This document shows positions 1-64,000 of a stretch of DNA of 64,000 bases, piece after piece; within the stretch, counting starts at the first letter, position 1, and each line of letters starts with the position of its first letter. The position numbers and the translations under genes were made by a program. The stretch covers positions 16,260 to 80,259 of IMG/VR virus record IMGVR_UViG_3300021185_003122. The stretch is one strand, 5' to 3'. The notes under the pieces were generated by a model. The model saw nothing but the letters and a program-made list of their open reading frames with translations. It was not told the DNA's origin and made no database searches. This DNA is from a virus.

Positions 1-696
1 GTTTACTCTTTTCCCTGTAGATGCTGCTGTTTTTTTAGCTTTAGGTGTAGAGCTTCCTCCGTTTCTTTTCCACATATCGTATTCAACTTTAGAGGCTAAG
101 AAGTCTGCACTGTGGAGTACTGATATGATAGATGTTTTTTGCCTAGACGTTTCAACATGACTGAAGAAGTAAGCTTCGTTTGCTTTATCAAATACTCCAT
201 CATGACATCTTATAGCTAAAAATTCTTTTTGACTAACCTTGATACCGAATTTCTGTAAAATAAATAAAGAACGGTCTGGGATTAACATAAAATCTAAATC
301 TGGATTAAATGTATACATCTCTGATAGCTTATCTTGTCTCCATTTATCAGTCTGAGGTATATAGTTTGGTTGTTCACCGTCTCCGAGTTTACCTAGATCG
401 TGAAATAATGCGGCAAATACAAGCTCTTCTACGGTGTAATCTATTGTTCCACCCATCTCTTGATATAACCTAGATTGTTTTACCGCATATTCCACTACTC
501 TATTGACATGATCGACATAACCTCCTGCAAAAGCACTATGATACCAAGACTTACCACTAGCAGGAGCCATTACGTAAATTTCTTCCATATGAGACATCAT
601 ATCTTTAATGGAATCTTTACGGTCACCTATGTAAGTGTCCACAATCTTAAGATGTTTTTCGTAGTTTTTTTGTATTTGTTCTGCCGATAATGACAT
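1..696 (-). CDS. HD-domain phosphohydrolase, 3' end cut by window edge
   Basis: The frame stays open from an ATG at 696 to the left edge (232 codons), so the C-terminus is missing. The HD metal-binding signature is visible: a histidine in GGYVDHVNRVVEYA, the His-Asp pair in FHDLGKLGD, and a later RCHDG plus HSADFLASKV, which together resemble the ligands of HD-superfamily phosphohydrolases. Members cleave nucleotides or other phosphate esters; phage versions are often nucleotidases, but the substrate cannot be read here. The C-terminal part visible becomes Lys/Ala/Ser-rich. No promoter of the main class was found in the very AT-rich 119 bases upstream. Confidence 0.85.
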   Translation of the reverse strand, partial: MSLSAEQIQKNYEKHLKIVDTYIGDRKDSIKDMMSHMEEIYVMAPASGKSWYHSAFAGGYVDHVNRVVEYAVKQSRLYQEMGGTIDYTVEELVFAALFHDLGKLGDGEQPNYIPQTDKWRQDKLSEMYTFNPDLDFMLIPDRSLFILQKFGIKVSQKEFLAIRCHDGVFDKANEAYFFSHVETSRQKTSIISVLHSADFLASKVEYDMWKRNGGSSTPKAKKTAASTGKRVN

Positions 697-815
697 ATTA
701 GATTAATTTTATAGTTTATATTATATACTTTTATATTTATCTATATATATTTATATACTTATATATATATTTTTAATATATAAATTAAGATAATGATTTT
801 TTTTCAAAGAATCAA

Positions 816-1415
816 CTATTCTACAATAAATTTTGCAAAAATCTCTCTTCCTTTAGTTTCCATACCTGCTTCCCACCAAACTGTAGCTTTAATTTGTATA
901 GTATCACCTTTCATTTCGGGAGGAAATGGTCCTAAAATACGTTTTCCTGATACTCTTGCTTCGGAATACTTAGATAAAAGAATTCTATCTGACTGAACTA
1001 TAGGAAGTTCATCATTTTGAAACTCCCATGTAGTGTCTGTATCAAAAGTAGCTTGGACGACCGGGGATCCATTGTACCAATAGTCTTCGTTAGTAGTAGC
1101 AGCATCAACCAGTATACTAAACCTAGGGTAATACTGTCCGTTCCAATTTAAACTAACATGGTAAAAGCCATTTTCATCTTGTTTTTGTGAAAATACTAAA
1201 GAAGCACTACAATCTCCCGAATAACAAGTAGGAGCAGTAGTAAATTCTTCCTTAGAACAAGAAGTAAGCATAAATGATATAAGAAGTAGTAAAAGAAAGA
1301 ACAAACTAACATTAGTTACCTCACCATCTTCTTTATATGCTCTAAAAATACTGATAGTTACTAGAACTACTGGGAAAAATATCGCAAAAGCGAGTAAAAA
1401 GTGTAATAAATACAT
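816..1415 (-). CDS. Membrane-anchored or lipoprotein, unknown function
   Basis: The 199-residue product begins with a membrane segment (about 3-25), then a second hydrophobic stretch (about 36-50) that ends in a lipobox-like MLTSC with Cys53 followed by SKEE. The rest is a beta-rich exported domain with several Trp and Tyr residues. The promoter at 1436-1464 sits just before ATG 1415 and supports the long start with two hydrophobic segments; an alternative start near residue 37 (TTG) would give a conventional lipoprotein. The domain is not one I recognise. A surface or envelope role is inferred from topology only. Confidence 0.75.
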   Translation of the reverse strand: MYLLHFLLAFAIFFPVVLVTISIFRAYKEDGEVTNVSLFFLLLLLISFMLTSCSKEEFTTAPTCYSGDCSASLVFSQKQDENGFYHVSLNWNGQYYPRFSILVDAATTNEDYWYNGSPVVQATFDTDTTWEFQNDELPIVQSDRILLSKYSEARVSGKRILGPFPPEMKGDTIQIKATVWWEAGMETKGREIFAKFIVE

Positions 1416-1435
1416 AACCTTAATTTTTATACTTA

Positions 1436-1464
1436 AATATAAGAAAAATAACTCAGTCAGGCAA
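1436..1464 (-). promoter_or_regulatory. Class 1 promoter (TTG-N20-TATATT)
   Basis: On the minus strand AGTTG is followed by exactly 20 nt and TATATTTA, then a short A-rich leader ending AAGGTTATG at 1415. It matches the Bacteroidota -33/-7 pattern and serves the gene at 816-1415. Confidence 0.75.
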
Positions 1465-1469
1465 CTATT

Positions 1470-1910
1470 TTAGTACCTTTCTTCGTTTATTTTTTGTACA
1501 GCAGCAATAGCTTGAGTAGGATGCATGTAAAACCCCTCTCTATTCTTACTTACTCTAAATTCTTTAAGGTATTCATGAGTTTTTTTCTCTAAATCATGTG
1601 CTTCGGTACATTCTACTGACCATTCTAGGTTCCATTTTTCAATTACACCTGTAGCAGAGTTAATTTCCTTAATCCTCTGCTGTGGAGACGTAGTAGTAAA
1701 ACCTATTTTAACTATTCCTGGCATAGATGGGTTAGTAAGTACGTAAACAAACTCTCCCCAAGTAGAAGAATATTCATCTAAACGTTCATTCATACCATTT
1801 AACCTCCATTGACAGTCATCTGCCATGGTAAGGTTACCTCTTTCAAGATAAACCTCTTTTCTTGTTCGCATTTCTGCTATTTCTGCCTTTAGCTCCGATA
1901 TTAGACTCAT
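1470..1910 (-). CDS. GIY-YIG-type (T5orf172-like) nuclease domain protein
   Basis: The N-terminal 45 residues form a charged helix or coiled coil. Residues about 50-146 look like the T5orf172/MUG113 branch of the GIY-YIG nuclease superfamily: YVLTNPSMPGIVKIGFT carries the split Y...(I/V)KIG core, followed by R in QQRIKEIN, the AHDLEKKTHEYLKEFR helix with the Glu, and an NREGFYMH segment. Proteins of this family are widespread in phages; DNA cleavage is expected for the fold, but the target is unknown. It has its own promoter at 1932-1960 and a short leader ending AAGGTTATG. Confidence 0.85.
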   Translation of the reverse strand: MSLISELKAEIAEMRTRKEVYLERGNLTMADDCQWRLNGMNERLDEYSSTWGEFVYVLTNPSMPGIVKIGFTTTSPQQRIKEINSATGVIEKWNLEWSVECTEAHDLEKKTHEYLKEFRVSKNREGFYMHPTQAIAAVQKINEERY

Positions 1911-1931
1911 AACCTTAATTTTTATACTATA

Positions 1932-1960
1932 AATATACGAATAATATCTCGGGGAGGCAA
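1932..1960 (-). promoter_or_regulatory. Class 1 promoter (TTG-N20-TATATT)
   Basis: TTG, 20 nt, then TATATTTATAG on the minus strand, directly before the gene starting at 1910. Confidence 0.7.
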
Positions 1961-1975
1961 AGGTTTTTTATTAAA

Positions 1976-2016
1976 AGCGTTAGCTCGCCGCGCGAAACGC
2001 GCAAGCAGCACCGCGA
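1976..2016 (-). other. GC-rich hairpin after the 2022-2453 gene, possible terminator
   Basis: In a very AT-rich setting this stretch is strongly GC-rich and contains GCGCG-TTT-CGCGC and a wider GCGTT...AACGC pairing followed by TTTTAAT on the minus strand. It lies immediately downstream of the 2022-2453 gene, so a terminator or a structured 3' end is plausible. It resembles in composition, but not clearly in sequence, the GC-rich elements near 5470 and 60740. Confidence 0.4.
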
Positions 2017-2021
2017 TTTTA

Positions 2022-2453
2022 CTATATAATAGTCTTAAAACTTCTTTTAGAAAGTAAATCTATGTATCTCTTTATAACAGCACACTTCTCATACTCTTCA
2101 AGTTTCTCATAATAGACTCTTAAGTGATCTAAACAGTAATCAACATCCTTCCTATCGAAAGACTCTCCTACCTTGTATATACTATCGAAGTTTGTAGAAT
2201 TAATTCGTGTTAGATAAGAGTATAGCTTATTGTAGTATTTGTACTTAGTAAGGTTTCTTATCTTCTTATAGGGACCTGGATACTGCTTTAGGTACATCAT
2301 ATCCATCATCTGGTAGTTCTCTATGCCTCTGAGTACCATACCCATAAGAACAAAAGGGTTATTGAGGGCATCCTCCATGCCGTGTTCCTTGTAGACTTGC
2401 TCGTCACCTTGCTCAAATATACTAAATAGAGTATTAGGGTCTATTGATTGCAT
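2022..2453 (-). CDS. Hypothetical phage protein with UVR-like helical segment
   Basis: This 143-residue soluble protein is not a family I can name. Its C-terminal part (VYYEKLEEYEKCAVIKRYID) resembles the UVR helical hairpin of UvrB/UvrC-type proteins, in which a Y/F-x3-E-(E/D)-Y/F-E-x-A/C pattern is typical. The N-terminal half is Met- and Tyr-rich and probably helical. It is divergent from the plus-strand island. A CTATTTAT motif lies 5 nt before the ATG and no class 1 promoter is seen. Function unknown. Confidence 0.7.
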   Translation of the reverse strand: MQSIDPNTLFSIFEQGDEQVYKEHGMEDALNNPFVLMGMVLRGIENYQMMDMMYLKQYPGPYKKIRNLTKYKYYNKLYSYLTRINSTNFDSIYKVGESFDRKDVDYCLDHLRVYYEKLEEYEKCAVIKRYIDLLSKRSFKTII

Positions 2454-2457
2454 GATA

Positions 2458-2466
2458 ATAAATAGG
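2458..2466 (-). promoter_or_regulatory. CTATTTAT motif (class 2, possible late promoter)
   Basis: CCTATTTAT on the minus strand, 4 nt from the ATG at 2453. One of eight intergenic copies in the window. Confidence 0.4.
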
Positions 2467-2513
2467 TGTTTCTATATAGCGAAATTTTTTCTCGGAAATT
2501 TTCCCGGTATTTC

Positions 2514-2542
2514 TTGTCTATTATACGAAAAGTTCTTATATT
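2514..2542 (+). promoter_or_regulatory. Class 1 promoter on the plus strand
   Basis: TTG at 2514-2516, a 20-nt gap ending in GTTCT, then TATATTA at 2537. Spacing and the GTTCTTATATT core are the same as in the minus-strand promoters. The box ends 8 nt before ATG 2551, so any leader is very short. It drives the only plus-strand genes. Confidence 0.7.
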
Positions 2543-2550
2543 ATTAATAT

Positions 2551-2712
2551 ATGATAAAGTTAGACGTAAACATAGGGGATACAATCCTAATGGGTAAGTT
2601 TAAAAATAAACGAGTTAAAATAAAAACTATAGAGTACGATGAGTTTGGTATGCCTCTCATCAATGGCAAACCTGGTTGTACTTTTAGAATGGTTCCTAAT
2701 CCAAGAAAATGA
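2551..2712 (+). CDS. Small conserved phage-type protein, 53 aa
   Basis: The 53-codon frame reads MIKLDVNIGDTILMGKFKNK, then a VKIKTIEYDEFGMPLING stretch and ends FRMVPNPRK. The GDTIL-GKFKNK-V-K-I...G-P-ING pattern looks like a small beta-barrel protein that I associate with many marine phages, function unknown. The stop overlaps the next start as ATGA (2709-2712), which indicates translational coupling. It is first in a three-gene plus-strand operon behind the promoter at 2514-2542. Confidence 0.75.
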   Translation: MIKLDVNIGDTILMGKFKNKRVKIKTIEYDEFGMPLINGKPGCTFRMVPNPRK

Positions 2713-2897
2713 GTCAAAGTTTTATTATTAGTGCTACTGTATTTGTTATCATAATGGTGATCTTCCACATCGTTAAAGATATCTTTCTCTCTACTTACCT
2801 TAGCTCTAGTATGCGCACCAGAGTTAACAGAAGGTGGCTTATAAGTACGGCAATAGGTTTAGTTATACTATATCTTGTATACGGTACTAACTACTAA
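2709..2897 (+). CDS. Small two-segment membrane protein
   Basis: The 62-residue product has two predicted transmembrane helices (about 4-24 and 43-58) separated by a basic loop with RTRVNRR. It starts inside the stop of the preceding gene (ATGA) and ends three bases before the lipoprotein gene. No recognised family. A membrane role alongside the downstream lipoprotein, for example in altering the host envelope, is inference. Confidence 0.65.
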   Translation: MSQSFIISATVFVIIMVIFHIVKDIFLSTYLSSSMRTRVNRRWLISTAIGLVILYLVYGTNY

Positions 2898-2900
2898 TAT

Positions 2901-3134
2901 ATGAAGAAGCTAATAGAATATATCTTTATAGGTCTTCTTATTATGTTATTTATCTTTGCAGCCTCATGTACTGATGATAATCTAATATGTTCTAAAGGAG
3001 AAGTAAATAATGGTGTTGTATGTGCAGAGATATATCAACCTATAAGAGCACCCGATGGTACTATATACTCTAATTCATGCTATGCAGAAGCAGATGGATG
3101 GGATAATAGCTGTTTAATATTAATCAATATATAA
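2901..3134 (+). CDS. Kazal-like lipoprotein
   Basis: The product is 77 residues. A signal segment (about 9-22) ends at a lipobox-like FAASC with Cys23. The mature part holds CSKGEVNNGVVCAEIYQP followed by APDGTIYSNSCYAEADGW and a final Cys. This matches the Kazal-type protease-inhibitor pattern (C-x-Y-x-P-(V/I)-...-DG-x-(T/I)-Y-x-N-x-C-x-A) seen in Bacteroidota lipoproteins, although the usual P-V-C-G cysteine position reads P-I-R-A, so one disulfide may be missing. It could inhibit a periplasmic or extracellular protease or act in superinfection exclusion; both are inferences. Confidence 0.7.
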   Translation: MKKLIEYIFIGLLIMLFIFAASCTDDNLICSKGEVNNGVVCAEIYQPIRAPDGTIYSNSCYAEADGWDNSCLILINI

Positions 3135-3171
3135 ATATATACATATATATAACCTATATCACTAAAAATCA

Positions 3172-3345
3172 TAAGCTAGAGGAAAATGAGACAAGCTCAC
3201 CCGAGCTCCTTACGAGCCCTTTAGGGAACAATACCGGCACTGTTATATCAATGTGACGTCAATATTACAGCAACCGGCTATCATCCCAGACGGAAGTATG
3301 AAAACCGTCCTATGTTTTTTTCTGGTGAGGTAGGAAAGGAATTAT
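3172..3345 (+). ncRNA. Candidate structured RNA downstream of the Kazal gene
   Basis: A GC-richer block stands out between AT-rich flanks. Visible pairings on the plus strand are: an outer stem CTCACC (3196-3201) with GGTGAG (3324-3329); GCTC (3205-3208) with GAGC (3214-3217); CCC-TTTA-GGG near 3217-3226; a long arm CCGG (3234) ... CCGG (3274) containing CTGTTATAT paired with ATATTACAG (8 of 9 pairs); and GACGG (3289) with CCGTC (3305), followed by seven T. No open frame of useful length covers it. It does not match tRNA, tmRNA or a hammerhead core. The strand is assumed from the upstream plus-strand genes and the T run. Confidence 0.45.
3288..3321 (+). terminator. Possible terminator for the plus-strand operon
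   Basis: GACGG, an 11-nt loop, CCGTC, then a 5-nt spacer and seven T (3315-3321). The spacer is longer than ideal, so this may instead be one arm of the larger structure. Confidence 0.35.
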
Positions 3346-3392
3346 ATATAAATAAATTAATACCTATATATAATCCTCTCTCTATTATATTA

Positions 3393-3857
3393 TTATTTAA
3401 CCAACCACAATCTATTATTAATATTAATCTTTTCTTTAATTAACATACCACTTCTTCTACACCAATTTTCAAACCTATCATTATAATCATTTACATTCCA
3501 CCTTCCACTTCTAAAATTATATAACAAACCAAATAAATTATTATTATCAAACCTATTCATAAATTCACTTAATAATACCTTTTTATTATCACCAATATAT
3601 TTCTTTAATATATCTTTAAATAATATATCCATATTATTATTCCCATATACCTTTTTATTCTTCACAACAATTACATCATATTTCTTTCTATTCATATAAT
3701 TATAATCCACTTCAACACAACATATATCATTATAACCTTCTAATTCATAATAATCATTCCATTTAACATCTTTAAATTTAACAATATCATTTCTAACATT
3801 ATCAAATTCATAACCTTTTTCAACAAAATAATTTAATACTTTTTCAAATCTTTTCAT
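3393..3857 (-). CDS. Hypothetical protein in an extremely AT-rich, C-poor gene
   Basis: The 154-residue product is rich in Asn, Asp, Lys, Tyr and Val and carries no domain I recognise. The coding strand is nearly free of cytosine and uses A/T at almost every third position, unlike most neighbours. A class 1 promoter with an AGTTT element lies at 3896-3924, so it is probably expressed. It is likely related in origin to the next gene (3948-4364), which shares the composition. Function unknown; a recent transfer or a compositionally skewed gene family are the options. Confidence 0.65.
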   Translation of the reverse strand: MKRFEKVLNYFVEKGYEFDNVRNDIVKFKDVKWNDYYELEGYNDICCVEVDYNYMNRKKYDVIVVKNKKVYGNNNMDILFKDILKKYIGDNKKVLLSEFMNRFDNNNLFGLLYNFRSGRWNVNDYNDRFENWCRRSGMLIKEKININNRLWLVK

Positions 3858-3895
3858 ACTTTTTAATTTTAATTATTATTAATTTTTATACTATA

Positions 3896-3924
3896 AATAT
3901 ACAATTTTTATTTCAATTTACAAA
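3896..3924 (-). promoter_or_regulatory. Class 1 promoter, AGTTT variant
   Basis: AGTTT, 20 nt, TATATTTATAG on the minus strand, about 40 nt before the ATG at 3857. Confidence 0.6.
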
Positions 3925-3947
3925 CTTTTTTAACATTTATTTTTAAA

Positions 3948-4364
3948 TTATTTATCATTTAAATAAATTTCCAAACCATCCATTAAACATTCTTCTTTTC
4001 CACTTATCACAATTCCACCAAATTCTTCCCTATTCTCTCCACACTTAATAAAATTAATCAACAAACTATTCATTTTATTATATTCAATATACCATTCTTC
4101 ACTATCATCACTCATATTCATAACAACAATATTTCTATCATCATTTCTTTCATACCTTCCAAATTCATCAATAATATATTCATACCCTTCATCAATACAT
4201 TCATTTTTAAAATCATTATACCAAATATCAAATATCTTATCATTCAATACAACATCTTCAAAATCTTCTTCACATCTACTTCCAAAATATAATTTAATAT
4301 ATTTTCTTTCAACACCATTTTTTAAAACCTCATTTCTTAATAATTCATTTTTAATCATTTCCAT
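3948..4364 (-). CDS. Hypothetical acidic protein in a C-poor gene
   Basis: The 138-residue product is acidic, with many Glu, Asp and Asn residues, and shows no signal peptide, membrane helix or named motif. The segment GRYERNDDRNIVVMNMSDDSEE suggests a small alpha/beta fold, but nothing specific. Like its downstream neighbour it has almost no C on the coding strand. A variant class 1 promoter lies at 4417-4445, leaving a leader of about 50 nt. Function unknown. Confidence 0.65.
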   Translation of the reverse strand: MEMIKNELLRNEVLKNGVERKYIKLYFGSRCEEDFEDVVLNDKIFDIWYNDFKNECIDEGYEYIIDEFGRYERNDDRNIVVMNMSDDSEEWYIEYNKMNSLLINFIKCGENREEFGGIVISGKEECLMDGLEIYLNDK

Positions 4365-4416
4365 ACTTTTTAAATTTAAATTAATTAATATAATATTCCC
4401 TTTTTATATTTATATA

Positions 4417-4445
4417 AAGATAAGAAATAAAATTGTAACTACAAA
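4417..4445 (-). promoter_or_regulatory. Class 1 promoter, GTTT/TATCTT variant
   Basis: GTTT, 20 nt, TATCTTTATA on the minus strand, before the gene starting at 4364. Confidence 0.55.
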
Positions 4446-4649
4446 CATTTTATTAATATATTTGCTAATTTATAATCAATATAAATTAAAAATAAAGTTG
4501 GCTATATGAAATCTTATTCGTACATTTAGGTCATGATTTGTATTCAAAATTTAACTCTTAAATTATATAATAGTAGCTCTAAACCTACTATGGGAGTAAG
4601 ATGGGAAGGGAATACGAAATGCTTGATAGGCAGTTTCTTGATATACTGA
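4446..4649 (+). other. Intergenic stretch with a weak 38-codon plus-strand frame
   Basis: The space between the genes ending at 4650 and starting at 4364 holds one plus-strand frame from ATG 4533 to TGA 4649 (MICIQNLTLKLYNSSSKPTM...). It has no class 1 promoter at the right place, although TTG and TA-rich stretches occur upstream, and no recognisable motif. I see no other structure; treat the frame as unproven. Confidence 0.25.
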
Positions 4650-4961
4650 TTAAGCAGCCAAAGAGCCTGATTCCGGAAGGATAGAGGCATCCACTAAACT
4701 TAAAGTATAAGTAGTCTTCTGAGACATCATATCAAATGTATACAAAGAGAGGCTAGTACGTCCAACCTTATTGACGTTCATACCACTAATACCATTCCAG
4801 ACACTATAGGACATTTTATTCTTATAACCCTCATAAGCTGATACCTTATACTCTTTTCCGGCATATGATATCTTAATCATTTCACCGTCCTTAAGGCCAT
4901 ATATAGCTTTAATGATTGGAGCGGCTTTCTTAACTTTATCTGAATATTTTAACTTTCTCAT
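4650..4961 (-). CDS. Hypothetical protein, 103 aa
   Basis: A basic N-terminus (MRKLKYSDKVKKAAPIIKAI) is followed by a likely beta-rich domain with KDGEMIKISYAGKEYKVSAY and a Ser/Thr-rich tail ending ESGSLAA. No membrane segment or named motif. It is transcribed alone from a good class 1 promoter (4987-5015) with the leader ending AAGGGTTATG. Function unknown. Confidence 0.65.
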   Translation of the reverse strand: MRKLKYSDKVKKAAPIIKAIYGLKDGEMIKISYAGKEYKVSAYEGYKNKMSYSVWNGISGMNVNKVGRTSLSLYTFDMMSQKTTYTLSLVDASILPESGSLAA

Positions 4962-4986
4962 AACCCTTATTTTTTAAATATACCTT

Positions 4987-5015
4987 AATATACGAACTAT
5001 TATCCGTACTTCCAA
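4987..5015 (-). promoter_or_regulatory. Class 1 promoter (TTG-N20-TATATT)
   Basis: AGTTG, 20 nt ending GTTCG, TATATTAAGG on the minus strand, before the gene starting at 4961. Close to the consensus at every position. Confidence 0.8.
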
Positions 5016-5139
5016 CTGTTTAAGGGGTTATTTTAGGGGTCTATATAGAAAAAAAATAATAGTGACACACACAAACCTATCTCATTCTATCGATAATCCA
5101 TACACCTATCATACCTCATTCTACACATTAATCGGTATT

Positions 5140-5448
5140 TCATTGCTCGCTCGTTGCTCGTTTATTGCTCGTAATAGACGTTAGTTCATCAAAATAGAGG
5201 TTAGGATGGATCTTTAGGCCGTCCAATTGGTACTCTCTTATAATAAACATCTCTCTATCAATATCATCTTTTATATGTATAGAGGTGTTGTCAAAATCAT
5301 TCTCTTTAGCAGATACCTTCTCTACTAATTCCAGAATCCCAATACCTAATACCAGCAATATTAAAATAATAATCGACACTACAGCAATTTGATATGAAGT
5401 ACGGATGGAAGGACGATCATAATAAGGATGGTTGTTATTTTCTTTCAT
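5140..5448 (-). CDS. Small single-pass membrane protein
   Basis: The 102-residue product has a polar, His/Asn-rich N-terminus, one strong transmembrane helix (about 21-44), and a charged soluble tail with ISAKENDFDNT-type acidic stretches. The last codons are made of CGAGCAA repeats (encoding KRATSEQ), so the C-terminus may be drifting. No class 1 promoter lies upstream; instead the GC-rich element at 5464-5510 precedes it. Function unknown. Confidence 0.6.
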   Translation of the reverse strand: MKENNNHPYYDRPSIRTSYQIAVVSIIILILLVLGIGILELVEKVSAKENDFDNTSIHIKDDIDREMFIIREYQLDGLKIHPNLYFDELTSITSNKRATSEQ

Positions 5449-5463
5449 AAACTTTTGTTAAAT

Positions 5464-5510
5464 TCGCGCGTGACGACTTCGTCAAGAGAGAGAAAGGCGC
5501 ACCCAACTCT
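5464..5510 (-). repeat. GC-rich structured repeat, copy A
   Basis: The minus strand reads GACGAAGTCGTCACGCGC, which matches GACGAAGTCGCCACGCGC at about 60735-60755 in 17 of 18 bases. The core TGACGAAGTCGTCA is self-complementary, and flanking GCGC blocks can close an outer stem. It lies between the 5528-6037 gene and the 5140-5448 gene. Confidence 0.5.
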
Positions 5511-5527
5511 CCCCCTCCTCCTTTATC

Positions 5528-6037
5528 CTATTCAAATAAGCTCAATTGACCAAACTTATTCTCTTTCTCTATCAATTCATAAGCAGCCTGCACTTTAGTA
5601 GTTGGTTTGAATCCATTAGCTCTCCAATCAAATACCTCTCCATCTTTAACAGTTAAAGCATGATTAGCTATCATTACCATATAAGTACCAGTCAAATGAG
5701 AACTAATAAAACTCTTAAGCGTCTTTTTTCTGAAGATCACTTCTCCGTGCAACTTATATCTATTCTTTATCTCTCCTTTTCCTAACACTCTTACAGCAAA
5801 CTCTTTTCCTTCTAATTCAATTCCGGAAGTTTCAGCCATTAACATTTGAGAAACAATATTCATATTATTAGTTCCTCTTTTATTTTCTCTACCAAAAAAA
5901 TCTTTACAGAATTTATGAGCAGTTCTATAAGTAATATCAGCAGCAGATGCAACCGACCTTACAACACAATCATTTTTTTCATTTTTAGCTAAATCCGAAT
6001 CGAAAGAAGCATACTTTTTATTAACAGTTAAATACAT
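5528..6037 (-). CDS. Cysteine-peptidase-like (papain/C39 fold) phage protein
   Basis: The 169-residue protein carries NDCVVRSVA (Cys24) near the start, and later GTYMVMIANHALTVKDGEVFDW with His126 and Asp137. This Cys ... His ... Asp order and spacing, with Asn-Asp just before the Cys and a G-x-Y-hydrophobic strand before the His, is typical of small papain-like or C39-like peptidase domains found in phages. Between them is a helical region. Proteolysis is inferred from the motif. Own class 1 promoter at 6064-6092. Confidence 0.65.
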   Translation of the reverse strand: MYLTVNKKYASFDSDLAKNEKNDCVVRSVASAADITYRTAHKFCKDFFGRENKRGTNNMNIVSQMLMAETSGIELEGKEFAVRVLGKGEIKNRYKLHGEVIFRKKTLKSFISSHLTGTYMVMIANHALTVKDGEVFDWRANGFKPTTKVQAAYELIEKENKFGQLSLFE

Positions 6038-6063
6038 ATCTTTTTATTTTTTTATTATACCTT

Positions 6064-6092
6064 AATATACGAACTTTATATCAAACCGCCAA
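6064..6092 (-). promoter_or_regulatory. Class 1 promoter (TTG-N20-TATATT)
   Basis: AGTTG, 20 nt ending GTTCG, TATATTAAGGTATAA on the minus strand; it is the best match to the consensus. It drives the gene starting at 6037. Confidence 0.8.
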
Positions 6093-6488
6093 CTGTTCCA
6101 CTAACTTTTTTCCGTAATTATTTAAATTAGTTTTCTTATCCAGAAAGTACTTAACTTCATCCCAACCATTCTCTAGCGTTCTTAAGGAGAAATATTTAGA
6201 GTTAGGTTTAGTAGGTTGCTCTAACCAGTCAATAGGATAAGGAATATACTTATCAGATTCCCAAAACTTAATCCGTTTCATCTTACCATCATCAGATGGA
6301 GTATTATGAGATAAGAATTGATCTACATTCCAGTCTACTAATGCTTCAAAATCTGCTTCCGGATCTCCAATATCATTCCAATCAAACAATACTGAATCTA
6401 TTAACACATCTACATCATACTCATTTACATCCGCTTCATTCCTTACGAATGCTTTTACAATATAATCTTTTACATAACTTCTATCCAT
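6081..6488 (-). CDS. Hypothetical acidic protein, 135 aa
   Basis: I place the start at ATG 6488, one base after the stop of the upstream gene, because the longer version (from 6524) would overlap it and adds only a Met/Asn-rich stretch. The product is acidic, with VLFDWNDIGDPEADFEALVDWN in the middle, which recalls the upstream neighbours (both contain E/D-x-D-W-N-V-D patterns). No named domain. Probably co-transcribed with 6490-6801. Confidence 0.6.
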   Translation of the reverse strand: MDRSYVKDYIVKAFVRNEADVNEYDVDVLIDSVLFDWNDIGDPEADFEALVDWNVDQFLSHNTPSDDGKMKRIKFWESDKYIPYPIDWLEQPTKPNSKYFSLRTLENGWDEVKYFLDKKTNLNNYGKKLVEQLAV

Positions 6489-6489
6489 A

Positions 6490-6801
6490 TTATTCTTCAT
6501 ATAATTCATTACCGTTAACATCAAAATGATAACTATATCCTCCTTGCGAATCTCTAATATCTAATTTACAAGCAACATTCTCAAACGGAACATTCTTATC
6601 ATCCTCTATACTAAAGAAAGATTCATCTACATTCCAATCTCCTTCTTCATACTCTTTCCTTATCATATCATTATCATACAATCCAATAATCATTCCTCCA
6701 TCAGCATATTCAAACTCATCATGCATTCTGAATTTCAAATCACCAATACTAATACTTTCAATTCTTTCTTTACTACTTTTTTCTACAACAACATTTTTCA
6801 T
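6490..6801 (-). CDS. Hypothetical protein, 103 aa
   Basis: A small soluble alpha/beta protein with a segment KEYEEGDWNVDESFF that echoes EALVDWNVDQF in the next gene, suggesting common ancestry. It ends YSYHFDVNGNELYEE. No signal, membrane or catalytic motif. Driven by the promoter at 6826-6854. Function unknown. Confidence 0.65.
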   Translation of the reverse strand: MKNVVVEKSSKERIESISIGDLKFRMHDEFEYADGGMIIGLYDNDMIRKEYEEGDWNVDESFFSIEDDKNVPFENVACKLDIRDSQGGYSYHFDVNGNELYEE

Positions 6802-6825
6802 ATCTTTTATCTTTTTATTTACCTA

Positions 6826-6854
6826 AATATACGATTTTTATTTCGACTTACAAA
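6826..6854 (-). promoter_or_regulatory. Class 1 promoter, AGTTT variant
   Basis: AGTTT, 20 nt ending ATCG, TATATTTAGG on the minus strand, before the gene starting at 6801. Confidence 0.7.
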
Positions 6855-6855
6855 C

Positions 6856-7137
6856 TTATTTAGTAATTATTTCAATAAATCTTCCCCACTCTTTATTATA
6901 ATCCTCAATCAAATCATAAGCACAATCATCATCCATACTGAAGAGAATATCAAACATCTCATCATCATTCTCACCTGCATAAAATGCTGGTCTGTCTTCA
7001 AATGCTTCTGAAACTTTATCAAACGTTTCCTTATCAACATTTTCTAAAATCTTTACATCTTCCGCATCATCCCCCCAAAAGAGAGCAGTATTAGCTTTTA
7101 ACTTTAAATCTTTAATAACTTTTCTTGAATCTGTCAT
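6856..7137 (-). CDS. Hypothetical acidic protein, 93 aa
   Basis: A strongly acidic protein (GDDAEDVKILENVDKETFDK, DDEMFDILFSMDDDC) with predicted helices and no recognised domain. Small acidic early proteins in phages sometimes mimic nucleic acid or bind host factors, but nothing here proves that. Own promoter at 7173-7201 and the standard AAGGTTATG leader. Confidence 0.6.
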   Translation of the reverse strand: MTDSRKVIKDLKLKANTALFWGDDAEDVKILENVDKETFDKVSEAFEDRPAFYAGENDDEMFDILFSMDDDCAYDLIEDYNKEWGRFIEIITK

Positions 7138-7172
7138 AACCTTTATTTTTTATCTTTTAATTATTATACCTA

Positions 7173-7201
7173 AATATATGATTCTTTTATCGAACTAGCA
7201 A
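7173..7201 (-). promoter_or_regulatory. Class 1 promoter (TTG-N20-TATATT)
   Basis: AGTTG, 20 nt, TATATTTAGGTATAA on the minus strand, before the gene starting at 7137. Confidence 0.75.
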
Positions 7202-7389
7202 CTTTCTTTTAAGTTATTTTTAAAAACTTTTGAATCGAAAAATAAATGACCAGCCAAATCTTCAGTATTATTAATACCAGCTTCTTCTGCTTCTAATACA
7301 ATTAAATTCTTTTCATCTTCAGTTAACCAATCAATCAAGTTAATTTTTAAAATTTCCTCTAAACCTTTTTTAAATTCTAATAATATCAT
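7195..7389 (-). CDS. Small acidic helical protein, 64 aa
   Basis: The product reads MILLEFKKGLEEILKINLID then a WLTEDEKNLIVLEAEEAGIN segment; it is probably all helical and acidic. No named family. Its 3' end overlaps the promoter of the next gene. Own AGTTT-type promoter at 7414-7442. Confidence 0.6.
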   Translation of the reverse strand: MILLEFKKGLEEILKINLIDWLTEDEKNLIVLEAEEAGINNTEDLAGHLFFDSKVFKNNLKESC

Positions 7390-7413
7390 ATCTTTTAATT
7401 TTAATTACACCTT

Positions 7414-7442
7414 AATTTACGATTACTATTTCGACTTACAAA
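7414..7442 (-). promoter_or_regulatory. Class 1 promoter, AGTTT/TAAATT variant
   Basis: AGTTT, 20 nt ending ATCG, TAAATTAAGG on the minus strand, before the gene starting at 7389. One mismatch in the downstream box. Confidence 0.6.
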
Positions 7443-7510
7443 CTTTTTTTACATTTATTTTTTAATTTATACTCATTCTAAATAAACCAATTTCCGGAAA
7501 GAAAGAGGTA

Positions 7511-7540
7511 CAAAAAAGAAAAAGGGAGCAAAAAGCTCCC
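7511..7540 (-). terminator. Rho-independent terminator
   Basis: On the minus strand GGGAGC-TTTTT-GCTCCC is followed by TTTTTCTTTTTT. It ends the 8459-7552 transcript. Confidence 0.9.
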
Positions 7541-7551
7541 CAATTCCATAA

Positions 7552-7659
7552 TTAAAAAATAAAAGTATGTAGCAGTATGAAGATGGGTACTGCAAAACCC
7601 AATACTATTGTAGCAACAGTTGAAAACTTATCTATCCAATTTATAAATTTATCTTCCAT
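7552..7659 (-). CDS. Small hydrophobic membrane protein, 35 aa
   Basis: The start ATG 7659 overlaps the stop of the upstream gene as TAATG, and the frame ends at TAA 7552, 12 nt before the terminator stem. The product begins MEDKFINWIDKFSTVATIVL and continues GFAVPIFILLHTFIF, so it has an amphipathic N-terminus and one membrane helix. Tight coupling and position argue that it is real. A holin-like or membrane-perturbing role cannot be shown. Confidence 0.6.
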   Translation of the reverse strand: MEDKFINWIDKFSTVATIVLGFAVPIFILLHTFIF

Positions 7660-8459
7660 TATGCTATTCTATTTTTATTAACTCTTAAGAATGATTCTAC
7701 ATTATCAAATCTTATCATCTCAACATTTTGAGTTCTAAAAGTAAAATTATCTGAATCCCAATTCTTATATCGAGTTGTAATTTCTAAATCAACTGACTTT
7801 CCGGACGCACTTTTTCGAATACCTTTCAATTTACAAACATCTGAAATTCTCCAGTTATATTTAAGTTGAAGTTGAGGTAAGTAATTATCATCTTTATCAG
7901 AAGACAACTCAATTCCATTATCAGCAAATAACTTCTCTACTAAAGCTTCTGATTCCAGCTCTTTAATATCATCTTCTTGACTTCTAACAGACTTTCTTAT
8001 CTCTCTTCCTGATTCATAAAACGTATTCATTAACTTATTATACTTTACGGAATTGGAATTGAATTCAGCAATTATATCATCTTCAAAATCTACAACCAAT
8101 TGACTGAAATAAGTTAACATTTTATATCTCTTAATAACACTTTCATCCATTTTTTCAGGTCTGAAAGAACCAGTCGACATTTCTATTCTGCTAAACTTTT
8201 CTCCAACTTCTGTTTCCCAATTATGATGCAAGTAAAAATCTACTACTCCCCAATTAGAATCGGTATTAGTAATACTTACTCTTTCTCTTCCTATATTTAA
8301 TACGAACCCTTCATAAGAAGTTCCAAAATACTTTTCCAGAATTAACTTCTGTTGATTTTGCATTCTATTGCGCAACATATTAGTTCTTAATTCTAATACA
8401 TTTTGCTCTTTATAAAGTTGATCTAACCTTAAATTTAAAATTTCTACTCTTTTTGACAT
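7659..8459 (-). CDS. Hypothetical protein with N-terminal coiled coil, 266 aa
   Basis: Residues 1-45 form a clear coiled coil (LNLRLDQLYKEQNVLELRTN...). The middle part is beta-rich with VLNIGRERVSITNTDSNW, and the C-terminal half contains another helix (about 135-180) and a basic region KLKGIRKSASGKS. No catalytic motif or known domain. It is the first gene of a two-gene operon that ends at the terminator at 7511-7540 and starts from the promoter at 8486-8514. Function unknown. Confidence 0.7.
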   Translation of the reverse strand: MSKRVEILNLRLDQLYKEQNVLELRTNMLRNRMQNQQKLILEKYFGTSYEGFVLNIGRERVSITNTDSNWGVVDFYLHHNWETEVGEKFSRIEMSTGSFRPEKMDESVIKRYKMLTYFSQLVVDFEDDIIAEFNSNSVKYNKLMNTFYESGREIRKSVRSQEDDIKELESEALVEKLFADNGIELSSDKDDNYLPQLQLKYNWRISDVCKLKGIRKSASGKSVDLEITTRYKNWDSDNFTFRTQNVEMIRFDNVESFLRVNKNRIA

Positions 8460-8485
8460 ATCTTTTATTTTTTTAATTATACCTT

Positions 8486-8514
8486 AATATAAGAACTAAT
8501 AATCAAAAAGGCAA
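8486..8514 (-). promoter_or_regulatory. Class 1 promoter (TTG-N20-TATATT)
   Basis: AAGTTG, 20 nt ending GTTCT, TATATTAAGG on the minus strand, before the gene starting at 8459. Confidence 0.75.
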
Positions 8515-8892
8515 CTTATTTTCGACTTTTTTTATCTCTTCTTCTATAAACTCAACAAAATCGCCAGCATAATCTTTTCCTCCAATATGCCATCTACTTC
8601 CAAATACAGATTTAGCTTCTTCTAAACTCCCAACTTCATTTCTAGCAAATTCAGGAGATTCAGACTTCCAATCATATATAGTAAATAACTGAATACCGTT
8701 TTCTTCAGTTTCAAACTCTACTACCCATTCATACATTACTTTACCATCACCACTATTTTCAGGTCCATAAGTCGGGTTGCCAAAATAATCTACTAAATCA
8801 TTATAAGTAATACCGTAACTTAATTTACTTTTTAAAGACGTTCCTGCAGTTTCAGGAGCATCCATTTCATCATAAGTTGTAATTTTTGTCAT
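8503..8892 (-). CDS. Hypothetical phage protein, 129 aa
   Basis: The N-terminal half contains YGITYNDLVDYFGNPTYGPE, a short pattern like the substrate-modelling loop of small phage proteins, then an alternating beta region (YEWVVEFETEENGIQLFTIY) and an acidic helical tail (VEFIEEEIKKVENK). I associate this type with conserved phage early proteins, function unknown. Own promoter at 8920-8948. Confidence 0.65.
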   Translation of the reverse strand: MTKITTYDEMDAPETAGTSLKSKLSYGITYNDLVDYFGNPTYGPENSGDGKVMYEWVVEFETEENGIQLFTIYDWKSESPEFARNEVGSLEEAKSVFGSRWHIGGKDYAGDFVEFIEEEIKKVENKLPF

Positions 8893-8919
8893 AACCTTTA
8901 TTTTTAATTTATATACCTA

Positions 8920-8948
8920 AATATATGATTACTTTTTCGAACAAGCAA
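8920..8948 (-). promoter_or_regulatory. Class 1 promoter (TTG-N20-TATATT)
   Basis: AGTTG, 20 nt, TATATTTAGGTATAT on the minus strand, before the gene starting at 8892. Confidence 0.75.
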
Positions 8949-8952
8949 CTTT

Positions 8953-9195
8953 TTACTCAACTATTTTTAAATCTTTTTCCTTTTTCTCAAGCTTTATAAG
9001 TAGTCTGCTATACATTTCTCCTACAAAATCTTCAATATATAATGTTTTAAATGGACCAAACATTTGTCTTGAAGGAGTAGAATAAAGTTTGAAAAAATTA
9101 TTGATGTAGTTACGAGATGCATTTAAATGATCTTGATTAGTGCTTGATTCGATTACCTTGATAGACTTGCGATAGATTGATATAGCTGAATTCAT
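8953..9195 (-). CDS. Hypothetical helical protein, 80 aa
   Basis: A helical, Lys/Glu-rich C-terminus (RLLIKLEKKEKDLKIVE) follows an N-terminal helix with SIYRKSIKVIE. No named domain. Its ATG overlaps the stop of 9192-9389 by four bases, so it belongs to the 9.2-10.4 kb operon. Function unknown. Confidence 0.6.
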   Translation of the reverse strand: MNSAISIYRKSIKVIESSTNQDHLNASRNYINNFFKLYSTPSRQMFGPFKTLYIEDFVGEMYSRLLIKLEKKEKDLKIVE

Positions 9196-9389
9196 GAATA
9201 TTTAGTTTTATATTTGTAATAAAATTTACTTCCAACTCCTATATCTTGAATAATACAGTCCTTAGGAAGCTTGTTTGACCTAACTGAGAGTATAGAGTCA
9301 GGAGTTCTTTCGTTGAGGAACTCTTCAACATAGACTTTATTCCCATACTTCTTCTTATATGCTACTGCTATTGGAATTCTCTTTACCAT
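9192..9389 (-). CDS. Hypothetical basic protein, 65 aa
   Basis: A small basic protein (MVKRIPIAVAYKKKYGNKVY, and a Tyr/Lys-rich end KFYYKYKTKYS) that is probably an all-beta fold. No named domain. It overlaps the 3' end of 9383-9547 by seven bases and the next gene by four. Function unknown. Confidence 0.6.
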   Translation of the reverse strand: MVKRIPIAVAYKKKYGNKVYVEEFLNERTPDSILSVRSNKLPKDCIIQDIGVGSKFYYKYKTKYS

Positions 9390-9547
9390 AATCCTTTGAA
9401 AAAGTTATATACAAAGATTGATAAACTAACAGGCCAGAGAGCAGTATGAAAGATTCTCTCTCTCCAGATCCAGGTATTCATTCCCATACTAGTTGTATAG
9501 TATTCTAACCACCAACACCATAATATTCCTACTAAGAGATATCCCAT
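9383..9547 (-). CDS. Small Trp-rich membrane protein, 54 aa
   Basis: The frame from ATG 9547 to TAA 9383 encodes a very hydrophobic peptide with two likely membrane segments (LLVGILWCWWLEYY and HTALWPVSLSIFVYNFF) separated by a short WIWRER loop. It overlaps its upstream gene by 16 nt and its downstream gene by 7 nt, which is normal for this operon and fills what would otherwise be a gap. Function unknown. Confidence 0.6.
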   Translation of the reverse strand: MGYLLVGILWCWWLEYYTTSMGMNTWIWRERIFHTALWPVSLSIFVYNFFKGLW

Positions 9548-9966
9548 TCCTCTGCTGCTTGTTTAATATGTTTACACTTTCTATGACCAATATAACCCAT
9601 GCAATCACAGTAAAATCCGTTCTTACCTAGCTTGACCGTGTAGATCTTGTCACTGCTCGCACTCGCAAACTGACGGGGCTCGTATTTAGCCTGAGTGGGC
9701 TCGTTGCTCGGAAATATCTCGTCAAAAGGCTTCTTTTCTACCATTATGTCGTCGATCGTAGTCTGCTCGTGAACTTCAGTCCAACTAGGAGTATGAAACG
9801 TTCCATTAGCAGTTTTAAGTATACCTCCCTTACCTACATTAGTATAAGGTACAGTATAAGTAAATCTTCTAACCCATGTACCAGAGACAGGAGGAGATTG
9901 AGAATAAGCTCCATCCCTATACTCTATAGTAGTAGTTCCATTAAGTGTTACTTCCCACAACGCCAT
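9532..9966 (-). CDS. SWIM zinc-finger protein
   Basis: Near the C-terminus YCDCMGYIGHRKCKHI fits the SWIM zinc-finger pattern C-x-C-x(n)-C-x-H. The N-terminal two thirds are a beta-rich domain of 100 residues with Thr, Tyr and Trp and no recognised family. SWIM domains bind DNA or proteins; in phages they appear in small regulators and near DNA metabolism genes. Its stop overlaps the small membrane gene. It lies two bases after the zinc-finger gene at 9968. Confidence 0.8.
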   Translation of the reverse strand: MALWEVTLNGTTTIEYRDGAYSQSPPVSGTWVRRFTYTVPYTNVGKGGILKTANGTFHTPSWTEVHEQTTIDDIMVEKKPFDEIFPSNEPTQAKYEPRQFASASSDKIYTVKLGKNGFYCDCMGYIGHRKCKHIKQAAEEWDIS

Positions 9967-9967
9967 A

Positions 9968-10198
9968 CTATCCTTTATATAAGTTACTACCCCATCCTAC
10001 TCTCTGATCCATCTTTCGAATAGTAGTAGCTGCTTCTACATCTTTTATTATCTCCGTTTCAGCATACTCAGTCTTTCCGGAAATAATATTCCTTACATAC
10101 CAAGCGCTAGTAGTAGAACACTTTACACAAGTCTTAGTACCAGGTAAAGCTTTTATCCTTAAAGGATTTATCTCCTCAGTACATTTACTACACTTCAT
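9968..10198 (-). CDS. DksA/TraR-type C4 zinc-finger protein
   Basis: The first 30 residues read CSKCTEEINPLRIKALPGTK followed by TCVKCS, which is the DksA/TraR zinc-finger signature (C-x2-C-x3-I-x3-R-x-x-A-x-P-x4-C-x2-C). The usual N-terminal coiled coil of DksA is missing, as in small TraR-like phage proteins that bind RNA polymerase. Regulation of host transcription is a plausible family role, not shown. It overlaps the upstream gene by 11 nt. Confidence 0.8.
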   Translation of the reverse strand: MKCSKCTEEINPLRIKALPGTKTCVKCSTTSAWYVRNIISGKTEYAETEIIKDVEAATTIRKMDQRVGWGSNLYKG

Positions 10199-10451
10199 TA
10201 GCTTCGAATATTTTATCTATATCTTCTCTACTTAGCCATCCTTCTACTTCTCCATCAAACATAACCTCAAAAGAAGCTACATCTTTAACGTCAGTAACAG
10301 ACTCTCTTAAACCATTTCTACTACTAGAGTATAAACCTTCTCCAGCAACAATAGATAACTCCTTACCATTATCGAATCTATATTTCGCCATGATAGCCTT
10401 ATCAGGAATCATAGGATGCGAAACAAATACTAAATTTTTAAAACTTGCCAT
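10188..10451 (-). CDS. Hypothetical protein, 87 aa
   Basis: A small beta-rich protein with the segment KYRFDNGKELSIVAGEGLYS and an acidic end (WLSREDIDKIFEANEV). No named domain. First gene of the operon that runs to 8953, behind the promoter at 10478-10506 with an AAAGGTTATG leader. Confidence 0.65.
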   Translation of the reverse strand: MASFKNLVFVSHPMIPDKAIMAKYRFDNGKELSIVAGEGLYSSSRNGLRESVTDVKDVASFEVMFDGEVEGWLSREDIDKIFEANEV

Positions 10452-10477
10452 AACCTTTTAACTTTTATTTATATCTA

Positions 10478-10506
10478 AATATAAGAACTTTTAATGAGAA
10501 TACCAA
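10478..10506 (-). promoter_or_regulatory. Class 1 promoter (TTG-N20-TATATT)
   Basis: AGTTG, 20 nt ending GTTCT, TATATTTAG on the minus strand; heads the operon 10451 to 8953. Confidence 0.8.
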
Positions 10507-11034
10507 CTACATCCACTTAATATTTTCATAAAAAGCTACTGATGAATGATGGCAAGGATTAATGTTACCTTCATTCAAATTCATCTTAATATTTAATTTA
10601 CCAGCATTAGGAATAGTTACTTGCTCTCTAAACTTCTTTCTTGTAAATAAAACAACTCCGTTAGGATCAAGAAGAGGAGAATAAAATGCTATGTGAGTAA
10701 ATATATACTTACCGTCTTCATCCTCCTTACATTTAATATTCTGGAAAGACACATACTTACTATCTGGTTTCCAGGAGGTTTTAACTTCTATAGAAACTTG
10801 TCCATCATCACTAAAAACATCGAAGCCATGTTGATTTACTAGAGGAGCTACTTTCATATCTCTTCTAAAGTAATGAGAAGCCCAGTTTTTAATAATTACC
10901 TCAGATAATTTTGGGAGGCCTCCTTCTTTTAATGCATCTCTTGCTTCTTGATCATCTCTTATGTATTTTTCTAGAATAGGTTTAGGAAATCCTAAATCAC
11001 TAGCATACATACTAAGTATCGGTTGCTCTTTCAT
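10507..11034 (-). CDS. PD-(D/E)XK nuclease-like protein
   Basis: Residues 70-87 read HGFDVFSDDGQVSIEVKTSW, a good match to the core of a PD-(D/E)XK nuclease: Asp72 on one strand and Glu83-Val84-Lys85 on the next. A helical N-terminal region precedes it. The C-terminal third has HIAFYSPLLDPNGVVLFT, compatible with the rest of the fold. Possible roles are degradation of host DNA or a restriction-like activity; the specificity is unknown. The stop lies within the next gene's promoter. Confidence 0.65.
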   Translation of the reverse strand: MKEQPILSMYASDLGFPKPILEKYIRDDQEARDALKEGGLPKLSEVIIKNWASHYFRRDMKVAPLVNQHGFDVFSDDGQVSIEVKTSWKPDSKYVSFQNIKCKEDEDGKYIFTHIAFYSPLLDPNGVVLFTRKKFREQVTIPNAGKLNIKMNLNEGNINPCHHSSVAFYENIKWM

Positions 11035-11399
11035 TATATAACCATTTTAAAATTAGATTCTTCTTTAAATGCTGCTACTTCATATGGGTGATTATCATAT
11101 CTATACCCCATACTATAATATCTAGTATACCAAGAAGGAGATTGAAGATAATGCTGATATTCATGAATGATAGTTTCAGCTAAATGCTTCTCATCTTCCA
11201 TATGCTTGTAGTATATAACTATAGTATTATAGTCATGTAACCACTCTGCCTGAGTATCATCATCTCCTGTATATTTAGACTTAAGAGAAGGTTCAAATTC
11301 TATATAAGGAGAACATTCATGGAACTTACTTAGCCCATAATGCTCTACTACTCTTTCTAAAATCTCTTTACTTAATCTTTTTGCTGTACGTAAATGCAT
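11034..11399 (-). CDS. HExxH metallopeptidase-like protein
   Basis: HEYQH at residues 79-83 is a zincin metal site, preceded by KHLAETII and followed after 20 residues by NHPYEVAAFKEE, whose Glu can be the third ligand. The 121-residue size fits small phage SprT- or ImmA-like peptidases. The substrate is unknown. It overlaps the downstream nuclease-like gene by one base, so the two are co-expressed from the promoter at 11418-11446. Confidence 0.75.
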   Translation of the reverse strand: MHLRTAKRLSKEILERVVEHYGLSKFHECSPYIEFEPSLKSKYTGDDDTQAEWLHDYNTIVIYYKHMEDEKHLAETIIHEYQHYLQSPSWYTRYYSMGYRYDNHPYEVAAFKEESNFKMVI

Positions 11400-11417
11400 A
11401 ACCTTTTATTTATACTA

Positions 11418-11446
11418 AATATAAGAAAAAAAATTGTAACTAGCAA
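11418..11446 (-). promoter_or_regulatory. Class 1 promoter (TTG-N20-TATATT)
   Basis: AGTTG, 20 nt, TATATTTAGTATAAATAAAAGG on the minus strand, before the gene starting at 11399. Confidence 0.8.
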
Positions 11447-11451
11447 CTTTT

Positions 11452-12627
11452 TTATATTAAATTTGCTGCTTTATTTACTTTCATAAATAATCTATCAATA
11501 ACAGGAGCATGACCACAATTTTCAACACATAAAATACATTTGCCATCTTCTATAGATTTATCCCATCCTTTATAAAAGAAAGAATCAAACGTTTTAAAGA
11601 TATCTGAGTATTCAGTACTGTTTAAGTTTACTTTATCAGGTCCTCCTACTCCTTGAAGTAGTTGATTAGGAATTTCTGAACCAGCAGCATTATCTGCTAG
11701 AGCATATCCTGTATAACAACATGGAAGTAATACTCCGTTAGGAGTAAGGTATAGACCTTTATGCTTATCACTATCAACTTCACATTGAATTGAAGTATTA
11801 TCTAAATGAGAATATTTAGAGTAATCAATATCCATAGGTTTGTATTCAGGAAGTTTATTGTACTTTAAAATTTTATTTACATCAATTGAGTCACTTCCTT
11901 TTTTAATCTTCTTCATGCTTTTAGATAAATGAGATTTAGGAAGAGATATACTATAAACCTTTTTACCTTCTTTATCATATACAGGAGTATCCCATGTAAG
12001 ATTATTAACTTGATCTTCCATACCTAATGATCTTTTAGGAGCAAAAAACTTAAAACCAAGATTAGTAGATAATTTTTTAGCATCATCTATCTGATGTTCA
12101 TTATGTTCAAATGTAATAAAGTCCCACTGAGCTGTTCCACCATTATCAATAAATGCTTTTACATTGTCCATTAGTTTAGACCATTTAACATTTCTTCTAT
12201 AAAGGTGATTAGTATCTTCTAGTCCATCTATTCCAAAAATAACTAAATGAGATTTAAATAATTTAAGATAAGAAGCTAACTCTTTCCAGAATTTAGGATT
12301 ACGATTTCCTCCATTAGAATTAACTGATATGTGCATATCCTTTCTAATATTAGCTACATAACCAATTATATCTAAAATATATGGGTTAGAACAAGGATCT
12401 CCATAGTCTCCACATAATTTTAACTCTTTTACTTTTTTAATTATGTTTGGACCAAGCCATTTATCTAAATTTTCAACAGTTAAGTCTTCTAATTTAAGTT
12501 GAGGATGTTTTACAGGAGTTCCTGGAATAAATCTAGCACATATAGGACAAGCGGCATTACATCTAGTTGTTGCCTCAATATGAATGTAGTATTCTACTTC
12601 TGATCTATTATGGGAATTAGTCCACAT
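11452..12627 (-). CDS. Radical SAM enzyme with SPASM-like C-terminus
   Basis: Cys23, Cys27 and Cys30 (TTRCNAACPICARF) bind the radical-SAM 4Fe-4S cluster. Further Cys residues at QCEVDS, LLPCCYTGYAL and GKCILCVENCGH form a SPASM/twitch-like auxiliary cluster region, so the enzyme probably carries extra clusters. The radical SAM barrel (about 15-200) shows the GGNRNPKFW and GIDGLED segments expected for SAM binding. Such proteins modify peptides or cofactors; no precursor peptide is obvious nearby. It overlaps the ThyA gene by one base and uses SAM, which links it to the metK gene at 56.4 kb. Confidence 0.9.
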   Translation of the reverse strand: MWTNSHNRSEVEYYIHIEATTRCNAACPICARFIPGTPVKHPQLKLEDLTVENLDKWLGPNIIKKVKELKLCGDYGDPCSNPYILDIIGYVANIRKDMHISVNSNGGNRNPKFWKELASYLKLFKSHLVIFGIDGLEDTNHLYRRNVKWSKLMDNVKAFIDNGGTAQWDFITFEHNEHQIDDAKKLSTNLGFKFFAPKRSLGMEDQVNNLTWDTPVYDKEGKKVYSISLPKSHLSKSMKKIKKGSDSIDVNKILKYNKLPEYKPMDIDYSKYSHLDNTSIQCEVDSDKHKGLYLTPNGVLLPCCYTGYALADNAAGSEIPNQLLQGVGGPDKVNLNSTEYSDIFKTFDSFFYKGWDKSIEDGKCILCVENCGHAPVIDRLFMKVNKAANLI

Positions 12628-13424
12628 TAATTACTTAGAGGAGCTTTTATAGATGGATGACTTTTGTAATTAATTAAATCTACATCGAAGTCTCCTGTAT
12701 AAATATTAAAGCAAACAACTTTAGCTTCCGGAAGGTCATAAGAATATCTGTCTAATTGCTTTTCTGCTTGCTCTAAATGATTGGTATATAAATGAACATC
12801 TCCAAAGTTGCCTATCAGCTCTCCAGGTTCTAATCTAGTCTCTTTACATAGTAACAACAGTAACAAACCGTAACTACTAATGTTAAACGGTACTCCTAAG
12901 AATAGGTCAGCACTTCTTTGATTCCACATAAGAGAGAGCTTACCATCTGCTACATAACATTGAAAAGAGTAATGGCATGGAGGAAGAGTCATCTTATCTA
13001 AATCTTCTACATTCCAACTATCAACCAAATGTCTTCTACTATCTGGATTGCTTATAATTCCTGTAATCAGATTCTCTAGCTGATCAATACCATTTATGTC
13101 TCTCCATTGCTTACCGTATATAGGTCCTAACTCTCCATCTGTTCTACCAGACTTCTTATAATCACCATCCCATATCTTACAGTTATTATCTTGAAGATAC
13201 TTAATATTAGTATCACCTCTTAAGAACCATTTCAACTCAGTAACCATAGTCTTAAATGCAATCTTCTTAGTAGTCAAGATAGGAAAACCATCTGACATAT
13301 CATGTCTGATTGATGCTCCGAAGATAGATTTAGTACCTGTTCCGGTCCTATCAGTTTTAACAACTCCTCTAGTAAGAACTTGTTTGAGAAGTTTCTGATA
13401 GTCGTTGTCTAAACTATTAGCCAT
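12627..13424 (-). CDS. thyA: Thymidylate synthase
   Basis: Full-length ThyA (265 residues, usual size). It converts dUMP to dTMP with methylene-tetrahydrofolate. The catalytic Cys150 lies in LPPCHYSFQ, and the RTGTGTKSIFG and DVHLYTNHLEQ segments are the expected phosphate-binding and dUMP-binding regions. The enzyme raises the dTMP supply for phage replication. The gene starts 8 nt inside the small gene at 13417-13605, and its end overlaps the radical SAM gene start. Confidence 0.97.
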   Translation of the reverse strand: MANSLDNDYQKLLKQVLTRGVVKTDRTGTGTKSIFGASIRHDMSDGFPILTTKKIAFKTMVTELKWFLRGDTNIKYLQDNNCKIWDGDYKKSGRTDGELGPIYGKQWRDINGIDQLENLITGIISNPDSRRHLVDSWNVEDLDKMTLPPCHYSFQCYVADGKLSLMWNQRSADLFLGVPFNISSYGLLLLLLCKETRLEPGELIGNFGDVHLYTNHLEQAEKQLDRYSYDLPEAKVVCFNIYTGDFDVDLINYKSHPSIKAPLSN

Positions 13425-13605
13425 ATATTAGGACTCTTTCTTGTTTAGCTTCATTTACTAAAGCTCTTTTAAGAGTTTTACCAAAAGGTCTTTTAGATAC
13501 CTGTTCGAAAGTTAATCCCTCTACCGTTATGTGATAGCCAGGAATGACTGATTCAGATATTCTAGCGTTTATTTTAGTTGGGGCTATAAAGTATAATTTT
13601 TGCAT
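13417..13605 (-). CDS. Hypothetical protein, 62 aa
   Basis: A small beta-alpha protein (MQKLYFIAPTKINARISESV..., ending KQERVLIYG) with no recognised domain. It is the first gene of the transcript that continues into thyA and the radical SAM gene, behind the promoter at 13625-13653. Function unknown. Confidence 0.65.
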   Translation of the reverse strand: MQKLYFIAPTKINARISESVIPGYHITVEGLTFEQVSKRPFGKTLKRALVNEAKQERVLIYG

Positions 13606-13624
13606 AACATTTTATTTATACTCT

Positions 13625-13653
13625 AATATAGGAATAAATTATATAACATCCAA
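13625..13653 (-). promoter_or_regulatory. Class 1 promoter (TTG-N20-TATATT)
   Basis: AGTTG, 20 nt ending TTCC, TATATTAGAGTATAAATAA on the minus strand; heads the 13605 to 11452 operon. Confidence 0.75.
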
Positions 13654-14073
13654 CTATATCAACGAGGAATTTGGTTTAAGTTTAGTCCCCTCAAAGTCAA
13701 AATCTTCTATGCCATACTTATCATATTGATCTAGAGGAAGATTAATTAACTTAGCTACTTCTATATAGTCTACCGTTATTTCTTCATTCTCTTTTATAAG
13801 TTTAGTACTTATTAAGAATATATTATTACCTAGGAGAGACACCTTGCTATTAGGAGAGCTACTATGATTAGCATACCTTGCTATAGGAATAGATTCTATC
13901 CATCCATCATATAGAACTCTACCTTCTATAATAGGAATAAGATCCTTACTTAAATAAAATCCAATATTAGTTTCTGGAATGATGTTATAAGAGGCTAAAA
14001 GTCCTTTACCTCTTGGAGGAGTATCTCCAACTCTAAATAATACTTTTTGCTTGTTCAAAATGCTCTTCTTCAA
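13654..14073 (-). CDS. SET-domain protein (likely protein lysine methyltransferase)
   Basis: The 139-residue product shows the pieces of a SET domain: RGKGLLAS near residue 21, RYANHSSSPNS with Asn69-His70-Ser71, and ISTKLIKENEEITVDY ending in Asp102-Tyr103. These are the SAM-binding NHS and the catalytic EEITxDY motifs, so the protein most likely methylates lysine on a protein target. The frame has no ATG at its start; it opens with TTG at 14073 or TTG at 14058, inside the 3' end of the oxygenase gene, so the two are coupled. It lacks pre-SET and post-SET cysteine clusters. Confidence 0.8.
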   Translation of the reverse strand: MKKSILNKQKVLFRVGDTPPRGKGLLASYNIIPETNIGFYLSKDLIPIIEGRVLYDGWIESIPIARYANHSSSPNSKVSLLGNNIFLISTKLIKENEEITVDYIEVAKLINLPLDQYDKYGIEDFDFEGTKLKPNSSLI

Positions 14074-14623
14074 AAAATATAATTAAAGCATACCTGCTTC
14101 CTTCAGTAACTTCAGTTACTAAATGTTCATAAGTAGGAGGAAACATAATACAGTTACCTAATTCTCTTCCTGCATCTCCATAGGTAGTCATTTTCAAAGT
14201 ACCTCCATTATATTCATCTGAGTCAGATAATTGAGCAGAAAAAGACCTATAGATTATTTGGCTTCCATATTTGGAGAAGTCAACATGCTTTGTTAACTTA
14301 TGACCGATTCCATACTTCATTATTTTGATAGTAGGACAGGAGCTGATGCCCCAATCCTGTAATCTATCTACTATAAAATCTTTGAGTGTTTGGTCTTCGG
14401 TTTCAATCCAAGTAGCGTTACTATCCTTTCGCCATCTTACAATAAGAGTACCATCAGCATTAACTTCTTCTTCTCCAATCTCTCTATTGTACTTAGCTCT
14501 TCCTTGTTTGATAGTATCTACTAAAGTGAGAGTATCATGTCCCTCAACCTCTTTAGAATTATCATAAAAACTTCTTATATACGCACAGTCTTCTGGCGAG
14601 AATAAAACCTTTTGTTGAAACAT
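14033..14623 (-). CDS. 2OG-Fe(II) oxygenase, prolyl 4-hydroxylase-like
   Basis: The iron ligands are His113 and Asp115 (TKHVDF) and His167 (YEHLV), with Arg177 (EGSRYAL) as the 2-oxoglutarate ligand, in the order and spacing of the P4H family. Length (196) is typical of phage P4H-like oxygenases. The enzyme hydroxylates an amino acid, nucleic acid or lipid using oxygen and 2-oxoglutarate; the substrate is unknown. It overlaps the SET gene by 41 nt, so the pair may act on the same protein. Confidence 0.85.
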   Translation of the reverse strand: MFQQKVLFSPEDCAYIRSFYDNSKEVEGHDTLTLVDTIKQGRAKYNREIGEEEVNADGTLIVRWRKDSNATWIETEDQTLKDFIVDRLQDWGISSCPTIKIMKYGIGHKLTKHVDFSKYGSQIIYRSFSAQLSDSDEYNGGTLKMTTYGDAGRELGNCIMFPPTYEHLVTEVTEGSRYALIIFFEEEHFEQAKSII

Positions 14624-14626
14624 ATA

Positions 14627-14767
14627 TTACGAATGCTTAGCCTTGAAGTAAGTAATAAAGTTATTTAAGATACTAGCAGATTGAGTTTTCTTATCAGAAG
14701 CAGGTTCTGTAATACTTCTCTGCTGTACGTCTGTTTTCCAATTAAATGTTTTATATACGTTTGGCAT
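14627..14767 (-). CDS. Small hypothetical protein, 46 aa
   Basis: The frame from ATG 14767 to TAA 14627 lies exactly between the 738-residue structural gene and the oxygenase gene, three bases from each. The peptide is basic and helical at its end (ASILNNFITYFKAKHS). No named domain. Its fit between neighbours supports expression as part of the operon. Confidence 0.6.
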   Translation of the reverse strand: MPNVYKTFNWKTDVQQRSITEPASDKKTQSASILNNFITYFKAKHS

Positions 14768-14769
14768 AA

Positions 14770-16986
14770 TTATACTAATTTATGATTTACTTTAAGGTCT
14801 TGTCTGTTGAATACTTCGTTAAGAGAGTCATTATCACCTAATCCTGATACTATATGACCATCAACTATAAAGTTGTGCTCACTTTCGAATAGCTTATCAC
14901 CATCTACTTCTAGGTTGTACCAGTTAGTAATATACATTTGCTCTACCTCTCCTACCTTATCTAGTGTAGTCCAGTTATTATCTACTAATACTGGGTGTTG
15001 AGGTTCTCCAATCATATTCTCTGTCTTAACTACATCTACTACTGCTTCAGTTGGGTGAACTAATGCTTTAGTAACTATACCTTCGACAAACTCTCCATTT
15101 CTAAATGATTTTACTTTATCTCCTTCTACTACTTCTCCAATTGGTTTAGTAGTTCCATCAAACATCTCTACTTGAGAATCGTAAGTAAAACATTTCCAGT
15201 TATGTACTAAGTATCCGTTAGCATAGAAATTATAGTTATCAGCAACGTCATCTAATCTATATACAGTTACTTCTCCTTCTTGAACTTCTATTCCTTTTAC
15301 TTCTACTTCGTTATTGTCTTTAGATACTAATTTATCTCCTTCTGTTAAGTCTTGAGCAACTGTCCAGCCTTTTCCAGCAACATATAATCTATGAAGAGGA
15401 GTAGAAATAATCTCATCTCCTTCTAGAGTTACCTTAATAACTTTATCTACTTGACTTGACTTAACACTTCCTACTGTAGCTGGCTCTCCTTCTCCTGTTT
15501 TTTCATTCCAAGATAAAAGCTCATCTCCTGATACTACATCTTCGATGTTTTTAGTATCTCCATTAGATAGAGTAATTACTGTACCTGCAGGGAAACAGTT
15601 GTGAGTTACAATCTTCAAGTGAGTGTTTTCATCTGCAAGGAAGAATGTATCTGTAGTTTCCATATCTACAACGTGTACATTATATGATCCGCTTAATACT
15701 TCAGCTTCATTACTAGCAATTGGAACTAATGAACCAGAACTATTAATTAATGAATGGACAGCTGGATCAACATCTACTAATGTTTCATACTTTAACTTAT
15801 TAGAACCTGACTCATGTACTAAGATAGCAGATGCTCCTGATATTCTAATAGGTCCACTTCCTGATGGTGTTAAGTTAAAGATAATTCCATATGGTAATGA
15901 AAGCTCTACGTTATTAATAAGAACTGAGCTAGTAATGTAAGAACCAGAAGGTAAATCTGAACCTGCATGTTCCCATTCTAGATATTCTGTAGCAACATCA
16001 CTATCAGGTGAACCTGAAATGAAATATGATTTAAATGTATCACTTACAGCTGCTCCTGAAATAGCTACGATAGTTCCATCATCTTTTACTAATTCTTCTT
16101 CTTCAAATATTCCACCGTAATCAGTTCCTACACCAAATACTGGAGTGTTAGTTGCAAATTCAAAGTAATGTTGATTACCAAATTGATGAGCTAATTGAGA
16201 GTCAGAAGCATCTGTAGAAGTTGGTTTTTCTAGAACTGCTTCAGTTTCTGTGTATGCAAGAATGCTTTGCGATAAAGCTGTACCATAAACAACACTGTAT
16301 AATCTAGTTGATACTGCTTTACTTCCAGAAACATTTTCGTAATAATTTTGAATTAATGAATTACCATCCTTAATTTCATCAATAAAATTAGTATATCTAT
16401 CATCTGAACCAGAAGTAGAATGACCAATCTTATAAAACTTTAATGGTTGGTACATAGTAGTAGTTGTATCTTTAACTACAATGTCAGGCATGTTAGATGA
16501 ATTAAAAGTTCTATCTAAAGTATCTACTACTCCTTCTGAAGAAGAATAGTAATAAGATGCTGCTGATCCTGAATCATTATTGTCATAAAATAATTCTAAT
16601 ATGTTTAGATTATTTTTTGCGTATGTACTGTCTAAGATTGCTGCTTCATCATATGCCAGTCTTAAAATAAACTTACTATCACTATCCGAAATAGATGTAG
16701 GATAGATAGTAGTTCCTTCTTCAATAGTTTTATTGAAGGTTAATGCTGAACCAGTATAGTCTGATGCTATACTAGATGAGAAGTGATTTACAAAGTCAGT
16801 TTGATGATCTTTGTAAACTACATGAATCTCAGTAATATTGTTTGAGTCCCATACTGGGTATAGGGATGAATAGTCGAAATGCGTAAAGGCAGCTGATGCA
16901 ATACCTGTATCAGTGTTTATTTCTAAAAGCCTTAGGTTATCCGAACTATCTGTTGCAAAGTCTGCTGAAAATAAGGTACCTTTCAT
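14770..16986 (-). CDS. Large beta-rich protein with two C-terminal Hint domains
   Basis: Residues 1 to about 460 are Ser/Thr/Gly-rich, probably beta, with YYYSSSEG and SGSPDS segments typical of phage virion or tail-fibre proteins; no named motif. From Cys464 follows a Hint domain: CFPAGTVITLSNGDTK (block A), STPLHRLYV (block B), and NYNFYANGYLVHN (block F, ending at Asn596). After Trp-Lys, a second Hint begins at Cys599: CFTYDSQVEMFDGTTK, a block-B QHPVLV and a block-F-like NFIVDGHIVSG. The residue after the first VHN is Trp rather than Cys/Ser/Thr, so protein splicing is unlikely; cleavage or crosslinking is possible. The second copy lacks the terminal Asn. Confidence 0.85.
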   Translation of the reverse strand: MKGTLFSADFATDSSDNLRLLEINTDTGIASAAFTHFDYSSLYPVWDSNNITEIHVVYKDHQTDFVNHFSSSIASDYTGSALTFNKTIEEGTTIYPTSISDSDSKFILRLAYDEAAILDSTYAKNNLNILELFYDNNDSGSAASYYYSSSEGVVDTLDRTFNSSNMPDIVVKDTTTTMYQPLKFYKIGHSTSGSDDRYTNFIDEIKDGNSLIQNYYENVSGSKAVSTRLYSVVYGTALSQSILAYTETEAVLEKPTSTDASDSQLAHQFGNQHYFEFATNTPVFGVGTDYGGIFEEEELVKDDGTIVAISGAAVSDTFKSYFISGSPDSDVATEYLEWEHAGSDLPSGSYITSSVLINNVELSLPYGIIFNLTPSGSGPIRISGASAILVHESGSNKLKYETLVDVDPAVHSLINSSGSLVPIASNEAEVLSGSYNVHVVDMETTDTFFLADENTHLKIVTHNCFPAGTVITLSNGDTKNIEDVVSGDELLSWNEKTGEGEPATVGSVKSSQVDKVIKVTLEGDEIISTPLHRLYVAGKGWTVAQDLTEGDKLVSKDNNEVEVKGIEVQEGEVTVYRLDDVADNYNFYANGYLVHNWKCFTYDSQVEMFDGTTKPIGEVVEGDKVKSFRNGEFVEGIVTKALVHPTEAVVDVVKTENMIGEPQHPVLVDNNWTTLDKVGEVEQMYITNWYNLEVDGDKLFESEHNFIVDGHIVSGLGDNDSLNEVFNRQDLKVNHKLV

Positions 16987-17028
16987 AGTGTTGTTAGTTA
17001 AATCTAGATTTACTTATAAATATCATGT

Positions 17029-17370
17029 TTAGGCAAATAAATGACGAATCCATGCAATTAATCCATTAATATTTAATGCAACCAAGTTCCATTGCTTTCT
17101 AGAAGCTGTTTGAATCATTACACAGACGAATCCTATAATATAAAATATAGGTTCTATAGTCCATTGAGCAGCTATTAAGAATCCTGTTCCCATATAGCCT
17201 ACCCTTGAAGCAAACTTCTCATATGAAGATAGTTTACGTCTATATGATAAATATCTTAAAAATGATCGATACCAACGAAACTCACACTGAGAGCAGGTGA
17301 GCTTTTTTGGAGTCTTGAAGTGTTTTTCAAGCTTTAGTTTATTACATTTGTTACATTTACGCTTAACCAT
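17029..17370 (-). CDS. Zinc-ribbon membrane protein
   Basis: Cys pairs in KCNKCNK and TCSQCEF form a small zinc ribbon at residues 5-30. Two hydrophobic segments follow (about 62-84, including GTGFLIAAQWTIEPIFYIIGFVCV) and the C-terminus is amphipathic. It starts inside the stop of the preceding zinc protein (8-nt overlap). No enzyme motif. The location next to the virion-like gene does not reveal its role. Confidence 0.65.
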   Translation of the reverse strand: MVKRKCNKCNKLKLEKHFKTPKKLTCSQCEFRWYRSFLRYLSYRRKLSSYEKFASRVGYMGTGFLIAAQWTIEPIFYIIGFVCVMIQTASRKQWNLVALNINGLIAWIRHLFA

Positions 17371-17542
17371 ATATGTTAATATAGCACTTTTTACACAATT
17401 GACCAGCGCCTTCTACATAAAAGTTTCTAAAGTGTATATTAGTACCTCTTGTATATTCTGTATCTTCCCAACAGGTAACACATTTTTCAAAAGTATCTGG
17501 TATCATATCTTCATCTATGTAATGAGCTCCTGAACTACACAT
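17363..17542 (-). CDS. Small zinc-binding protein, 59 aa
   Basis: Cys pairs in FEKCVTCWED and LCKKCY, plus a Cys and His near the N-terminus (CSSGAHYIDED), suggest a zinc knuckle or ribbon. I chose ATG 17542, which overlaps the stop of the upstream gene (ATGTGTAG), over a GTG at 17578 that would run 44 nt into it. No known family. Confidence 0.6.
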   Translation of the reverse strand: MCSSGAHYIDEDMIPDTFEKCVTCWEDTEYTRGTNIHFRNFYVEGAGQLCKKCYINIYG

Positions 17543-17699
17543 CGCAGTCTTCTTTATGTTTACTAAACCATCCTCCACACTTACATTTAATCCAGTAAGT
17601 CGTAGTAGCTATTAATGGTGAAGCAGCAGCGGCAGTCCAAATGTTTGGGTGCCAATGCTCTCCACAAAATCCTAACGTATGTCTTATAACTTCTACCAT
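17535..17699 (-). CDS. Small Cys/Trp-rich protein, 54 aa
   Basis: The frame from ATG 17699 to TAG 17535 begins MVEVIRHTLGFCGEHWHPNI and continues through an Ala-rich stretch to KCKCGGWFSKH. The KCKCGG motif and an upstream Cys and His suggest metal binding; the alanine segment may enter a membrane. It starts at the stop of the DUF932 gene (shared base at 17699). Three tiny zinc-like genes in a row follow here. Confidence 0.6.
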   Translation of the reverse strand: MVEVIRHTLGFCGEHWHPNIWTAAAASPLIATTTYWIKCKCGGWFSKHKEDCDV

Positions 17700-18541
17700 T
17701 ATACTAATGCTGTAGCTAACTTAAACAACTCTTTATTTACTTTCATATCCTTCTCAAAGGATTTGATCTTTCTAACCTTTCTAACTTTAGCACCTCTCAA
17801 TGCAGCATGAAACTCTCCTTGAGTAATCTTCTCTTGAACTACATTGAAGACTCTCCAAAGGTCATCTCCTTTATCAGCATCTCTTTTAGGGTCTAAAATA
17901 TCTTCTATAGTTTCAGCATCATAATCAAACTTGGTAGCTTCTTCACTGCCTGGAGTAATATTAGCTCTAATTAACATAGCATCTAAAGCTAGTTTATTCT
18001 TCTCTTCTTGAGTAAGAACTCTATCCTTCATATCATTCATAACCTTAACCTTATTAGGAAGATCAGCTACAGCTTGATTGACTACGCCTCTCAACTCATC
18101 AAACGTATAACCTTTATGCTTAATCTTAAAGTCACTAAACTGTTCATCAGCAACAACTAAACCATTAGAACATACTAATCTAAATATACCAACGCTAAAC
18201 TTAAACGCTTGCATACCATCATGAGAGTTAGTCATAATAATTCTAGGAAAAGAATCATCACCGTCACTACCTTTAATTTTAATCTCAGGGTTCTGGAAAG
18301 CAATCATATGCTTACTAAATATAGTACCATTACCTCTGCCTTTTCTTTGAGCAGCTTGAACCGGTTTCCAACCTAACTTATCTAAATCATCTATAATCGT
18401 TTCAGTATTAACGAATAGATATCTTTTACTAACATCTGGGTTAGTAGGAGCCTCAGCGAACGCTAGAGGACAAACTTCTTTTAATTGTTCCTTACTCATA
18501 TAATCTTGAGCACTATTGAAACTTAACATAACATCTGACAT
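17699..18541 (-). CDS. DUF932-like phage protein
   Basis: The 280-residue protein matches the DUF932 or phage/plasmid-like family: the segment AFKFSVGIFRLVCSNGLVVADE, followed by a long helical C-terminus with DLWRVFNVVQEKITQGEF and KVRKVRKIKSFEKD. Members are common in phages and plasmids next to recombination genes. Their function is unsettled; in phages a role in single-strand DNA metabolism is suspected. Here the next gene upstream is a RecA-like ATPase, which fits. Own class 1 promoter at 18567-18595. Confidence 0.8.
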   Translation of the reverse strand: MSDVMLSFNSAQDYMSKEQLKEVCPLAFAEAPTNPDVSKRYLFVNTETIIDDLDKLGWKPVQAAQRKGRGNGTIFSKHMIAFQNPEIKIKGSDGDDSFPRIIMTNSHDGMQAFKFSVGIFRLVCSNGLVVADEQFSDFKIKHKGYTFDELRGVVNQAVADLPNKVKVMNDMKDRVLTQEEKNKLALDAMLIRANITPGSEEATKFDYDAETIEDILDPKRDADKGDDLWRVFNVVQEKITQGEFHAALRGAKVRKVRKIKSFEKDMKVNKELFKLATALV

Positions 18542-18566
18542 AACTTATTTATTTTTATTTATTATT

Positions 18567-18595
18567 AATATACGAATTATCTTTGTAACTACCAA
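18567..18595 (-). promoter_or_regulatory. Class 1 promoter (TTG-N20-TATATT)
   Basis: AGTTG, 20 nt ending TTCG, TATATTAATAATAAATAA on the minus strand, before the gene starting at 18541. Confidence 0.8.
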
Positions 18596-18603
18596 CTAAT
18601 TGA

Positions 18604-19344
18604 CTAACTTTCTGCACCTATAGTACCTTGCCAGCCAACTCTATTTCTATTCTGTAAGCTAAATAACCTTACAGACATATCTCCTCCTCTACGATTTTTA
18701 GAGAAGTAAAAGGTTCTTTCACCTTCTTTAGTCCATTCCATATGAGCCATTCCAGTCATCATATGTTTGAATCTATTACTTCCGGCAAACTCTCCACCTT
18801 TAGTAACTTGCTGAATAACTAGAAATGCAGTATTGATATTAGCATCGTTTTCACCTAAGTTATGTTTTTCGAATAAATTAAGTAATTCAGTTTCAGCTTT
18901 TTTAGATGACATCCATCCTTTGTGAGTATCTACTATAGCATTTTGAACCTCAGCCATAGAGTCAATTAGAACAACATCCCATCCTTTTGACAGAATATCA
19001 TTACATACATCTAAGGCATTCTCTTCAGCATAGTCACCCATAAATAAAATAGGAAGATCACCAAACTTAGGATATCTTTTCACATACCCGTACATATCTA
19101 TGCTATTCATCTCTCCGGAAATAAACAGTACCTTCTTACCTTGCTTTTCTAAGTCAGCTAACATATCCATCATAACAGTAGTCTTTCCTATTCCAGGATC
19201 ACCTACGATAGCATAGTTAGTTCCTTTCATCAAACCTCCTTGTGATGAAAAATGTGAATCAACGATTCGTCCTGATTTCATTGGACGAAATAGAGAAGGA
19301 TCGAATGTTACGTCCTTCATTTTTACAGTACTAATTGTTTTCAT
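18604..19344 (-). CDS. RecA/RadA-like (Sak4-type) ATPase
   Basis: A Walker A motif GDPGIGKTT at residues 48-56, followed by KVLFISGEMNS, a Walker B GWDVVLIDSM, and a motif AFLVIQQVTKGGEFAGS place this 246-residue protein in the RecA/RadA/DnaB-core family. Size and lack of other domains match Sak4-type phage single-strand annealing or recombinase ATPases. It probably acts in phage recombination. Neighbour DUF932 protein supports this. Own promoter at 19362-19390. Confidence 0.85.
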   Translation of the reverse strand: MKTISTVKMKDVTFDPSLFRPMKSGRIVDSHFSSQGGLMKGTNYAIVGDPGIGKTTVMMDMLADLEKQGKKVLFISGEMNSIDMYGYVKRYPKFGDLPILFMGDYAEENALDVCNDILSKGWDVVLIDSMAEVQNAIVDTHKGWMSSKKAETELLNLFEKHNLGENDANINTAFLVIQQVTKGGEFAGSNRFKHMMTGMAHMEWTKEGERTFYFSKNRRGGDMSVRLFSLQNRNRVGWQGTIGAES

Positions 19345-19361
19345 AACCTTTATTTGACATA

Positions 19362-19390
19362 AATATACGAACTTTATCTCAGTAAGCCAA
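19362..19390 (-). promoter_or_regulatory. Class 1 promoter (TTG-N20-TATATT)
   Basis: AGTTG, 20 nt ending GTTCG, TATATTTATG on the minus strand, before the gene starting at 19344. Confidence 0.8.
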
Positions 19391-19394
19391 CTTT

Positions 19395-20654
19395 TTAACT
19401 GACTATTTTAATAAATTTTCCACCTGAGTATTTCCATTTTATATTATTAGAGAAATCATTTGAAGTAAAATAAATTTCTCCATCCTTATTATAAATGGAC
19501 ATCCAATAGATCCATCCCCTTTGTGGATTATCAACATAAGATCTTGCTTCATTGACTCCATAATCAAAATAGTTAAAAGTAACATCAGTCAATGTTGCTC
19601 CATCTATGACTTGAATAAATGTACTTTCATAAAATGGATCTATTTGAGTTCTAGTTAAAAATATTTCCATTATATTATCTCCATTCATATCATAAAAATC
19701 TATATCAGTTATAACACTCCAAGGAGATAGAGATGGAAGCTCTATTATATCATGATAACCTTCTGATGAGCCTTTAATAATAACAGATGGGGTAACGTCT
19801 CCTCCTAAGTAATCTTGTTCATGACCTGCTAGAAATATATCATTATATCCATCATTGTCATAATCAACTATCTCAGTAGAAAATTTCATCTGGAATTTAT
19901 ACTTATCATCATTACCTCCTATATAGTTATAGAATAAAATATTATTATTATCATAAGAATCATAAGTTTCTTGCCTTAACGGAACTAAATCGAAACTACC
20001 TCCATTATTATAAAGAATGTAAGACTTATCTATTCTAGGAGCTAAAGCAAGAATATCTAAATCACCATCGTTGTCTAAATCTCCTGAAGCAGTAGAATGA
20101 AAATATCCTATGTTACTTTCATATCTAGTTTCTGTAAAAGTACCGTCTCCATTATTCATAAGAAGTACATTATGCTCTCCAGGCCAAGGTTCGTAATCTA
20201 ATCCAGTACCAGCAAAAAACATATCAGGATAAGAATCTGAATTAAAGTCATTGACTATGCCTTTCCTACCATGAACTAATCCATTGAATGAACCAGGAGA
20301 GTAATTTGTACTGAAGGTATTGTCTTTGTTGCCTTTTAAAAATAGAAACTTATTAACATTAGTAGTACCGTAATCAGAGTTACTATCAACTATATCTAAT
20401 ATTCCATCATTATCAAAATCAAGCATAACTGCATCCAAAGGAGGACTCCAATTAGAAAACTCTCTGTAATTATAATCTACTTCCGGAAGCGGAATAGAAG
20501 TAAAGTAAGACGGTTTAGAATAATCTATATTAAAATTATCTATTAGTTTATTTTCTATTGGTATTGGAGTAGGAGTAGGAAGAGGTTCATAAACATCTTC
20601 TTTACTACATCCAATTAGAAAAATTAATATTATAGAAGTTAAAAATTTATTCAT
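19395..20654 (-). CDS. FG-GAP/VCBS-repeat lipoprotein
   Basis: A signal peptide ends at LIGC (Cys16), so a lipoprotein is expected, followed by a Pro/Thr linker. The body has five or more FG-GAP/VCBS blades with Ca-binding loops: LDFDNDGILDIVDSN, NDFNSDSYPDMFF, GDLDNDGDLDILAL, VDYDNDGYNDIFLAG and DMNGDNIMEIFLTR. This is an integrin-like beta-propeller on the outside of the cell. Bacteroidota use such proteins for surface adhesion, so the gene may be host-derived. It begins 2 nt after the downstream glycosyltransferase ends. Confidence 0.85.
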   Translation of the reverse strand: MNKFLTSIILIFLIGCSKEDVYEPLPTPTPIPIENKLIDNFNIDYSKPSYFTSIPLPEVDYNYREFSNWSPPLDAVMLDFDNDGILDIVDSNSDYGTTNVNKFLFLKGNKDNTFSTNYSPGSFNGLVHGRKGIVNDFNSDSYPDMFFAGTGLDYEPWPGEHNVLLMNNGDGTFTETRYESNIGYFHSTASGDLDNDGDLDILALAPRIDKSYILYNNGGSFDLVPLRQETYDSYDNNNILFYNYIGGNDDKYKFQMKFSTEIVDYDNDGYNDIFLAGHEQDYLGGDVTPSVIIKGSSEGYHDIIELPSLSPWSVITDIDFYDMNGDNIMEIFLTRTQIDPFYESTFIQVIDGATLTDVTFNYFDYGVNEARSYVDNPQRGWIYWMSIYNKDGEIYFTSNDFSNNIKWKYSGGKFIKIVS

Positions 20655-20655
20655 A

Positions 20656-21444
20656 TTATAATTTTACGTTTGTAAAGGTTTCATGAATAGCTTTTAATGA
20701 CTTTAATCTTACATCAGAAGATCTTCCTACTGCATGGTAAATAAATGATTCATATTTGAACCTATTATCTTTCAGTAACTTTTTATTAATAACAAAGTCC
20801 TGATTTCTCTGACTGTATTTAGTATATGGTTCATAATTACCATCTACATTCATTCTATTATATTTTGAATCTAATATTATTCTAGGAATATTTAACTTAA
20901 CTATTAGATAACAAAGAACCATTTGTTCTGGCCAGTGAGACATCCATGCTACTTTAGAAAACTTATCAGTAAGATTATCGTTATCAAACAAATGCTTCAT
21001 TTCTTTTGTGTAGACTACTACTCCGGAATTAAAACAAGATTCAATATCAAAATAATCTAGCCCAGTTCTAAACATCAATTCGGAATAATTTTGCATAAAG
21101 AATGAAATATCTAAATGAATCGAATTGGGAACTGCAGCAACATAGCCAGCAGGAACTTGTTCAAATAAATTAGGACAAATAGGATTTATATAGCATGTAT
21201 CATCCAACCAGAGAACTTTATCATATCTCTCTAATGCTTCTTTAACCCATAATAATTTTTTAAGGTATGCTTTATTATTACTTCTACCTATTTTAAAATT
21301 ATTTAGATCATCAGGAATTGTTATGTCACTACAAATGTGAACATCGGCATCTACTTTTTTAGCATACTCATACATTGAGTAATAAGAATACTTTTTAAAA
21401 GGTCTGTTGCCTATACTTCCAGTAAGAATAACTTTGTTCTTCAT
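20656..21444 (-). CDS. Glycosyltransferase-like protein (GT8-like)
   Basis: The 262-residue protein shows an N-terminal Rossmann-like strand (KVILTGSIGN), a YDKVLWLDDTCYINP segment with a DxD-like metal site, and later SCFNSGVVVYTKE and HWPEQMVLCYLIV, similar to GT8 (glycogenin-type) enzymes, in which a D-x-D or DD site and a later QDxx motif are usual. The donor is unknown. The terminal HAVGRSS resembles the HF-x-G-x-x-KPW end of GT8. It is followed by the FG-GAP lipoprotein. Confidence 0.65.
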   Translation of the reverse strand: MKNKVILTGSIGNRPFKKYSYYSMYEYAKKVDADVHICSDITIPDDLNNFKIGRSNNKAYLKKLLWVKEALERYDKVLWLDDTCYINPICPNLFEQVPAGYVAAVPNSIHLDISFFMQNYSELMFRTGLDYFDIESCFNSGVVVYTKEMKHLFDNDNLTDKFSKVAWMSHWPEQMVLCYLIVKLNIPRIILDSKYNRMNVDGNYEPYTKYSQRNQDFVINKKLLKDNRFKYESFIYHAVGRSSDVRLKSLKAIHETFTNVKL

Positions 21445-21464
21445 ATATAACCTTTATTGACATA

Positions 21465-21493
21465 AAGATAAGAAAAAAAAGTCACTTATCCAA
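21465..21493 (-). promoter_or_regulatory. Class 1 promoter (TTG-N20-TATCTT)
   Basis: AGTTG, 20 nt ending TTCT, TATCTTTATG on the minus strand, before the gene starting at 21444. Confidence 0.7.
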
Positions 21494-21495
21494 CT

Positions 21496-22461
21496 TTATT
21501 TAAGTAATTCAGGAGATGGATTACTTATCTTTTTATTGATTTGTCTGTACCTTTGTATGAAGTAACTTGCTATGTCTTTATGAAACTCTTGATCATAATG
21601 AAGATAATCCCTAGACTTAGAATAAGTTCTTTTCATCTTAAACTTTTTACCTAAAGTAAGAGAGCAGTATTCTTCATATTCATGCCCATAATAATTTGGG
21701 TTAGGCATAAATATTAGATTAATATTATTAGATTCACATAAGTACTGAATAGCATTTATATTTCTTTTGAATGACAATGCCATACTTTCTTCAGTTAAAA
21801 AGTAATTCCTATAATTTTCTATAAGCTCTTTTCTTCTGGTATCTATACCATCTGGATCCTTATCGTACACATTTAAAATAGCAGGAGTCAAAGTAGTCTT
21901 TCTAACATAATTATAATCTTCCGACCAGTAGTAATAAAGCTCTCTTGCTCTTTCCGGAATCAAAAGCATTACTGTATCTATCTTCATCCTAGGAAGTTCA
22001 TATGCAAGAACTTTGTACGCCTCACTGAGCGAACCTCCAGGTATTCCTCCGTTTAAAACTGGTTTGTTCAAAGATTTAGAAACTAAATAAGGCCAGACTT
22101 TATCTTCAAAATTACCGGCACCGAAAGTATCACTGCACCCTAATGTAAGTATAGAGTTTTCTTTATGAACTACTTTGTCTGCTGTACATCTTCTATATCC
22201 GAACTTATTGTATCTATACCTTAAGTGAATGATGTCTCCATATTCATCTACCCAGCCTTTCTTTATATACTTTTTAAATAATTTTGGATCCTTGATGTCT
22301 TCTCTCAATTGATCAACTCCTTTTTGTTCAACATCTTCTTGCAACTTATTTTGAAACATATGATGCTTACCAAAAATGATTGGAGAGATATATGAAGAAC
22401 TAAAATTATCTGTGTTTAAAAAATTATTACAGGCTTTGTTTAAGGCTTCTATATCCTTCAT
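21496..22461 (-). CDS. SGNH/GDSL-like hydrolase domain protein
   Basis: After about 90 N-terminal residues the core begins with ILTLGCSDTFGAGN, a block-I variant with Ser in GCSD, followed by KPVLNGGIPGGSLSEA (block II Gly) and TVMLLIPERARE (block III region). The C-terminal part ends in a basic tail; a canonical D-x-x-H is suggested by YLHYDQEFHKDIA. Family members are esterases, often acting on acetylated sugars. It is coupled to 22461-22751 by one shared base. Confidence 0.65.
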   Translation of the reverse strand: MKDIEALNKACNNFLNTDNFSSSYISPIIFGKHHMFQNKLQEDVEQKGVDQLREDIKDPKLFKKYIKKGWVDEYGDIIHLRYRYNKFGYRRCTADKVVHKENSILTLGCSDTFGAGNFEDKVWPYLVSKSLNKPVLNGGIPGGSLSEAYKVLAYELPRMKIDTVMLLIPERARELYYYWSEDYNYVRKTTLTPAILNVYDKDPDGIDTRRKELIENYRNYFLTEESMALSFKRNINAIQYLCESNNINLIFMPNPNYYGHEYEEYCSLTLGKKFKMKRTYSKSRDYLHYDQEFHKDIASYFIQRYRQINKKISNPSPELLK

Positions 22462-22751
22462 TATTTAATACTTTCTAAAAGCTTCCAACAGTCAATTTGC
22501 TCATCAGCTAACTCCTCTACATGAAGGTGTTCTAGACAGCTTTCAAGAGCATTTCTCCATTGTGATTTAGGAAGAGATATTTCATACATAGTATCAGCTT
22601 CTTCAAATGTAATCTCAAATAAAGGAGCAGAACGTTTATCTTTTCTAAATGCAGTATCTATTCCATTAACAATTGATCTTGTAACTGATAGCGTCTTTCT
22701 TTTAAATAAACCTTCGAATTCGTTTGTGTTATTAAAATGTAATCTAACCAC
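22461..22751 (-). CDS. Hypothetical protein, 96 aa, GTG start
   Basis: I place the start at GTG 22751, overlapping the stop of the upstream gene (GTGGTTAG), because an earlier start would run 80 nt into it. The protein has a beta-alpha mix ending in HLHVEELADEQIDCWKLLES. No named domain. Function unknown. Confidence 0.6.
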   Translation of the reverse strand: MVRLHFNNTNEFEGLFKRKTLSVTRSIVNGIDTAFRKDKRSAPLFEITFEEADTMYEISLPKSQWRNALESCLEHLHVEELADEQIDCWKLLESIK

Positions 22752-23061
22752 GGTTTTCTGATATTTTTCTAGCTTTATCCCAGATCTCATTCTTCTCAAA
22801 AGAACCTGTATCTGAAAAGTCAACTATGTTATTTGTGCCCCAAGTATAGACTGGGCCATGATATTCGTAAGTAGTCATAGGAACTACTACGTTACCTAGT
22901 TCAGCATAGTCTGGTTCTGTAATCCTTCTAGGACCGTTAAATGCTCTAAAGTCTTTTGTAGTAACTCTAGTCCATTTCTCATTAAAGAATATTTCTAATA
23001 CACCAGCAGTATTATATTCATTAATAAGACTCTGTTGTTCTAATCCTCTCTTTTCTGCCAT
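22744..23061 (-). CDS. Hypothetical protein, 105 aa
   Basis: A soluble protein with a beta-rich core (GVLEIFFNEKWTRVTT and VPMTTYEYHGPVYTWG) and a charged C-terminus. No named domain. It heads a small operon from the promoter at 23079-23107, with AAAGGTTATG before the start. Function unknown. Confidence 0.65.
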   Translation of the reverse strand: MAEKRGLEQQSLINEYNTAGVLEIFFNEKWTRVTTKDFRAFNGPRRITEPDYAELGNVVVPMTTYEYHGPVYTWGTNNIVDFSDTGSFEKNEIWDKARKISENRG

Positions 23062-23078
23062 AACCTTTTATTTAACTA

Positions 23079-23107
23079 AATATAAGAAAACTTATTTAGA
23101 ATTCCAA
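23079..23107 (-). promoter_or_regulatory. Class 1 promoter (TTG-N20-TATATT)
   Basis: AGTTG, 20 nt ending TTCT, TATATTTAG on the minus strand, before the gene starting at 23061; overlaps the end of the muralytic gene. Confidence 0.75.
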
Positions 23108-23686
23108 CTTATAGTCACTAAACTTTATCATATAAGAAGTCATTTTAGTTCCGTTACCGTCTTTAAATTCGTACCCTTTTCTAAAGAACTTCTTTACATT
23201 GCCTGGACCAGCTAAATGTGCTGCTGCTAATATACCAGACTCTGTAATAAAAATACCATTGACAGTTTCTCCATGATACTTTTCTATCTGCCTTCTTAAT
23301 ATATGTTTATTGTGATTTAATAAAGCATACATAGCCTCTTCTTGAATTGAAGCATTAGCTAAAAACTCTCTATTAGATACATCTTTATATCCTAATGCGT
23401 TAAGAGTTTTTCTACCAAACTGATACTTGCCTAAATATCCAAATTGGTTAACTGCTTTATAATTTCCGGAAGACTCTCTCATTCCTAAGTCTTCTAAAAA
23501 CTTTGTGTGATTTTTAATAATAAGCTCTACTTTTGGAGCTTCTATCTTTGGGGTAGTTTCGATCAAGGCCAAGGGCCTGAGAGGTTCTTCTACTACTGTT
23601 TCAACTGTCATTCTTGCCGCCATCGTAAATGCCATAACAAATGTAGATGCTAAAGACACACCGATGGTTAAAATTAAGTTTCTCAT
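23096..23686 (-). CDS. Lysozyme-like muralytic protein with N-terminal anchor
   Basis: A hydrophobic N-terminal segment (about 4-24) acts as a signal or anchor. The catalytic region begins at LEDLGMRESSGNYKAVNQFG, where Glu in RESSGNY is the likely catalytic acid of a soluble-lytic-transglycosylase/lysozyme-like fold, followed by GYLGKYQFGRKTLNALGY and HLAGPGNVKKFF. This may be a virion-associated or tail-bound peptidoglycan hydrolase for entry, distinct from the amidase in the lysis cassette at 41.8 kb. Confidence 0.75.
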   Translation of the reverse strand: MRNLILTIGVSLASTFVMAFTMAARMTVETVVEEPLRPLALIETTPKIEAPKVELIIKNHTKFLEDLGMRESSGNYKAVNQFGYLGKYQFGRKTLNALGYKDVSNREFLANASIQEEAMYALLNHNKHILRRQIEKYHGETVNGIFITESGILAAAHLAGPGNVKKFFRKGYEFKDGNGTKMTSYMIKFSDYKLEF

Positions 23687-23700
23687 AAAATAGTTTTAAA

Positions 23701-23850
23701 TTAAAATAGATCGAGGAAGTTTGTATCGATCTTTTTTTCCCTTAACTTATCGTTAAGTTCAGACTTCTTTACTAAGTCGTCTGCTACTCTTCTTTCAAGA
23801 GGTTTCTTTTTTTTCCAAGTCGAAAACTTATTATTTTTCTTTTTGGCCAT
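23701..23850 (-). CDS. Small very basic protein, 49 aa
   Basis: The frame from ATG 23850 to TAA 23701 encodes MAKKKNNKFSTWKKKKPLER followed by a helical, charged tail. The high Lys content suggests nucleic-acid or ribosome binding. It sits between the HNH and muralytic genes with a CTATTTAT motif just before the ATG. No named family. Confidence 0.65.
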   Translation of the reverse strand: MAKKKNNKFSTWKKKKPLERRVADDLVKKSELNDKLREKKIDTNFLDLF

Positions 23851-23854
23851 GTGT

Positions 23855-23863
23855 ATAAATAGT
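23855..23863 (-). promoter_or_regulatory. CTATTTAT motif (class 2, possible late promoter)
   Basis: ACTATTTAT on the minus strand, 4 nt before the ATG at 23850. Confidence 0.4.
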
Positions 23864-23864
23864 T

Positions 23865-24500
23865 TTATAGTCTGGAAATGTATTCACTTCCATCCTCCTT
23901 ATTATCTTCTTCGTATAAACCTAAGCTTTTTAGATGTTCTATATGAGCTTCATCTAATTCCCAATCTGGTTCATCATCTTTAGTCTTAACGTAATCTTCC
24001 ATTGCCTCTGCTTGTTTCTCTTCTATAGGCGATGCTGCATATAGAAAGGAGCAATTGTAGCAGAGAAACTCTAAATTATCTAAATGCCAATTCTTTTTGT
24101 TGCCATCTATAAAATTTAAGATAACTGGAACTTTAGTATCTTTGATACGTCTTTCTGAAAATCCACAAGAGTTACATTTCTCTTCTATCATTCCTTCAAA
24201 GATTAATCTCTCTTTAATCTCTTTAGCTTTGAAATGCTCTATTGGTACTCTTCCTTCTAATAAATCCATAAGAGGAATCTGACTAGAACCTTTTAATGCA
24301 AACTTTGGAATACCTACTCCTGATTGATTCTTGTGAGCTTCTAATAAAGTAACCCCATCATCATTCTTGTACATCTTTGCATACTTTTTGTAATGATTAT
24401 AAGATACATGTAGGTATCTTGATGCGGCTAGATTAGATCTAGTCATCTTCATTGCACGGAGAATATCCTCCTTAGTAAGTATTTTAGTTGGAGTTGGCAT
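23865..24500 (-). CDS. HNH-type endonuclease-like protein
   Basis: A helix-turn-helix-like N-terminus (MKMTRSNLAASRYLHVSYNHYKKY) is followed by a CxxC pair (EEKCNSCGF), a strand with PVILNFIDGNKKNWHLDNLEFLC and a second CxxC (CYNCSF). This Cys4-plus-H-x-x-N arrangement is typical of HNH nucleases. The protein could be a free-standing homing endonuclease, or a regulator. The last 50 residues are acidic. It overlaps 24500-24883 by one base. Confidence 0.75.
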   Translation of the reverse strand: MPTPTKILTKEDILRAMKMTRSNLAASRYLHVSYNHYKKYAKMYKNDDGVTLLEAHKNQSGVGIPKFALKGSSQIPLMDLLEGRVPIEHFKAKEIKERLIFEGMIEEKCNSCGFSERRIKDTKVPVILNFIDGNKKNWHLDNLEFLCYNCSFLYAASPIEEKQAEAMEDYVKTKDDEPDWELDEAHIEHLKSLGLYEEDNKEDGSEYISRL

Positions 24501-24883
24501 TAATAGTCTATTCCTTCTATTCCTTCTTGTTCTTTATTAGGATCAAATGAATCATATTCTTCTTCTTCATCCTCAAGTACTTGATTTACTTTCTCTTTAA
24601 CTGATTGTGATATAGCTGATTCATCTGTATCTAGGTCAAGCATCTCAAGATGAACTTTCTTACCTGATAACTCAGCTTCTTTCTGTGCTATAGAAAAAGC
24701 TCTATCTTGATCCATAATAATAATATCATTATATGTATGGTCTCCTGAGCCTTCTACAGTGGTTATACCTACTACAGGTTTAGCTGTAGAACAATCAACA
24801 CATACGTGATAGCCTAACTCTTTTCTCTTTACTGGTAATCTGTCCTCGTTACATGCAGGACAATTAATCATTTCTAATTGCAT
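24500..24883 (-). CDS. C4 zinc-finger protein with acidic tail
   Basis: The N-terminus INCPACNEDRLPVKRKELGY followed by HVCVDCS resembles the zinc finger of DksA/TraR-type proteins, with C-x2-C, R/K-rich spacer, C-x2-C. The remainder is acidic and helical, with an E/D run (EDEEEEYDSFD) near the end. It could bind RNA polymerase or DNA. Driven by the promoter at 24912-24940. Confidence 0.75.
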   Translation of the reverse strand: MQLEMINCPACNEDRLPVKRKELGYHVCVDCSTAKPVVGITTVEGSGDHTYNDIIIMDQDRAFSIAQKEAELSGKKVHLEMLDLDTDESAISQSVKEKVNQVLEDEEEEYDSFDPNKEQEGIEGIDY

Positions 24884-24911
24884 ATTATAACCGTTTTAAA
24901 TATTAGATATA

Positions 24912-24940
24912 AATATAAGAAGAATATATTAAATAAACAA
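24912..24940 (-). promoter_or_regulatory. Class 1 promoter (TTG-N20-TATATT)
   Basis: AAGTTG, 20 nt ending TTCT, TATATTTATATC on the minus strand, before the gene starting at 24883; overlaps the end of the upstream gene. Confidence 0.7.
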
Positions 24941-25930
24941 CTTTTTACTACTATTTTTAGACTTAACTATCTCTTGTTTAGAGTACTTAATATACCAGTC
25001 TTCTATATACATTTCCTTAAATCTAAAAGGATTTTTCCTGCCTTTCATAGATGTTTTAATATAACCATTTACTATCATATTTAAATCTTTAATATCACCT
25101 ACTAAATTAGCAATAGGAACTCCACATTTTGGTTCTACTTCATTTGCAACATACCAATTGGTCATTGTTTCACTTAAAAAATTATCTCTATGACCTAAAG
25201 CAAAAGAACCATTCCAGACATTTTCATTAACAATATCATACTGAGTAGGATCATCATTATCAAAATATGCAGTTTGAAGATTTTTACCTCTCATACAATC
25301 TACTGGAAGCCATAAGTGACCATCATCACCTTTAATAGTAGAGTAATTAAAGTCGTCTTTTTCAAAATCTATTATAGGTTTATCTTTAAAGTTAAACATT
25401 AATTCCTCATATTGAAATCCTAAATGTCTAGGATTATCATAATGATAAAACTCTTCTATTTTATGAACTCCAGCATTTATAGACTCTAGTATTGATAATC
25501 TCTTAACTGAATCTAATAATGAAGCATCTCCTTTAACATCTCCACCCCATGATGTAAAGTTAGAATGGTACATATGAGTAAATGTTCTATGAAGATAGTT
25601 TAAAAACTGTCTCTTTTCTTCTGATTTACTTTTGAACTCTAATGTATCTATATCAATAGGATAATCTATACCTGTAAATTTAACTGCTGTCTTTATAGAT
25701 TGCTTTAGCTCTTCTGTAAGTTGGTCTATTTTGTTTTGATCCCAAGGTAAACCTCCTGCAGGTAAACTATAATTTTCTATAGTAGGTTGTGAGCTCTGAA
25801 TATTTTCATTTAAAACCTGAACAAATTTATGAGTAAAAAAATTATTCTGAAACTGAAAAGAAAGTATTTTTTCAGAAACATCAGGTTGCCCGTCTTTATA
25901 TCCTATGTAATCAAATACTAGGTGAAGCAT
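24929..25930 (-). CDS. Hypothetical protein, 333 aa
   Basis: A soluble alpha/beta protein with many aromatic residues, no signal peptide and no recognised motif. Segments such as HRTFTHMYHSNFTSWGGDVKG and LGHRDNFLSETMTNWY are conserved-looking, with His and Asp, but I cannot assign catalysis. It overlaps the next gene by 20 nt. Together with 25911-26330 and 26327-26701 it forms a tight three-gene block. Function unknown; a structural or assembly role is possible. Confidence 0.65.
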   Translation of the reverse strand: MLHLVFDYIGYKDGQPDVSEKILSFQFQNNFFTHKFVQVLNENIQSSQPTIENYSLPAGGLPWDQNKIDQLTEELKQSIKTAVKFTGIDYPIDIDTLEFKSKSEEKRQFLNYLHRTFTHMYHSNFTSWGGDVKGDASLLDSVKRLSILESINAGVHKIEEFYHYDNPRHLGFQYEELMFNFKDKPIIDFEKDDFNYSTIKGDDGHLWLPVDCMRGKNLQTAYFDNDDPTQYDIVNENVWNGSFALGHRDNFLSETMTNWYVANEVEPKCGVPIANLVGDIKDLNMIVNGYIKTSMKGRKNPFRFKEMYIEDWYIKYSKQEIVKSKNSSKKLFI

Positions 25931-26330
25931 TAGTATATGAGCTTATAACTTTCCAGACATCTTCTGGTGTCTTAAATGGATGAGTAGTTTCTTTTTGGTT
26001 TTTTTCTAGAGTAATAGTACCGTCCCATTCTTTATCAGGAGCTAGTTGATACAAATACATTTGAATTAATGCAAGCTGTTCCTTACTGAAGTGCATCTTC
26101 ATAAGGTTTTCTATAACATTAAAGAACTGATCTTCATATGCAGTCATATCCATTCCTATTTCATCTGCCATAAAATCTCTTCTGTCTTCTATTTTACGAA
26201 GCTGCAATATAACTTGAATAAATAATTTCTTATCCATAAATGATTTATCAGGAGATTTAATTTTAATTCGGTACGAAAGAGGATGAATTGAAAAAAGAGT
26301 TTGTCTTAATCTTTTTTTTGGGTCTATCAT
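25911..26330 (-). CDS. Hypothetical protein, 139 aa
   Basis: A helical protein (SFMDKKLFIQVILQLRKIED, QFFNVIENLMKMHFSKEQLALIQ) with a Thr-rich C-terminus. It begins within the 26327-26701 gene (4-nt overlap). No named domain. Possibly a small virion or assembly protein given the block it sits in, but that is inference. Confidence 0.65.
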   Translation of the reverse strand: MIDPKKRLRQTLFSIHPLSYRIKIKSPDKSFMDKKLFIQVILQLRKIEDRRDFMADEIGMDMTAYEDQFFNVIENLMKMHFSKEQLALIQMYLYQLAPDKEWDGTITLEKNQKETTHPFKTPEDVWKVISSYTNASPSI

Positions 26331-26701
26331 AATTCTGGTTCTTCAGGTTCTACTTCGCTTGCTTCTGGGTTTTGATGTGATAATGCTTTTCTAATTATCT
26401 TATCAAAGTATTCGATGTAGATGAAGAATCCTATAATAGTTTTGTCTTTTAAATTACGATCTCTTTCGACTCTTAATTCAAACTCAGCTAAGCCTTGTTC
26501 TAGTCTTTCTTCTAATTCAATCGCAATGTCATTCTGTTGAGTAGGAGTAAGTGAACCGAACTCAGTTGGAATAAATTGAACTTTAACTCCTTTCTTCTGA
26601 GGGTCTTCATTTGTATCTACTTTGAGTAGAAAGCTATGACCGGCAAAGTTTATCTTTGCAGCCTCAGTAACCATGCTTATTAGTTCTTGTATTCTTTTCA
26701 T
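26327..26701 (-). CDS. Hypothetical protein, 124 aa
   Basis: A small alpha/beta protein (INFAGHSFLLKVDTNED then KKGVKVQFIPTEFG) with an acidic tail (EASEVEPEEPEL). No named domain. A CTATTTAT motif lies 4 nt before the ATG, which would place it in the late class. Tight overlap with the next gene. Confidence 0.65.
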   Translation of the reverse strand: MKRIQELISMVTEAAKINFAGHSFLLKVDTNEDPQKKGVKVQFIPTEFGSLTPTQQNDIAIELEERLEQGLAEFELRVERDRNLKDKTIIGFFIYIEYFDKIIRKALSHQNPEASEVEPEEPEL

Positions 26702-26705
26702 ATTA

Positions 26706-26714
26706 ATAAATAGT
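26706..26714 (-). promoter_or_regulatory. CTATTTAT motif (class 2, possible late promoter)
   Basis: ACTATTTAT on the minus strand, 4 nt before the ATG at 26701; overlaps the stop codon of the upstream gene. Confidence 0.4.
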
Positions 26715-26887
26715 TATCCAAACAGCATAGTTTTAGAATTAGCTGAACCTTCTTCTAATATTTTATGCTCTACGATGGATCTGTTTCTTTTCCATTGTTC
26801 GATAGACCACTCTAATCTATCAGTAGTAAGCTCTATTTCTACCTTTTTTCCGTCAGCGTGAGTAAATTCTACTATGTACTTTCTCAT
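26714..26887 (-). CDS. Small conserved-looking protein, 57 aa
   Basis: The frame from ATG 26887 to TAA 26714 encodes a basic beta-alpha protein (MRKYIVEFTHADGKKVEIEL, then WSIEQWKRNRSIVEHKI). Its start overlaps the glycosyltransferase stop by four bases, which suggests translational coupling. No named domain; small proteins of this type recur in marine phages. Confidence 0.65.
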   Translation of the reverse strand: MRKYIVEFTHADGKKVEIELTTDRLEWSIEQWKRNRSIVEHKILEEGSANSKTMLFG

Positions 26888-28056
26888 AATTTAATTAAGT
26901 CTTCTGTATAAGTTTTAAGCTTATGTATAGTAATAAATAGATTTCCTAACTGGAATTTACCTTCTTGTCCACTATCATCTAATATTTGAGTAAGCTTCTG
27001 CATATATTCAAAATCAGTATTGTTAAATAGTTTACCATTTACTTCAACTATTACATCATTAGTACATAAGTGAGCTAGTGAATGAACTCTATCCTGTAAA
27101 TTAATTTTAGTGTTAGGTTGCTCCTCTAGAATATAACTAGCAAAGTCTGAGTCTATACATATACAGTCACCCCATGGCTCTAATGCATGAAGAAGATTCT
27201 TGTTAGAGTTTTTTATTCTTATACCTATGTTATACTTATTAGGAACTATAGGTTTCATTAACGCATCATGCATGACAAAATGACCCCACTTACGAATAAA
27301 GTTACGAGTTGATCTTTGATTCTGTGCTAGCCATTCCGGACTGTCTTCATATATGTTTTTAGCCTTATCCAAAGTATTTCTTCTACTTCCTCTAGAAGTC
27401 ATATGGTATACAAATCCATCCCATACTTGCTTAAACTTAACTCCGTTCAATTGAAATCTATTAAATATATCTGAGTCTTCTTTTGATTGAGGAGCATATA
27501 AAGGATCATGTCCTCCTATCTCTTGAAAGTCTTTTCTATAAAATGCCCATGGAGCAAATATACCTTCAGTTACTTTAGAAGCATTCTTCATAGAAGGTAA
27601 CTGCTTAAGGAACTCCTCCTCTATAAATTCTTCTGGTTCTACTCCTCCGCTCCATAGTATCTTCTCTGGACCGTCTGGGTGTAATGGAGGTTCTATTCTA
27701 GTCAAAGATACTATAGTCTTCTCTTCTATCTCTCTTTCAACAGCATCTAATGCTCCAGGAGCTAAATACATATCGGCATGATAAATCATAGCGATATCAT
27801 TTGTTGCTACATCATTAACTAATGTATCATATAGTATTGTATGTCCTAATCTATCTGGTCCTTCATTTCTATGAGCTTTAAATAATGGATCTTTATCCAT
27901 CATCTCTATACACCAATCCCAAGTACCGTCTGTCGAAGCATCATCAGCTACACAAATTTCTACCTCATGGTTACCTTGATTCTTTCTTATAGCATCATAA
28001 GCCCACTTAAGATACTTTAAATTGTTCCTTCCAGGTTGTATTATACTTATCTTCAT
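26884..28056 (-). CDS. Family 2 glycosyltransferase
   Basis: I start at ATG 28056 (MKISIIQPGRNN), because the longer frame would overlap the next gene by 86 nt. The GT2 fold is clear: VEICVADDASTDGTWDW (nucleotide-binding), IAMIYHADMYLAPGA (DxD equivalent HAD), and KEDSDIFNRFQLNG, the ED motif. The C-terminal 120 residues form an extra domain with no recognised family. It probably adds sugar in the surface-glycan cluster that runs to 38.3 kb. Confidence 0.85.
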   Translation of the reverse strand: MKISIIQPGRNNLKYLKWAYDAIRKNQGNHEVEICVADDASTDGTWDWCIEMMDKDPLFKAHRNEGPDRLGHTILYDTLVNDVATNDIAMIYHADMYLAPGALDAVEREIEEKTIVSLTRIEPPLHPDGPEKILWSGGVEPEEFIEEEFLKQLPSMKNASKVTEGIFAPWAFYRKDFQEIGGHDPLYAPQSKEDSDIFNRFQLNGVKFKQVWDGFVYHMTSRGSRRNTLDKAKNIYEDSPEWLAQNQRSTRNFIRKWGHFVMHDALMKPIVPNKYNIGIRIKNSNKNLLHALEPWGDCICIDSDFASYILEEQPNTKINLQDRVHSLAHLCTNDVIVEVNGKLFNNTDFEYMQKLTQILDDSGQEGKFQLGNLFITIHKLKTYTEDLIKL

Positions 28057-28942
28057 GGTAATATTTTTTATAATTGTCTTTAGCTGCTGCACTACAAAAG
28101 TTATAGTAAGCAGTATCTTCTTTTAATTTACGAATAATTTCTCTGGCTTCAGGAATATCTCCTAACTTTATTGTAGTATTAGGATGGCACTTCTGTTGAG
28201 TATCTAATCCTTCGTACCCTATACATGGTATACCTAAGTAAGCACAGTTAAGAGCAAATGTTCCTGCTGCATGAGTTCTCATCAAATGAACTGCATACTT
28301 AAAGTTATTGAGTTCTTTAATCCATTCAACCCAATTCATATAAGGAAGCTGGGTAATGCCTAGTTGAGCTTCTCCTTCTTGTCTTCTACCCATCATAGGG
28401 GAGTAGATTGGTTCTTCTAATGCAGAAGCTACTACAAATGAATCAAACCCTCCATACCAACTAACAAAGTTACCTCCTATCATTACTCCTTTTCTGTCAA
28501 CTCTAGGTAAATCTTTTATAGAGTCTTCTATCATAAGAGTAGGAAGTATTCTAACATCAGGATGATCTGTAATACCTTTGTAATATTCTTTATCTATTTC
28601 ATTATGAGCAAATAATATATCAGCTTTTCTGATAGTATTGTAATACCAAATTTGTTCGACTAAAGTATAGTCCTGAAAGCACCATTGAGGTCCTTCTTGC
28701 ATTATAGCTATCTTATCTGCATATGTTCTCATCTTATCGAATGTATTGTTAGCCATCCAACTACTTACATTCTTCTTAGGTATAACACACAATGCTAAGT
28801 CATATTTCTCAGAAGGAGTATGAGTATAAGGAAAACAATCAGCTTCTAAAGCACAAGGCCATGCTTGCTCTGTTCTCATCATTTCAAAGTTTCTGGGTAT
28901 CTTACCCATCATACCCATCTCAGTTACATAACATATTCTCAT
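28007..28942 (-). CDS. Glycosyltransferase (GT-B-like)
   Basis: Residues 1-150 form a first Rossmann-like domain and the C-terminal half contains GVMIGGNFVSWYGGFDSF and HAAGTFALNCAYLGIPCIGYEG, similar to the nucleotide-sugar-binding half of GT-B enzymes, in which a Gly-rich and a G-x-P-x-(I/V) segment bind the donor. The overall length (311) is short for the family. It starts four bases inside the epimerase gene end, so the cluster is tightly coupled. Confidence 0.7.
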   Translation of the reverse strand: MRICYVTEMGMMGKIPRNFEMMRTEQAWPCALEADCFPYTHTPSEKYDLALCVIPKKNVSSWMANNTFDKMRTYADKIAIMQEGPQWCFQDYTLVEQIWYYNTIRKADILFAHNEIDKEYYKGITDHPDVRILPTLMIEDSIKDLPRVDRKGVMIGGNFVSWYGGFDSFVVASALEEPIYSPMMGRRQEGEAQLGITQLPYMNWVEWIKELNNFKYAVHLMRTHAAGTFALNCAYLGIPCIGYEGLDTQQKCHPNTTIKLGDIPEAREIIRKLKEDTAYYNFCSAAAKDNYKKYYHEDKYNTTWKEQFKVS

Positions 28943-29781
28943 AATGACTTAATATAATCTATAATATTATATGTTGGTTTATATCCTAAGACATCTTTTG
29001 ATGTTGATATATCAGCTAGACCTTTTGGTCTATCTCCTCTCCTAGCATCTATAAATTCGAAATGATGATCGAATGCTGCTGCTATTTCTAAAACGCTATA
29101 GTCTTCACCAGTTCCTAATTGAAACTCCTGGTTACATATATTGTCTCCTGCTAGTACTAATCCATTTACTATATCATCTACATGAGTAAAATCTCTTCTT
29201 TGAGTTCCGTCTCCTGTAATGGTAAGAGGTCTTCCTTCTTCTCTTTGTCTCTTAAAAATATTAATTACTGATTGCCATTCATTATCCCAAGTGTCAGTTT
29301 TAGGACCATACACATTATAGAAGTAACATATGTTATATCTAATATCATACCAGTCTCCATATCCTTGTGTTAGTTTAGCTATCATTGATTTGAAAAAAGC
29401 ATAAGGTGAATGCATCTCACCAGGGTATGATAATTTAGTAGATGATCCTGCATACACTATCGGTATATTATTCTTTCTTATAGCTTCTAATAACTTAAAG
29501 CTTCCTAATATGTTATAAGTAAAAGCAGTAGATATATCATCAAATGAAGGAACTACTTTTGAATACTCTCCTAGGTGATAAACTAAATCATAATCATCTT
29601 GTAATGCTTCTATCGATTGAATGGTCGATATAGGATGATAATTTGCTCCTTCTATATGATTCTCAACTTTACCTGCAGAGTAATTATCCCAGCTGGTTAC
29701 TTTATGTCCATCTTTTACTAATCTTTCTATTAGATTAGATCCAACTGCTCCAGCTCCTCCGGTGACTAATATTTTTTTCAT
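28939..29781 (-). CDS. NAD-dependent sugar epimerase/dehydratase (SDR)
   Basis: The N-terminal GGAGAVGSN (residues 8-16) is the extended-SDR NAD-binding motif, and Tyr127-x3-Lys131 (SPYAFFKSM) is the catalytic pair. The structure resembles UDP-glucose 4-epimerase or dTDP-glucose 4,6-dehydratase relatives; the ending DVLGYKPTYNI is typical. It modifies a nucleotide sugar. It overlaps the glycosyltransferase before it by four bases. Confidence 0.9.
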   Translation of the reverse strand: MKKILVTGGAGAVGSNLIERLVKDGHKVTSWDNYSAGKVENHIEGANYHPISTIQSIEALQDDYDLVYHLGEYSKVVPSFDDISTAFTYNILGSFKLLEAIRKNNIPIVYAGSSTKLSYPGEMHSPYAFFKSMIAKLTQGYGDWYDIRYNICYFYNVYGPKTDTWDNEWQSVINIFKRQREEGRPLTITGDGTQRRDFTHVDDIVNGLVLAGDNICNQEFQLGTGEDYSVLEIAAAFDHHFEFIDARRGDRPKGLADISTSKDVLGYKPTYNIIDYIKSL

Positions 29782-29782
29782 C

Positions 29783-30634
29783 TTAAAAGTATTTTTTATC
29801 TCCGTTAGGAAATATGTATTTAGTATTTCTTATATGTGTTTCTTTAAAATTAGGATAAGGAGTAAGAATAGTATTCTCTTTTCCGTTTCCTAATACTGCA
29901 TCATTTATTCCGGCATGATAACCTAAATTAAATTTAGCATAATACTTTACTGCTAGTTGCTCTCTCAAAGACAATTTTAAATCAGCAAAGTTTGTTTTAT
30001 TTTTAAATAACTCTCCCCAATCAGTACCCTCTAAATCAAACTCACTATAGTAAAAGACTGGATAGTCTTTATACTTAGTAGCTTCATCATAAAGAAAGGT
30101 ATCAAATTCCCATCTACCTTTTAAGTTATTTATTCTACTACCAAAAAGTAAACACCCGTATACCTCACCATTAGTAATTTCATTTACTTTATCTATTTCC
30201 TCTTGAGTAAAGTACAATTTTGGAGTACAGTCTTCTTCTTTTAACTCTTCTGGAGTAAATCCAAATCTATGTAGTATCTTTTCAGCTAAAGGAACTTCGT
30301 TATCTAATTGAGCTCTAAAATGATCATTTACTCCTTCACCATTATATTCATCTACTAACTCTACATTAGGGTTATTATCATAAATTAAATTGATATAACT
30401 AGAAGGATCAAAGTCAGGACTATAAGACCAATTCATATAGTTTGGTGCAAGTGACTTTAATAACTTAGGAGAAGGAATTTTAAACTCTACTTCTGGGTAA
30501 TGTTTTTTAAGCACTTCAAATACTCCGCTAATGTTAGACCAATCGCCTATACTGTAGCTATGATATCTGGTAAAGAAAAATGTATCTTTAAGTTGATATC
30601 TTGGAGTATCTTTTTCGTACTTTATACCAATCAT
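29783..30634 (-). CDS. Hypothetical glycan-cluster protein, possible glycosyltransferase
   Basis: The 283-residue protein has an N-terminal TRYHSYSIGDWSNISGVFEV that recalls GT9-like (heptosyltransferase) glycine-rich loops, then a C-terminal VYGCLLFGSRINNLKG and KYYAKFNLGYHAGINDAV. I cannot assign it firmly. It lies between an epimerase and an aminotransferase gene, so a sugar-transfer role is likely. One-base overlap with the aminotransferase gene. Confidence 0.55.
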   Translation of the reverse strand: MIGIKYEKDTPRYQLKDTFFFTRYHSYSIGDWSNISGVFEVLKKHYPEVEFKIPSPKLLKSLAPNYMNWSYSPDFDPSSYINLIYDNNPNVELVDEYNGEGVNDHFRAQLDNEVPLAEKILHRFGFTPEELKEEDCTPKLYFTQEEIDKVNEITNGEVYGCLLFGSRINNLKGRWEFDTFLYDEATKYKDYPVFYYSEFDLEGTDWGELFKNKTNFADLKLSLREQLAVKYYAKFNLGYHAGINDAVLGNGKENTILTPYPNFKETHIRNTKYIFPNGDKKYF

Positions 30635-31743
30635 TAACCTTCATATTTGTTTACTACGTCAACAATCTTATTTCTATCTTCTTCTGTTACCCACCATCCA
30701 CAAGGAATGTTAATCATCTTTCTACTAAACTCATCTAATCCTGGTTGAGGTCTTCTATAGTTCTTAAAGACAGAGTACTCATCATTTCTAACATGTGCAA
30801 CGTCTGATGCTATATCATTAGCTTTAAGATAATCTTGAAACTTTCTTTTATCTTCTACTAAAATAGAATAAAGCCAGTAACTAGATGTTCCATTAGATAC
30901 TCTTCTAGGAATAACAACGTTAGGGTTAGAAATATTTTCATCATAGAACTTACCATTGTTAACATGTCCATCAATAACATTATCAATGTACTTTAAATTC
31001 TCTATTCCAATAGCTGCATTGACATTATTCATATGAAACTTATAACCAGATTCAGTTATATCTTGTTCCCATCTAGATGCTGGTGCTTCACCAGGAGGTG
31101 ATTTGTAATGTCTATCTAATCCAAACCATCTTAATTTTCTAGCTCTTTCAGCATCTGCTTCTGACTTACATGCAATTGCTCCTCCATCTACACATGTAAG
31201 ATGTTTGACTGCTTGAAAAGAAAAGCATACATAATCACTATGACTACCAATTCTTATATCTTTGTAAGTAGACCTTAATGCATGAGCTGCATCTTCAATA
31301 GTTTTGATACCATTAGCTTGAGCAAGATTATTTATTTCATCTAACTCACATGGCTGACCTGCCCAATGGACCATCATGATTGCTTTAGTATTGTCATCTA
31401 TCAACTCTTTGATAGAATTAACATCTATGTTTCCAGTATCAGGCTCTACATCAGCAAATCTAATCTCTACTCCCATATTATGAAATGGTTCATTAGTTGC
31501 CATACAAGTCATAGCTGTTGATATAACATTATCGCCTGGTTTAAAGTCACACATATGAGCTGCAAGAGTAAGAGCTGATGTTCCGCTATTAACTAATCTT
31601 ACGTTAGGGTTACCAATATACTCTCCAAATTGTTTTTCAAATTCATCAGAGTATTCTCCTTCGGTTAAGAAACCTGTGTCAAATACTTTCTGTACTACCT
31701 CCCCTATATTAGGAGGAGTATGTACTTTCATTAGTGGTATCAT
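30634..31743 (-). CDS. DegT/DnrJ/EryC1/StrS-type sugar aminotransferase
   Basis: The family signature is clear: LVNSGTSALTLAA (PLP phosphate), IEDAAHALRS (aspartate and histidine of the ring-binding site), and Lys180 in SFQAVKHLTCVDGGAI, the Schiff-base lysine. The enzyme transfers an amino group to a keto-sugar nucleotide, giving an amino sugar for the glycan. Its partners here are the SDR genes on either side. One-base overlaps with both neighbours show translational coupling. Confidence 0.93.
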   Translation of the reverse strand: MIPLMKVHTPPNIGEVVQKVFDTGFLTEGEYSDEFEKQFGEYIGNPNVRLVNSGTSALTLAAHMCDFKPGDNVISTAMTCMATNEPFHNMGVEIRFADVEPDTGNIDVNSIKELIDDNTKAIMMVHWAGQPCELDEINNLAQANGIKTIEDAAHALRSTYKDIRIGSHSDYVCFSFQAVKHLTCVDGGAIACKSEADAERARKLRWFGLDRHYKSPPGEAPASRWEQDITESGYKFHMNNVNAAIGIENLKYIDNVIDGHVNNGKFYDENISNPNVVIPRRVSNGTSSYWLYSILVEDKRKFQDYLKANDIASDVAHVRNDEYSVFKNYRRPQPGLDEFSRKMINIPCGWWVTEEDRNKIVDVVNKYEG

Positions 31744-32738
31744 TAATATTCGTATTTAGAGTTAACATTTAAAAAGTATTCTAACATTCTAATAATTCCA
31801 GTCTTAAAGTCAACTGTTGGAATTATATTTGTTTGAGCTACTACTTTATCTATATTAGGACATCTTCTTAATGGTTCATCAGAAGGATAGTCATCAGGGT
31901 ACGAAATAAGATCATAGTTAGGTTCTACACCTAATGATTCGTAAAACTTATCAGCTAACTCAATCATATTTAATTCAGGAGATGGATTCCCTACATTATA
32001 AATCTCACCATCTTTACCAGATAGAAGCAACTGAGTAATCATCGCTATACCATCACCAGCATAACAGAATGTTCTAGTCTGTTTACCATCTCCGTATATT
32101 TTAATTTTTTCTTGACGTAAATGAGCTCTCATCCAATTTGATAAAACTCTATTGTCATTGATTCCCATATAGGTTCCATAGAAGTTAAATGGTCTTACTA
32201 CCTTTACCGGTACATTATATTCGTTGTAATAAATGTTACATAATGTCTCTAGTACTTGTTTTCCTATATCATAACAACTTCTATTACTCATTGTAGGAAT
32301 AGCTCCTATGTAAGTCTCTTTAGTAGGAATAGCTCTAGGGTCTGGAGTACCATAAACCTCACTAGAACTAAACATAATAACTGATTCAACGTTTTTCTCT
32401 CTAACATAATCAAGTACGTTACGAGTACCTATGTACGATATATCCATCGTAAGTACAGGCTGCTTCATATACTTCTCAGGGCTAGCTATACCTGCACAGT
32501 TAATAACATAATCATATCTAGGAAGACTCATCAAAGCCTCTTTATTATTTATGTCATGTTCTGGATTAATTGAAGGATCGAAAGCTAAGTACTCTACTTT
32601 CAAATGTTCGAATAAGTCTACAAACCAATTTCCTAAGAAACCATTTGAACCTATTAGTAAAACTGTTTTATTTTTAAATTGATCTACATCTACTCTTGAA
32701 GTAATACTATTTAGATCTTGTTCATTTACGTAATTCAT
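31743..32738 (-). CDS. NAD-dependent sugar dehydratase/decarboxylase-like SDR
   Basis: GSNGFLGNWF at residues 30-39 is the NAD-binding loop and Tyr146-x3-Lys150 (SCYDIGK) the catalytic pair. RPFNFYGTYMGINDNRV and CYAGDGIAMI resemble UDP-glucuronate decarboxylase and related SDRs. With the neighbouring UDP-glucose-dehydrogenase-like enzyme it could make UDP-xylose or a similar sugar, an inference from context. It overlaps the acetyltransferase gene by 17 nt. Confidence 0.88.
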   Translation of the reverse strand: MNYVNEQDLNSITSRVDVDQFKNKTVLLIGSNGFLGNWFVDLFEHLKVEYLAFDPSINPEHDINNKEALMSLPRYDYVINCAGIASPEKYMKQPVLTMDISYIGTRNVLDYVREKNVESVIMFSSSEVYGTPDPRAIPTKETYIGAIPTMSNRSCYDIGKQVLETLCNIYYNEYNVPVKVVRPFNFYGTYMGINDNRVLSNWMRAHLRQEKIKIYGDGKQTRTFCYAGDGIAMITQLLLSGKDGEIYNVGNPSPELNMIELADKFYESLGVEPNYDLISYPDDYPSDEPLRRCPNIDKVVAQTNIIPTVDFKTGIIRMLEYFLNVNSKYEY

Positions 32739-33177
32739 AATCTAGTTGCATTATTATACTATTGCCGTTATCTGTAATATAGGAACTATTTAGAATAAAT
32801 CCTAATTTTTTATATAGAGAGTATGCAATTAAATTATGCTCCATAACCTCTAATTTAAATACTTTTATACCGTACTCTTCATTTAAGTACTTCATAAACT
32901 CTTCATAAGCAGGAACAGATAGTTTTTTACCTCTATAGTCTTTATGTATATCTAATCCTATATAACAAGAGTCCTCTGTCCAGTTAGAAGTTCTAAAATA
33001 ACCTATCGGTTTATTTTCTAGTTGATATATAAAAAAGGGATTGTTATTATTCTCAAACCATTTATAACTTTCCTGCAGAGTATATGTCTGAGGGTTATGT
33101 AACATTTGATGACATTCATTCCTTACTGTGTTGAAGAATGGAATATCTGTAACAGTTAACTTTCTTATATTATTCAC
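32722..33177 (-). CDS. GNAT acetyltransferase
   Basis: The 151-residue protein has the GNAT pattern: IGYFRTSNWTEDSCYIGLDI, then HKDYRGKKLSVPAY with the acetyl-CoA loop R-x-x-G-K-x-(L/G), and LEVMEHNLIAYSLYKKLGF, a typical end. It probably acetylates an amino sugar made by the aminotransferase gene upstream in the pathway. Eight-base overlap with the dehydrogenase gene. Confidence 0.85.
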   Translation of the reverse strand: MNNIRKLTVTDIPFFNTVRNECHQMLHNPQTYTLQESYKWFENNNNPFFIYQLENKPIGYFRTSNWTEDSCYIGLDIHKDYRGKKLSVPAYEEFMKYLNEEYGIKVFKLEVMEHNLIAYSLYKKLGFILNSSYITDNGNSIIMQLDYELRK

Positions 33178-33985
33178 TTACCGCTCTACTACCAATTTCG
33201 TTCCAATCAGCTTCAGGTCTAACCTCTAAATTAGTCTTCCATGCTGCTTTTAATACATGCATGTCTACATTTTGCTTATCTGCTAATGACATAAAAGCAT
33301 TGATATCTTTTGGAAAACAAGCACCACCAAATCCCATCTTGCCGTCTGGTCCTGGTACTTGCATATGGCTATCGCCTACTCTACCATCTGCTGCAAACCC
33401 ATGCATGGCCGTTCTCCAATCGATGCCCATAGTATCTGCTAACCTCTTATACTCATTAAGCAGCGATACTTTCGTGGCAAAGAAACAGTTGTTCATGTAC
33501 TTAATGAACTCTGCTGTGGTAGAATCTGTATGAATAAAATGTCTATTCATAAATCTACCCTCATATAATTTTTGTACTTTATCAGTTAATTCTTTATCAC
33601 CACCAAATATAATTCTTGCCTGCATCATCATATCTAACTTAGCTATTCTCTCAGTAAGGAACTCAGGACTAAATACTATATTTAGTTCTGGATATTTCTC
33701 TTGTAGAGACGCTGTAGTACCTGGTAGTACCGTTGATTTAATAATGTATATAGGGCCTTTCCTTGCATGTGTAAAGACTGAGTCTATATATTTTGTATCC
33801 TGTGTACCGTCCTTAAACATAGGAGTAGGCACTGCTACAAATATAAAGTCTGCTGTATGTACTTCTTCTAAAGTGTTGAATGATCTCTTAGGATCTGTGT
33901 CGTAAATTAAAACTTTGTTTGATAAAGAGAATGCAAATGCTTGTGCTTCTCCAACAAAACCATTACCAATAATACCTACTTTCAT
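33170..33985 (-). CDS. UDP-glucose/GDP-mannose dehydrogenase family, short form
   Basis: The N-terminal GIIGNGFVGEAQAF is the NAD-binding loop; IKSTVLPGT and SPEFLTERIA are family motifs, and Cys223 in GGACFPKDINAF is the catalytic cysteine. At 271 residues it is much shorter than the usual 420-450, stopping soon after the middle domain; it lacks the C-terminal UDP-binding domain. It may still oxidise a nucleotide sugar, or act with another partner. It overlaps the next gene by one base. Confidence 0.88.
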   Translation of the reverse strand: MKVGIIGNGFVGEAQAFAFSLSNKVLIYDTDPKRSFNTLEEVHTADFIFVAVPTPMFKDGTQDTKYIDSVFTHARKGPIYIIKSTVLPGTTASLQEKYPELNIVFSPEFLTERIAKLDMMMQARIIFGGDKELTDKVQKLYEGRFMNRHFIHTDSTTAEFIKYMNNCFFATKVSLLNEYKRLADTMGIDWRTAMHGFAADGRVGDSHMQVPGPDGKMGFGGACFPKDINAFMSLADKQNVDMHVLKAAWKTNLEVRPEADWNEIGSRAVSE

Positions 33986-34512
33986 TAAAACATATCTGAT
34001 TTAGTTCGTGTAACTTTCTTCTTTTCTACTTTAGTAAAGAAGGTTCTTCTTATAATATAAGAAATATTTTCTAATTTAAATACAGATGCATCAGTTTTAA
34101 TTTGATTTATATACTGATCAATTGCATCGTTGTAATCTCTAATTATAATAACTCCACCTTTAGACATTCTAGGTAATAATGTCTTTACACCTTCATAGTT
34201 ATTATCTCCCAAATCTAACTGGGCTAATCCTATTGCTGGTAATGATAGAGGAGAGCTTCCTAATCGGTGTTTGATATAATCTCCTTTCTTATCTAATCTA
34301 TTTATAGACTCATTACATAAATCTTGAGCTTTCTGCCATATACCTTGATTGCCTCCTTCAAAAAGATCTACATAGATACTATCTCTTCTTTTAATTTCTT
34401 CAGATAACATTAGTTTGAATATCTCCCTAGCATCTCTACCAGTTCCAAATCCTAGGTCAACAAATATTCCATCAATGTTATCAGCCAGTTGGGCAATCTC
34501 TACTAGTTTCAT
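33985..34512 (-). CDS. SAM-dependent methyltransferase-like protein
   Basis: GIFVDLGFGTGRDA near residue 15 is a class I SAM-binding loop (D-x-G-x-G-x-G). Acidic and hydrophobic blocks follow, with IGLAQLDLGDNNYEGVKTLLP and GGVIIIRDYNDA, resembling sugar or macrocin O-methyltransferase-like enzymes. Basic C-terminus (KVEKKKVTRTKS). It belongs to the glycan cluster. A CTATTTAT motif lies before the ATG. Confidence 0.75.
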   Translation of the reverse strand: MKLVEIAQLADNIDGIFVDLGFGTGRDAREIFKLMLSEEIKRRDSIYVDLFEGGNQGIWQKAQDLCNESINRLDKKGDYIKHRLGSSPLSLPAIGLAQLDLGDNNYEGVKTLLPRMSKGGVIIIRDYNDAIDQYINQIKTDASVFKLENISYIIRRTFFTKVEKKKVTRTKSDMF

Positions 34513-34516
34513 GTAT

Positions 34517-34525
34517 ATAAATAGT
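34517..34525 (-). promoter_or_regulatory. CTATTTAT motif (class 2, possible late promoter)
   Basis: ACTATTTAT on the minus strand, 4 nt before the ATG at 34512, overlapping the last base of the upstream gene. Confidence 0.4.
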
Positions 34526-35154
34526 TACGTTAAAGTATCGTAATAAGCATTTTGTTTCTCCTGTTTATCTATTTCTTTTGGATGGTAAAGAGATAGTTCT
34601 TCTTTAGCAGGTAATGGTGCATAAGTCTTAAAGCCGTCTAATACTTCATGGACTTTATTCTTCCATCTAATCTCTGGTTTGTTTTTCCAAATACGCCATT
34701 GATAGTCTGGATAGTTAACCCATCCTTTATCATCTACTTTCCAACCCCATTTAGTTATATGCTCTTCAGTTAAACCTTCTACTGTATTAACTCTAGGAAT
34801 TAAATAAACATCATTGTCAGGATTAGATTCTAGTATTATAGGTAGAGCTGTAAGAAGAGATTTATGAGGAAATTCATCTGCATCTATTTGAAAGATATAA
34901 TCACCATTGCAGTAATCAGTAAGCTGATTTTTCCAGTTAGCAAAATGACCATTGAAGTCTAAGCCTCTCCAAAACTGTATGTTTGGGTACTTATTTTGTT
35001 TCGTAAGCCAGGCAGCTATTTCTTCACTACCGTTTTTTTGATCATACAAGATAACTATTTCATCCTGCTGTCTTTTGTTCTTTCTTAAAAGTTCAACAAG
35101 CTTCTGAATTTCTACGAATTCATTACATACTGTTATTGCATAACTAATTACCAT
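34525..35154 (-). CDS. Family 2 glycosyltransferase
   Basis: A short GT-A enzyme (209 residues). ISYAITVCNEFVEIQKLVEL is the N-terminal nucleotide-binding strand, and GDYIFQIDADEFPHKSL carries the D-x-D metal motif. HWANWKNQLTDYC-like sections precede it. It overlaps the next gene by 11 nt. It probably adds one sugar in the glycan. Confidence 0.85.
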   Translation of the reverse strand: MVISYAITVCNEFVEIQKLVELLRKNKRQQDEIVILYDQKNGSEEIAAWLTKQNKYPNIQFWRGLDFNGHFANWKNQLTDYCNGDYIFQIDADEFPHKSLLTALPIILESNPDNDVYLIPRVNTVEGLTEEHITKWGWKVDDKGWVNYPDYQWRIWKNKPEIRWKNKVHEVLDGFKTYAPLPAKEELSLYHPKEIDKQEKQNAYYDTLT

Positions 35155-35605
35155 AGAAATCTATAACCTCTAATGCATCCATAAAGTCTTTTGGAGCAAA
35201 CTTCTTAGCTTGCTTAACATCCATTTTAAATGTTTGACCCTCTGGGAATTTACCTGATTTAATTTCTTCTTCAGTTAACGGAATAGCTTTAACTGCAGAC
35301 CATTGCCAGTCTTTAGTAGATGTTCCATCAACAAACACCATTCCTTTTTCTGGAAGAGTGATAGTAGCAGGAAACCATATTCTGCCTTCCTTATCTTTAT
35401 GCATTAAGTCTTTATATAGTTCAGGAGATGTTTCTAATAAGTCTTGTACTGGTTTAGAACCTTCTGTCATAAGTGTAGAAGTTGTATAACCACTACCAAA
35501 ACATAACCATGTTTTTATCTCTTGATTGTCTTGATTGAAGGTCTGTTCATAACAAGCATTGCTACCGAAAGGACCTTCTACTAATTGATCTTTTTCTAAT
35601 TTCAT
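35144..35605 (-). CDS. Hypothetical protein, 153 aa
   Basis: A soluble alpha/beta protein with CFGSGYTTSTLMTEGSKPV and WFPATITLPEKGMVFVDG. No catalytic motif. It is tightly packed in the glycan cluster (11-nt and 4-nt overlaps). Conserved in feel but not recognised; could be an accessory protein of the glycosyltransferases or a structural protein. Confidence 0.6.
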   Translation of the reverse strand: MKLEKDQLVEGPFGSNACYEQTFNQDNQEIKTWLCFGSGYTTSTLMTEGSKPVQDLLETSPELYKDLMHKDKEGRIWFPATITLPEKGMVFVDGTSTKDWQWSAVKAIPLTEEEIKSGKFPEGQTFKMDVKQAKKFAPKDFMDALEVIDFYGN

Positions 35606-36873
35606 ACCTTTGTAAGTTTAGGAAGTTCTAGTTCAGGCATTTTTAATTCTACCTTAACTGCAAATTCTGGTACGTACTTATCATTGTAACCTTTAAGTAT
35701 CTCTACCATTTTTTCAAACGAAAAGTTTTTCTTATTTACGTTCTTTAATTGTTTAGCAGGTCTAACATAATCTTTATACTTCTTAAATACTTCTGTTAGT
35801 GCTTTACCAACTTGAGCATCGTCAGGAGTAAACCATTTAGACTGTTCAAGTATCATATCTTTTACTGCTGCTGATTTATCTACATTAGTTAACGAACCTC
35901 CTATTAGTACTGCTTTGTCTTTATCTAAAAAGTCTACCTGACCAGACCATGCTGATGCTATAATAGGTTTACCTGTTAAGCTAAACTCTAGTAACGGTCT
36001 ACCAAATCCTTCTCCTTTTGTAAAGCTAATCATAGCTTTTACTTTAGGATTATTGTATAACTGATTAATTTGTTCGTCAGTTAATTCTCCTGTTACTAGG
36101 TAGATGTTAGGTAACTTACCTTTAACTGTCTTTCTAATGCCATCTATCTTATCTAGTATGCGTTCCTTATCTAATAAAGATGAACCTACCTGTTGTGTTT
36201 TAAGAATAAGTCCAGGAGCCTTTTGTTTGTTCTTAAACGTTTCTAGGAATGCCTTTATCATATAGCCTACATTCTTTCTATCCTGTCCCATATTACCTTG
36301 CATCCAGTGTCCAACAAATAGATAATTAAAGCTTTCTTCTACTGATGATAAATCAAATGCAGTTGTAGATTCAGCAAAGTATTTAGTTAAATCTGCTCCT
36401 TCTAATAGTATTTCTATTGGCTTATCTAACGTTATAGTCTTTACTACCTTATCAGAGTTATTTTCTTTCATTTCATATCGTGTACCTTTAAACACATCTA
36501 ATGAATGTTTAGAAGAGGTTAGAATAAGATCCATTCTATTACAACCTTCCAACCAAGTCTGGTGTACTAATGTTGATTCCATTCCAGCTGTAACACCTAT
36601 GTTATAATTACCAACGGCTTGGAATTCATTAGGTACAGTAATCTGTATCCACAAATCAGGCTTCTTTGGTAGTTGAGGTATAATTGTGCTTGATAGTAAA
36701 TCCTCTTTATGGTCAGCTAAATAACCAAATCTAGTATTACCCCATCTCTGTGATAAAGTCTTTACTTCGTATTTATCTAATGCTATGAGAGCTTTAACGA
36801 AATCTCTTGCTCTTGCTCCATAACCGGAATATGTATCTAAAGGGCAGCTTACAACTGCTAATGGTTTGTTCAT
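35602..36873 (-). CDS. Glycosyltransferase, GT4-like
   Basis: The 423-residue protein has an N-terminal KPLAVVSCPLDTYSGYGARARDF loop and the C-terminal GT4 signature: NPKVKAMISFTKGEGFGRPLLEFSLTGKPIIASA, with the E-G-x-G-x-P-x-x-E-(A/F) pattern that binds the nucleotide. Two Rossmann domains are expected. Donor and acceptor unknown. Two bases separate it from the next GT4 gene, with which it forms a pair. Confidence 0.88.
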   Translation of the reverse strand: MNKPLAVVSCPLDTYSGYGARARDFVKALIALDKYEVKTLSQRWGNTRFGYLADHKEDLLSSTIIPQLPKKPDLWIQITVPNEFQAVGNYNIGVTAGMESTLVHQTWLEGCNRMDLILTSSKHSLDVFKGTRYEMKENNSDKVVKTITLDKPIEILLEGADLTKYFAESTTAFDLSSVEESFNYLFVGHWMQGNMGQDRKNVGYMIKAFLETFKNKQKAPGLILKTQQVGSSLLDKERILDKIDGIRKTVKGKLPNIYLVTGELTDEQINQLYNNPKVKAMISFTKGEGFGRPLLEFSLTGKPIIASAWSGQVDFLDKDKAVLIGGSLTNVDKSAAVKDMILEQSKWFTPDDAQVGKALTEVFKKYKDYVRPAKQLKNVNKKNFSFEKMVEILKGYNDKYVPEFAVKVELKMPELELPKLTKV

Positions 36874-36874
36874 T

Positions 36875-38317
36875 TTAATAACCTATTAATTTATGTTTAA
36901 CTCGTTTTGAAGGTCTAGGTCCTATCTTTTCTATTTCATAGATTGGTCTTGGAACAAAGTTATCAAAACCTTTCTCAACAGACTCTATAATCCTTTTACA
37001 CATGTAGGGTGAAGACATATTAGATTCGTCTGAAAGAACCCATTCATGTCCTTTACTACCTCTTCTGTCTCTTTCTTCTGGACCTAAATCATATATAGTT
37101 TTTATAGCATCAGCTACATCTTCAGGTTTACATCTATCGTCAAATATGTATGGAGTTAATGGTGAACCCATCATTGACATATTAGATGGAAATACTGGTA
37201 CTGCCCACTCACCATGCTCTTTATATGTACCCCTATGGTTAGATGGTATATCAGCTGAAGGTGTAAACCATTCGCCGTTATCATCTAAGAATTTAACCTG
37301 ATCTTGCATACCTCCTGTTACGTTAGGTATAATCATAGTACCAGTCATCATAGCTTCTGTTAGCGAAAGTCCCCATCCTTCATTAGACGACATAAGAACA
37401 TTTACATCTGCTATGTTATATAGTAAGTTCATTTGCTCTGGTGAAAGCTTTTCAGTATTAAAGAATACATTTACATATTCAGGATCACAGAATGTATCTT
37501 TTATAGCTTTCAAATCAGTTCCGTGTTGAGATGATATCTCAGTTTTCATAACTAAAGCACACTTCTTTGCTTTTTCTTTACCTATCATCTCACAGAATTG
37601 AGTATAAGCTAATACAACGTCTCCAGGATGTTTACGTTGGATGTTTCTTGAGTTAAAGAATACTACATACTCTATATCTCTTCCGTTAAACATACTCTTT
37701 TTAAACTCTTGAAGTTTCTCAAAGTGAGGGTTATCTTTTTTAATTGGAAAGAAGTACTTAGGGTTTATACCATGAGGAACATATTCTAATACTTTATTCT
37801 TTGCATCATCACCTAATACTAATTCATTAATTAGTTTAGTCTGTTTAGAGATAGCCATTAAAGTATCTACTGAGTTATAATAATGTTTGTTGTACATAGG
37901 AGCAGGAAACTCATCCCATATGTTTAACCACATGATTGGAATTTTGCTTCTTATCTCTCTTTCTATATCAAATAACCAAATCCAATATCTAGGATCAGTA
38001 AAAATAAAAATAGCATCAGGTTTCTGCTGCTTTATCAACGTTCTAATAGCTGTAGCATCTCCATATCCATTGCTTGGCATGACCATAACACTAGCGTCTG
38101 GAGTACCAATAGTTTTATCTACATCAGCAGATATGTCAAATACTTTTCCTACTTCAGGATGCTTCAATGCTGCTCCTAAATTAAACCAATTGAACCTATG
38201 AGAGGTTCCTACAACTATTTCTCTAGCCATAGTTGCTACTCCGGAATGCATTCGTATATCATCACAGAGAAGTAATATTTTTTTCCTTTCTGCTTTTGGA
38301 ATATAACCTTCTATCAT
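36875..38317 (-). CDS. Glycosyltransferase, GT4-like
   Basis: A 480-residue GT-B enzyme. KILLLCDDIRMHSGVATMAR gives the N-terminal nucleotide-fold loop; YVPHGINPKYFFPI follows at the domain junction, and DVNVLMSSNEGWGLSLTEAM is the C-terminal GT4 signature with E-G-W-G-L-x-x-x-E-A. It starts next to a ribbon-helix-helix gene. It forms a pair with the previous GT4 gene and may elongate the glycan. Confidence 0.9.
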   Translation of the reverse strand: MIEGYIPKAERKKILLLCDDIRMHSGVATMAREIVVGTSHRFNWFNLGAALKHPEVGKVFDISADVDKTIGTPDASVMVMPSNGYGDATAIRTLIKQQKPDAIFIFTDPRYWIWLFDIEREIRSKIPIMWLNIWDEFPAPMYNKHYYNSVDTLMAISKQTKLINELVLGDDAKNKVLEYVPHGINPKYFFPIKKDNPHFEKLQEFKKSMFNGRDIEYVVFFNSRNIQRKHPGDVVLAYTQFCEMIGKEKAKKCALVMKTEISSQHGTDLKAIKDTFCDPEYVNVFFNTEKLSPEQMNLLYNIADVNVLMSSNEGWGLSLTEAMMTGTMIIPNVTGGMQDQVKFLDDNGEWFTPSADIPSNHRGTYKEHGEWAVPVFPSNMSMMGSPLTPYIFDDRCKPEDVADAIKTIYDLGPEERDRRGSKGHEWVLSDESNMSSPYMCKRIIESVEKGFDNFVPRPIYEIEKIGPRPSKRVKHKLIGY

Positions 38318-38502
38318 TATTTTAATTTAACGTTGTTAATTTTGTGTACTAATTCTTTAAAGTCCTTATCAGTAAGATACAAATAAATTGCACGATCTGC
38401 AAGCTTTTTAAAAGAAAAATTATCTTCCAAGCAGGCCATTTTAAATTTGTCGAAAAGGGGTTGTGTAATTTTTACCGAGGTTAGTTTCTCTTCTTTTGTC
38501 AT
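38317..38502 (-). CDS. Ribbon-helix-helix (CopG/Arc-like) small protein
   Basis: The 61-residue protein reads LTSVKITQPLFDKFKMACLE and continues FSFKKLADRAIYLYLTDKD. A strand (TSVKIT) followed by two helices fits CopG/Arc ribbon-helix-helix DNA binding proteins. It may repress transcription of its operon or host genes. It is placed at the head of the glycan operon and overlaps the glycosyltransferase stop by one base. Confidence 0.65.
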   Translation of the reverse strand: MTKEEKLTSVKITQPLFDKFKMACLEDNFSFKKLADRAIYLYLTDKDFKELVHKINNVKLK

Positions 38503-38541
38503 AACTTATAATTAATATATCTATATATAAATATATATGTT

Positions 38542-39453
38542 TTACAAAAACGGCTGACAATGTTCACATTTTCCGAAAGGGTTAGTACATTTATAGTCTT
38601 TATCAATGTATGCACCATTCTCATCTAAAACCTCTGATATCATTTTATTCATCGAATCAATAACCTGTTTAGTCTTTCTAGGTCCTGATGATGGACTAAA
38701 CTGTTGAACTCTTTTCTGCATAGAGGCAAACTCAGCATCCTTAGGTACTCTTCTCTTTACTATAAAGAACTCTACATCTATCTTATCTTTATCTATATCA
38801 AATTGCTTTGCAAAGAACTCTCTATATAGTATAACCTGAGCAGTTAAGTTAGGATTTTTCTTCTGGTTATCTCTCCATCCTGAAGTAGAAGTTTTAATAT
38901 CCATCACAGTCCATCTATCACTATTAGGATGGTAGAATACTAAATCAACTAGTCCTTTAAACATAACGCCAGGTCGTAACTCTTGGTATAAGAGCGTCTC
39001 TATACCTGCCAATTGCATGGTCTTAGTACTAAAGTACCCTCCTCTTTTCTTAGTTAAAAAGTCTAAAATGTGTTTACCATCTAACCAAAATTGAGTTAGC
39101 TCTTCTTGAGTAGAAAAATGTTCATAGTTCATTTGAGCCTTTCCTTGCTTATAAGCTTTCACCATATTATCATAGAGTAGTTGATGTAGGTTCATTTCAT
39201 TAGCAGCTTTTACCTTATCATGATACATAACCTCAAGCCATGATTGCATAGTCTCGTGCATAGCAGTACCAAAGCAAGTATAGATATTCTGAGTAAAAGG
39301 TACAGCGTTACGCATATACTGGAGTTCCCATAGCTTAGGACATTTATTATATGTACTTATTGAACTATACGATATGTGTTTATTTTTAGAAGGTGATTGT
39401 TTAATTTTAGACTCCCATACCTTCTTAACTATGCCTTTTAGCTTCTTCGCCAT
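38542..39453 (-). CDS. RecB/Cas4-like PD-(D/E)XK exonuclease with Fe-S cysteines
   Basis: SYSSISTYNKCPKLWELQY is the N-terminal motif of RecB-family nucleases, GTAMHETMQSW the QhxxY-like helix, GLVDLVFYHPNSDRWTVMDIKTS the nuclease core (D ... D-x-K) and QVILYREFF the terminal QxxxY motif. Cys38 plus Cys289, Cys296 and Cys299 are in the positions that hold a 4Fe-4S cluster in Cas4 and AddB. A DNA end-processing role in replication or recombination is expected. It is coupled to a zinc-finger gene. Confidence 0.88.
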   Translation of the reverse strand: MAKKLKGIVKKVWESKIKQSPSKNKHISYSSISTYNKCPKLWELQYMRNAVPFTQNIYTCFGTAMHETMQSWLEVMYHDKVKAANEMNLHQLLYDNMVKAYKQGKAQMNYEHFSTQEELTQFWLDGKHILDFLTKKRGGYFSTKTMQLAGIETLLYQELRPGVMFKGLVDLVFYHPNSDRWTVMDIKTSTSGWRDNQKKNPNLTAQVILYREFFAKQFDIDKDKIDVEFFIVKRRVPKDAEFASMQKRVQQFSPSSGPRKTKQVIDSMNKMISEVLDENGAYIDKDYKCTNPFGKCEHCQPFL

Positions 39454-39586
39454 AATTTCTTTTTAAATCTTTTTTTGCTCTTTCATAATCGAAAGTTTTA
39501 CCTAAGTAAGGATAAAAGTGTTTTTCTTCCCAGTGCATTCGATAATCATAACCGTTTTCAAACTCCTCACTGCATTGACTGCACAT
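39425..39586 (-). CDS. Small C2H2 zinc-finger protein, 53 aa
   Basis: The frame from ATG 39586 to TAA 39425 encodes MCSQCSEEFENGYDYRMHWE followed by EKH: a C-x2-C-x12-H-x4-H zinc finger of the classical C2H2 type, followed by a basic tail (ERAKKDLKRNYGEEAKRHS). An upstream GTG at 39604 could extend it by six residues. It overlaps the start of the nuclease gene by 29 nt. A nucleic-acid or protein-binding role is likely. Confidence 0.7.
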   Translation of the reverse strand: MCSQCSEEFENGYDYRMHWEEKHFYPYLGKTFDYERAKKDLKRNYGEEAKRHS

Positions 39587-39605
39587 GATGATTTTCTTCC
39601 CCACA

Positions 39606-39977
39606 TTACTTATCTTTCCACTTACCTTTAAATACTATTTGACTGATAATACCATAATTGGTAATGTCTTGAAAAGTATCTATAAGAGTTTCGTTTTGAG
39701 CCTTACGACCAGTTAGTATCATATTCTTCCATCTATTGATCTTATCTGATAGTCTATACCATAAGCCGGTCATAGCAAAATCAGTCTCTTCTTGATTGAC
39801 TAACTGCGTACCAGCTGATACATTGCCCATACCGTAATCGAGATGCTTTTTAGCAAACAGTTCAAACTGTTCGTCTGCTATCTCTTTGTAAGCGTTGTAA
39901 ATTGTTGGATATTCTCTCTCTAGAATTTCTCTTGCCGAAGGAGGATTCTTGGCATTCATGATTTCTCTATCGCTCAT
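39606..39977 (-). CDS. DUF1599-like (nucleotide modification associated) protein
   Basis: The 123-residue protein contains FAKKHLDYGMGNVSAGTQLV and WYRLSDKINRWKNMILTG, which match the DUF1599/nucleotide-modification-associated domain 1 found in phages with ThyA or hydroxymethylase genes. The family is suspected to be involved in nucleotide metabolism or base modification. No other base-modification gene is visible in this window. Only a weak promoter-like box (TATCTT, no TTG) precedes it. Confidence 0.78.
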   Translation of the reverse strand: MSDREIMNAKNPPSAREILEREYPTIYNAYKEIADEQFELFAKKHLDYGMGNVSAGTQLVNQEETDFAMTGLWYRLSDKINRWKNMILTGRKAQNETLIDTFQDITNYGIISQIVFKGKWKDK

Positions 39978-40022
39978 AGCATAACTTATTTATATAAAGA
40001 TACGAAAAATATTCTAAATAAC

Positions 40023-41096
40023 CTAGAGATAAGTTATTTTATTTTCGTCTTCTTTATCTATCCACCCTTCAGAACCATCTTCAAATTCTACTCTTCTTCT
40101 TGAAGGAGTTTTTTGTAGTATTCTTTTTACTTTTTTTTCTTCTTCTTCATCAACTACCTTCCAATCTTCTGGAGCTTCTACTATACTATAGTCAACGTCC
40201 ATATCTCTTACGTCAGTTTCTTCTTCATCAATATCGTCCCACAAGTCCTCTGGTACTTCATCTTCATATTCATTATAAAGATTCTTTCTATTAGCTTGAT
40301 CAAATGCAAAGTTAGCTGCTACTACTAATGATATTGCAAGAGGATCAAATACAAATATGATTACTAATAAAAGAATATTAATAATCTTATCCATAGGAGT
40401 GCCTGTTAGACCAGAAAGATACTCTAATGGACCTAACTCACCTGCTACGTCTGTATTGTTTTCTAAATCTAATATAGCTAGTTGATATTTCTGTAAGCTA
40501 TCTGCTACTTGTTCTCTTTTCGCTTGTATAGCCGCTCTATTTTCTTCTTCAACATTAATACGACTTTGGGATAATCTAAGTTCGGCAGTACTAACTGTTG
40601 ATCGAAAGCCTGTAGATGATGTCGTGTCTCGTACTTGAATCGAGGTCGCTTTCGCATTAGATAAAGTAGAAATGTTATTAGAGATTCTTTCGAGTTCCTC
40701 ATCATACCTTGCCACATCCTTTCCATAAAAATCTGTCTTTTGTTCTAGAAATGCTACTTGATTATTCTTAACTGTTAACTGTCTGTAAGTATCTTGATAT
40801 GCTGCACTTAAAAAGCCGTATATACCCATACTAGTAATCAATACCAATACTACCGCAGCAATAGAGAGATACGTTCTAAGAAGCTTATTGATAGTGTCCC
40901 AATACTGATATAAGAGAGAAGCTATGACAAGTTTAGCTACTTCTAATGAACCAGCCATTATAATAACTTCAAATGTAGCTCCAGCAAATAGTTTAGATAA
41001 TCCACTAACAGAATAGAAAGCAGCAGATGCACTAACAGATAATGCTGAGAGTGCTATAATAGAAGGGAATATGTTTCTTTTTATTCTATTGATCAT
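40023..41096 (-). CDS. Multi-pass membrane protein with coiled coil
   Basis: Four membrane segments are visible: about 12-33, 40-63, 73-95 and, after a long coiled coil (about 95-220), 235-265. The C-terminus is acidic and basic by turns (WKVVDEEEEKKVKRIL), on the cytoplasmic side. No enzyme motif. Its start overlaps the spanin-like gene by 4 nt (ATGA), so it is part of the lysis operon. The role is unknown; similar large coiled-coil membrane proteins occur in marine phages. Confidence 0.7.
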   Translation of the reverse strand: MINRIKRNIFPSIIALSALSVSASAAFYSVSGLSKLFAGATFEVIIMAGSLEVAKLVIASLLYQYWDTINKLLRTYLSIAAVVLVLITSMGIYGFLSAAYQDTYRQLTVKNNQVAFLEQKTDFYGKDVARYDEELERISNNISTLSNAKATSIQVRDTTSSTGFRSTVSTAELRLSQSRINVEEENRAAIQAKREQVADSLQKYQLAILDLENNTDVAGELGPLEYLSGLTGTPMDKIINILLLVIIFVFDPLAISLVVAANFAFDQANRKNLYNEYEDEVPEDLWDDIDEEETDVRDMDVDYSIVEAPEDWKVVDEEEEKKVKRILQKTPSRRRVEFEDGSEGWIDKEDENKITYL

Positions 41097-41521
41097 TGTA
41101 CTAACAGTAGTAAGACTGCTGCAGCACCAACTGTAGTTCCTATTTTATAGAGTTTTTTGGCACGAGCTTCCTTTTTTAATTGTATTTGTAATTGTTCAGA
41201 TAACTCAGAACTAGTACCCAGCTGTAGATCTTTTTGATCAATAATACTCTGGTAATTTAAGACTTGACTTTCAAGATTAGTAACTAATTGAGACTGTGTT
41301 TCAAGTTTATTGTTAGTTTCTACTAACAATTCATTTAATGTTTTAACCTCTAATTTTAAACCGTCACCTGTAATAAGATCTTTTACTACTAACTTAGCTA
41401 TAGGTTTAGTTAATTGTATCGTTGTACTGTCCGTAACGTTTTGTGAAGTAGCGTTCCAGCTCATCATCAGTAAGGTCATTAACAGCATCAAGTTTCTTAT
41501 TTGTTTCTTTTTTGATAACAT
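41093..41521 (-). CDS. Exported coiled-coil protein, spanin-like partner
   Basis: An N-terminal signal (LMLLMTLLMMSWNATSQ) is followed by a coiled coil (about 60-120) and a C-terminal membrane segment (YKIGTTVGAAAVLLLLVQ). It overlaps the previous gene (41406-41753) by 116 nt in another frame, like Rz/Rz1 overlaps. With an export signal and terminal anchor it could act as the second part of a two-component spanin. Homology is not provable; this is inferred from topology and location after the amidase gene. Confidence 0.6.
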   Translation of the reverse strand: MLSKKKQIRNLMLLMTLLMMSWNATSQNVTDSTTIQLTKPIAKLVVKDLITGDGLKLEVKTLNELLVETNNKLETQSQLVTNLESQVLNYQSIIDQKDLQLGTSSELSEQLQIQLKKEARAKKLYKIGTTVGAAAVLLLLVQ

Positions 41522-41753
41522 TTATACTATAGTTTAAATTACGAATCTTTTTATCATACTCAACTATCTGTATTTCCAGAGAGTCAGCTTGTTTATCTAA
41601 AATAGTATTCTTTGAATGTAAAGAATCTACTTTTTTTTCTAACATATCTATCTTATCAAGATAGGATTGTACGTCTATATCTTCTTTTTTATTTATAATC
41701 CAGAAGATACATAACGTAGTAATACATAAAAGTATAACTGATATACGGTTCAT
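41406..41753 (-). CDS. Inner-membrane spanin-like protein (Rz-like)
   Basis: An N-terminal membrane helix (about 4-20) and a long coiled coil (about 24-90) with a C-terminal TDDELERYFTKRYGQ give the i-spanin topology. It follows the amidase gene and overlaps the next gene by 116 nt. Spanins disrupt the outer membrane in the last step of Gram-negative lysis, so a Bacteroidota host fits. A class 1 promoter at 41760-41788 is almost directly before its ATG. Confidence 0.65.
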   Translation of the reverse strand: MNRISVILLCITTLCIFWIINKKEDIDVQSYLDKIDMLEKKVDSLHSKNTILDKQADSLEIQIVEYDKKIRNLNYSINVIKKETNKKLDAVNDLTDDELERYFTKRYGQYNDTIN

Positions 41754-41759
41754 TTCATT

Positions 41760-41788
41760 AATATACTAAATTTATTTCGATTAAGCAA
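41760..41788 (-). promoter_or_regulatory. Class 1 promoter with almost no leader
   Basis: AGTTG, 20 nt, TATATTAATGAAATG on the minus strand. The -7 box ends 6 nt before ATG 41753, so the transcript could be leaderless. It overlaps the amidase stop region. Confidence 0.65.
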
Positions 41789-42272
41789 CTAATAGTTGTT
41801 TAAATCTCTCCCAATCAAATGCTGAACCTGGATCAGTTTTACCTTTGCCTTTTCCTCTAACATGATCTCCACTACAATCAGAATGTCTAACAATATTCTG
41901 GATTGATATACTATACTCATCCATCCAGTACTTAACTACTTCAACAGATGTATTCATTTGTTCTTCAGAATAAGTCCCCTCAGTCTCTATAGCTTTTGAA
42001 AAGCTTCCGAAATCATGTGTACCTGGAACTAATAATTCGAAACCTAAAAAATGAGAGTTCAATCCTGATAATCCATTCCATTCTGATTTACCTGCATGAA
42101 ATGCTTTACCAGGTGAACTAACCATCTTTTCGTATGTTCCATCAGGTTTAATAAAACCATGTACTGATAATCCTATAGACTTTAAAAAGTCATGGGCATA
42201 CATTGGTCCGTCATCTAACTTTAGATACTCAGACATTGAGTGTACTATTACTCCTTTTGGTTTAATTGGCAT
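41781..42272 (-). CDS. N-acetylmuramoyl-L-alanine amidase (endolysin)
   Basis: An Amidase_2/T7-lysozyme-like enzyme of 163 residues. The zinc ligands are His11 (VIVHSM), His130 (IVRHSDCSGD) and the distal Cys/Asp region, with Lys145-Thr146-Asp147-Pro148-Gly149 (GKTDPG) giving the catalytic K-x-D-P-G block. It cleaves the amide bond between N-acetylmuramic acid and L-alanine in peptidoglycan. No signal peptide, so it needs a holin. The upstream holin-like genes and downstream spanin-like genes complete the lysis cassette. Confidence 0.93.
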   Translation of the reverse strand: MPIKPKGVIVHSMSEYLKLDDGPMYAHDFLKSIGLSVHGFIKPDGTYEKMVSSPGKAFHAGKSEWNGLSGLNSHFLGFELLVPGTHDFGSFSKAIETEGTYSEEQMNTSVEVVKYWMDEYSISIQNIVRHSDCSGDHVRGKGKGKTDPGSAFDWERFKQLLVA

Positions 42273-42274
42273 AA

Positions 42275-42505
42275 TTATTCTTTTTTACCACCGAAAATTT
42301 TACCTGCTTCAGCTATTCCAAATGAACCTAATACAATCCATACAAAAGAGTTGTATATAAATTCGTTGATTACAAGGTCTTTACCTACGTATCCAGTAAT
42401 CAAATCCACTAAAGCAAATAATACTATAATTACAAATGATGCGAATCCGACTACTGTCTTTTCGTTAATATCATTTTTATCGTTAAATAAGTCTTTAAAA
42501 GCCAT
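42275..42505 (-). CDS. Holin-like small membrane protein
   Basis: The 76-residue product has two hydrophobic segments (about 18-38 and 50-66) with a short charged N-terminus and C-terminus (AGKIFGGKKE). It lies immediately before the amidase gene (two-base gap). Size, topology and place make it the best holin candidate in the cassette. No sequence family is certain. Confidence 0.65.
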   Translation of the reverse strand: MAFKDLFNDKNDINEKTVVGFASFVIIVLFALVDLITGYVGKDLVINEFIYNSFVWIVLGSFGIAEAGKIFGGKKE

Positions 42506-42510
42506 TATAA

Positions 42511-42837
42511 TTAGTTTTTGTTTTTATTGTAAGCTTGTGTTCCAAAGAACGCTGCAACAATAGCTGCAACAGAAACAAAATAAGTTGCTGCCATATCACC
42601 AAGTATTTGTGATGCTTGATCTAAACCTATTAGATTAGCTAGCACTACTGCAAATGGATAAAGTAACATACCAAATAAAGCAAACCATGCCATCTTACGT
42701 TGAGCATCTCTCATTGCATCTTGGTCATCAAGTTCTTTTCTCTTGAACTCTAGATACATATCATGTTCTGCCTTTGATACTTTACCGTCTCCGTTAGTAT
42801 CTGCTGGGTGTAAAGCTTTTTTCTCTTTTTCTTCCAT
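42511..42837 (-). CDS. EF-hand membrane protein, possible calcium-controlled holin or lysis regulator
   Basis: DTNGDGKVSKAE (residues 13-24) is a textbook EF-hand loop (Asp at 1, Asn at 3, Asp at 5, Gly at 6, Glu at 12), followed by a charged helix and two membrane segments (about 48-70 and 78-100). It is the first gene of the lysis set. It may bind calcium with the N-terminus in the cytoplasm or periplasm and affect hole formation; this is inference. A CTATTTAT motif lies 4 nt before the ATG. Confidence 0.7.
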   Translation of the reverse strand: MEEKEKKALHPADTNGDGKVSKAEHDMYLEFKRKELDDQDAMRDAQRKMAWFALFGMLLYPFAVVLANLIGLDQASQILGDMAATYFVSVAAIVAAFFGTQAYNKNKN

Positions 42838-42841
42838 ATTA

Positions 42842-42850
42842 ATAAATAGT
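42842..42850 (-). promoter_or_regulatory. CTATTTAT motif (class 2, possible late promoter)
   Basis: ACTATTTAT on the minus strand, 4 nt before the ATG at 42837; it overlaps the stop of the outer-membrane gene. Confidence 0.4.
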
Positions 42851-44727
42851 TAAAAACTTAATCTACCTCCAATCATAAAGTTTACCATAGTAGGAAAATC
42901 TTTTATAGTGGCATCGATTACAGTTGTTCCTAATGTTAACCCAAATCTTTGAGTAAACATATAATTAAAATTTGTTCCTCCTATAACCATTACATCTGTA
43001 TTCCAAGTTGTATCATAATTAGTTAAACTCTGAGTAATAAATGGAGATGATACAGCTACCATAGGACTAATAGTTAATCTATCATTGTATTTAAAAGACT
43101 TAGTAGCAAAACCAGTTAATGAACCAGCAAGCACTATGTCATCATAGTATATGTATCCTTCTCTTACATCAAGTTCTACAGATGTTATAGTAGTTCCTAA
43201 TGCAAATCCACCTACTAGACCTTTCTTACCTAAAAATACTAGTGAATGGTTCATAGTACCCATATAGGATGTAAACATTTTCATCCCTCCTACAGCGGCT
43301 GAATATACTCTGTTAACTCTTCCTTCATCATTTACATGAACTCTAGAATAATTAAGGTTTAACATAAACTGTTCTAAATTGTCATACACCATTAAGTTAG
43401 CACCAAATGTTTCAGTACCTAGCAAAGTAGTCTGGCTTATGCCGAACATTGTAGCATAGGAATATTTTCCGTCAACTCCTTGTTGAGATAGTACGTTAGC
43501 GGCAAGGACTGGAGGAGCAAAAGCTCTTTTTTTCTTTTCATCCTCATCATCTTCCTCTTCGTCTTCGTTTGAAGTTTCTTCTTCTTCGCTTTCTTCCTCA
43601 TCATCCTCAGATTCTTCTTCGTCAGACTCCTCTTCATCTGATTCTTCTTCACTGTCCTCTTCTGACTCCTCGTCTGATTCTGATTCTTCTTCTGACTCTT
43701 CTTCTGATTGTTCTTCATCTGATTCTTCGTTTTCTGATTCTTCTTCGGTTGACTCTTCTTCAGTGGATTCCTCCTCTGTAGATTCTTCTTCTGTAGTTTC
43801 ATCTGATTCAGATTCACTTTCACTTTCAGTTTCTGATTCAGATTCACTTTCAGTACTATCATCAGATTCACTCTCTGTAGATTCACTTTCACTTTCTGAT
43901 GATTCTGATTCTGTGCTTTCACTTTCGGTACTTTCTGATTCAGTAGATTCAGTTTCAGTTGATTCTGTTTCTGTTGATTCAGTTTCAGTACTCTCTGTAG
44001 ACTCGGTACTTTCTACTTCTGTAGATTCTGATGAACTTTCTTGAGACGTTTCTTGCGAGCTTTCTCCGCCAGATGACGTTTCGGATGAAGAAGCTTCTGT
44101 AGACGTTTCTGTACTTTGCGTTTCTGTTGAAGCAGTTCCTTCAGTACTAGTTGTGTCTGGTTGCGAACTCCCCTGGCTCGATTCAGTTGTTGTGGGTTGT
44201 GATGTAGACGTATCAGGAGTACTCGTGTCTGGTGTTGATGTAGTTGTATCCGGTACGCTAGTATCAGGAGCCGAAGTCGTAGTATCTGGAACAGTAGTCG
44301 TAGGTGCTTCAGTAGTAGCGGGAACGTTAACATTAGTAGATGTTGCATCGGGTATAGTATTTGTCGTAGCAGTTTGATTCGCAACGTTAGTAGCATTAGC
44401 TGCTGCTTCTGTAGCCTGCTGCGTGGTTTGTTGAGTTTGTTGAGTTGTATTTACTACAGTACCTCCAGTAGTTGAACATGGACTAAGAGCATTCCACCAC
44501 AGCCAGGTTTCTTCTAGCCATGCTTGTAATTCACCATTTTGGAATTCTGCTGCTGTAAATGTACGGGACTTGTTATAGAATGCTACAACAGTCTGTCCAT
44601 TCATAGGTACACTAAATACAGAGACTGCTCCTGTACACCTATCTACATAGGTTTGGATCAGGGCCTGTGAGTAGGCCCGACCCATCCCCATCGCAGTAAT
44701 TACTATAATTAATAGCAACCTTCTCAT
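42850..44727 (-). CDS. Outer-membrane barrel protein with long acidic Ser/Thr/Glu linker
   Basis: A signal peptide (about 1-20) precedes an 80-residue Trp-containing domain with a Cys pair. Next is a Thr/Pro/Ala-rich linker, then about 200 residues of Ser-Glu-Thr and Glu/Asp runs (about 190-400), ending EDDEDEKKK. The last 215 residues form an even, alternating beta pattern, ending GGRLSF with a terminal Phe, as in outer-membrane beta-barrels. This looks like an exposed spacer attached to a barrel. It is adjacent to CsgG-like and lipoprotein genes and probably belongs to the same exported assembly. Confidence 0.75.
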   Translation of the reverse strand: MRRLLLIIVITAMGMGRAYSQALIQTYVDRCTGAVSVFSVPMNGQTVVAFYNKSRTFTAAEFQNGELQAWLEETWLWWNALSPCSTTGGTVVNTTQQTQQTTQQATEAAANATNVANQTATTNTIPDATSTNVNVPATTEAPTTTVPDTTTSAPDTSVPDTTTSTPDTSTPDTSTSQPTTTESSQGSSQPDTTSTEGTASTETQSTETSTEASSSETSSGGESSQETSQESSSESTEVESTESTESTETESTETESTETESTESESTESESTESESSESESESTESESDDSTESESESETESESESESDETTEEESTEEESTEEESTEEESENEESDEEQSEEESEEESESDEESEEDSEEESDEEESDEEESEDDEEESEEEETSNEDEEEDDEDEKKKRAFAPPVLAANVLSQQGVDGKYSYATMFGISQTTLLGTETFGANLMVYDNLEQFMLNLNYSRVHVNDEGRVNRVYSAAVGGMKMFTSYMGTMNHSLVFLGKKGLVGGFALGTTITSVELDVREGYIYYDDIVLAGSLTGFATKSFKYNDRLTISPMVAVSSPFITQSLTNYDTTWNTDVMVIGGTNFNYMFTQRFGLTLGTTVIDATIKDFPTMVNFMIGGRLSF

Positions 44728-44732
44728 AACAA

Positions 44733-45446
44733 TTAGTGATCAAAAATTCCTTTTCGTATCATTCTCTTCACTATCTTTGCGACTGCAGTCTCTAATGCTT
44801 TTCGAGTAGATACACCCACTGAGGAGGAATTGAATTTTACTTCATCTAAATTGTCTGAGTTAGTTAAGGTTAGCTCTCTAGTAGTAATTGCTTTACCTAA
44901 TCCTGATCCGGTCATATAAAGGCCAGTTTCAGAATCAACTGCTCTGATTTGTAGTCCTAGTCTGGTAACTAGTTTGTTTTTAATCCCATCTTTAAGATTT
45001 ATAGTTTCATCTTCTGATACAGAGTAGTCATATACTTCAACATAAATAAAATATTTAGCTAAAGTAATGTTACCTTTGATATCGATATCATTAGCTGTAA
45101 ATCCTTTTTGGGATGCTTTATATTGAGTCACCATTCTATTCTTGATTTCATCTCGAGTTTCGACAAATTCGAATCTCCAAGTTTCGTCAAGGAATGCTAC
45201 AGTAATGTTAGTCAGACCTAAACCTACTCTATTATCCCTTAATTCAGGATATTGGTTTAGAACGTCTTCTGTAACTCCAATATTAAGGAGAGCTACTGGT
45301 ACTGGATCACCATCATATTCTGGTATTGAGTATAACGAGGCTTGTTTCTCAAAATCCGCCTGATAATCCTCTGTAGTAGTCTTTCCTATTTGTTGTGCCG
45401 ATATAGAAGTACTAAATAATAGTAGTACTAATAATCTTTTAACCAA
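44733..45446 (-). CDS. CsgG-like outer-membrane secretion channel protein
   Basis: The start is taken as TTG 45446 (LVKRLLVLLLFSTSISAQQ), overlapping the previous stop; the longer frame (from 45512) would run 74 nt into that gene and lose the clean signal peptide. The mature protein has the CsgG pattern: a soluble alpha/beta core, LGLQIRAVDSETGLYMTGSG and the C-terminal helix VSTRKALETAVAKIVKRMI. CsgG makes a nonameric outer-membrane pore for curli. Here the lipobox Cys of classical CsgG is absent (SAQQ), so it may be anchored differently. Confidence 0.8.
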   Translation of the reverse strand: MVKRLLVLLLFSTSISAQQIGKTTTEDYQADFEKQASLYSIPEYDGDPVPVALLNIGVTEDVLNQYPELRDNRVGLGLTNITVAFLDETWRFEFVETRDEIKNRMVTQYKASQKGFTANDIDIKGNITLAKYFIYVEVYDYSVSEDETINLKDGIKNKLVTRLGLQIRAVDSETGLYMTGSGLGKAITTRELTLTNSDNLDEVKFNSSSVGVSTRKALETAVAKIVKRMIRKGIFDH

Positions 45447-45654
45447 GGGTATCGAAGATGCCCCAAGTTGCGTTGTCAAATGTAGCTGGGTTAGTAACAA
45501 GTTCCCATACAATAGTAGAAAATCCTACTAAAAATAGAGAAGATAGTGTTAAAAACCAGGCTGCAAAAAATAATACTAAACTTTTTCGTGTAAAAGTTGT
45601 AGCTTCGAGATATTCTTCTTTTATTAAAGAATAAGGGTTTACGTAATTGTTCAT
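45439..45654 (-). CDS. Small membrane protein in the CsgG-like module
   Basis: The 71-residue product has a charged N-terminus (MNNYVNPYSLIKEEYLEATT), one strong membrane segment (about 25-50) and a Thr/Asn-rich end. It overlaps the CsgG-like gene by eight bases. No named family. It could be an accessory component of the secretion module. Confidence 0.6.
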   Translation of the reverse strand: MNNYVNPYSLIKEEYLEATTFTRKSLVLFFAAWFLTLSSLFLVGFSTIVWELVTNPATFDNATWGIFDTLG

Positions 45655-45690
45655 AGTTTCAATTTTAATGGTTACAAATTAATTCTTATC

Positions 45691-45724
45691 GGAGCCGATA
45701 GTTGCCGCTATCGGTTCCTTTTTT
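45691..45724 (+). terminator. Strong hairpin with T-run on the plus strand
   Basis: GGAGCCGATAG (45691-45701), loop TTGCCG, CTATCGGTTCC (45708-45718), then six T. Eleven pairs with one G-T. On the minus strand there is no T-run, so it would terminate plus-strand transcription, opposite to every gene nearby. Confidence 0.7.
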
Positions 45725-45738
45725 CTACTGCGATATAA

Positions 45739-46029
45739 CTACCAATCTAAACCTGCCTTCTTCCTTTTTTCGGTTTCAGTAAGTTTAGGTTTGGCTTTAA
45801 TAAACACCTTCTTTACGACGGTATCTTTCTTTTGTTCCGGAATAGTAATATTGATTGTAGGGCCTTCCACATTAACGTTTTGTTCTTGCTTAACCTCTAC
45901 TGCCGAATCATCACTTTCTACTCCGAAAAACTCTTCTACTTTATCTGTAAAAACTGTACCTAAAGTTGTAAGTACAATTGCTACACCTGCAGTTATCTGA
46001 GCCTTAACGTTTTTTAATAGATTTTTCAT
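45739..46029 (-). CDS. Exported or anchored small protein
   Basis: A basic N-terminus and a hydrophobic segment (about 10-28, ITAGVAIVLTTLGTVFT) are followed by a charged tail containing EVKQEQNVNVEGPTINITIP and a basic end. It is probably a single-pass protein with its C-terminus outside the cytoplasm. It lies in the CsgG-like module between two lipoprotein genes and the terminator-like hairpin. No known family. Confidence 0.6.
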   Translation of the reverse strand: MKNLLKNVKAQITAGVAIVLTTLGTVFTDKVEEFFGVESDDSAVEVKQEQNVNVEGPTINITIPEQKKDTVVKKVFIKAKPKLTETEKRKKAGLDW

Positions 46030-46031
46030 AT

Positions 46032-46709
46032 TTAATCATCACTGACTGGAGTCTCATCTGGAGCACATCCTTCAGCATTTACATTGTTTATTTGAGTTAT
46101 AGGAGTATCTGGGCATTTATCTAATGCGTTAATAACACCGTCATAGTCATAATCTGCTACTGCAACTAATTGATCAACTCCTTCACCCACTTCTTGTAAA
46201 GAGGCTAAAAGTTCTTCTACTTGTGCTTTAGTAGCTTTAGTTTTCATTGTAGCTAGTATATCTTGTAGTCCTAATTTAATGTTAGCTATTTGTAAAAAGA
46301 TACCTGCCCATTGATTACCTTCATCATATAATGTCTGAAGTCCTTCTAAGGAGCTAACTACTCCGTTCAGGATATCGTCTATTTCAGATAAAAATTCTTC
46401 ATTAACAAGCATTGCTTCTTCGTAAGCTAACATAGCATCATTATACTCTAACATAGCTTCATTATACTCTGCAAGATGAGCATTATACTCCATTACTGCA
46501 TCGTGATAATTCTGTACTCCCTCAACGATAACTTCTAAATCCATTACGATTTGTTCCATATCGGAAGTAATTTGAGGAATGTTTAATGCTTCAAACGAAT
46601 TAACTACTTCTTGTAGCGATTCATTTAATCTAGCAAATCCTCTTTCCATCGAAGGGTTGGTACACCCTAATAATAATAAAACACTTAGTACTGCGAATAC
46701 GTTTTTCAT
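46032..46709 (-). CDS. Coiled-coil lipoprotein with thrombospondin-type-3-like end
   Basis: The signal peptide ends at LLLGC (Cys16), so a lipoprotein is likely. Residues about 25-185 form a long coiled coil with repeated EYN-A-x-L-x-Y sections (AHLAEYNEAMLEYNDAMLAY). The end carries ADYDYDGVINALDKCPDTP, a thrombospondin type 3/OmpA-linker calcium repeat (D-x-D-x-D-G-x-x-D). It could span or space the periplasm. It overlaps the neighbouring lipoprotein by four bases. Confidence 0.75.
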   Translation of the reverse strand: MKNVFAVLSVLLLLGCTNPSMERGFARLNESLQEVVNSFEALNIPQITSDMEQIVMDLEVIVEGVQNYHDAVMEYNAHLAEYNEAMLEYNDAMLAYEEAMLVNEEFLSEIDDILNGVVSSLEGLQTLYDEGNQWAGIFLQIANIKLGLQDILATMKTKATKAQVEELLASLQEVGEGVDQLVAVADYDYDGVINALDKCPDTPITQINNVNAEGCAPDETPVSDD

Positions 46710-47086
46710 TTTACAAACAATTTAACTGACTGTTTTTCATTCCCACTTTCATCTAAAAACTTAAATGTATAGTCTCCAGTTTCAAGTACTCTGGTGTATA
46801 TCGTATAAACGTTATCACCTTCCGTTACCTTTAAGGTATTTCTACTAACCAATTGTTTAGCTAAGTCTAATATTTCAACTGTGTATGTTCCGTCAACGTC
46901 TGTTTTTATATTAAACTTTGCTCCATCATAAACACTATTGTCATCAAACTGCAAGCCAGTAGTCTCTTCTATTTTTAACTCACTAGCTACCCATTGAGTA
47001 ACTGTAAAGTCATATTCATCTGGTGCACATGCTAAAAATAATGTGAACAAGATTGTATAATACCATTTTTGAAAATTGTAGCTCAT
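46706..47086 (-). CDS. Small lipoprotein with Ig-like/carbohydrate-like beta fold
   Basis: The lipobox FLAC gives Cys20. The mature 107 residues are all-beta (TGLQFDDNSVYDGAKFNIKT, VDGTYTVEILDLAKQLV, ETGDYTFKFLDESGNE), like an immunoglobulin or secretion-associated beta-sandwich. It lies between the coiled-coil lipoprotein and the large secreted protein and overlaps the former by 4 nt. Probably outer-membrane anchored; its role in the module is unknown. Confidence 0.65.
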   Translation of the reverse strand: MSYNFQKWYYTILFTLFLACAPDEYDFTVTQWVASELKIEETTGLQFDDNSVYDGAKFNIKTDVDGTYTVEILDLAKQLVSRNTLKVTEGDNVYTIYTRVLETGDYTFKFLDESGNEKQSVKLFVK

Positions 47087-47089
47087 TTT

Positions 47090-48910
47090 TTATTCTATAT
47101 TTAATTGTACTCTAACTGCATCCATATCTGAAGCATCAGTACTTGTTAATATTATTAATCCTGTAACACCGTTAATCTGTGCGGTCTTACTAAAAGTTAC
47201 AGTATATGTTGTATCTGACATAGAATCACCTAGAGTATTAATTGAACCAAAGTTTACTCTATTTTCAGTTACTTTAGCAAAATTAGTAGTAGTGTTTCCT
47301 GAATCAGCTTTTACAGAATCAAAAGATAATCTTGAATCATCAAAATTTAATCTTATTTGTGCTGCAGATAAATTACTTTCTGGTATTGATATTGTTGCTA
47401 CTACTTTATCTCCATCTTCTTCTACTATCATAGTACCATTAACCAAATCTATTTGAGCTCCTCCTACTCCTGTAAACATATTTACTGTTGATCTACCAGA
47501 TGGAGAAGATGCAAATGAAATAGATACTGCATCATTTACTATACCGTTACTAACACTTGGTGAATGAGAAAGATTTACATCACCTTTCCAAGTACCGTAT
47601 ACTTCAAATGTTTGACCTGAAGAGATATTGCTAAAGTTTACATCTATTTCAGTTAATGATCCGTTATGTGTTATACCATTTGCTTCATATGACTCTGCCG
47701 TTGTATTTGTATATGTACTACCGTCTGTAGATCTAAAGAAGTTTACACCGTTATTATTAGCATCAGTGTCATCTACATCTCCATCACTATCAATATCAAC
47801 ATACAACTCACTCACACCCATTACGTGAGCTAATAACTTATAAGTATCAGAATCGTCTAATATGTTATCATTAGCCCCATTAGTTCCTCCTGCTACATCA
47901 GCATTAAATTTTGATATACCTGCATTAATTGCTCCTGCACCATGTGTTGCTAGTTCTTTAAGAGCTAACTGTACATCTGATATAGTTAATATATCTTCAT
48001 ATAAAGTTTTAAAATTATTATTACCATCATCTACAGGTAAACCATAGTTCCATATTACTCCGTAATCTTCTGAAGTACTAGTAATATAAGAAGTAATATC
48101 TACTGATCCATCTGAAGGAACATTTAACCAGTAAGTGTTACCTGATATTAAATTAACCCAATTATCTCCATCTTTTTTAACTGGTACTAATTTAAACTTG
48201 GTCATATCAACGTTACTACCCATATTAAGTTTAGCAGTAATACCTTGCACGTCTATATCTTCTAATGGTGTATTTGTAAAGTCTTGATTTTCATATGCAT
48301 AAACTGGGCTATAAACTTTCGTTGTACCGTTTGTTAAATTAGCAGTTATCCTACCCATAGTAATCATTATGTTATCAGTATAGTCATGATTTGTACCAGC
48401 ATCTTTAACCTTGAACTTTAATTTTACAAAGTAATCTAGTTCTCCTAAATCACCACCAGTTGTTTGTGTCTGAGGGTGTAGGTTATTCCAACCAGTATTT
48501 TGACCATAGCTACCATTCTGCCATTGAGCCCATATATCGTATGCTTCATGGTTACTATTAAACGTCATCTTATATCCAGTCATTTCAAATAGACTGTTCT
48601 GTGGGTTGTCACTTGACGGTGCCATATATTCCGTTCCTAAATACGTATATGCTGCATTATTATACTCAACATCAATGTGAGCATAAGTTATGTCATGAGT
48701 ATCAGATAACCAATTCGTTAATTTGATACCAAATACAATAGTATCATTAACTTCTACATCTGCTATAGCTAAATTAGAGTTAGATGGTGAACCTAACCAC
48801 ACAAGGCCAGCTGCTCCTTCTCCATCTGCTACATCAGTAGAACTAGGTCCAGACAACTGTCCAATAGACAATGCTGGGATTAGAGTTAATAATAGTAAGA
48901 GTTTTCTCAT
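47090..48910 (-). CDS. Large secreted cohesin/dockerin-like protein
   Basis: A signal peptide (about 1-18, MRKLLLLLTLIPALSIGQ) leads a 606-residue beta-rich secreted protein. The first 200 residues resemble a cohesin-like domain (VNDTIVFGIKLTNWLSDTHD). Around residues 371-388 is DIDSDGDVDDTDANNNGVNF, a calcium-binding dockerin-like loop, and the last 150 residues look like a second beta domain with SFDSVKADSGNTTTNFAKV. It probably is the substrate or surface component of the CsgG-like secretion module. The last codon block overlaps the small gene at 48907. Confidence 0.75.
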   Translation of the reverse strand: MRKLLLLLTLIPALSIGQLSGPSSTDVADGEGAAGLVWLGSPSNSNLAIADVEVNDTIVFGIKLTNWLSDTHDITYAHIDVEYNNAAYTYLGTEYMAPSSDNPQNSLFEMTGYKMTFNSNHEAYDIWAQWQNGSYGQNTGWNNLHPQTQTTGGDLGELDYFVKLKFKVKDAGTNHDYTDNIMITMGRITANLTNGTTKVYSPVYAYENQDFTNTPLEDIDVQGITAKLNMGSNVDMTKFKLVPVKKDGDNWVNLISGNTYWLNVPSDGSVDITSYITSTSEDYGVIWNYGLPVDDGNNNFKTLYEDILTISDVQLALKELATHGAGAINAGISKFNADVAGGTNGANDNILDDSDTYKLLAHVMGVSELYVDIDSDGDVDDTDANNNGVNFFRSTDGSTYTNTTAESYEANGITHNGSLTEIDVNFSNISSGQTFEVYGTWKGDVNLSHSPSVSNGIVNDAVSISFASSPSGRSTVNMFTGVGGAQIDLVNGTMIVEEDGDKVVATISIPESNLSAAQIRLNFDDSRLSFDSVKADSGNTTTNFAKVTENRVNFGSINTLGDSMSDTTYTVTFSKTAQINGVTGLIILTSTDASDMDAVRVQLNIE

Positions 48911-49008
48911 TTCTTTTTTCCTAAATTTTTGTTACTTACACCGTACATATCTCTTAGACCGTCATCAATCCAATCGAAAAAGCGAAGTAGCTTTTTTATT
49001 ATTTTCAT
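48907..49008 (-). CDS. Tiny basic protein, 33 aa
   Basis: The frame from ATG 49008 to TGA 48907 encodes MKIIKKLLRFFDWIDDGLRD plus a basic tail. Its start overlaps the previous stop as ATGA, and its stop overlaps the next start in the same way. Such exact coupling on both sides argues that it is translated. An amphipathic helix is likely. Function unknown. Confidence 0.55.
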   Translation of the reverse strand: MKIIKKLLRFFDWIDDGLRDMYGVSNKNLGKKK

Positions 49009-49475
49009 ATTTTTAATTTATCTATCAACTGCTCACATAGTTTCTTAATTGCTGTAGAAACGTTAGCTTGTGAAAACTTACCTCCTTCGTCTACTAATAA
49101 GGTGGCTGTTGATATAGATTTAGCAGTACCTTTCGCTACTACTTGTTTTTTCTTTTTTCCATTTTTCTTCAATGTTGCTCTAGCAATGATCTGATAAAGG
49201 TCTACGTTTTTGTTGTAAACAGCTAACTGAACATTATTCTTCTTTACATCGAAGTATAATATGTCTACAGTAATTTCGAGTTCTGAGTTTGGATTAAGAT
49301 CGTATCCATAGTCCTGGATAACTTCTTCTAACATATTGGTTACTCCAAAAGTTAGATCTCTATTCCCGACTAAGTCGCCGAGTTGTATCTTATTCTCAAC
49401 TGTTCCTAATTTAATTTCTTGTGCTGTTAAGCAGAAACTAAATAGGAAACTTAATAAAAAAAGTAAAAGCCTCAT
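49005..49475 (-). CDS. Periplasmic protein of the CsgG-like module
   Basis: A signal peptide (about 1-18, ending LTAQ) leads a 138-residue mature protein with a compact alpha/beta pattern: TFGVTNMLEEVIQDYGYDLNP, VDILYFDVKKNNVQLAVYNKN, QIIARATLKKNGKKKKQVVAKG and a C-terminal helix AIKKLCEQLIDKL. The helix-end resembles CsgG-like and LptE-like subunits. It heads the secretion block and sits 73 nt downstream of a CTATTTAT motif that follows a terminator. Its role is inferred from context. Confidence 0.65.
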   Translation of the reverse strand: MRLLLFLLSFLFSFCLTAQEIKLGTVENKIQLGDLVGNRDLTFGVTNMLEEVIQDYGYDLNPNSELEITVDILYFDVKKNNVQLAVYNKNVDLYQIIARATLKKNGKKKKQVVAKGTAKSISTATLLVDEGGKFSQANVSTAIKKLCEQLIDKLKI

Positions 49476-49542
49476 ATTACTGCGATTTCAAGGCAACCAT
49501 TATGTTAACACTTACACGACAATTATGAAACTTCTTATATTG

Positions 49543-49551
49543 ATAAATAGA
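49543..49551 (-). promoter_or_regulatory. CTATTTAT motif after a terminator
   Basis: TCTATTTAT on the minus strand, 11 nt beyond the T-run of the terminator at 49562-49583 and 68 nt before the gene starting at 49475. The position suits a promoter for the secretion and lysis block. Confidence 0.5.
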
Positions 49552-49561
49552 TATATAAAAC

Positions 49562-49583
49562 AAAAAAAGGGGCCGAAGCCCCT
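49562..49583 (-). terminator. Rho-independent terminator
   Basis: On the minus strand AGGGGC-TTCG-GCCCCT followed by TTTTTTTG. It ends the transcript of the gene at 49604-49843. Confidence 0.92.
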
Positions 49584-49603
49584 CTAATTAAACTATTGTA
49601 TTA

Positions 49604-49843
49604 TTACATTGACTTATTCTTAAGTATGTGATACAATACAAAAGCGCCTACTAATCCGAGTAGACCTTCATTGCTTAAACCACCAATAATAGCCATTACA
49701 TTGTCTACTACTGATACTTCAGGCCAGAAAGGGATATTAGCGCCTTTGAATAGTACTTCTAATACTATACCAAGTGCAATAATTGTTACACCCACATCTG
49801 TCAGTTTCTTAGCCCAAGAGCTAAAAGTTTCTAAAAAATTCAT
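49604..49843 (-). CDS. Holin-like two-segment membrane protein
   Basis: The 79-residue protein has two membrane segments (about 15-33 and 55-75) and a basic end (HILKNKSM). It is a monocistronic gene bracketed by terminators at 49562 and 49912 and preceded by a CTATTTAT motif. The isolated, strongly regulated setup suits a late membrane protein, possibly a second holin, or one that controls the main lysis cassette. Confidence 0.65.
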   Translation of the reverse strand: MNFLETFSSWAKKLTDVGVTIIALGIVLEVLFKGANIPFWPEVSVVDNVMAIIGGLSNEGLLGLVGAFVLYHILKNKSM

Positions 49844-49901
49844 ATGTTGATTTTTAATTAGACATATAAAACTGTCCGACTTTGGATAGGAATTCCGTCT
49901 T

Positions 49902-49910
49902 ATAAATAGG
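49902..49910 (-). promoter_or_regulatory. CTATTTAT motif after a terminator
   Basis: CCTATTTAT on the minus strand, next to the T-run of the terminator at 49912-49938 and about 60 nt before the gene starting at 49843. Confidence 0.5.
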
Positions 49911-49911
49911 C

Positions 49912-49938
49912 AAAAAAAAAAGAGGCCCGAAGGCCTCT
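49912..49938 (-). terminator. Rho-independent terminator
   Basis: On the minus strand AGAGGCC-TTCG-GGCCTCT followed by ten T. It ends the transcript of the genes at 49971-50482. Confidence 0.93.
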
Positions 49939-49970
49939 GTTATTCATATTCGTGAATCCCGGGGTAAGCA

Positions 49971-50192
49971 TCAGTCAATGGATTGAATTTCCTTTGGGAG
50001 GAATTCAGCATTGACGTGTCCACATTCGACACATTTGAAGATTGGGATTGGGATATAAGAAGGTTTGGACTGACCTGTAAGGAGTCCTGAAGCCTTTCTG
50101 ATAATGAGAGCTTGGTCGAAGTAGACTCCTCCGCACTCTTCACATGTAACTGATTGTGTTTGATTGATGTCGACATTAATATTCTGCTGCAT
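49971..50192 (-). CDS. Zinc-ribbon protein, 73 aa
   Basis: Two Cys pairs (TCEECGGVYF and FKCVECGHV) around a basic middle form a zinc ribbon, as in small phage transcription- or DNA-binding proteins. It is preferred over the frame at 49940-50176 because of the cysteine pattern and the one-base overlap with the upstream gene. The stop is 33 nt before the terminator. Confidence 0.75.
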   Translation of the reverse strand: MQQNINVDINQTQSVTCEECGGVYFDQALIIRKASGLLTGQSKPSYIPIPIFKCVECGHVNAEFLPKEIQSID

Positions 50193-50482
50193 TATTTAGT
50201 GGTTTTCTTAGCACGAGGCTTTCTACCTTTTCTTGGTTTACCTTTAACAGCTCCGGCAACATCTCCGGCTTGATCAACTACATCTTTTGCAGCATCAGCA
50301 ACGTCTTTAAGCTCTTCTTTTACTCTCTTAGCTCTACGTTTGACTTCTTTAACAGTATCCTCAACTTTATCAGGAATACCATCTTTGTCATCATCTTTAG
50401 TAAGTCCGAAAAACTTCGTACCTACCCATACTGCTCCAGCAACTGCTGCCAAAACCAGTACAATAATTAGAATTGTTTTCAT
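50192..50482 (-). CDS. Membrane-anchored basic coiled-coil protein
   Basis: An N-terminal membrane segment (about 3-24) is followed by KDDDKDGIPDKVED, a calcium-loop-like stretch of the thrombospondin type 3 kind, then a coiled coil (VKEVKRRAKRVKEELKDVAD) and a very basic tail (GKPRKGRKPRAKKTTK) that could bind nucleic acid. It is driven by the promoter at 50517-50545. Confidence 0.7.
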   Translation of the reverse strand: MKTILIIVLVLAAVAGAVWVGTKFFGLTKDDDKDGIPDKVEDTVKEVKRRAKRVKEELKDVADAAKDVVDQAGDVAGAVKGKPRKGRKPRAKKTTK

Positions 50483-50516
50483 TTATAAATTATTTAATTA
50501 ACGTTAATATACTATA

Positions 50517-50545
50517 AATATAAGAAGTTAAACTAAGGTTACCAA
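50517..50545 (-). promoter_or_regulatory. Class 1 promoter (TTG-N20-TATATT)
   Basis: AGTTG, 20 nt ending TTCT, TATATTTATAG on the minus strand, before the gene starting at 50482; it overlaps the end of the methyltransferase-like gene. Confidence 0.8.
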
Positions 50546-51127
50546 CTTTTGACTACCTTTTTTTAATTTTGTCGCCCAAAATATTTCATTTAACTCTTCA
50601 CCTATATCTATCATTTCAAATTCTTTATTAACTTCTTCCATGTCTACATCAGTAATATCACACCAATTCCACTTTTTATCTTTAATATTTTCATTAAAGT
50701 ATTCTGTAGAAGTAAAGTAATCATGAACTGCAATAACATCATTTGGTTTAATAAATCTAACGAATTTTCTATACTGATGAATTTTATTAAAAGCATCACA
50801 TAAGACTAATGTTCTACCAGGAAGAGATATAAAAGGAAGTAGTATAGTATTGACAAAATTTATATCAAAAAAATCTCCAATATAAACATCAGCAATGTTA
50901 TATGTTCTGCTATCTATAATCGTTTTTTCTTTTTCGACAGTTAGTATAGGAACATCGGTATAATCTCTTAGTATTTTTGTTAAACCACCATTAGCAGTTC
51001 CTAACTCTAATATTCTTTCCGGCTTAATTATATTTAGGTACCTTTCAAAGTATTCAGAGCATTGAGGGTCTTGCTGTAATCTGTATCCGTCAACTATGTT
51101 ATATCCGTCCTTGAGTAAGTTGCTCAT
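50528..51127 (-). CDS. Class I SAM methyltransferase-like protein
   Basis: The 199-residue protein has ERILELGTANGGLTKIL, a SAM-binding loop (E-L-G-x-x-x-G), and VYIGDFFDINFVN and RTLVLCDAFNKIHQ, with DAFNKIHQY like the post-II acidic motif. KPNDVIAVHDYF follows, resembling small-molecule or sugar hydroxylase/methyltransferase relatives. It ends the operon that starts at about 52.7 kb, and overlaps the upstream gene by 29 nt. Confidence 0.72.
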   Translation of the reverse strand: MSNLLKDGYNIVDGYRLQQDPQCSEYFERYLNIIKPERILELGTANGGLTKILRDYTDVPILTVEKEKTIIDSRTYNIADVYIGDFFDINFVNTILLPFISLPGRTLVLCDAFNKIHQYRKFVRFIKPNDVIAVHDYFTSTEYFNENIKDKKWNWCDITDVDMEEVNKEFEMIDIGEELNEIFWATKLKKGSQKLVTLV

Positions 51128-52202
51128 AATTAATACCTATTTTACTTAAAAATACTTTATCTATAATTTTTTTCTTATGTTCTTTAGATAGTAATAGATT
51201 TTTATTATACTCACATATAGTTTTAACTTCGTCACTATCGTAGTATTTTACTAACTCTTGGGCAGCATCGATTACCCGCTTATACCTGTCTATATTATTT
51301 GCGTTATCATAACTTTCATCTATAATAGAAGAGAAAGTTTTAAACCCTAGCTTTTTCAACTCTTCTAAAAATCCTTTTGTACTATTAACTACGAAAGGTT
51401 TTTCCATTAGAATAGATTTAAATATCTTTTCAGTCATGTGACATTGATCATCTTCAAAATAATAAGTTTCATTTACTATTTCAACTTTACAGTTATGATA
51501 CCATTTAGGATTAAACCCATACAAAAATGTTCCATCATCTTTTGCAATATGCTCTCCATAAGATAGGTCTCCTTCAGGTTGTCTTTTATCTATAATATCT
51601 TTATCTGTAGTAACTAGATTATCTGATACGTAAGAGTATAATGTGTTTTTAAGTAAATCTCTTTCTTTAAGTTCTTTTAATACCAAGAGCTTACCGTCTC
51701 TCATTCTTCTGTTAAGACATAGAAAGTCATATTCTTTAACTGTATGATTATCTTCTATGTTAAATAATTTAAATTTATATCCAGTAGAAATAAAAAAATG
51801 AGGAAAGAAAATAGAACGTATATTGTAACCTCCGTATTGATTATCTACTGAAGGATTTAGTTTACTATTGTTAAATGCTAAAAATACTTTATTGAAATCT
51901 ATATTATTGCTCTGGAGAAAGTTAAGATACTTCCTAATTGAATTATTTATAACAGATCCTTCCATTGTAGCATCAAGTATAATAGTATTACCTTGATCTA
52001 TAAAATCTCTAATGGTTTTTATAAAGAGAGGACTAGTAATAAATTTATTCCAATCAGAAAACTTTTTATGGTATGTATCTTTAGAGGATGAAAAGTAAGT
52101 ATTTATTTCGACTACTATAAGAGAATGAGTTATATCAAGATGAATCAAATCATCTATCATTCCGTTTATATCTAATCGCTTAACAGCATCTTTCATCTGC
52201 AA
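51099..52202 (-). CDS. Hypothetical glycan-related protein, 367 aa
   Basis: The C-terminal half contains VEIVNETYYFEDDQCHMTEK then IFKSILMEKPFVVNSTKGFLE, which resembles the donor-binding domain of fucosyl- or related glycosyltransferases (E-K-x-x-x-x-(L/I)-x-x-x-x-P). The N-terminal half, with DLIHLDITHSLIVVEINTYF, is not recognised. It lies in a run of glycosyltransferase and hydrolase genes. A transferase role is likely but not proven. Confidence 0.55.
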   Translation of the reverse strand: MQMKDAVKRLDINGMIDDLIHLDITHSLIVVEINTYFSSSKDTYHKKFSDWNKFITSPLFIKTIRDFIDQGNTIILDATMEGSVINNSIRKYLNFLQSNNIDFNKVFLAFNNSKLNPSVDNQYGGYNIRSIFFPHFFISTGYKFKLFNIEDNHTVKEYDFLCLNRRMRDGKLLVLKELKERDLLKNTLYSYVSDNLVTTDKDIIDKRQPEGDLSYGEHIAKDDGTFLYGFNPKWYHNCKVEIVNETYYFEDDQCHMTEKIFKSILMEKPFVVNSTKGFLEELKKLGFKTFSSIIDESYDNANNIDRYKRVIDAAQELVKYYDSDEVKTICEYNKNLLLSKEHKKKIIDKVFLSKIGINYEQLTQGRI

Positions 52203-52719
52203 ATACTAAATTAGAAGGTCTGTTATTATCTCTCAACCTCCATCCTCTTAGCCCAAACCTCTTTTCCATCTTATCGTAGAATGAAAGTATAGATGTATTA
52301 GGTTTAGCAGATTCTCTATCGTACTGTTCTTTAGTCATATTGAACTCTAATACAAAAGCCTTCTTAAGAGCTTCTAACTTAATCTTCTCGTCTTTATCTC
52401 TATCTTCTTGAAGTCTCTTTATACGAGCTTTATCAATCTGAGTATCTTCTCTGAAAGTATCTTCGTGTTTATGTATTAAGAACTTCTCATTTATTCTATG
52501 CTGAGCTAGTTCTATTTCAAATATATAGGGACCTAAATCGAAATCACCATTCTCTATTCTTGTACGAAGAGGAGATATATCCGGTAAAGGTTTCTTCTTG
52601 AGACTATAAGAACGCCACCACATAAAGCGGTCGTACTTTTTTTTGAAGTAGTTAGCACCAAGGTGCTTCTCTAACCACTTTTTTTCATGTATAGGTTTAT
52701 AAGGAAGAAGTTGTATCAT
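52180..52719 (-). CDS. Hypothetical basic helical protein, 179 aa
   Basis: The protein is rich in Lys, Arg, Glu and Leu, with long helices (RIKRLQEDRDKDEKIKLEAL) and aromatic residues near the start (MWWRSYSLKKKP). It is a phage-type protein with no recognised motif. It overlaps the next gene by 23 nt. A class 1 promoter lies almost directly before its ATG. Confidence 0.6.
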   Translation of the reverse strand: MIQLLPYKPIHEKKWLEKHLGANYFKKKYDRFMWWRSYSLKKKPLPDISPLRTRIENGDFDLGPYIFEIELAQHRINEKFLIHKHEDTFREDTQIDKARIKRLQEDRDKDEKIKLEALKKAFVLEFNMTKEQYDRESAKPNTSILSFYDKMEKRFGLRGWRLRDNNRPSNLVFADERCC

Positions 52720-52721
52720 AT

Positions 52722-53345
52722 CTAAATATAGTAATTTTTATTCAGACTACCAACTAAATTAAACTGTTTTTGTACCCATAATGCAAACTGTATGTTACCA
52801 TTTTCGTTCCAATGATAATCGTCAACTACACCACTAGACTTAGATTTATATGATTCAAATAATGTCCATCTTTCTTCTTCATAAGGTATATGGAAAAAAC
52901 TAACATCTATATTTTCAAAGTAAACTTTTAAATCAAGAAAAATACTAGAATAAAATGCTATAAATTTATCAGCATATTGATGTCTATGTTCATAGGTGTA
53001 ATTAACTAATGAGTGTTTTTTCTCTTTAGGTAAAAAATCATATTTGTCTATATTGGCAATCATTCTTGCAGTTGTAGGAACAACCTTATCTAATTTTTCA
53101 CTATACACCTCAGTTCTAACTGGGTCAGTTTCTAACACAAATACTTTATCTCCTTTTTTTATATTAGGTAAATTAGATATTATTTCTTTTATGATGAATA
53201 GCTGAGAGGCTCCTCCTTTACCTGTGTTTATATAGTTATATTCTGGATATAATGTATGTATAAGTCTAGGCCATATTTTATCAGTACCTTTTAACTTATG
53301 ACCTTCAGTAAATGAATCACCAAAAAAGAAAATACAATTTTTCAT
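52722..53345 (-). CDS. SGNH/GDSL hydrolase
   Basis: The block-I GDSFTEGHKL contains the catalytic Ser, NTGKGGASQLF the block-II Gly, and VDDYHWNENGN the block-V Asp-x-x-His that completes the triad. The 207-residue size fits SGNH esterases that remove acetyl or similar groups from sugars. It lies among glycosyltransferases, which supports a glycan target. Two bases separate it from the next gene. Confidence 0.85.
   Translation of the reverse strand: MKNCIFFFGDSFTEGHKLKGTDKIWPRLIHTLYPEYNYINTGKGGASQLFIIKEIISNLPNIKKGDKVFVLETDPVRTEVYSEKLDKVVPTTARMIANIDKYDFLPKEKKHSLVNYTYEHRHQYADKFIAFYSSIFLDLKVYFENIDVSFFHIPYEEERWTLFESYKSKSSGVVDDYHWNENGNIQFALWVQKQFNLVGSLNKNYYI
52725..52753 (-). promoter_or_regulatory. 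Class 1 promoter with almost no leader
   Basis: AGTTG, 20 nt, TATATTTAGATATG on the minus strand; the box ends 5 nt before ATG 52719. It lies inside the 3' end of the SGNH gene. Confidence 0.65.
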
Positions 53346-54058
53346 ATTATAGAAGGATTAGCTAATTTAAATTCCCATCCAAGTTTAGAGTAAATATTAA
53401 CTAATTTATCTCTAACTGGTTTATGAGTGGGGTATCTCCATTGAGCTGCATCATCTACTCCTCTTTGACCTACAGACATATCTTGCCAGGAGTCTATGTT
53501 ACTTTTATCACTATTTAGTACATAGGTAGGAATATTTTCCTTATAACATATAAACCCTAAATGTATATCTTCGCCCCATTTATCGTCATGTATTTTATAC
53601 TTACAGTACTCTCTTAAAAGTTCAGTTTTAAAAAGATAACCCTGTCCGCCCATATCAACCTGTCTAGGTTTATTTAAATGTATATCTGCTGATATTCGTT
53701 CCTTTACATTGTAGCTGGTTGAGCCTTCTTCAAATATCATTCCGTAGTTTACTATACAAGCATCTTTTTTTTCTAAAAAATTTATACACCTTTCTAAATA
53801 CCTCTTACCAGGAAGTATATCGTCATCGCATATGAAAACATAAGGAGTATCAATATTCAATGAAGAAATAAACCTGTTGTACAAAGGTGCACTTTTATGT
53901 TGATTACGATAAATTATAGCAGGATAATCTAACATATAATCATCTTTCCTATTCCAGTGTATTAGTATTTTACTTTCAATAGATTGATTACGGATAGCTT
54001 TTAATTGACTTGGTAGATAATCTAATCTATCCATTACGGTTAAAACTGTTGTTATCAT
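53342..54058 (-). CDS. Family 2 glycosyltransferase
   Basis: A GT-A enzyme of 238 residues. ITTVLTVMDRLDYLPSQLKA is the first strand, YVFICDDDILPGKRYLERC carries the metal-binding Asp triplet, and DKWGEDIHLGFICYKE is the acceptor region with E-D. It is translationally coupled to the SGNH and the oxygenase genes (4-nt overlaps). Donor unknown. Confidence 0.85.
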   Translation of the reverse strand: MITTVLTVMDRLDYLPSQLKAIRNQSIESKILIHWNRKDDYMLDYPAIIYRNQHKSAPLYNRFISSLNIDTPYVFICDDDILPGKRYLERCINFLEKKDACIVNYGMIFEEGSTSYNVKERISADIHLNKPRQVDMGGQGYLFKTELLREYCKYKIHDDKWGEDIHLGFICYKENIPTYVLNSDKSNIDSWQDMSVGQRGVDDAAQWRYPTHKPVRDKLVNIYSKLGWEFKLANPSII

Positions 54059-54525
54059 ATTAAATCTGTTTGAATATCATACCCTAAGTAAATATGTAAA
54101 ATATAGTCCGATTGAACTTCTAATCTCTCATGAGGTATCTTAGTTCCTCTAAAATAACATCCTTCACCTTCTTGTAAATTAACTACAATTGTATTGTTAT
54201 CATAAAATACTAATGAGTTATCTTTTTTATCAGATTGTTTAACTATAATAGAAATAGCAAACTCTGCAGCATCGTCTGTATGTTTTTTTAACTTATCTCC
54301 TTTTTTATACATTCTTATACCTGAGAATCTATTAGTAAGGTTAAATCCAGTTTCTTTTTCTAATATAGGTTTAATTTTATTAAGATAAGGAATAAAAAAT
54401 TTATCTTGTCTAATTGCTTTAGTACCAACGGCCTGATGATCGTCTGGTTTATTTTTATATGTAATCCACCAATCGTGTATTAGATTTCTATCCTCTTCAG
54501 TAAGTAAATTTTTTAATACTTTCAT
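54055..54525 (-). CDS. 2OG-Fe(II) oxygenase, P4H-like
   Basis: The iron ligands are His and Asp in KKHTDDAAEF and a distal His in IPHERLEVQ, with the jelly-roll strands between (AISIIVKQSD, SLVFYDNNTIVVN). The 156-residue length is typical of small phage oxygenases. It lies between two glycosyltransferase genes, so it might hydroxylate a sugar or a protein to be glycosylated; this is inference. Confidence 0.8.
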   Translation of the reverse strand: MKVLKNLLTEEDRNLIHDWWITYKNKPDDHQAVGTKAIRQDKFFIPYLNKIKPILEKETGFNLTNRFSGIRMYKKGDKLKKHTDDAAEFAISIIVKQSDKKDNSLVFYDNNTIVVNLQEGEGCYFRGTKIPHERLEVQSDYILHIYLGYDIQTDLI

Positions 54526-55205
54526 ATGAGTGGTTTATTGCCGTATTCGTCTATTACCTCCTGTAATCCTTTTGTAGGATAAAAACCAAATTCCTCTAAT
54601 TTTCTTCCTTGTTTATTTATCTTTCTATAGGTCTCTACTCTTTCAATTGACTTTTCCAATCTTCCCCTAACCCATCTATAATGATCAATATCAATATAAT
54701 CATCTGAAGGTTCTATATTTTCTAAATGATGAGGAGATGTAAATTTTATGTCATAAGGAAATAAACAAGGTTTCATAAGATTCCTACCCCATTTGCTTTT
54801 ATCACTTATAACAGGAAATTGCTCCTCTAAACCTTTATCAGTAATAAATGATAAAGAAGAATCTAATGACTCTCTATCTCTTAACTTACCCCATACTGTA
54901 CCTTCTAAAGGTCTATCCCATATCTGGTATTCATCTACATCTGCTGTTAAAATTAGTCCTTCTGTTTGTAATTGATTTAGTTTATCCATTTTTTGATCAC
55001 AACTAAACTCTCCTACCCAGGTAAATATTTCAACTTTGTCACCTAAAGGTTTTAGTAGATGTTCAAACTTCGATGAATAAAATTTAAATTTAGAATGAAA
55101 AATTAACTTATAACGATCTATATCTAACTTACTATAGTGCTTTACAAAATGAGGAAGTAAAGGTAAATCATAATCAACGCTAATACAAGATGTAAGAGTA
55201 ATCAT
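54522..55205 (-). CDS. Glycosyltransferase-like (GT92/GT2-like)
   Basis: ITLTSCISVDYDLPLLPHFV is like the start of GT92-type and GT2-like enzymes, followed by GLILTADVDEYQIWDRPL, in which D-V-D serves as the metal motif. The C-terminus contains DIDHYRWVRGRLEKSIERVE. It overlaps both neighbours by four bases. Donor unknown. Confidence 0.75.
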   Translation of the reverse strand: MITLTSCISVDYDLPLLPHFVKHYSKLDIDRYKLIFHSKFKFYSSKFEHLLKPLGDKVEIFTWVGEFSCDQKMDKLNQLQTEGLILTADVDEYQIWDRPLEGTVWGKLRDRESLDSSLSFITDKGLEEQFPVISDKSKWGRNLMKPCLFPYDIKFTSPHHLENIEPSDDYIDIDHYRWVRGRLEKSIERVETYRKINKQGRKLEEFGFYPTKGLQEVIDEYGNKPLI

Positions 55206-55669
55206 ATAACTGAAATTTTTTCGTCAAAAAATACTGATATAGTCTGTCTAAAGCCTTCTGTGATTTCAGTTACACTATGAGGGTTTTTTGCACCGTTAAA
55301 TATCAGATAGTCTCCATTAGATTTAAAATTATCTACAATAGTACCATTTAAAACTAACTCACCACCTTTAAAATTATCTTCAGTAATTATAACTAAAGTA
55401 AGAGCAGATAAATCTCTATGTTCGTTAATAAGTTCTCCTGGTCTATAATTAACTATGTGAATATTTTTTACTTTTAATGTATCTTGTTTGGCAACATCGC
55501 ATAAAAAATTTACCAATTCTTTATTCTCAAAACTAACTGGAATAAATTGGGTTTTTAATCTCTTTTTATTAGGACCTTGTATAGTTGTATACTTACTATA
55601 TCCTTCAGTCTTAACATCGGACATAAGACCTTTTAGTTTAGTAAACTGCTCTGTAGTTAGTTTATTCAT
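55202..55669 (-). CDS. 2OG-Fe(II) oxygenase, P4H-like
   Basis: A second small oxygenase near the first. INEHRDLSALTLVI carries His-x-Asp ligands, GDYLIFNGAKNPHSVTEI the distal His, and EGFRQTISVF the Arg that binds 2-oxoglutarate. Length 155. It is coupled to the glycosyltransferase gene before and the next gene after. The two oxygenases may have different substrates or form a pair. Confidence 0.82.
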   Translation of the reverse strand: MNKLTTEQFTKLKGLMSDVKTEGYSKYTTIQGPNKKRLKTQFIPVSFENKELVNFLCDVAKQDTLKVKNIHIVNYRPGELINEHRDLSALTLVIITEDNFKGGELVLNGTIVDNFKSNGDYLIFNGAKNPHSVTEITEGFRQTISVFFDEKISVI

Positions 55670-56199
55670 ATTAAGTACTTATACTCCTCCCCTCCACATC
55701 TCAAGGTGTATCTTTCAGTAACTGTATTCCAGTTGTCGAAGTAAATATAAATAGTTTTTTTAAGACTGTAGTCTAATATAGCTCTGTATCCGTTAGTATA
55801 GAATATTCTACCTGAATTATTTTCAGGTCTTAAATCTATAGGCATAAAAGCACCTCCTACAAAAACTACCTTACTTTCGTTTAAAGGCTGGTAAGAAGAT
55901 TTCCAATCTGTAGTAACTACATCTGTATTAAACCAAGTCCAACCTTTAGTATCACCATCAAAGTTCCACAATTCACATATAGAACCAAATTTAAGTCTGT
56001 CTATAACATCATCTAAATTGGGTCTTTCTTTCCAATCTGAAAGTCTTAAATCAGAATAGTGTATAAGTTTTTCAAATACATCAAGATAGTATTGAAAATT
56101 TTCACTGGTAACGAAATCAAAAGAATATCTATCGTCAGGAACTTTATCAATTAGATTCTTTTTATCAATCTTAAATTGAGTAATTTCTGATAGATTCAT
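55666..56199 (-). CDS. Hypothetical protein, 177 aa
   Basis: A soluble alpha/beta protein rich in Trp and aromatic residues (LWNFDGDTKGWTWFNTDVVT). It ends CGGEEYKYLI. The segment VVFVGGAFMPIDLRPENNSG is conserved-looking but unassigned. It overlaps both neighbours by four bases. It belongs to the same operon as the oxygenases and may be their partner; unknown. Confidence 0.6.
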   Translation of the reverse strand: MNLSEITQFKIDKKNLIDKVPDDRYSFDFVTSENFQYYLDVFEKLIHYSDLRLSDWKERPNLDDVIDRLKFGSICELWNFDGDTKGWTWFNTDVVTTDWKSSYQPLNESKVVFVGGAFMPIDLRPENNSGRIFYTNGYRAILDYSLKKTIYIYFDNWNTVTERYTLRCGGEEYKYLI

Positions 56200-56459
56200 T
56201 CACCAATATCCAAAATTTTAGCAGCCATCCGAATAACATCTTCATCATACTCAACAAGTAATCCATATGCTTTTTTCTTTAACGCTGATGTTGGATGTTG
56301 AATTACTTCTCTACCGTCAATACCCCTATCAAATGGTCTTCTTGTTACAGTCTCACCACCGTCTGGAGATTCATAGATAAAAGTACCAGCTGATGTAGCT
56401 GTTTGAGTACTTTTCTTTGCCTCCTGCATTTCATGCCATTTTTTTACTGAATCACTCAT
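56196..56459 (-). CDS. Hypothetical protein, 87 aa
   Basis: A small protein with TATSAGTFIYESPDGGETVT and RRPFDRGIDGREVI near the middle, then a charged helical end (YDEDVIRMAAKILDIGE). The two sections look like a small phage protein without a known domain. It starts one base after the metK stop region and may be translated with it. Confidence 0.6.
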   Translation of the reverse strand: MSDSVKKWHEMQEAKKSTQTATSAGTFIYESPDGGETVTRRPFDRGIDGREVIQHPTSALKKKAYGLLVEYDEDVIRMAAKILDIGE

Positions 56460-56460
56460 A

Positions 56461-57408
56461 TTATAACCAATTAAAATTATTTCCCATATGCCCCCATTCA
56501 GCTGTTTTACTGAATATAGGCTTCTTTAAATCTAAAAACTCTATTACACCCTTTGGAGATAAATCATATCCTTCAACTTCTCTTTTAACTCCATCTATAA
56601 TAGCTGTAGCTTCTAAAGGTTGATCATGACCAATTGCATAAGCAAGTCTAACTAGTACTTCTTCTGCTTTATATCTTCTTAAATATTCAACTGCGATTGC
56701 TCTAGCCATGTAAGCTGCAGATCTATCTACTTTAGTCGCATCTTTACCTGAGAATGCTCCGCCACCTAAAGGAACTCTAGGACCATAATTATCTACTGCT
56801 AGTTTTCTTCCTGTTAGTCCAGCATCTGCATCGAATCCACCTAATAACCAATCACCGGCTGGGTTACAATGTAAGTCTTCTATTCTGTAATCAGGATATT
56901 GATCGAAAAATTCAACCACTAGGTCTTTAAGAATATTAGTAGGAGTGCAGCAAAATGAAGCTACTACCCTTAATGAGTTACCATTCATAGTAACTTGAGT
57001 TTTTCCATCGTACGGATACTTTTCGTATATATGTTGTGCTAATTTGCGAGCTAAGTAATACTCTTGAGGAACGTATTCTTCATTGTCGTTACAAGCATAT
57101 CCTATCATAATACCTTGATCTCCTGCTCCTCCTGTATCGACTCCTTGAGCAATTTCTGGTGATTGTCTAACTATGTTAGTCTGTACTCCGATATCCTTAC
57201 CGTATACTCTTTTAACTACCTCTGGTACATCTACAAATGCTTTAGTTGTCAACTCTCCAGTGACAGTTATAATCCCATGACCGCCCATCGTTTCGATAGC
57301 CGCTCTTGTATCTGGATCTTGTTTAAGACATTCGTCTAATATTGCATCTGAAATTCTATCACAGATCTTGTCTGGATGATTTGGTGTTACTACTTCTGCT
57401 GTTCTCAT
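56461..57408 (-). CDS. metK: S-adenosylmethionine synthetase, short form
   Basis: The 315-residue protein carries the MetK motifs: VTPNHPDKICDRISDAI (ATP and methionine site), TGGAGDQGIMIGYA (glycine loop), GDWLLGGFDADAGLTGRK (a clear MetK core) and GGGAFSGKDATKVDRSAAY. It makes SAM from methionine and ATP. It is about 70 residues shorter than cellular enzymes (about 380-400), partly at the N-terminus and in inter-motif loops. It could supply SAM to the methyltransferases, the SET protein and the radical SAM enzyme. Promoter at 57415-57443. Confidence 0.95.
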   Translation of the reverse strand: MRTAEVVTPNHPDKICDRISDAILDECLKQDPDTRAAIETMGGHGIITVTGELTTKAFVDVPEVVKRVYGKDIGVQTNIVRQSPEIAQGVDTGGAGDQGIMIGYACNDNEEYVPQEYYLARKLAQHIYEKYPYDGKTQVTMNGNSLRVVASFCCTPTNILKDLVVEFFDQYPDYRIEDLHCNPAGDWLLGGFDADAGLTGRKLAVDNYGPRVPLGGGAFSGKDATKVDRSAAYMARAIAVEYLRRYKAEEVLVRLAYAIGHDQPLEATAIIDGVKREVEGYDLSPKGVIEFLDLKKPIFSKTAEWGHMGNNFNWL

Positions 57409-57414
57409 AACTGT

Positions 57415-57443
57415 AATATACGAAATTAATTTAAATTAAACAA
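57415..57443 (-). promoter_or_regulatory. Class 1 promoter (TTG-N20-TATATT) before metK
   Basis: TTG, 20 nt ending TTCG, TATATTACAG on the minus strand; the box ends 6 nt before ATG 57408, so the leader is very short. It lies in the end of the halogenase gene. Confidence 0.65.
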
Positions 57444-58718
57444 GCTTTTTATTCTACTTGTTATTGGTCTTTTAGCATGAACAGGTATATTATATTTTTC
57501 AATAAGTAGTCTACTAAATATTACCCAGTTCTCTATAGTAAATAAGTATTCATTATTATCGGTCATACCTAACAGTTCTTTGTACTGACCTATGGTCTTA
57601 GGTTTAAAAGTAAAATCATTATTAAGTAACTTATAAAGGTTATTCGGAATAGGTGATGTAAATTGATCCCTCCAAAATGGGGTATCGTCTTTTATACTTA
57701 AATAATGATATTTGAGATGGATCATTATCTGATCATTTACTCGTCTGAAATAATCATTGTATTCCTTATGTTTAACATTCTGTAAAGTTCTACTTTTGGT
57801 AAAGTAGAGTAGTTGTTGACATACAGTCATTAATGATGTAGCTTCAAGAGGTTCAAAAAATCCACCACTTAATCCAATAGCAAAAGTATTACCTCTATAT
57901 AAATCTTTATAGTAACCAGATTCAAAATGTATAATTCTACTACTAAATCTATTGAATAATTTTTGACCCATATATTCCTCTAACTCTGCTCTAGCATCAT
58001 CGTCAGATATTCTAGTGTTATCGAATACATACCCACAACCATAACGATGTTGTAAGGGTATCTGCCATAACCATCCATGTTTCATAGCAACAGCATCTGT
58101 GTATGTTTTAGCAAGAGGATTATCAGATTTTCTTTCAATTGAAAAAGGTATTGCACTATTAACAGGAAGGTATTTTTTAGTTGATATCCATTTAGTATTA
58201 TATTCCTTACCAATAAGCAATCTAGCAAAACCAGAGCAATCAAAATAATGTTCAGCGGATATGTTACCGGTTTTTTCTAAATAAACTCTTGTTATATTTT
58301 CACCATTTCTTTCGCACCCAGTATACTTATCTATAATATGAATTATACCTCTTGATTTGGCTATACCTTTGAGAAAAGCAATAATTAAAGCACTATCAAA
58401 ATGATAAGCATAATTTATTCTTCTATTTGTAAAAAATAAGTTTTGAAAAGAATCATTATTACCAGACCAATTAGTAAACCTAACTCCAAATTTTTTAGTT
58501 CCATTAGTTTTACGTAGAAATTCTTCCTCTGTGATACCTAAACTCTTTAGTATACCAACTATTTGAGGAGTAGTACCCTCTCCTGCTCCTACTGATGGTA
58601 TTTTGTCACTTTAACTAAAAGCTATAGTCTGCCCAGGGTTATACTTCTGCATGTATAATGCAGTAAGCCAACCAGCTGTTCCTCCACCAATAATTAAAGC
58701 TGCATAATGATTATTCAT
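57426..58718 (-). pseudogene. Tryptophan halogenase-like gene with one in-frame stop codon
   Basis: Translation from ATG 58718 gives a flavin-halogenase N-terminus, with the FAD loop GGGTAGWLTA at residues 11-20, and is then cut by a TAA at 58611-58613 (codon 36). Beyond it the same frame continues for almost 400 codons: DKIPSVGAGEGTTPQIVG, FDCSGFARLLIGKEYN, and GLSGGFFEPLEATSL, all typical of the tryptophan-halogenase family. The stop sits where family members usually have an acidic residue (Glu codon with one change). No other frame change is needed. The start overlaps the nucleosidase-like stop. It may be a pseudogene, a sequencing error or stop readthrough; total length (430) is shorter than the usual 500 or more. 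Confidence 0.85.
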
Positions 58719-59271
58719 TTATGTATTTACTTTTAAATATTTCTTTAAAATTACTATAACCAGCAGCAGCGTTCTCTTCCCATGCAGATTTACTTCCATC
58801 GTCACTTACCCATTTATATATGGATACCTTTACTCCTTCATTTTTTGCAACCTTAGCTATAGAATATCCCTCCATATCTACTAAATTACATTTTTTAATC
58901 ATATTATTATAATGTAGGCTATAATAATTATTAGTATCATAAAAAGTATCTGTGGTGAATAACTTAATATCTGAGTTGTTAATTCTTATAGGATCATGTT
59001 CCGGTACTACACATCCGTAAAAATCATCATGTACCTCTCCTACTTCTAATACATCTCCTACCTTATGATCTTTTAAATTACCGCAAGAACCAAAATTAAT
59101 TATACAGTCAGGTCTTCCTCCTGCGTTTTCTAATTTATATTGTTCTATTAATTTTTTAGTATTTAAGGCTGCTTCAACCTTTCCAATACCTATAATATGA
59201 ATAGGTATACCGAATAGAGAATCATCATGATGTTCTAAACGAGTTGCTGATATTAATAAGATACGAGACAT
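58711..59271 (-). CDS. Nucleoside phosphorylase family, MTA/SAH nucleosidase-like
   Basis: The 186-residue protein has the purine-nucleosidase pattern: GIGKVEAALNTKKLIEQ (phosphate or ribose loop), CIINFGSCGNLKDHKVGDVL (the core strand-turn) and NLVDMEGYSIAKVAKNEGV, where the Met-Glu pair binds the ribose, with KWVSDDGSKSAW after it. It is shorter than cellular MTAN (about 230). If it works as MTA/SAH nucleosidase it frees adenine from SAM by-products; it could alternatively be a phosphorylase. The next gene upstream in the operon is an adenine phosphoribosyltransferase. Confidence 0.82.
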   Translation of the reverse strand: MSRILLISATRLEHHDDSLFGIPIHIIGIGKVEAALNTKKLIEQYKLENAGGRPDCIINFGSCGNLKDHKVGDVLEVGEVHDDFYGCVVPEHDPIRINNSDIKLFTTDTFYDTNNYYSLHYNNMIKKCNLVDMEGYSIAKVAKNEGVKVSIYKWVSDDGSKSAWEENAAAGYSNFKEIFKSKYINE

Positions 59272-59744
59272 TTGATATCATGATTTTTTAAGATTCCTAT
59301 ATCTAACAAACATAGAGAATCTATAACTTGATATCCTGCGTTTGTGGCTAGTTGTTCAGATGCTCTCATCGTACCACCGGTCGCGAGTACATCATCAACT
59401 AAAATTACATTACCCCATCCTTTTTCCATCTGTATAACATCTGTGCTATATTCAGTATCATATGATATAGTCTCTAAATTATCAGGAGGTAGCTTGCCTT
59501 GCTTTCTTATTAATTTAAAACCAGAGTTTGTTATCCACGCCAAAGCTGTCGCGAATATAAATCCTCTAGATTCAATACCTACAAAATAATCAATTTTATC
59601 ATATGATACGTCAATTAAGTCAGTCATTGCTTGTATTGCATCTTCAAATGCTTGTGGATCGGCAAGTAACGGTTGAATATCTCTAAATAAAATCCCTTCT
59701 TTTGGGTGGTCGGGTATGTCTTTTATAAACTGTTTAAATAACAT
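59253..59744 (-). CDS. apt: Adenine phosphoribosyltransferase
   Basis: PRPP binding loop VILVDDVLATGGTM, the upstream DYFVGIESRGFIFATALAW (adenine side) and the N-terminal IPDHPKEGILFRDI are the hallmarks of APRT. The 163-residue length is close to the family norm. It turns adenine and PRPP into AMP. Together with the nucleosidase-like gene (19-nt overlap) it would recycle adenine released from SAM-derived by-products into AMP. Confidence 0.92.
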   Translation of the reverse strand: MLFKQFIKDIPDHPKEGILFRDIQPLLADPQAFEDAIQAMTDLIDVSYDKIDYFVGIESRGFIFATALAWITNSGFKLIRKQGKLPPDNLETISYDTEYSTDVIQMEKGWGNVILVDDVLATGGTMRASEQLATNAGYQVIDSLCLLDIGILKNHDIKCLVSY

Positions 59745-59878
59745 TAATCTTGTTTACCAACTGCAGTAAAAGCTATTTTAAAAAGCGCGAGTATTCTCTT
59801 CCATAACGGAAGTTTTTCATTCTCGAACTGCTTTTTAGCATCTCTTCTTTTTGCTTGTTTTGTTTTGAATATGTTCAT
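59744..59878 (-). CDS. Small basic protein, 44 aa
   Basis: The frame from ATG 59878 to TAA 59744 encodes MNIFKTKQAKRRDAKKQFEN and a helical end (LWKRILALFKIAFTAVGK), an amphipathic peptide with a hydrophobic face. The stop overlaps the APRT start (TAATG). The stretch before it has a TATATTTA box but the -33 position reads TAG, not TTG. Function unknown. Confidence 0.6.
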   Translation of the reverse strand: MNIFKTKQAKRRDAKKQFENEKLPLWKRILALFKIAFTAVGKQD

Positions 59879-59916
59879 ATTAATAAATATAAGAAAAATA
59901 ACTAATGAATCCTAAT

Positions 59917-60684
59917 TTATATAATAAGATCCGGATTATCTGCTCCGATTAACTTTAAAATAGGATTATAAGTAGACCAAAACTTTTTTTGCATTTTTGG
60001 GTCAGTCACCCAGTGATTAGGCGTTCGCAATTCTATCATTATCTCCCCTTCATCCGCCATTTTTCTATCTTCAGCAAAGTAATCCAATTGTAAATGATAG
60101 AACGACTCTGCTGTTGGTTGGGTTCCTTTTTGCCAAAACTTAGAATCTTCATATTGAGATCTATTAATAGAATAAAAGTAAATAACGTTTTTAGTAGGTA
60201 GGTTAGGAAGAATATTAGTAATTATATTATTAGCTACTGATATATAATCTTGCATAAAAACATGACTATCGTATAGATGTCTTATATACCTATCATAAGC
60301 ATTTAAAGTATCAAGTACTTTCATTTGAGAATCTATAGAACGTAAATCTTCCCAAGTTACATTTAACTCACGCACGAATTCATTCTCTATCATCCCATAT
60401 GGACTCATATCTAAATGCTTTACGTCTGGTCTACGCACCATATGTTCCATCAAATGCAATTTACCTAAGTAATGACGAGTTGGGTCTGTGATTGCCACTA
60501 CTACGTAATCTTCTTTTTTCATTCTTGGACCACAAGTATGCAATCTATCAAGTAAGTACGAAGTACTACTACCTCCTGCTCCTAACTCTTGTATTTTAGC
60601 CTTACATCTATCTGCTACATATCTAACCCAATTGTCATCATGTTCAATGTAACTATCTCCAAAAAACCAAATATTTCTTCTCAT
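59917..60684 (-). CDS. SGNH hydrolase-like protein
   Basis: A block-I segment IWFFGDSYIEHDD, block-II ELGAGGSSTSYLL, a block-III region VVVAITDPTRH and a late TPNHWVTDP, likely the His of the triad, point to SGNH hydrolases. Length is 255, with an inserted helical segment. It resembles the SGNH genes at 21.5 and 52.7 kb. It is a sugar-modifying esterase candidate. A terminator directly upstream of its start (60697-60724) isolates it from the gene at 60771. Confidence 0.8.
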   Translation of the reverse strand: MRRNIWFFGDSYIEHDDNWVRYVADRCKAKIQELGAGGSSTSYLLDRLHTCGPRMKKEDYVVVAITDPTRHYLGKLHLMEHMVRRPDVKHLDMSPYGMIENEFVRELNVTWEDLRSIDSQMKVLDTLNAYDRYIRHLYDSHVFMQDYISVANNIITNILPNLPTKNVIYFYSINRSQYEDSKFWQKGTQPTAESFYHLQLDYFAEDRKMADEGEIMIELRTPNHWVTDPKMQKKFWSTYNPILKLIGADNPDLII

Positions 60685-60696
60685 ATAAATAAATAT

Positions 60697-60724
60697 AAAA
60701 AAAACCCTTCCGGAAAGGGAAGGG
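60697..60724 (-). terminator. Rho-independent terminator
   Basis: On the minus strand CCCTTCC, loop CTTTCC, GGAAGGG, then eight T. It ends the transcript that carries 60771-60944, or the chaperone genes. Confidence 0.85.
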
Positions 60725-60728
60725 CTTG

Positions 60729-60775
60729 TAAAAAATGCGCGTGGCGACTTCGTCGGGGAGGAAAAACGCCCTACC
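60729..60775 (-). repeat. GC-rich structured repeat, copy B
   Basis: The minus strand reads GACGAAGTCGCCACGCGC, 17 of 18 bases identical to the copy at 5464-5510, with CCTCCCC-type sequence before it and a T-run after it. It overlaps the stop of the 60771-60944 gene and precedes the terminator. Confidence 0.5.
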
Positions 60776-60944
60776 CCTTCACAGCATCCATGTTCGCTTT
60801 CTTGTAAGGTGTAATCAATTTCTTGATCTCACCAGCAGCTTTTCTAGCTCTTGCTTGAGAAGCTTTTGTAGTTCCACCGTTTTCGGCTTCTAAAATAGCA
60901 TACTGCTCTGCAATCTGCTCAAATAATTCTTGTTTTGCACTCAT
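60771..60944 (-). CDS. Histone H1-like small protein
   Basis: The 57-residue product is short, helical and basic, with the region SQARARKAAGEIKKLITPYK, which resembles the R-x-R-K-x-x-x-(D/E)-I-K-x-L pattern of Bacteroidota histone H1-like (Hc1-type) proteins. A chromosome- or genome-packing function is a family inference. It lies between the GroEL gene and a terminator, with no obvious promoter of its own. Confidence 0.65.
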   Translation of the reverse strand: MSAKQELFEQIAEQYAILEAENGGTTKASQARARKAAGEIKKLITPYKKANMDAVKG

Positions 60945-60960
60945 AATTAATTAATTAAAT

Positions 60961-62619
60961 TTAACCTAACAACATGTTTGGATCAACTCCATCTGTTGTT
61001 TTCTTTTTATTCTTTCCTGTTGAGACTACTGCTTCAGTAATTAGTAAAGTACCAGCTACTGATGCTGCATTTTCTAAGGCTAGTCTCGTTACCTTAGTAG
61101 GGTCTATAATACCCTCTTTAAACATATCAAAGTAATCTTCTTCTCTTGGATTGTAACCAAACCAAAACTCTCCGTTAACTTTAATATAGCTTTCTATATC
61201 TCCTATCTGATCATTGTTATAACCTGCATTCTCTAATATTTTAAAAAAAGGTCTTTCTACAGCATTTATAACTATATCATACCCTACTGCAACGTCTCCT
61301 TCTGGAGGAGGTGTTTCATCAAGGTCGTTTTGAAGTGTACCGACTAACCATAATGCAGCATTAAGTAAAGCTATTCCTCCTCCGGGAAGTATACCTTCTT
61401 CGATTGCTGCTTTGGTAGCATGAAGAGCATCATCTACTCTATCTTTCTTTTCTTTCATTTCTACTTCAGTATGACCACCTACATGTACTATAGCAACTCC
61501 TCCTACAAATTTAGATAATCTATCTTGAAGTTTTTCTTTTTCATATGGAGAAGTAGATTCTTCTATTTGAGTTTTAATCTCTTCTACTCTCTGTACTATA
61601 GCATCTTGATCACCTTTAGCATCTACAATAGTAGTTATCTCTTTACCGACAGTTACTTTATTTGCTTTACCTAACCAGTTAGTATCAAACTTATCTAATC
61701 TCATACCTTTTTCAGAAGATATAACCTGACCTCCTGTGAGTACTGCGATATCCTCTAAGCTTTGTTTTCTTCTATCACCAAACTCAGGAGCACCTACTGC
61801 AGCACAAGGAAGTATACCTCTCATCTTATTAACTACCATAGTAGATAACGCCTCTCCTGATATATCATCTGCAATGATAAGAAGAGGTTTATTCTGTTGA
61901 GATATAGCTTCTAGTAAAGGAAGTAGCTCTTTTACCTGACTAAGTTTTTTATCAGTAATAAGAATAAAAGGATCACTGAGAACAGCCTGCATTGAATTGT
62001 TGTCAGTAACGAAGTATGGAGACTTATAACCGCGATTGAATTGCATACCCTCAACAGTTTCAAGGTATGTCTCTCCAGTTTTTGATTCTTCGATTGCGAC
62101 AACACCATCAGTCCCAACTTTATCCATGGCAGTAGAAATTAACTCACCAACTTCTTGATCGTTATTGGCTGAAATTGTAGCTATCTGCTTAAGCTGTTCT
62201 TCATCTGTGATCTCTTTTGATTCTACGGCTAGATAGCCTGTTATGTCTTGAACTGCTTGTTCAATACCTTTTTTGATGTCAACTGCATTTGAACCTGCAG
62301 ACATTCTATCAATACCTTCACTTAAAATAGATTGAGCTAATAATGTAGAAGTAGTAGTTCCATCTCCTGCTTGTTCAGCAGTTTTTATAGATGCCTGTTT
62401 AACTATCTGTGCTCCTAAGTTTTCAACTTTATCTTTAAGTTCAATGGACTTAGCTACAGTAACCCCATCTTTAGTTGATACGGGATTACCCATATCTTGT
62501 TCTATAATAACATTACGTCCGGATGGACCTAATGTTGCCGTAACTGCATTTGCTAGTTTATCGACTCCGTCAGCTAGTTTATTTCTAGCTTCTTTTGAAA
62601 ATGTAATTTTTTTACTCAT
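60961..62619 (-). CDS. groEL: Chaperonin GroEL
   Basis: Full-length (552 residues) chaperonin with [43 protein letters not shown] (ATP-binding) and [18 protein letters not shown] motifs. The Gly-Gly-Met repeat tail of cellular GroEL is missing; the end reads [12 protein letters not shown]. The C-terminal half carries an inserted [17 protein letters not shown] stretch. It folds phage proteins and may replace or modify the host chaperonin. It is coupled to the GroES gene (two-base gap). Confidence 0.97.
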
Positions 62620-62621
62620 AA

Positions 62622-62948
62622 CTAATCTTCTTCAAATCCTACTGGTGGTTCCTGTTCTACTACTGCAAGTACTTCTCTATCAGAGGCAATATAGTACTCT
62701 TCTCCTTCAAAGTCTATTCTTAACGTACCAATCTTAGGTACTAAAATTATATCCCCTACTTTACAAGAACGTACGTGATTAATAACTCCTGTAGCAGTCC
62801 AAGCTCCTGGTCCTACTGCTAGTACTTGGCCCATCTCAGGCTTTTCTTTTCCCATATCAGGGATAACTATTGAACCATATGTCTGTTCACCTTCATCAAT
62901 AGGTTTTAACAGTATACGATCGTTAGTTGGTTTTAATTGTTTTGCCAT
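62622..62948 (-). CDS. groES: Co-chaperonin GroES
   Basis: The 108-residue protein begins LKPTNDRILLKPIDEGEQTY and contains VLAVGPGAWTATG and KVGDIILVPKIGTLRIDFEG, all typical GroES motifs; the mobile-loop region (residues about 18-32) replaces the usual GGI(V/L) with GSIVIPDM. Longer than the common 95-97 residues. It caps GroEL. Promoter at 62968-62996. Confidence 0.95.
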   Translation of the reverse strand: MAKQLKPTNDRILLKPIDEGEQTYGSIVIPDMGKEKPEMGQVLAVGPGAWTATGVINHVRSCKVGDIILVPKIGTLRIDFEGEEYYIASDREVLAVVEQEPPVGFEED

Positions 62949-62967
62949 TTATATAACGTTTATTATT

Positions 62968-62996
62968 AATATAAGATAATTTATTTGAAAGACAAA
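62968..62996 (-). promoter_or_regulatory. Class 1 promoter, AGTTT variant, before groES-groEL
   Basis: AGTTT, 20 nt ending ATCT, TATATTAATAAT on the minus strand, before the gene starting at 62948. Confidence 0.65.
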
Positions 62997-63014
62997 CTCG
63001 AGAGCATAAAAAAT

Positions 63015-63425
63015 TTAGCTAATTTTCAAAGTTTTTAACTCTGATCCTTTAGCAAAAGGAATTGTAACTGTTAATAGTCCGTCTATAAACTCAGCTTTTG
63101 CTTTACTAAGTTCAAACTTGCTATCAATTTTCCAGCCTAGATTAAAAGATCTTTTAGCTATACCTTTATGGATATAGTCTTTATTATCTTCGTTACTAGA
63201 CTTATCGTAATTAACTCTCAATGTACTATTTTGAGTCTGAATTTGAATATCCTCTTTTGAGATTCCTGTAGCCGCTATGTCGAATACTAAATCTGTATCC
63301 GTCGTATAAATGTCTACTGGGTGAGGAACTTTGGTTTCTGCAAGCGGAGAAAAAGTGCTTGCGTCTTGAAAAAAATTTCTAACTAAAATGTCGAACGGTG
63401 TACGTTCATAAAATAATGTACTCAT
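63015..63425 (-). CDS. Small heat-shock protein (Hsp20 family)
   Basis: The alpha-crystallin domain spans about residues 35-136, with VDIYTTDTDLVFDIAATGIS, KRSFNLGWKI and the signature AEFIDGLLTVTIP. Length (136) is normal for phage Hsp20 proteins. It holds unfolded proteins and works with GroEL/ES. A CTATTTAT motif lies about 80 nt upstream, which would give it late control separate from groES-groEL. Confidence 0.92.
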   Translation of the reverse strand: MSTLFYERTPFDILVRNFFQDASTFSPLAETKVPHPVDIYTTDTDLVFDIAATGISKEDIQIQTQNSTLRVNYDKSSNEDNKDYIHKGIAKRSFNLGWKIDSKFELSKAKAEFIDGLLTVTIPFAKGSELKTLKIS

Positions 63426-63505
63426 ATCATTAAAATTTATGATGCCCTAGGGTCATCGGTTAATAAAAAAATTAAAATCGCTCTCGAGTCGATCTCTCAT
63501 TTAAA

Positions 63506-63514
63506 ATAAATAGG
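63506..63514 (-). promoter_or_regulatory. CTATTTAT motif (class 2, possible late promoter)
   Basis: CCTATTTAT on the minus strand, about 80 nt before the Hsp20 gene and just past the polymerase stop. Confidence 0.45.
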
Positions 63515-63516
63515 CT

Positions 63517-64000
63517 CTAATGCCCTTCTCTCCAGTTATCAGCTATCTCTGGAGGTGCTTTTAAAGTAACTCCGGGTAGTTTAGTTGTGTTTTCCATAAT
63601 CTCTTGTACATAAGGTGCAAACGTTTCTGCATCCTTTTCATCAATATTAATAATCAACTGGTCATGTACTTGAGCTTGAACTATAGCATCTATACCTAAT
63701 TCTTTAGCCTTCAAGTTAATCTTTAAAGCTGCTCTATTTACTACAGCAGCAGCTAATGACTGAAGCTGGAAGTTAAGACAGTTATTGAGTCCGTTACGAT
63801 AGTCTCTATAAGCTTGAGTAACTTGATCTCTAGGAGAAATAGTCTTAACTATCTCCCCATCTTTCTTAACATACTTAGGAGGTATCTGAGATTCTAGCTC
63901 TTTACGGAATCTCCAATCCATCATTCTATCACCAACCTTACTATAAAGCTTCTGAACTTTAGGTAAATGACGTACTCTACCGACATGGTTTTCAATCTGA
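63517..64000 (-). CDS. Family A DNA polymerase, 3' end (5' part beyond the window)
   Basis: The frame is open from the right edge (64000) to TAG 63517. It carries the end of a family A DNA polymerase: VGRVRHLPK upstream, NFQLQSLAAAVVNRAALKIN (motif near the active site) and AQVHDQLIINIDEKD, motif C with His-Asp. The catalytic Asp is followed by Gln instead of the common Glu. The C-terminus (PPEIADNWREGH) is short and normal. This is the replicative polymerase of the phage; the fingers and exonuclease regions lie to the right. Confidence 0.93.
   Translation of the reverse strand, partial: QIENHVGRVRHLPKVQKLYSKVGDRMMDWRFRKELESQIPPKYVKKDGEIVKTISPRDQVTQAYRDYRNGLNNCLNFQLQSLAAAVVNRAALKINLKAKELGIDAIVQAQVHDQLIINIDEKDAETFAPYVQEIMENTTKLPGVTLKAPPEIADNWREGH

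What the first reader, a model, noticed from the sequence alone, without database searches (positions are those of the whole stretch)
14770..16986. Tandem Hint domains at the end of a large virion-like protein
Two Hint modules follow each other (Cys464-Asn596 and Cys599 to about residue 715). The first has blocks A, B and F with a terminal His-Asn; the second has the Cys and His but no terminal Asn. The junction residue is Trp, so true splicing is unlikely. Autocleavage, release of the C-terminal part, or ester crosslinking of a capsid or fibre are possible. Tandem copies of different completeness could be a two-step processing device.
Basis: partly seen in the sequence, partly recalled or inferred. 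Interest (0 to 1): 0.8.

Follow-up and report, generated by a model that had tools for sequence, protein, structure and literature searches.

The report
Phage ATP-grasp protein with Hint array
A large flavobacterial-type phage makes a protein whose front half has the fold of a peptide-joining (ATP-grasp) enzyme and whose back half is a row of self-cutting Hint domains; it belongs to a family, unreported as far as I could find, in which the number of Hint domains varies and the last one is swapped between phages.

Summary
In detail: the 738-aa minus-strand ORF at 14770-16986 ends in two Hint domains, C464-N596 and C599 to about 716. It is also incomplete. Residues ~292-463 are a third, Cys-less Hint that ends in His-Asn directly before Cys464. 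Residues 1-285 are not a recognisable virion protein: they fold like the circularly permuted ATP-grasp of glutathione and glutathionylspermidine synthetases.

Seventy-nine distinct relatives, all from uncultured virus contigs, keep the ATP-grasp and Cys-less Hint. They carry 0, 1, 2 or 3 further active Hints. In the first active Hint, the Cys, block-B His and terminal His-Asn are present in all 63 proteins checked. The last Hint is an exchangeable cassette of at least four clades. All 70 proteins scored with a His-Asn tail have a Lys in it (57 directly after the Asn).

Best reading: a self-processing precursor, with thioester chemistry at Cys464, Asn cyclisation at 596 and cleavage at Cys599. 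True splicing is unlikely. Virion location is undecided: composition is tail-protein-like, but no virion family matches, and in relatives the gene sits beside 2OG-Fe(II) oxygenases. No cleavage or activity was measured.

The parts
14770..16986 (-). whole ORF, 738 aa, ATP-grasp-fold/Hint precursor; start MKGTLF conserved in relatives
16132..16986 (-). residues 1-285: circularly permuted ATP-grasp domain; invariant D9, E22-x-N24, D26, K59, R109, D119, D168, K172, K186, R228
   Evidence: model pLDDT 91; top 26 PDB matches all glutathione/glutathionylspermidine/trypanothione synthetases and relatives, Z 7.1-10.4; invariants in 50 relatives
15598..16113 (-). residues 292-463: Hint0, degenerate Hint; G292 at the Cys1 position, no block-B His, ends H462-N463
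   Evidence: Z 16-17 to Prp8 inteins; hhalign to Hint1 prob 97%, E 2.9e-11, ATP-grasp control under 1%; family Hint HMM down to 6e-9 in relatives
15199..15597 (-). residues 464-596: Hint1, A-type BIL-like; C464, T529xxH532, H595-N596
15193..15198 (-). residues 597-598 (Trp-Lys): linker between Hint1 and Hint2
   Evidence: linker statistics
14839..15192 (-). residues 599-716: Hint2, Vint-type; C599 and block-B His, no terminal Asn (VSGLGDN instead)
   Evidence: Pfam Vint 2.3e-15; Vint clade of 8 in domain tree, support 100/100; alignment
14770..14838 (-). residues 717-738 and stop: C-terminal tail of the Vint-type ending (relatives: ...GDNELLNxTFKRQ)
   Evidence: low confidence in model
14033..14623 (-). 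neighbouring gene: 2OG-Fe(II) oxygenase, next gene downstream (recurrent partner in relatives)
   Evidence: Pfam PF13640 8.6e-8; clustering
13654..14073 (-). neighbouring gene: SET-domain protein (a SET-like cluster is found near the gene in 21 of 57 loci)
   Evidence: Pfam PF00856 7.7e-8

Best explanation
A phage self-processing precursor. An ATP-grasp-fold domain (1-285) is followed by a Cys-less Hint (292-463), then an active A-type bacterial-intein-like Hint (464-596), then a Vint-type Hint (599-716). Inferred chemistry: Cys464 attacks the N463 carbonyl (N-S acyl shift), giving a thioester on the ATP-grasp/Hint0 unit that is hydrolysed or passed to an amine. Asn596 cyclises and breaks 596|597. 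Cys599 breaks 598|599. Because Hint0 also ends in an invariant Asn at the same bond (463|464), it may assist C-terminal cleavage there. Product: mature 1-463 plus freed Hint domains. No splicing. Shown: predicted fold, homology, conserved catalytic residues, purifying selection. Inferred: that cleavage happens, its order, and what the mature protein does.
For: Hint1 has every A-type BIL sequence feature: Cys1, block-B T/H and His-Asn are invariant or nearly so in 63 proteins, and its model matches BIL2 of Tetrahymena BUBL1 (Z 22) and the Clostridium thermocellum BIL (Z 21). Hint0. ATP-grasp. dN/dS is about 0.05-0.25 for most domains in pairs of relatives; one last Hint has zero amino-acid change at dS 0.05. 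A-type BILs cleave at their C-terminus through Asn; B-type BILs lack the C-terminal motif and cleave N-terminally (PMC7765530).
Against: No cleavage has been observed anywhere in this family. Only 1-23 residues follow the last Hint, so C-terminal release has no obvious product. Nine of 79 distinct relatives (near-identical pairs included) have no active Hint at all, so processing is not essential to the N-terminal part. One pair shows a relaxed last Hint (w 0.69, L093/L094), though a cassette swap may inflate that value. Why two or three Hints would be needed is unexplained.
Confidence: 0.55

Rival explanations
1. Lysine-conjugation device, working like BIL2 of Tetrahymena BUBL1. The thioester at the first active Cys is attacked by a lysine epsilon-amine (the conserved C-terminal Lys, or a Lys of another protein), joining the ATP-grasp/Hint0 unit to that Lys by an isopeptide bond.
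For: The closest solved structure to Hint1 is BIL2, reported to form an isopeptide bond to a Lys epsilon-amine and to conjugate ubl4 to other proteins (PMC8616854). All 70 distinct relatives scored with an HN tail have a Lys in the tail (57 at +1), against 8% C-terminal Lys in neighbouring genes; only 1 of 67 Hint0-Hint1 linkers holds a Lys.
Against: Relatives are not independent samples. A single free Lys is an odd conjugation target, and a residue after Asn may be kept only so that Asn can cyclise. There is no ubiquitin-like domain. P0001 itself ends in the Vint form, although its tail also holds Lys.
Confidence: 0.2
2. Virion protein with a self-processing C-terminus: a tail-associated protein whose Hints trim or crosslink it during assembly. 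Not exclusive of the best explanation.
For: Residues 1-455 have tail-protein composition (S+T 18-20%, K+R 5-7%) against neighbouring genes (11.6%, 12.8%) in 54 members. The gene is on the same strand as, and 10-40 kb upstream of, the gp6 baseplate gene in 19 of 24 contigs. Vint-type Hints end proteins in other contigs, one of which matches a virion-structural PHROG; another Hint sits inside an S74 tail fibre.
Against: No virion family matches residues 1-460. An ATP-grasp fold with invariant putative active-site residues is unusual in a capsid or tail. The gene lies in a variable cassette of enzymes beside 2OG-Fe(II) oxygenases, not in the tail cluster. Composition is indirect, and same-strand position is weak where most genes share a strand.
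Confidence: 0.3
3. Peptide-excision device: Asn cyclisation of one Hint and the thioester of the next free the short linker between them as a (cyclic) peptide, modified by the ATP-grasp and the nearby oxygenases.
For: Linkers of 0-12 residues vary in length and sequence, some with a P-F/Y-G-A-G-R start. 2OG-Fe(II) oxygenase, radical SAM and SET genes lie nearby.
Against: Many linkers are 0-2 residues (44 of 67 Hint0-Hint1 linkers; two residues, Trp-Lys, between Hint1 and Hint2 here). Pro- and Gly-rich composition fits plain flexible linkers.
Confidence: 0.05
4. Mobile decoration: Hint cassettes spread among phage genes by recombination with little benefit to the carrier.
For: Copy number 0-3 and exchange of the last Hint: one stretch of about 490 bp is 93-94% identical between otherwise diverged genes, from near the linker to the stop codon.
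Against: Purifying selection on most Hints and invariant catalytic residues. No homing endonuclease domain was found in the window protein.
Confidence: 0.1

Closest known systems
BIL2 of the BUBL1 polyubiquitin locus, Tetrahymena thermophila (PDB 6y75, 6tmm)
   Same: Closest solved structure to Hint1 (Z 22, 25% identity); Cys1, block-B His, terminal Asn; two BIL domains in one polyprotein
   Different: Flanked by ubiquitin-like domains in a ciliate; here an ATP-grasp fold and a Cys-less Hint precede it, in a phage
A-type bacterial intein-like domains (C. thermocellum BIL, 2lwy)
   Same: All sequence features of Hint1; variable +1 residue
   Different: Here in tandem, preceded by a degenerate Hint that ends in the Asn next to Cys1, with almost nothing after the last Hint
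Vint domain / B-type BIL (PF14623; 8r2c)
   Same: Hint2: Cys1 and block-B His, no terminal Asn
   Different: Stands as the last, exchangeable member of an array rather than beside a VWA domain
Glutathionylspermidine/glutathione synthetase-type ATP-grasp (2io9, 2hgs, 7uk8)
   Same: Predicted fold of residues 1-285; D and E-x-N at the N-terminus as in the permuted ATP-grasp
   Different: About 10% identity; substrate unknown; region shorter; fused to Hints; tail-protein-like composition
R2K ATP-grasp peptide ligases of jumbo phages (PMC7824862)
   Same: A phage ATP-grasp proposed to modify proteins
   Different: Described as a different ATP-grasp clade; no Hint domain is mentioned for them in the passages read

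Membership tests
A-type BIL domain (Hint1) | Hint fold | tested here: met
   Z 21-22 to BIL structures
A-type BIL domain (Hint1) | N-terminal Cys, block-B T-x-x-H, C-terminal His-Asn | tested here: met
   63 of 63 first Hints for Cys, His and HN; Thr 98%
A-type BIL domain (Hint1) | no conserved Ser/Thr/Cys at +1 | tested here: met
   +1 is R, F, K, Y, L, I, Q or W in 44 linkers after active Hints
A-type BIL domain (Hint1) | autocatalytic cleavage | not testable with these tools
   needs expression
Intein | Ser/Thr/Cys at +1 for canonical splicing | tested here: not met
   W597 here; none in relatives after active Hints
Intein | interrupts a conserved host protein whose C-extein continues it | tested here: not met
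   nothing but further Hints or a 1-23 residue tail follows
Vint / B-type BIL (Hint2) | Cys1 and Hint profile above cut-off, no terminal Asn | tested here: met
   PF14623 57 bits against cut-off 27; SGLGDN ending
Permuted ATP-grasp of the glutathione/glutathionylspermidine synthetase type | fold | tested here: met
   top 26 rows, Z 7.1-10.4, 183-232 residues aligned; predicted model, middling Z
Permuted ATP-grasp of the glutathione/glutathionylspermidine synthetase type | Mg-binding D ... E-x-N | tested here: inconclusive
   D9, E22, N24 invariant; the aligned ranges fit an equivalence to Gss D318/E330/N332, residue roles from own knowledge; no residue-level superposition seen
Permuted ATP-grasp of the glutathione/glutathionylspermidine synthetase type | recognisable by sequence profile | tested here: inconclusive
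   only weak Pfam hits in one or two members (ATPgrasp_ST 0.014, GSP_synth 0.05); no PDB profile hit
Permuted ATP-grasp of the glutathione/glutathionylspermidine synthetase type | ATP-dependent amide ligation | not testable with these tools
   needs assay
BUBL-type locus | ubiquitin-like domains flanking the BIL | tested here: not met
   flanks are Hint0/ATP-grasp and Hint2
Polymorphic toxin (PT-HINT pretoxin) | a toxin domain C-terminal to the Hint | tested here: not met
   only a 1-23 residue tail follows
Virion structural protein | homology to a virion family outside the Hints | tested here: inconclusive
   no virion match in PHROGs or Pfam for 1-460; absence of a match does not exclude
Virion structural protein | presence in particles | not testable with these tools
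   needs proteomics

The most novel reading that the evidence does not exclude
An ATP-independent protein-conjugation system of phages. The Hint array activates the C-terminus of the ATP-grasp/Hint0 unit as a thioester and passes it to a lysine (the conserved C-terminal Lys or a Lys on a partner) through an isopeptide bond. The exchangeable last Hint sets the acceptor, and the ATP-grasp domain acts on the same tail.
Probability: 0.15. Interest if true: 0.88.

Novelty: new variant of a known kind. Interest (0 to 1): 0.62.

Why it matters
Hint domains are known as inteins, hedgehog and Vint domains, and as BIL domains. Here a phage family joins an ATP-grasp fold to a countable, swappable array of them, keeps a Cys-less Hint with an invariant terminal Asn in front, and ends in a conserved lysine. 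If the chemistry is confirmed, it gives natural tandem Hints for studying how cleavage and acyl transfer are ordered. It would also be a candidate phage counterpart of the ciliate Hint-driven conjugation. It also puts a name on a family that was not found in about 50,000 deposited phage records.

Tried and rejected
Direct relatives from the single protein: none by peptide patterns; reached instead through the baseplate gene of the same phage. Bacterial genomes: two pattern scans gave no relative; these need near-exact short peptides, so distant homologues are not excluded. Deposited phages and plasmids: no match to residues 1-464. The N-terminal domain has no confident sequence-profile match, so the ATP-grasp call rests on predicted structure and motif. 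Foldseek alone gave one hit under 1e-3. Splicing rejected (non-nucleophilic +1). Pretoxin rejected (no C-terminal toxin). Two-step device as a general rule rejected (0-3 Hints). Literature: no open-access paper holds both 'ATP-grasp' and 'Hint domain'; subscription papers were not searched. The 2OG-Fe(II) clustering score (22 of 48 within 3 kb, 1.9 expected) overstates significance, because those genes cluster with each other; 15 of the 16 non-redundant genomes that have such hits, counted by hand from the same output, still show one within 3 kb. Of three genomes with no active Hint, none had one nearby (too few to conclude).

Full report
1. The observation. The reading frame is on the minus strand, 16986 to 14770, 738 aa. 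Hint1 runs C464 to N596, with T529-x-x-H532 and H595-N596. Hint2 runs from C599 to about 716, with Cys and block-B His but no terminal Asn. Pfam, PDB-sequence and structure comparisons agree.

2. What was missed. (a) Residues ~292-463 are a third Hint without catalytic Cys or block-B His. In the full-length model (mean pLDDT 82), VIA-align places 292-459 on Prp8 inteins at Z 16-17. hhalign of its profile with Hint1 gives 97% probability and E 2.9e-11, against under 1% for the ATP-grasp control. The family's own Hint HMM finds it in relatives at E down to 6e-9. It ends H462-N463 immediately before C464. N463 is invariant in 60 aligned relatives and position 292 is nearly always Gly. (b) Residues 1-285 modelled alone (pLDDT 91) match glutathione, glutathionylspermidine and trypanothione synthetases and YgiC/YjfC in all of the first 26 rows (Z 7.1-10.4), followed by tubulin tyrosine ligase, RimK and Ddl: the ATP-grasp superfamily, in the circularly permuted form. 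D9, E22-x-N24, K172, K186 and R228 are invariant. Z is middling and identity about 10%, so the fold is supported but activity is not shown.

3. The family. The phage is a relative of Flavobacterium phage immuto (gp6 57% identical). Scans of viral contigs gave 79 distinct relatives, the window protein included. All keep the N-terminal domain and Hint0 (one is cut at its 5' end). The number of active Hints is 0 in 9, 1 in 30, 2 in 36 and 3 in 4. First Hints: Cys1, block-B His and HN in 63 of 63. Later Hints: Cys1 and block-B His in 40 of 40, HN in 80%; the rest are the Vint-type ending seen in the window and one truncated member. In the Hint-domain tree the last Hint falls in at least four clades although some of the first Hints beside it are close relatives of each other. 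L095/L098 and L131 share a last Hint at 93-94% DNA identity from near the linker exactly to the stop codon, in otherwise diverged genes. So the last Hint is an exchangeable cassette. dN/dS is mostly 0.05-0.25.

4. The tail. In the 70 distinct proteins scored with an HN tail, the residues after the HN always include a Lys; 49 tails are exactly K and 57 start with K (one of the 70, L250, is scored from an upstream HN, but it too ends in Lys). Neighbouring genes end in Lys in 8%. When Hint0 is followed by an active Hint, the linker almost never holds a Lys (1 of 67). The relatives are not independent, but the tail differs in sequence among Hint0-only members and still holds Lys. BIL2 of Tetrahymena BUBL1, the nearest structure to Hint1, is reported to make isopeptide bonds to lysine (PMC8616854). 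This is a lead, not a demonstration.

5. Setting. In the window the gene is followed by a 2OG-Fe(II) oxygenase and a SET-domain gene. In relatives, 2OG-Fe(II) genes lie within 3 kb far more often than expected (22 of 48 hits, 1.9 expected; these genes also cluster with each other). The gene is on the same strand as the gp6 baseplate gene and 10-40 kb upstream of it in 19 of 24 contigs, 19 kb in this record. Residues 1-455 have tail-protein composition in 54 members, unlike neighbouring enzymes. These two lines point different ways on virion location, and I leave it open.

6. Mechanism. The most likely course is Cys464 thioester formation, Asn596 cyclisation and Cys599 cleavage, with no ligation of flanks, as known for A-type and B-type BIL domains (PMC7765530). 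That any cleavage occurs in this protein is inferred. What the ATP-grasp domain joins is unknown; an amide-ligase role is the ordinary expectation of that fold.

7. Novelty. The domains are known; the combination, the variable and swappable array, and the family itself I did not find in deposited phages, plasmids, bacterial scans or open-access text. The bacterial scans are pattern-based, and subscription literature was not searched.

Noticed in passing
window 57426-58220: A tryptophan-halogenase-like protein of 264 aa matching only the C-terminal half of the family (Pfam 217-414 of 458, E 3.3e-43); possibly a fragment or a split gene.
   Followed up: partly
window 60961-62619: A full-length phage-encoded GroEL chaperonin (PHROG E 1.3e-165), next to a small 108-aa ORF at 62622-62948.
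   Followed up: no
window 26884-38317: A run of sugar-nucleotide and glycosyltransferase-like genes (epimerase, aminotransferase, UDP-glucose-dehydrogenase-like, glycosyltransferases), judged by reading the translations only.
   Followed up: no
window 42850-44727: A 625-aa ORF with a long Thr/Ser/Glu/Asp-rich low-complexity stretch and an open overlapping frame; no Pfam match.
   Followed up: no
L259:3-3917 and L261: A 1305-aa phage protein matching a virion-structural PHROG ends in the same Vint-type Hint (SGLGDN tail) as the window protein.
   Followed up: partly
L302:3-4721 and L303: A tail-fibre protein carries a Hint domain upstream of its S74 self-cleaving chaperone, so one fibre may hold two self-processing domains.
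   Followed up: partly
L296:1518-3956: An RCC1-repeat (beta-propeller) phage protein ends in a Hint with HNAACK at the C-terminus.
   Followed up: no
L166, L168, L140, L164, L171 (Hint0-Hint1 linkers): Linkers of about 8-12 residues start with P-F/Y-G-A/V-G-R after the Asn, followed by variable residues; the motif is unexplained.
   Followed up: no

What the first reader, a model, noticed from the sequence alone, without database searches (positions are those of the whole stretch)
42850..49475. Phage-encoded CsgG-like secretion and surface module
Nine exported or membrane-associated proteins lie in one block: a periplasmic protein, a large secreted cohesin/dockerin-like protein, two lipoproteins (one with a coiled coil and a calcium repeat), membrane anchors, a CsgG-like channel protein and an outer-membrane barrel with an acidic spacer. 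This looks like a type VIII (curli-like) secretion unit carried by the phage, with a candidate substrate at 47090-48910. No classical CsgA repeats are present, so the exported material may be a new one. It sits next to lysis genes, so it may act at the end of infection or remodel the cell surface.
Basis: partly seen in the sequence, partly recalled or inferred. Interest (0 to 1): 0.85.

Follow-up and report, generated by a model that had tools for sequence, protein, structure and literature searches.

The report
Phage surface-adhesin module with CsgG-fold protein
Many phages of Bacteroidota bacteria carry the same, apparently undescribed, set of exported genes, a CsgG-fold (curli-channel-like) protein, an outer-membrane barrel and cohesin/dockerin/lectin adhesins, mixed in with the lysis genes, which suggests that they remodel the surface of the infected cell late in infection.

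Summary
Eight (not nine) exported or membrane genes lie in one tight minus-strand run that continues into the lysis genes. The CsgG idea holds at fold level: no Pfam CsgG hit, but a 50-sequence AlphaFold model (pLDDT 77) gives curli CsgG as its 19 best PDB matches (E to 5e-8). It is not a curli system: no CsgE, CsgF or curlin repeats, and no consistent lipobox.

(1) Five genes (periplasmic protein, cohesin protein, small inner-membrane protein, CsgG-like, barrel) occur together in 76 of 76 dereplicated phage loci with full flanks, on contigs up to 434 kb, with only two hits in 84,980 bacterial genomes. (2) The "substrate" is a cohesin-dockerin-cohesin protein. Relatives fuse it to a T9SS sorting domain, which in the window is a separate lipoprotein, and many add dockerin proteins with interchangeable lectin, LamG or PA14 domains. 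(3) Holin-like genes lie inside or beside the module in 61 of 76 loci.

Best reading: a late envelope complex that displays an adhesin on the infected cell. The purpose (superinfection or debris masking, sibling capture, or help with lysis) is inferred. Pelagiphage csgGF operons are a non-homologous parallel.

The parts
49005..49475 (-). peri156: exported periplasmic protein, probable paralogue of the CsgG-like protein (YajG/CsgG-type domain)
   Evidence: Signal peptide; weak Lipoprotein_16 (YajG) hit E=0.0019; hhalign to the CsgG-like family 95%, E=1.9e-8; present in all 76 full-flank loci
47090..48910 (-). coh: secreted cohesin-dockerin-cohesin protein, the likely surface adhesin/scaffold
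   Evidence: 8 of 12 aligned relatives hit Pfam Cohesin, best 5.2e-6, though the window copy itself does not; collinear with type-2 coh, E=7.5e-10
46706..47086 (-). lipo126: lipoprotein with a domain homologous to the T9SS type A C-terminal domain of type-2 coh
   Evidence: Lipobox LACA; hhalign score 39.2 against the CTD, maximum 14.9 in 40 column shuffles
46032..46709 (-). lipo225: coiled-coil lipoprotein, optional component (10 of about 80 close loci)
   Evidence: Lipobox LGCT; TSP3 E=0.005, below cut-off; presence pattern
45739..46029 (-). sm96: one N-terminal transmembrane segment, low-complexity tail, invariant C-terminal Trp
   Evidence: Hydropathy segment 10-28; C-terminal W in 73 of 73 relatives; present in 92 of 93 loci
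45439..45654 (-). tm71: small membrane protein, optional; many relatives have a holin-like gene in this slot
   Evidence: Hydropathy; family found in 33 loci
44733..45446 (-). CsgG-like: exported CsgG-fold protein, the most conserved member of the module
   Evidence: AF2 pLDDT 76.9, pTM 0.71; Foldseek PDB ranks 1-19 are CsgG, E to 4.7e-8; most conserved in every distance bin
42850..44727 (-). barrel: N-terminal domain with two conserved Cys, acidic/Ser-rich linker, C-terminal outer-membrane barrel-like domain ending in Phe
   Evidence: Alignment A3, composition, present in all 76 full-flank loci; barrel inferred from sequence, not modelled
42511..42837 (-). EF-hand-like protein with two transmembrane segments, adjoining gene
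   Evidence: EF-hand_5 E=0.003, below cut-off; hydropathy
42275..42505 (-). holin-like small membrane protein (holinA family), inside or beside the module in 39 of 76 loci
   Evidence: holin function not tested, no PHROG holin hit
41781..42272 (-). amidase endolysin; sits inside the module in L001 and L007
   Evidence: PHROG amidase E=1.4e-16; synteny
41406..41753 (-). Rz-like spanin candidate
   Evidence: phrog_739 Rz-like spanin E=0.0056, weak
41093..41521 (-). overlapping exported partner of the spanin candidate
   Evidence: 116-nt overlap with 41406-41753; no PHROG hit
49566..49585 (-). terminator-like hairpin just upstream of the module on the coding strand
   Evidence: 8-pair G+C-rich stem followed by TTTTTTT

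Best explanation
A phage-encoded envelope complex, expressed with the late lysis genes, that displays a cohesin-based adhesin on the outside of the infected Bacteroidota cell. Shown by sequence or model: export signals, CsgG fold of 44733-45446, cohesin/dockerin make-up of the adhesin, a T9SS-sorting-type domain fused to it in relatives and carried on a lipoprotein here, interchangeable lectin/LamG/PA14 dockerin partners in relatives, an invariant five-gene core and a close tie to holin-like and endolysin genes. Inferred: the CsgG-like protein forms an outer-membrane ring that works with the acidic-linker barrel; sm96 reaches from the inner membrane across the periplasm and docks by its C-terminal Trp; the adhesin leaves through this complex, or through the host T9SS in the type-2 relatives, and is held by lipo126 or its CTD; dockerin lectins plug into the cohesins. 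The most likely benefit is receptor or debris masking around lysis (blocking superinfection and loss of progeny), with capture of neighbouring cells as a close second.
For: CsgG fold and profile link to cellular CsgG-domain proteins above shuffles. Five-gene core in 76 of 76 loci. Cohesin and T9SS CTD above curated cut-offs in relatives. lipo126 homologous to that CTD. Lectin_C, LamG and PA14 dockerin proteins in the same loci; a C-type lectin motif in 38 of 93 loci. Adhesin and barrel diverge fastest while the CsgG-like protein is most conserved, as expected of a fixed machine with an exposed cargo. Holin-like genes in 61 of 76 loci, 51 placements inside the module. Tight packing from 49475 to 40023.
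Against: Secretion by the CsgG-like protein is not shown. Its second hairpin is shorter than that of CsgG and its strands lack a clean membrane-spanning alternation. TM-scores to CsgG are modest (0.4-0.6). The window's own cohesin protein has no Pfam hit and the window has no lectin gene of this kind. Surface location and timing are inferred; no expression data.
Confidence: 0.5

Rival explanations
1. Lysis machine: the CsgG-like ring, the barrel and the inner-membrane-anchored sm96 form a bridge that opens the outer membrane or times lysis, as proposed for the Melnitz CsgG pore. The cohesin proteins are structural parts of it.
For: Holin-like genes inside or beside the module in 61 of 76 loci, endolysin-type genes in 46 of 76; amidase inside the module in L001 and L007; sm96 has a spanin-like layout with an invariant C-terminal Trp; a lysis role was proposed for Melnitz CsgG (PMC9004378).
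Against: The window also has an Rz-like spanin candidate (weak). Lysis does not explain cohesin, dockerin, lectin and sorting domains. 13 of 76 loci have neither a recognised holin-like gene nor a recognised lysin close by.
Confidence: 0.22
2. Host-T9SS hitchhiker: the adhesin is exported by the host's type IX system through its sorting domain, and the CsgG-like, peri156 and barrel proteins only anchor or cap it (PelC- or LptE-like ring, no channel).
For: TIGR04183 and Por_Secre_tail above cut-off in type-2 coh and immuto gp15. Phage-borne T9SS cargo is known in Cryophage (PMC7468147). PelC and LptE are also structural matches.
Against: In the window the CTD-like domain is on a separate lipoprotein, so coh has no sorting signal of its own. 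CsgG ranks above PelC in Foldseek.
Confidence: 0.2
3. A true curli/type VIII system carried by the phage.
For: CsgG fold; curli operons occur in pelagiphages (PMC7029224).
Against: No CsgE, CsgF or curlin; no Pfam CsgG hit in 50 members; profile not above shuffles against curli CsgG; pelagiphage curli proteins match none of the module profiles.
Confidence: 0.04
4. Virion components (e.g. head or tail decorations) rather than cell-surface proteins.
For: Immunoglobulin-like and lectin domains are common on virions (general knowledge, not tested here).
Against: All core proteins have Sec signal peptides, lipoboxes or membrane segments, which virion proteins assembled in the cytoplasm do not normally have.
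Confidence: 0.04

Closest known systems
Curli secretion channel CsgG (E. coli; PDB 4uv3, 6l7c)
   Same: Fold: 19 best PDB matches, probability 1.00; exported envelope protein; similar order of strands and helices with a long hairpin after the second helix
   Different: 14-17% identity; no consistent lipobox (pattern in 6 of 73); second hairpin about 8 residues shorter by eye; no CsgE, CsgF or curlin partners
Pelagiphage HTVC008M / methylophage Melnitz csgFG operon
   Same: Phage-carried CsgG-type protein next to exported repetitive proteins; lysis and sibling-capture roles proposed (PMC9004378, PMC7029224)
   Different: True CsgG (about 37-40% to E. coli) with CsgF and curlin repeats; none of the operon proteins tested matches our module profiles; different hosts
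Cellular CsgG-domain proteins without curli (e.g. L109, L295)
   Same: Profile similarity above shuffled controls
   Different: Chromosomal, longer, not in this gene context
Flavobacterium phage immuto gp13-gp19 (NC_055915)
   Same: Same core: cohesin proteins with T9SS CTD, small protein ending in Trp, CsgG-like (51%), barrel, peri
   Different: CsgG-like and barrel annotated 'hypothetical'; adhesin split over several genes; has a C-type lectin
Cellulosome-type cohesin/dockerin scaffolds and T9SS type A cargo
   Same: Cohesin domain, dockerin-like repeats, CTD in relatives
   Different: Viral; no enzymes seen attached; lectin, LamG or PA14 partners instead

Membership tests
Curli / type VIII secretion (CsgG) | CsgG fold | tested here: met
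   Foldseek PDB ranks 1-19 are CsgG, E to 4.7e-8, TM 0.4-0.6, model pLDDT 77
Curli / type VIII secretion (CsgG) | Sequence membership in Pfam PF03783 | tested here: not met
   0 of 50 members hit the model even at E<=10
Curli / type VIII secretion (CsgG) | Lipidated N-terminal Cys | tested here: not met
   Lipobox-like pattern in 6 of 73; SPI-type AQ cleavage pattern in 70
Curli / type VIII secretion (CsgG) | Two amphipathic transmembrane hairpins forming a 36-strand pore | tested here: inconclusive
   Long strands 132-150, 154-171 and 177-192 predicted; alternation weak; oligomer not modelled
Curli / type VIII secretion (CsgG) | CsgE and CsgF partners | tested here: not met
   No Pfam hit in neighbours; hhalign to E. 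coli CsgE and CsgF insignificant
Curli / type VIII secretion (CsgG) | Curlin-repeat substrate | tested here: not met
   No curlin repeat in Pfam scans
T9SS type A cargo | C-terminal sorting domain TIGR04183 / PF18962 | tested here: inconclusive
   Met in type-2 relatives and immuto gp15 above cut-off; in the window only a homologous domain on a separate lipoprotein
Cohesin/dockerin proteins | Cohesin domain | tested here: met
   Relatives up to 1.2e-10, above cut-off; window copy by alignment only
Cohesin/dockerin proteins | Measured cohesin-dockerin binding | not testable with these tools
   Needs a binding assay or complex modelling
Phage lysis cassette | Co-location with holin and endolysin | tested here: met
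   Holin-like in 61 of 76 and lysin-type in 46 of 76 loci; holin function itself untested

The most novel reading that the evidence does not exclude
A dedicated virus-encoded outer-membrane export system: a CsgG-fold ring, an acidic-tether barrel and an inner-membrane Trp-tailed protein that together export and mount a modular cohesin/dockerin/lectin surface complex on infected Bacteroidota cells, used by hundreds of phages and unrelated as a set to any described cellular secretion operon.
Probability: 0.35. Interest if true: 0.88.

Novelty: new variant of a known kind. Interest (0 to 1): 0.72.

Why it matters
It would be a widespread, conserved way for phages to rebuild the outside of their host at the end of infection, independent of the pelagiphage curli operons yet arriving at a similar CsgG-type solution. 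It gives hundreds of 'hypothetical' genes in Bacteroidota phages a testable role and has a cultured model (phage immuto on Flavobacterium sp. LMO8). It also links viruses to cohesin-dockerin display and type IX secretion.

Tried and rejected
Pfam and PHROG scans of the window proteins: almost nothing above cut-off. AlphaFold with 11 close sequences: pLDDT 37, useless, redone with 50. E. coli CsgG, CsgE and CsgF single sequences against module profiles: insignificant. A first hhalign link to cellular CsgG-domain proteins was inflated by signal peptides and by including the sequence found with our own profile; repeated without both. Bacteroidota -7/-33 promoter search: fewer matches than chance; sigma-70-like sites also at chance level. 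Transmembrane alternation test on the CsgG-like hairpins: no clear result. Clustering of dockerin adhesins by N-terminal domain merged into one group because of a shared leading segment, so domains were read with Pfam instead. Virion-protein and true-curli readings were considered and put low.

Full report
What is there. The window is part of an 80,259-base virus record, AT-rich (about 32% GC). Eight minus-strand genes fill 42850-49475: an exported 156-aa protein (peri156), a 606-aa secreted protein (coh), lipoproteins of 126 and 225 aa, a 96-aa protein with one transmembrane segment (sm96), a 71-aa membrane protein (tm71), the 237-aa CsgG-like protein, and a 625-aa protein with a Glu/Ser-rich linker and a barrel-like C-terminus. 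Gaps are -8 to 94 nt, and the run goes on into a holin-like gene, an amidase (PHROG E=1.4e-16) and a probable spanin pair. A terminator-like hairpin stands upstream at 49585-49566.

Is it CsgG? By sequence models, no: no Pfam hit for the protein or for any of 50 relatives, and no useful PDB sequence hit. By profile, partly: the 50-row profile finds a cellular CsgG-domain protein at E=7.9e-4. With signal peptides removed and that protein left out, hhalign scores 32.5 against cellular CsgG-domain proteins, against a maximum of 21.3 in 40 column-shuffled controls. Against true curli CsgG sequences alone the score (16.2) does not exceed shuffles. By structure, yes: the AlphaFold model (pLDDT 76.9, pTM 0.71) has curli CsgG as its 19 best PDB matches (E to 4.7e-8), followed by PelC, FlgT and LptE-type proteins; the best viral match is an annotated phage CsgG. 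TM-scores are modest (0.4-0.6), so this is a CsgG-superfamily member, not proof of a pore. Hairpin 1 is about as long as in CsgG, hairpin 2 about 8 residues shorter (by eye), and the alternation test is unclear. peri156 is probably a paralogue (95%, E=1.9e-8).

Spread and synteny. Scans of IMG/VR found 386, 246 and 113 confirmed stretches encoding relatives (overlapping sets, the best 80 kept each time), on contigs up to 434 kb. In 84,980 bacterial and archaeal genomes only two hits appeared, one on a 12.6-kb contig. Among annotated phages only the four records of Flavobacterium phage immuto match. After dereplication, 93 loci remain; sm96, coh, barrel and peri are found in 92, 91, 88 and 85 of them, and all 76 loci with at least 5 kb on both sides have all five core genes. 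Caveats: loci were chosen through the CsgG-like gene, and the coh and barrel groups come from single-linkage clustering, so some members may be merged relatives.

Two layouts. Type 1 (the window): peri-coh-lipo126-(lipo225)-sm96-(tm71)-CsgG-like-barrel. Type 2 (immuto and many larger phages): coh-sm96-(holin-like)-CsgG-like-barrel-(lectin/dockerin)-(second barrel)-peri, sometimes with a GH19-type endolysin upstream. In type 2, coh ends in a T9SS type A sorting domain above the curated cut-offs (TIGR04183 up to 44.8 bits against 23). Type-1 coh aligns with type-2 coh along most of its length (E=7.5e-10), and type-1 lipo126 is homologous to the type-2 sorting domain (score 39.2 against a maximum of 14.9 in 40 shuffles). 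So in the window the sorting-type domain has become, or started as, a separate lipoprotein.

Cargo. Cohesin is recognised by Pfam in 8 of 12 type-1 coh proteins (best 5.2e-6) and at up to 1.2e-10 in type 2; dockerin-like repeats lie between the cohesins (weak in Pfam). Dockerin-bearing partners carry interchangeable binding domains: Lectin_C, LamG and PA14. A C-type lectin motif is present in 38 of 93 loci and on no minus-strand ORF. The window itself has no such lectin gene.

Conservation. In every distance bin the CsgG-like protein is the most conserved member and coh and the barrel are among the least (for example 70% against 46% and 39%), as expected of a fixed machine with an exposed, fast-changing cargo. 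sm96 ends in Trp in 73 of 73 loci, a strong hint of a C-terminal docking signal.

Lysis link. Holin-like genes of two families lie in 61 of 76 loci, with 51 placements inside the module; endolysin-type genes in 46 of 76. In L001 and L007 the amidase gene sits inside the module. Their holin function was not tested.

Mechanism. I favour late display of an adhesive complex on the infected cell, built by a CsgG-fold ring with its barrel and the inner-membrane Trp-tailed protein, with masking of receptors and debris as the most likely benefit and sibling capture as a close second. Ring, docking, route and benefit are inferred. Rivals: a lysis machine, or host-T9SS export with the CsgG-like protein as anchor only.

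What is known. Pelagiphages and methylophage Melnitz carry true CsgF, CsgG and curlin-type repeats; 'sibling capture' (PMC7029224) and lysis gating (PMC9004378) have been proposed, and no clumping was seen for Melnitz. None of the proteins taken from these operons matches our module profiles, so the Bacteroidota module is a separate solution. T9SS-tagged phage genes are known in Cryophage (PMC7468147). I found no description of this module in the held library, which lacks most subscription papers.

Noticed in passing
window 60961-62619: Phage-encoded GroEL chaperonin (PHROG E=1.3e-165).
   Followed up: no
window 35602-38317 and 31743-32738: Two glycosyltransferases and a nucleotide-sugar epimerase: a possible second, sugar-based way of altering the host surface.
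   Followed up: no
window 42511-42837: Small protein with an EF-hand-like motif (DTNGDGKVSKAEH) followed by two membrane segments, next to the holin-like gene; possibly a calcium-sensing membrane protein.
   Followed up: partly
window 45691-45718: 12-pair hairpin in the 84-nt gap between sm96 and tm71; it has a T-run only on the + strand, so on the coding strand it may be a processing or attenuation element.
   Followed up: no
window 45739-46029 and relatives: sm96 ends in Trp in 73 of 73 loci; no known C-terminal signal was identified.
   Followed up: partly
window 41093-41753: Two membrane/exported ORFs overlapping by 116 nt, a layout typical of Rz/Rz1 spanins; only a weak PHROG hit.
   Followed up: partly
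L105, L106: The only two hits in bacterial genome assemblies lie on MAG contigs (12.6 and 254 kb); L106 looks viral from its genes. Probably phage sequence binned with host MAGs.
   Followed up: partly
L297 3847-4409: In Pelagibacter phage HTVC008M the csgFG genes are also preceded by two small membrane proteins of 93 aa.
   Followed up: no
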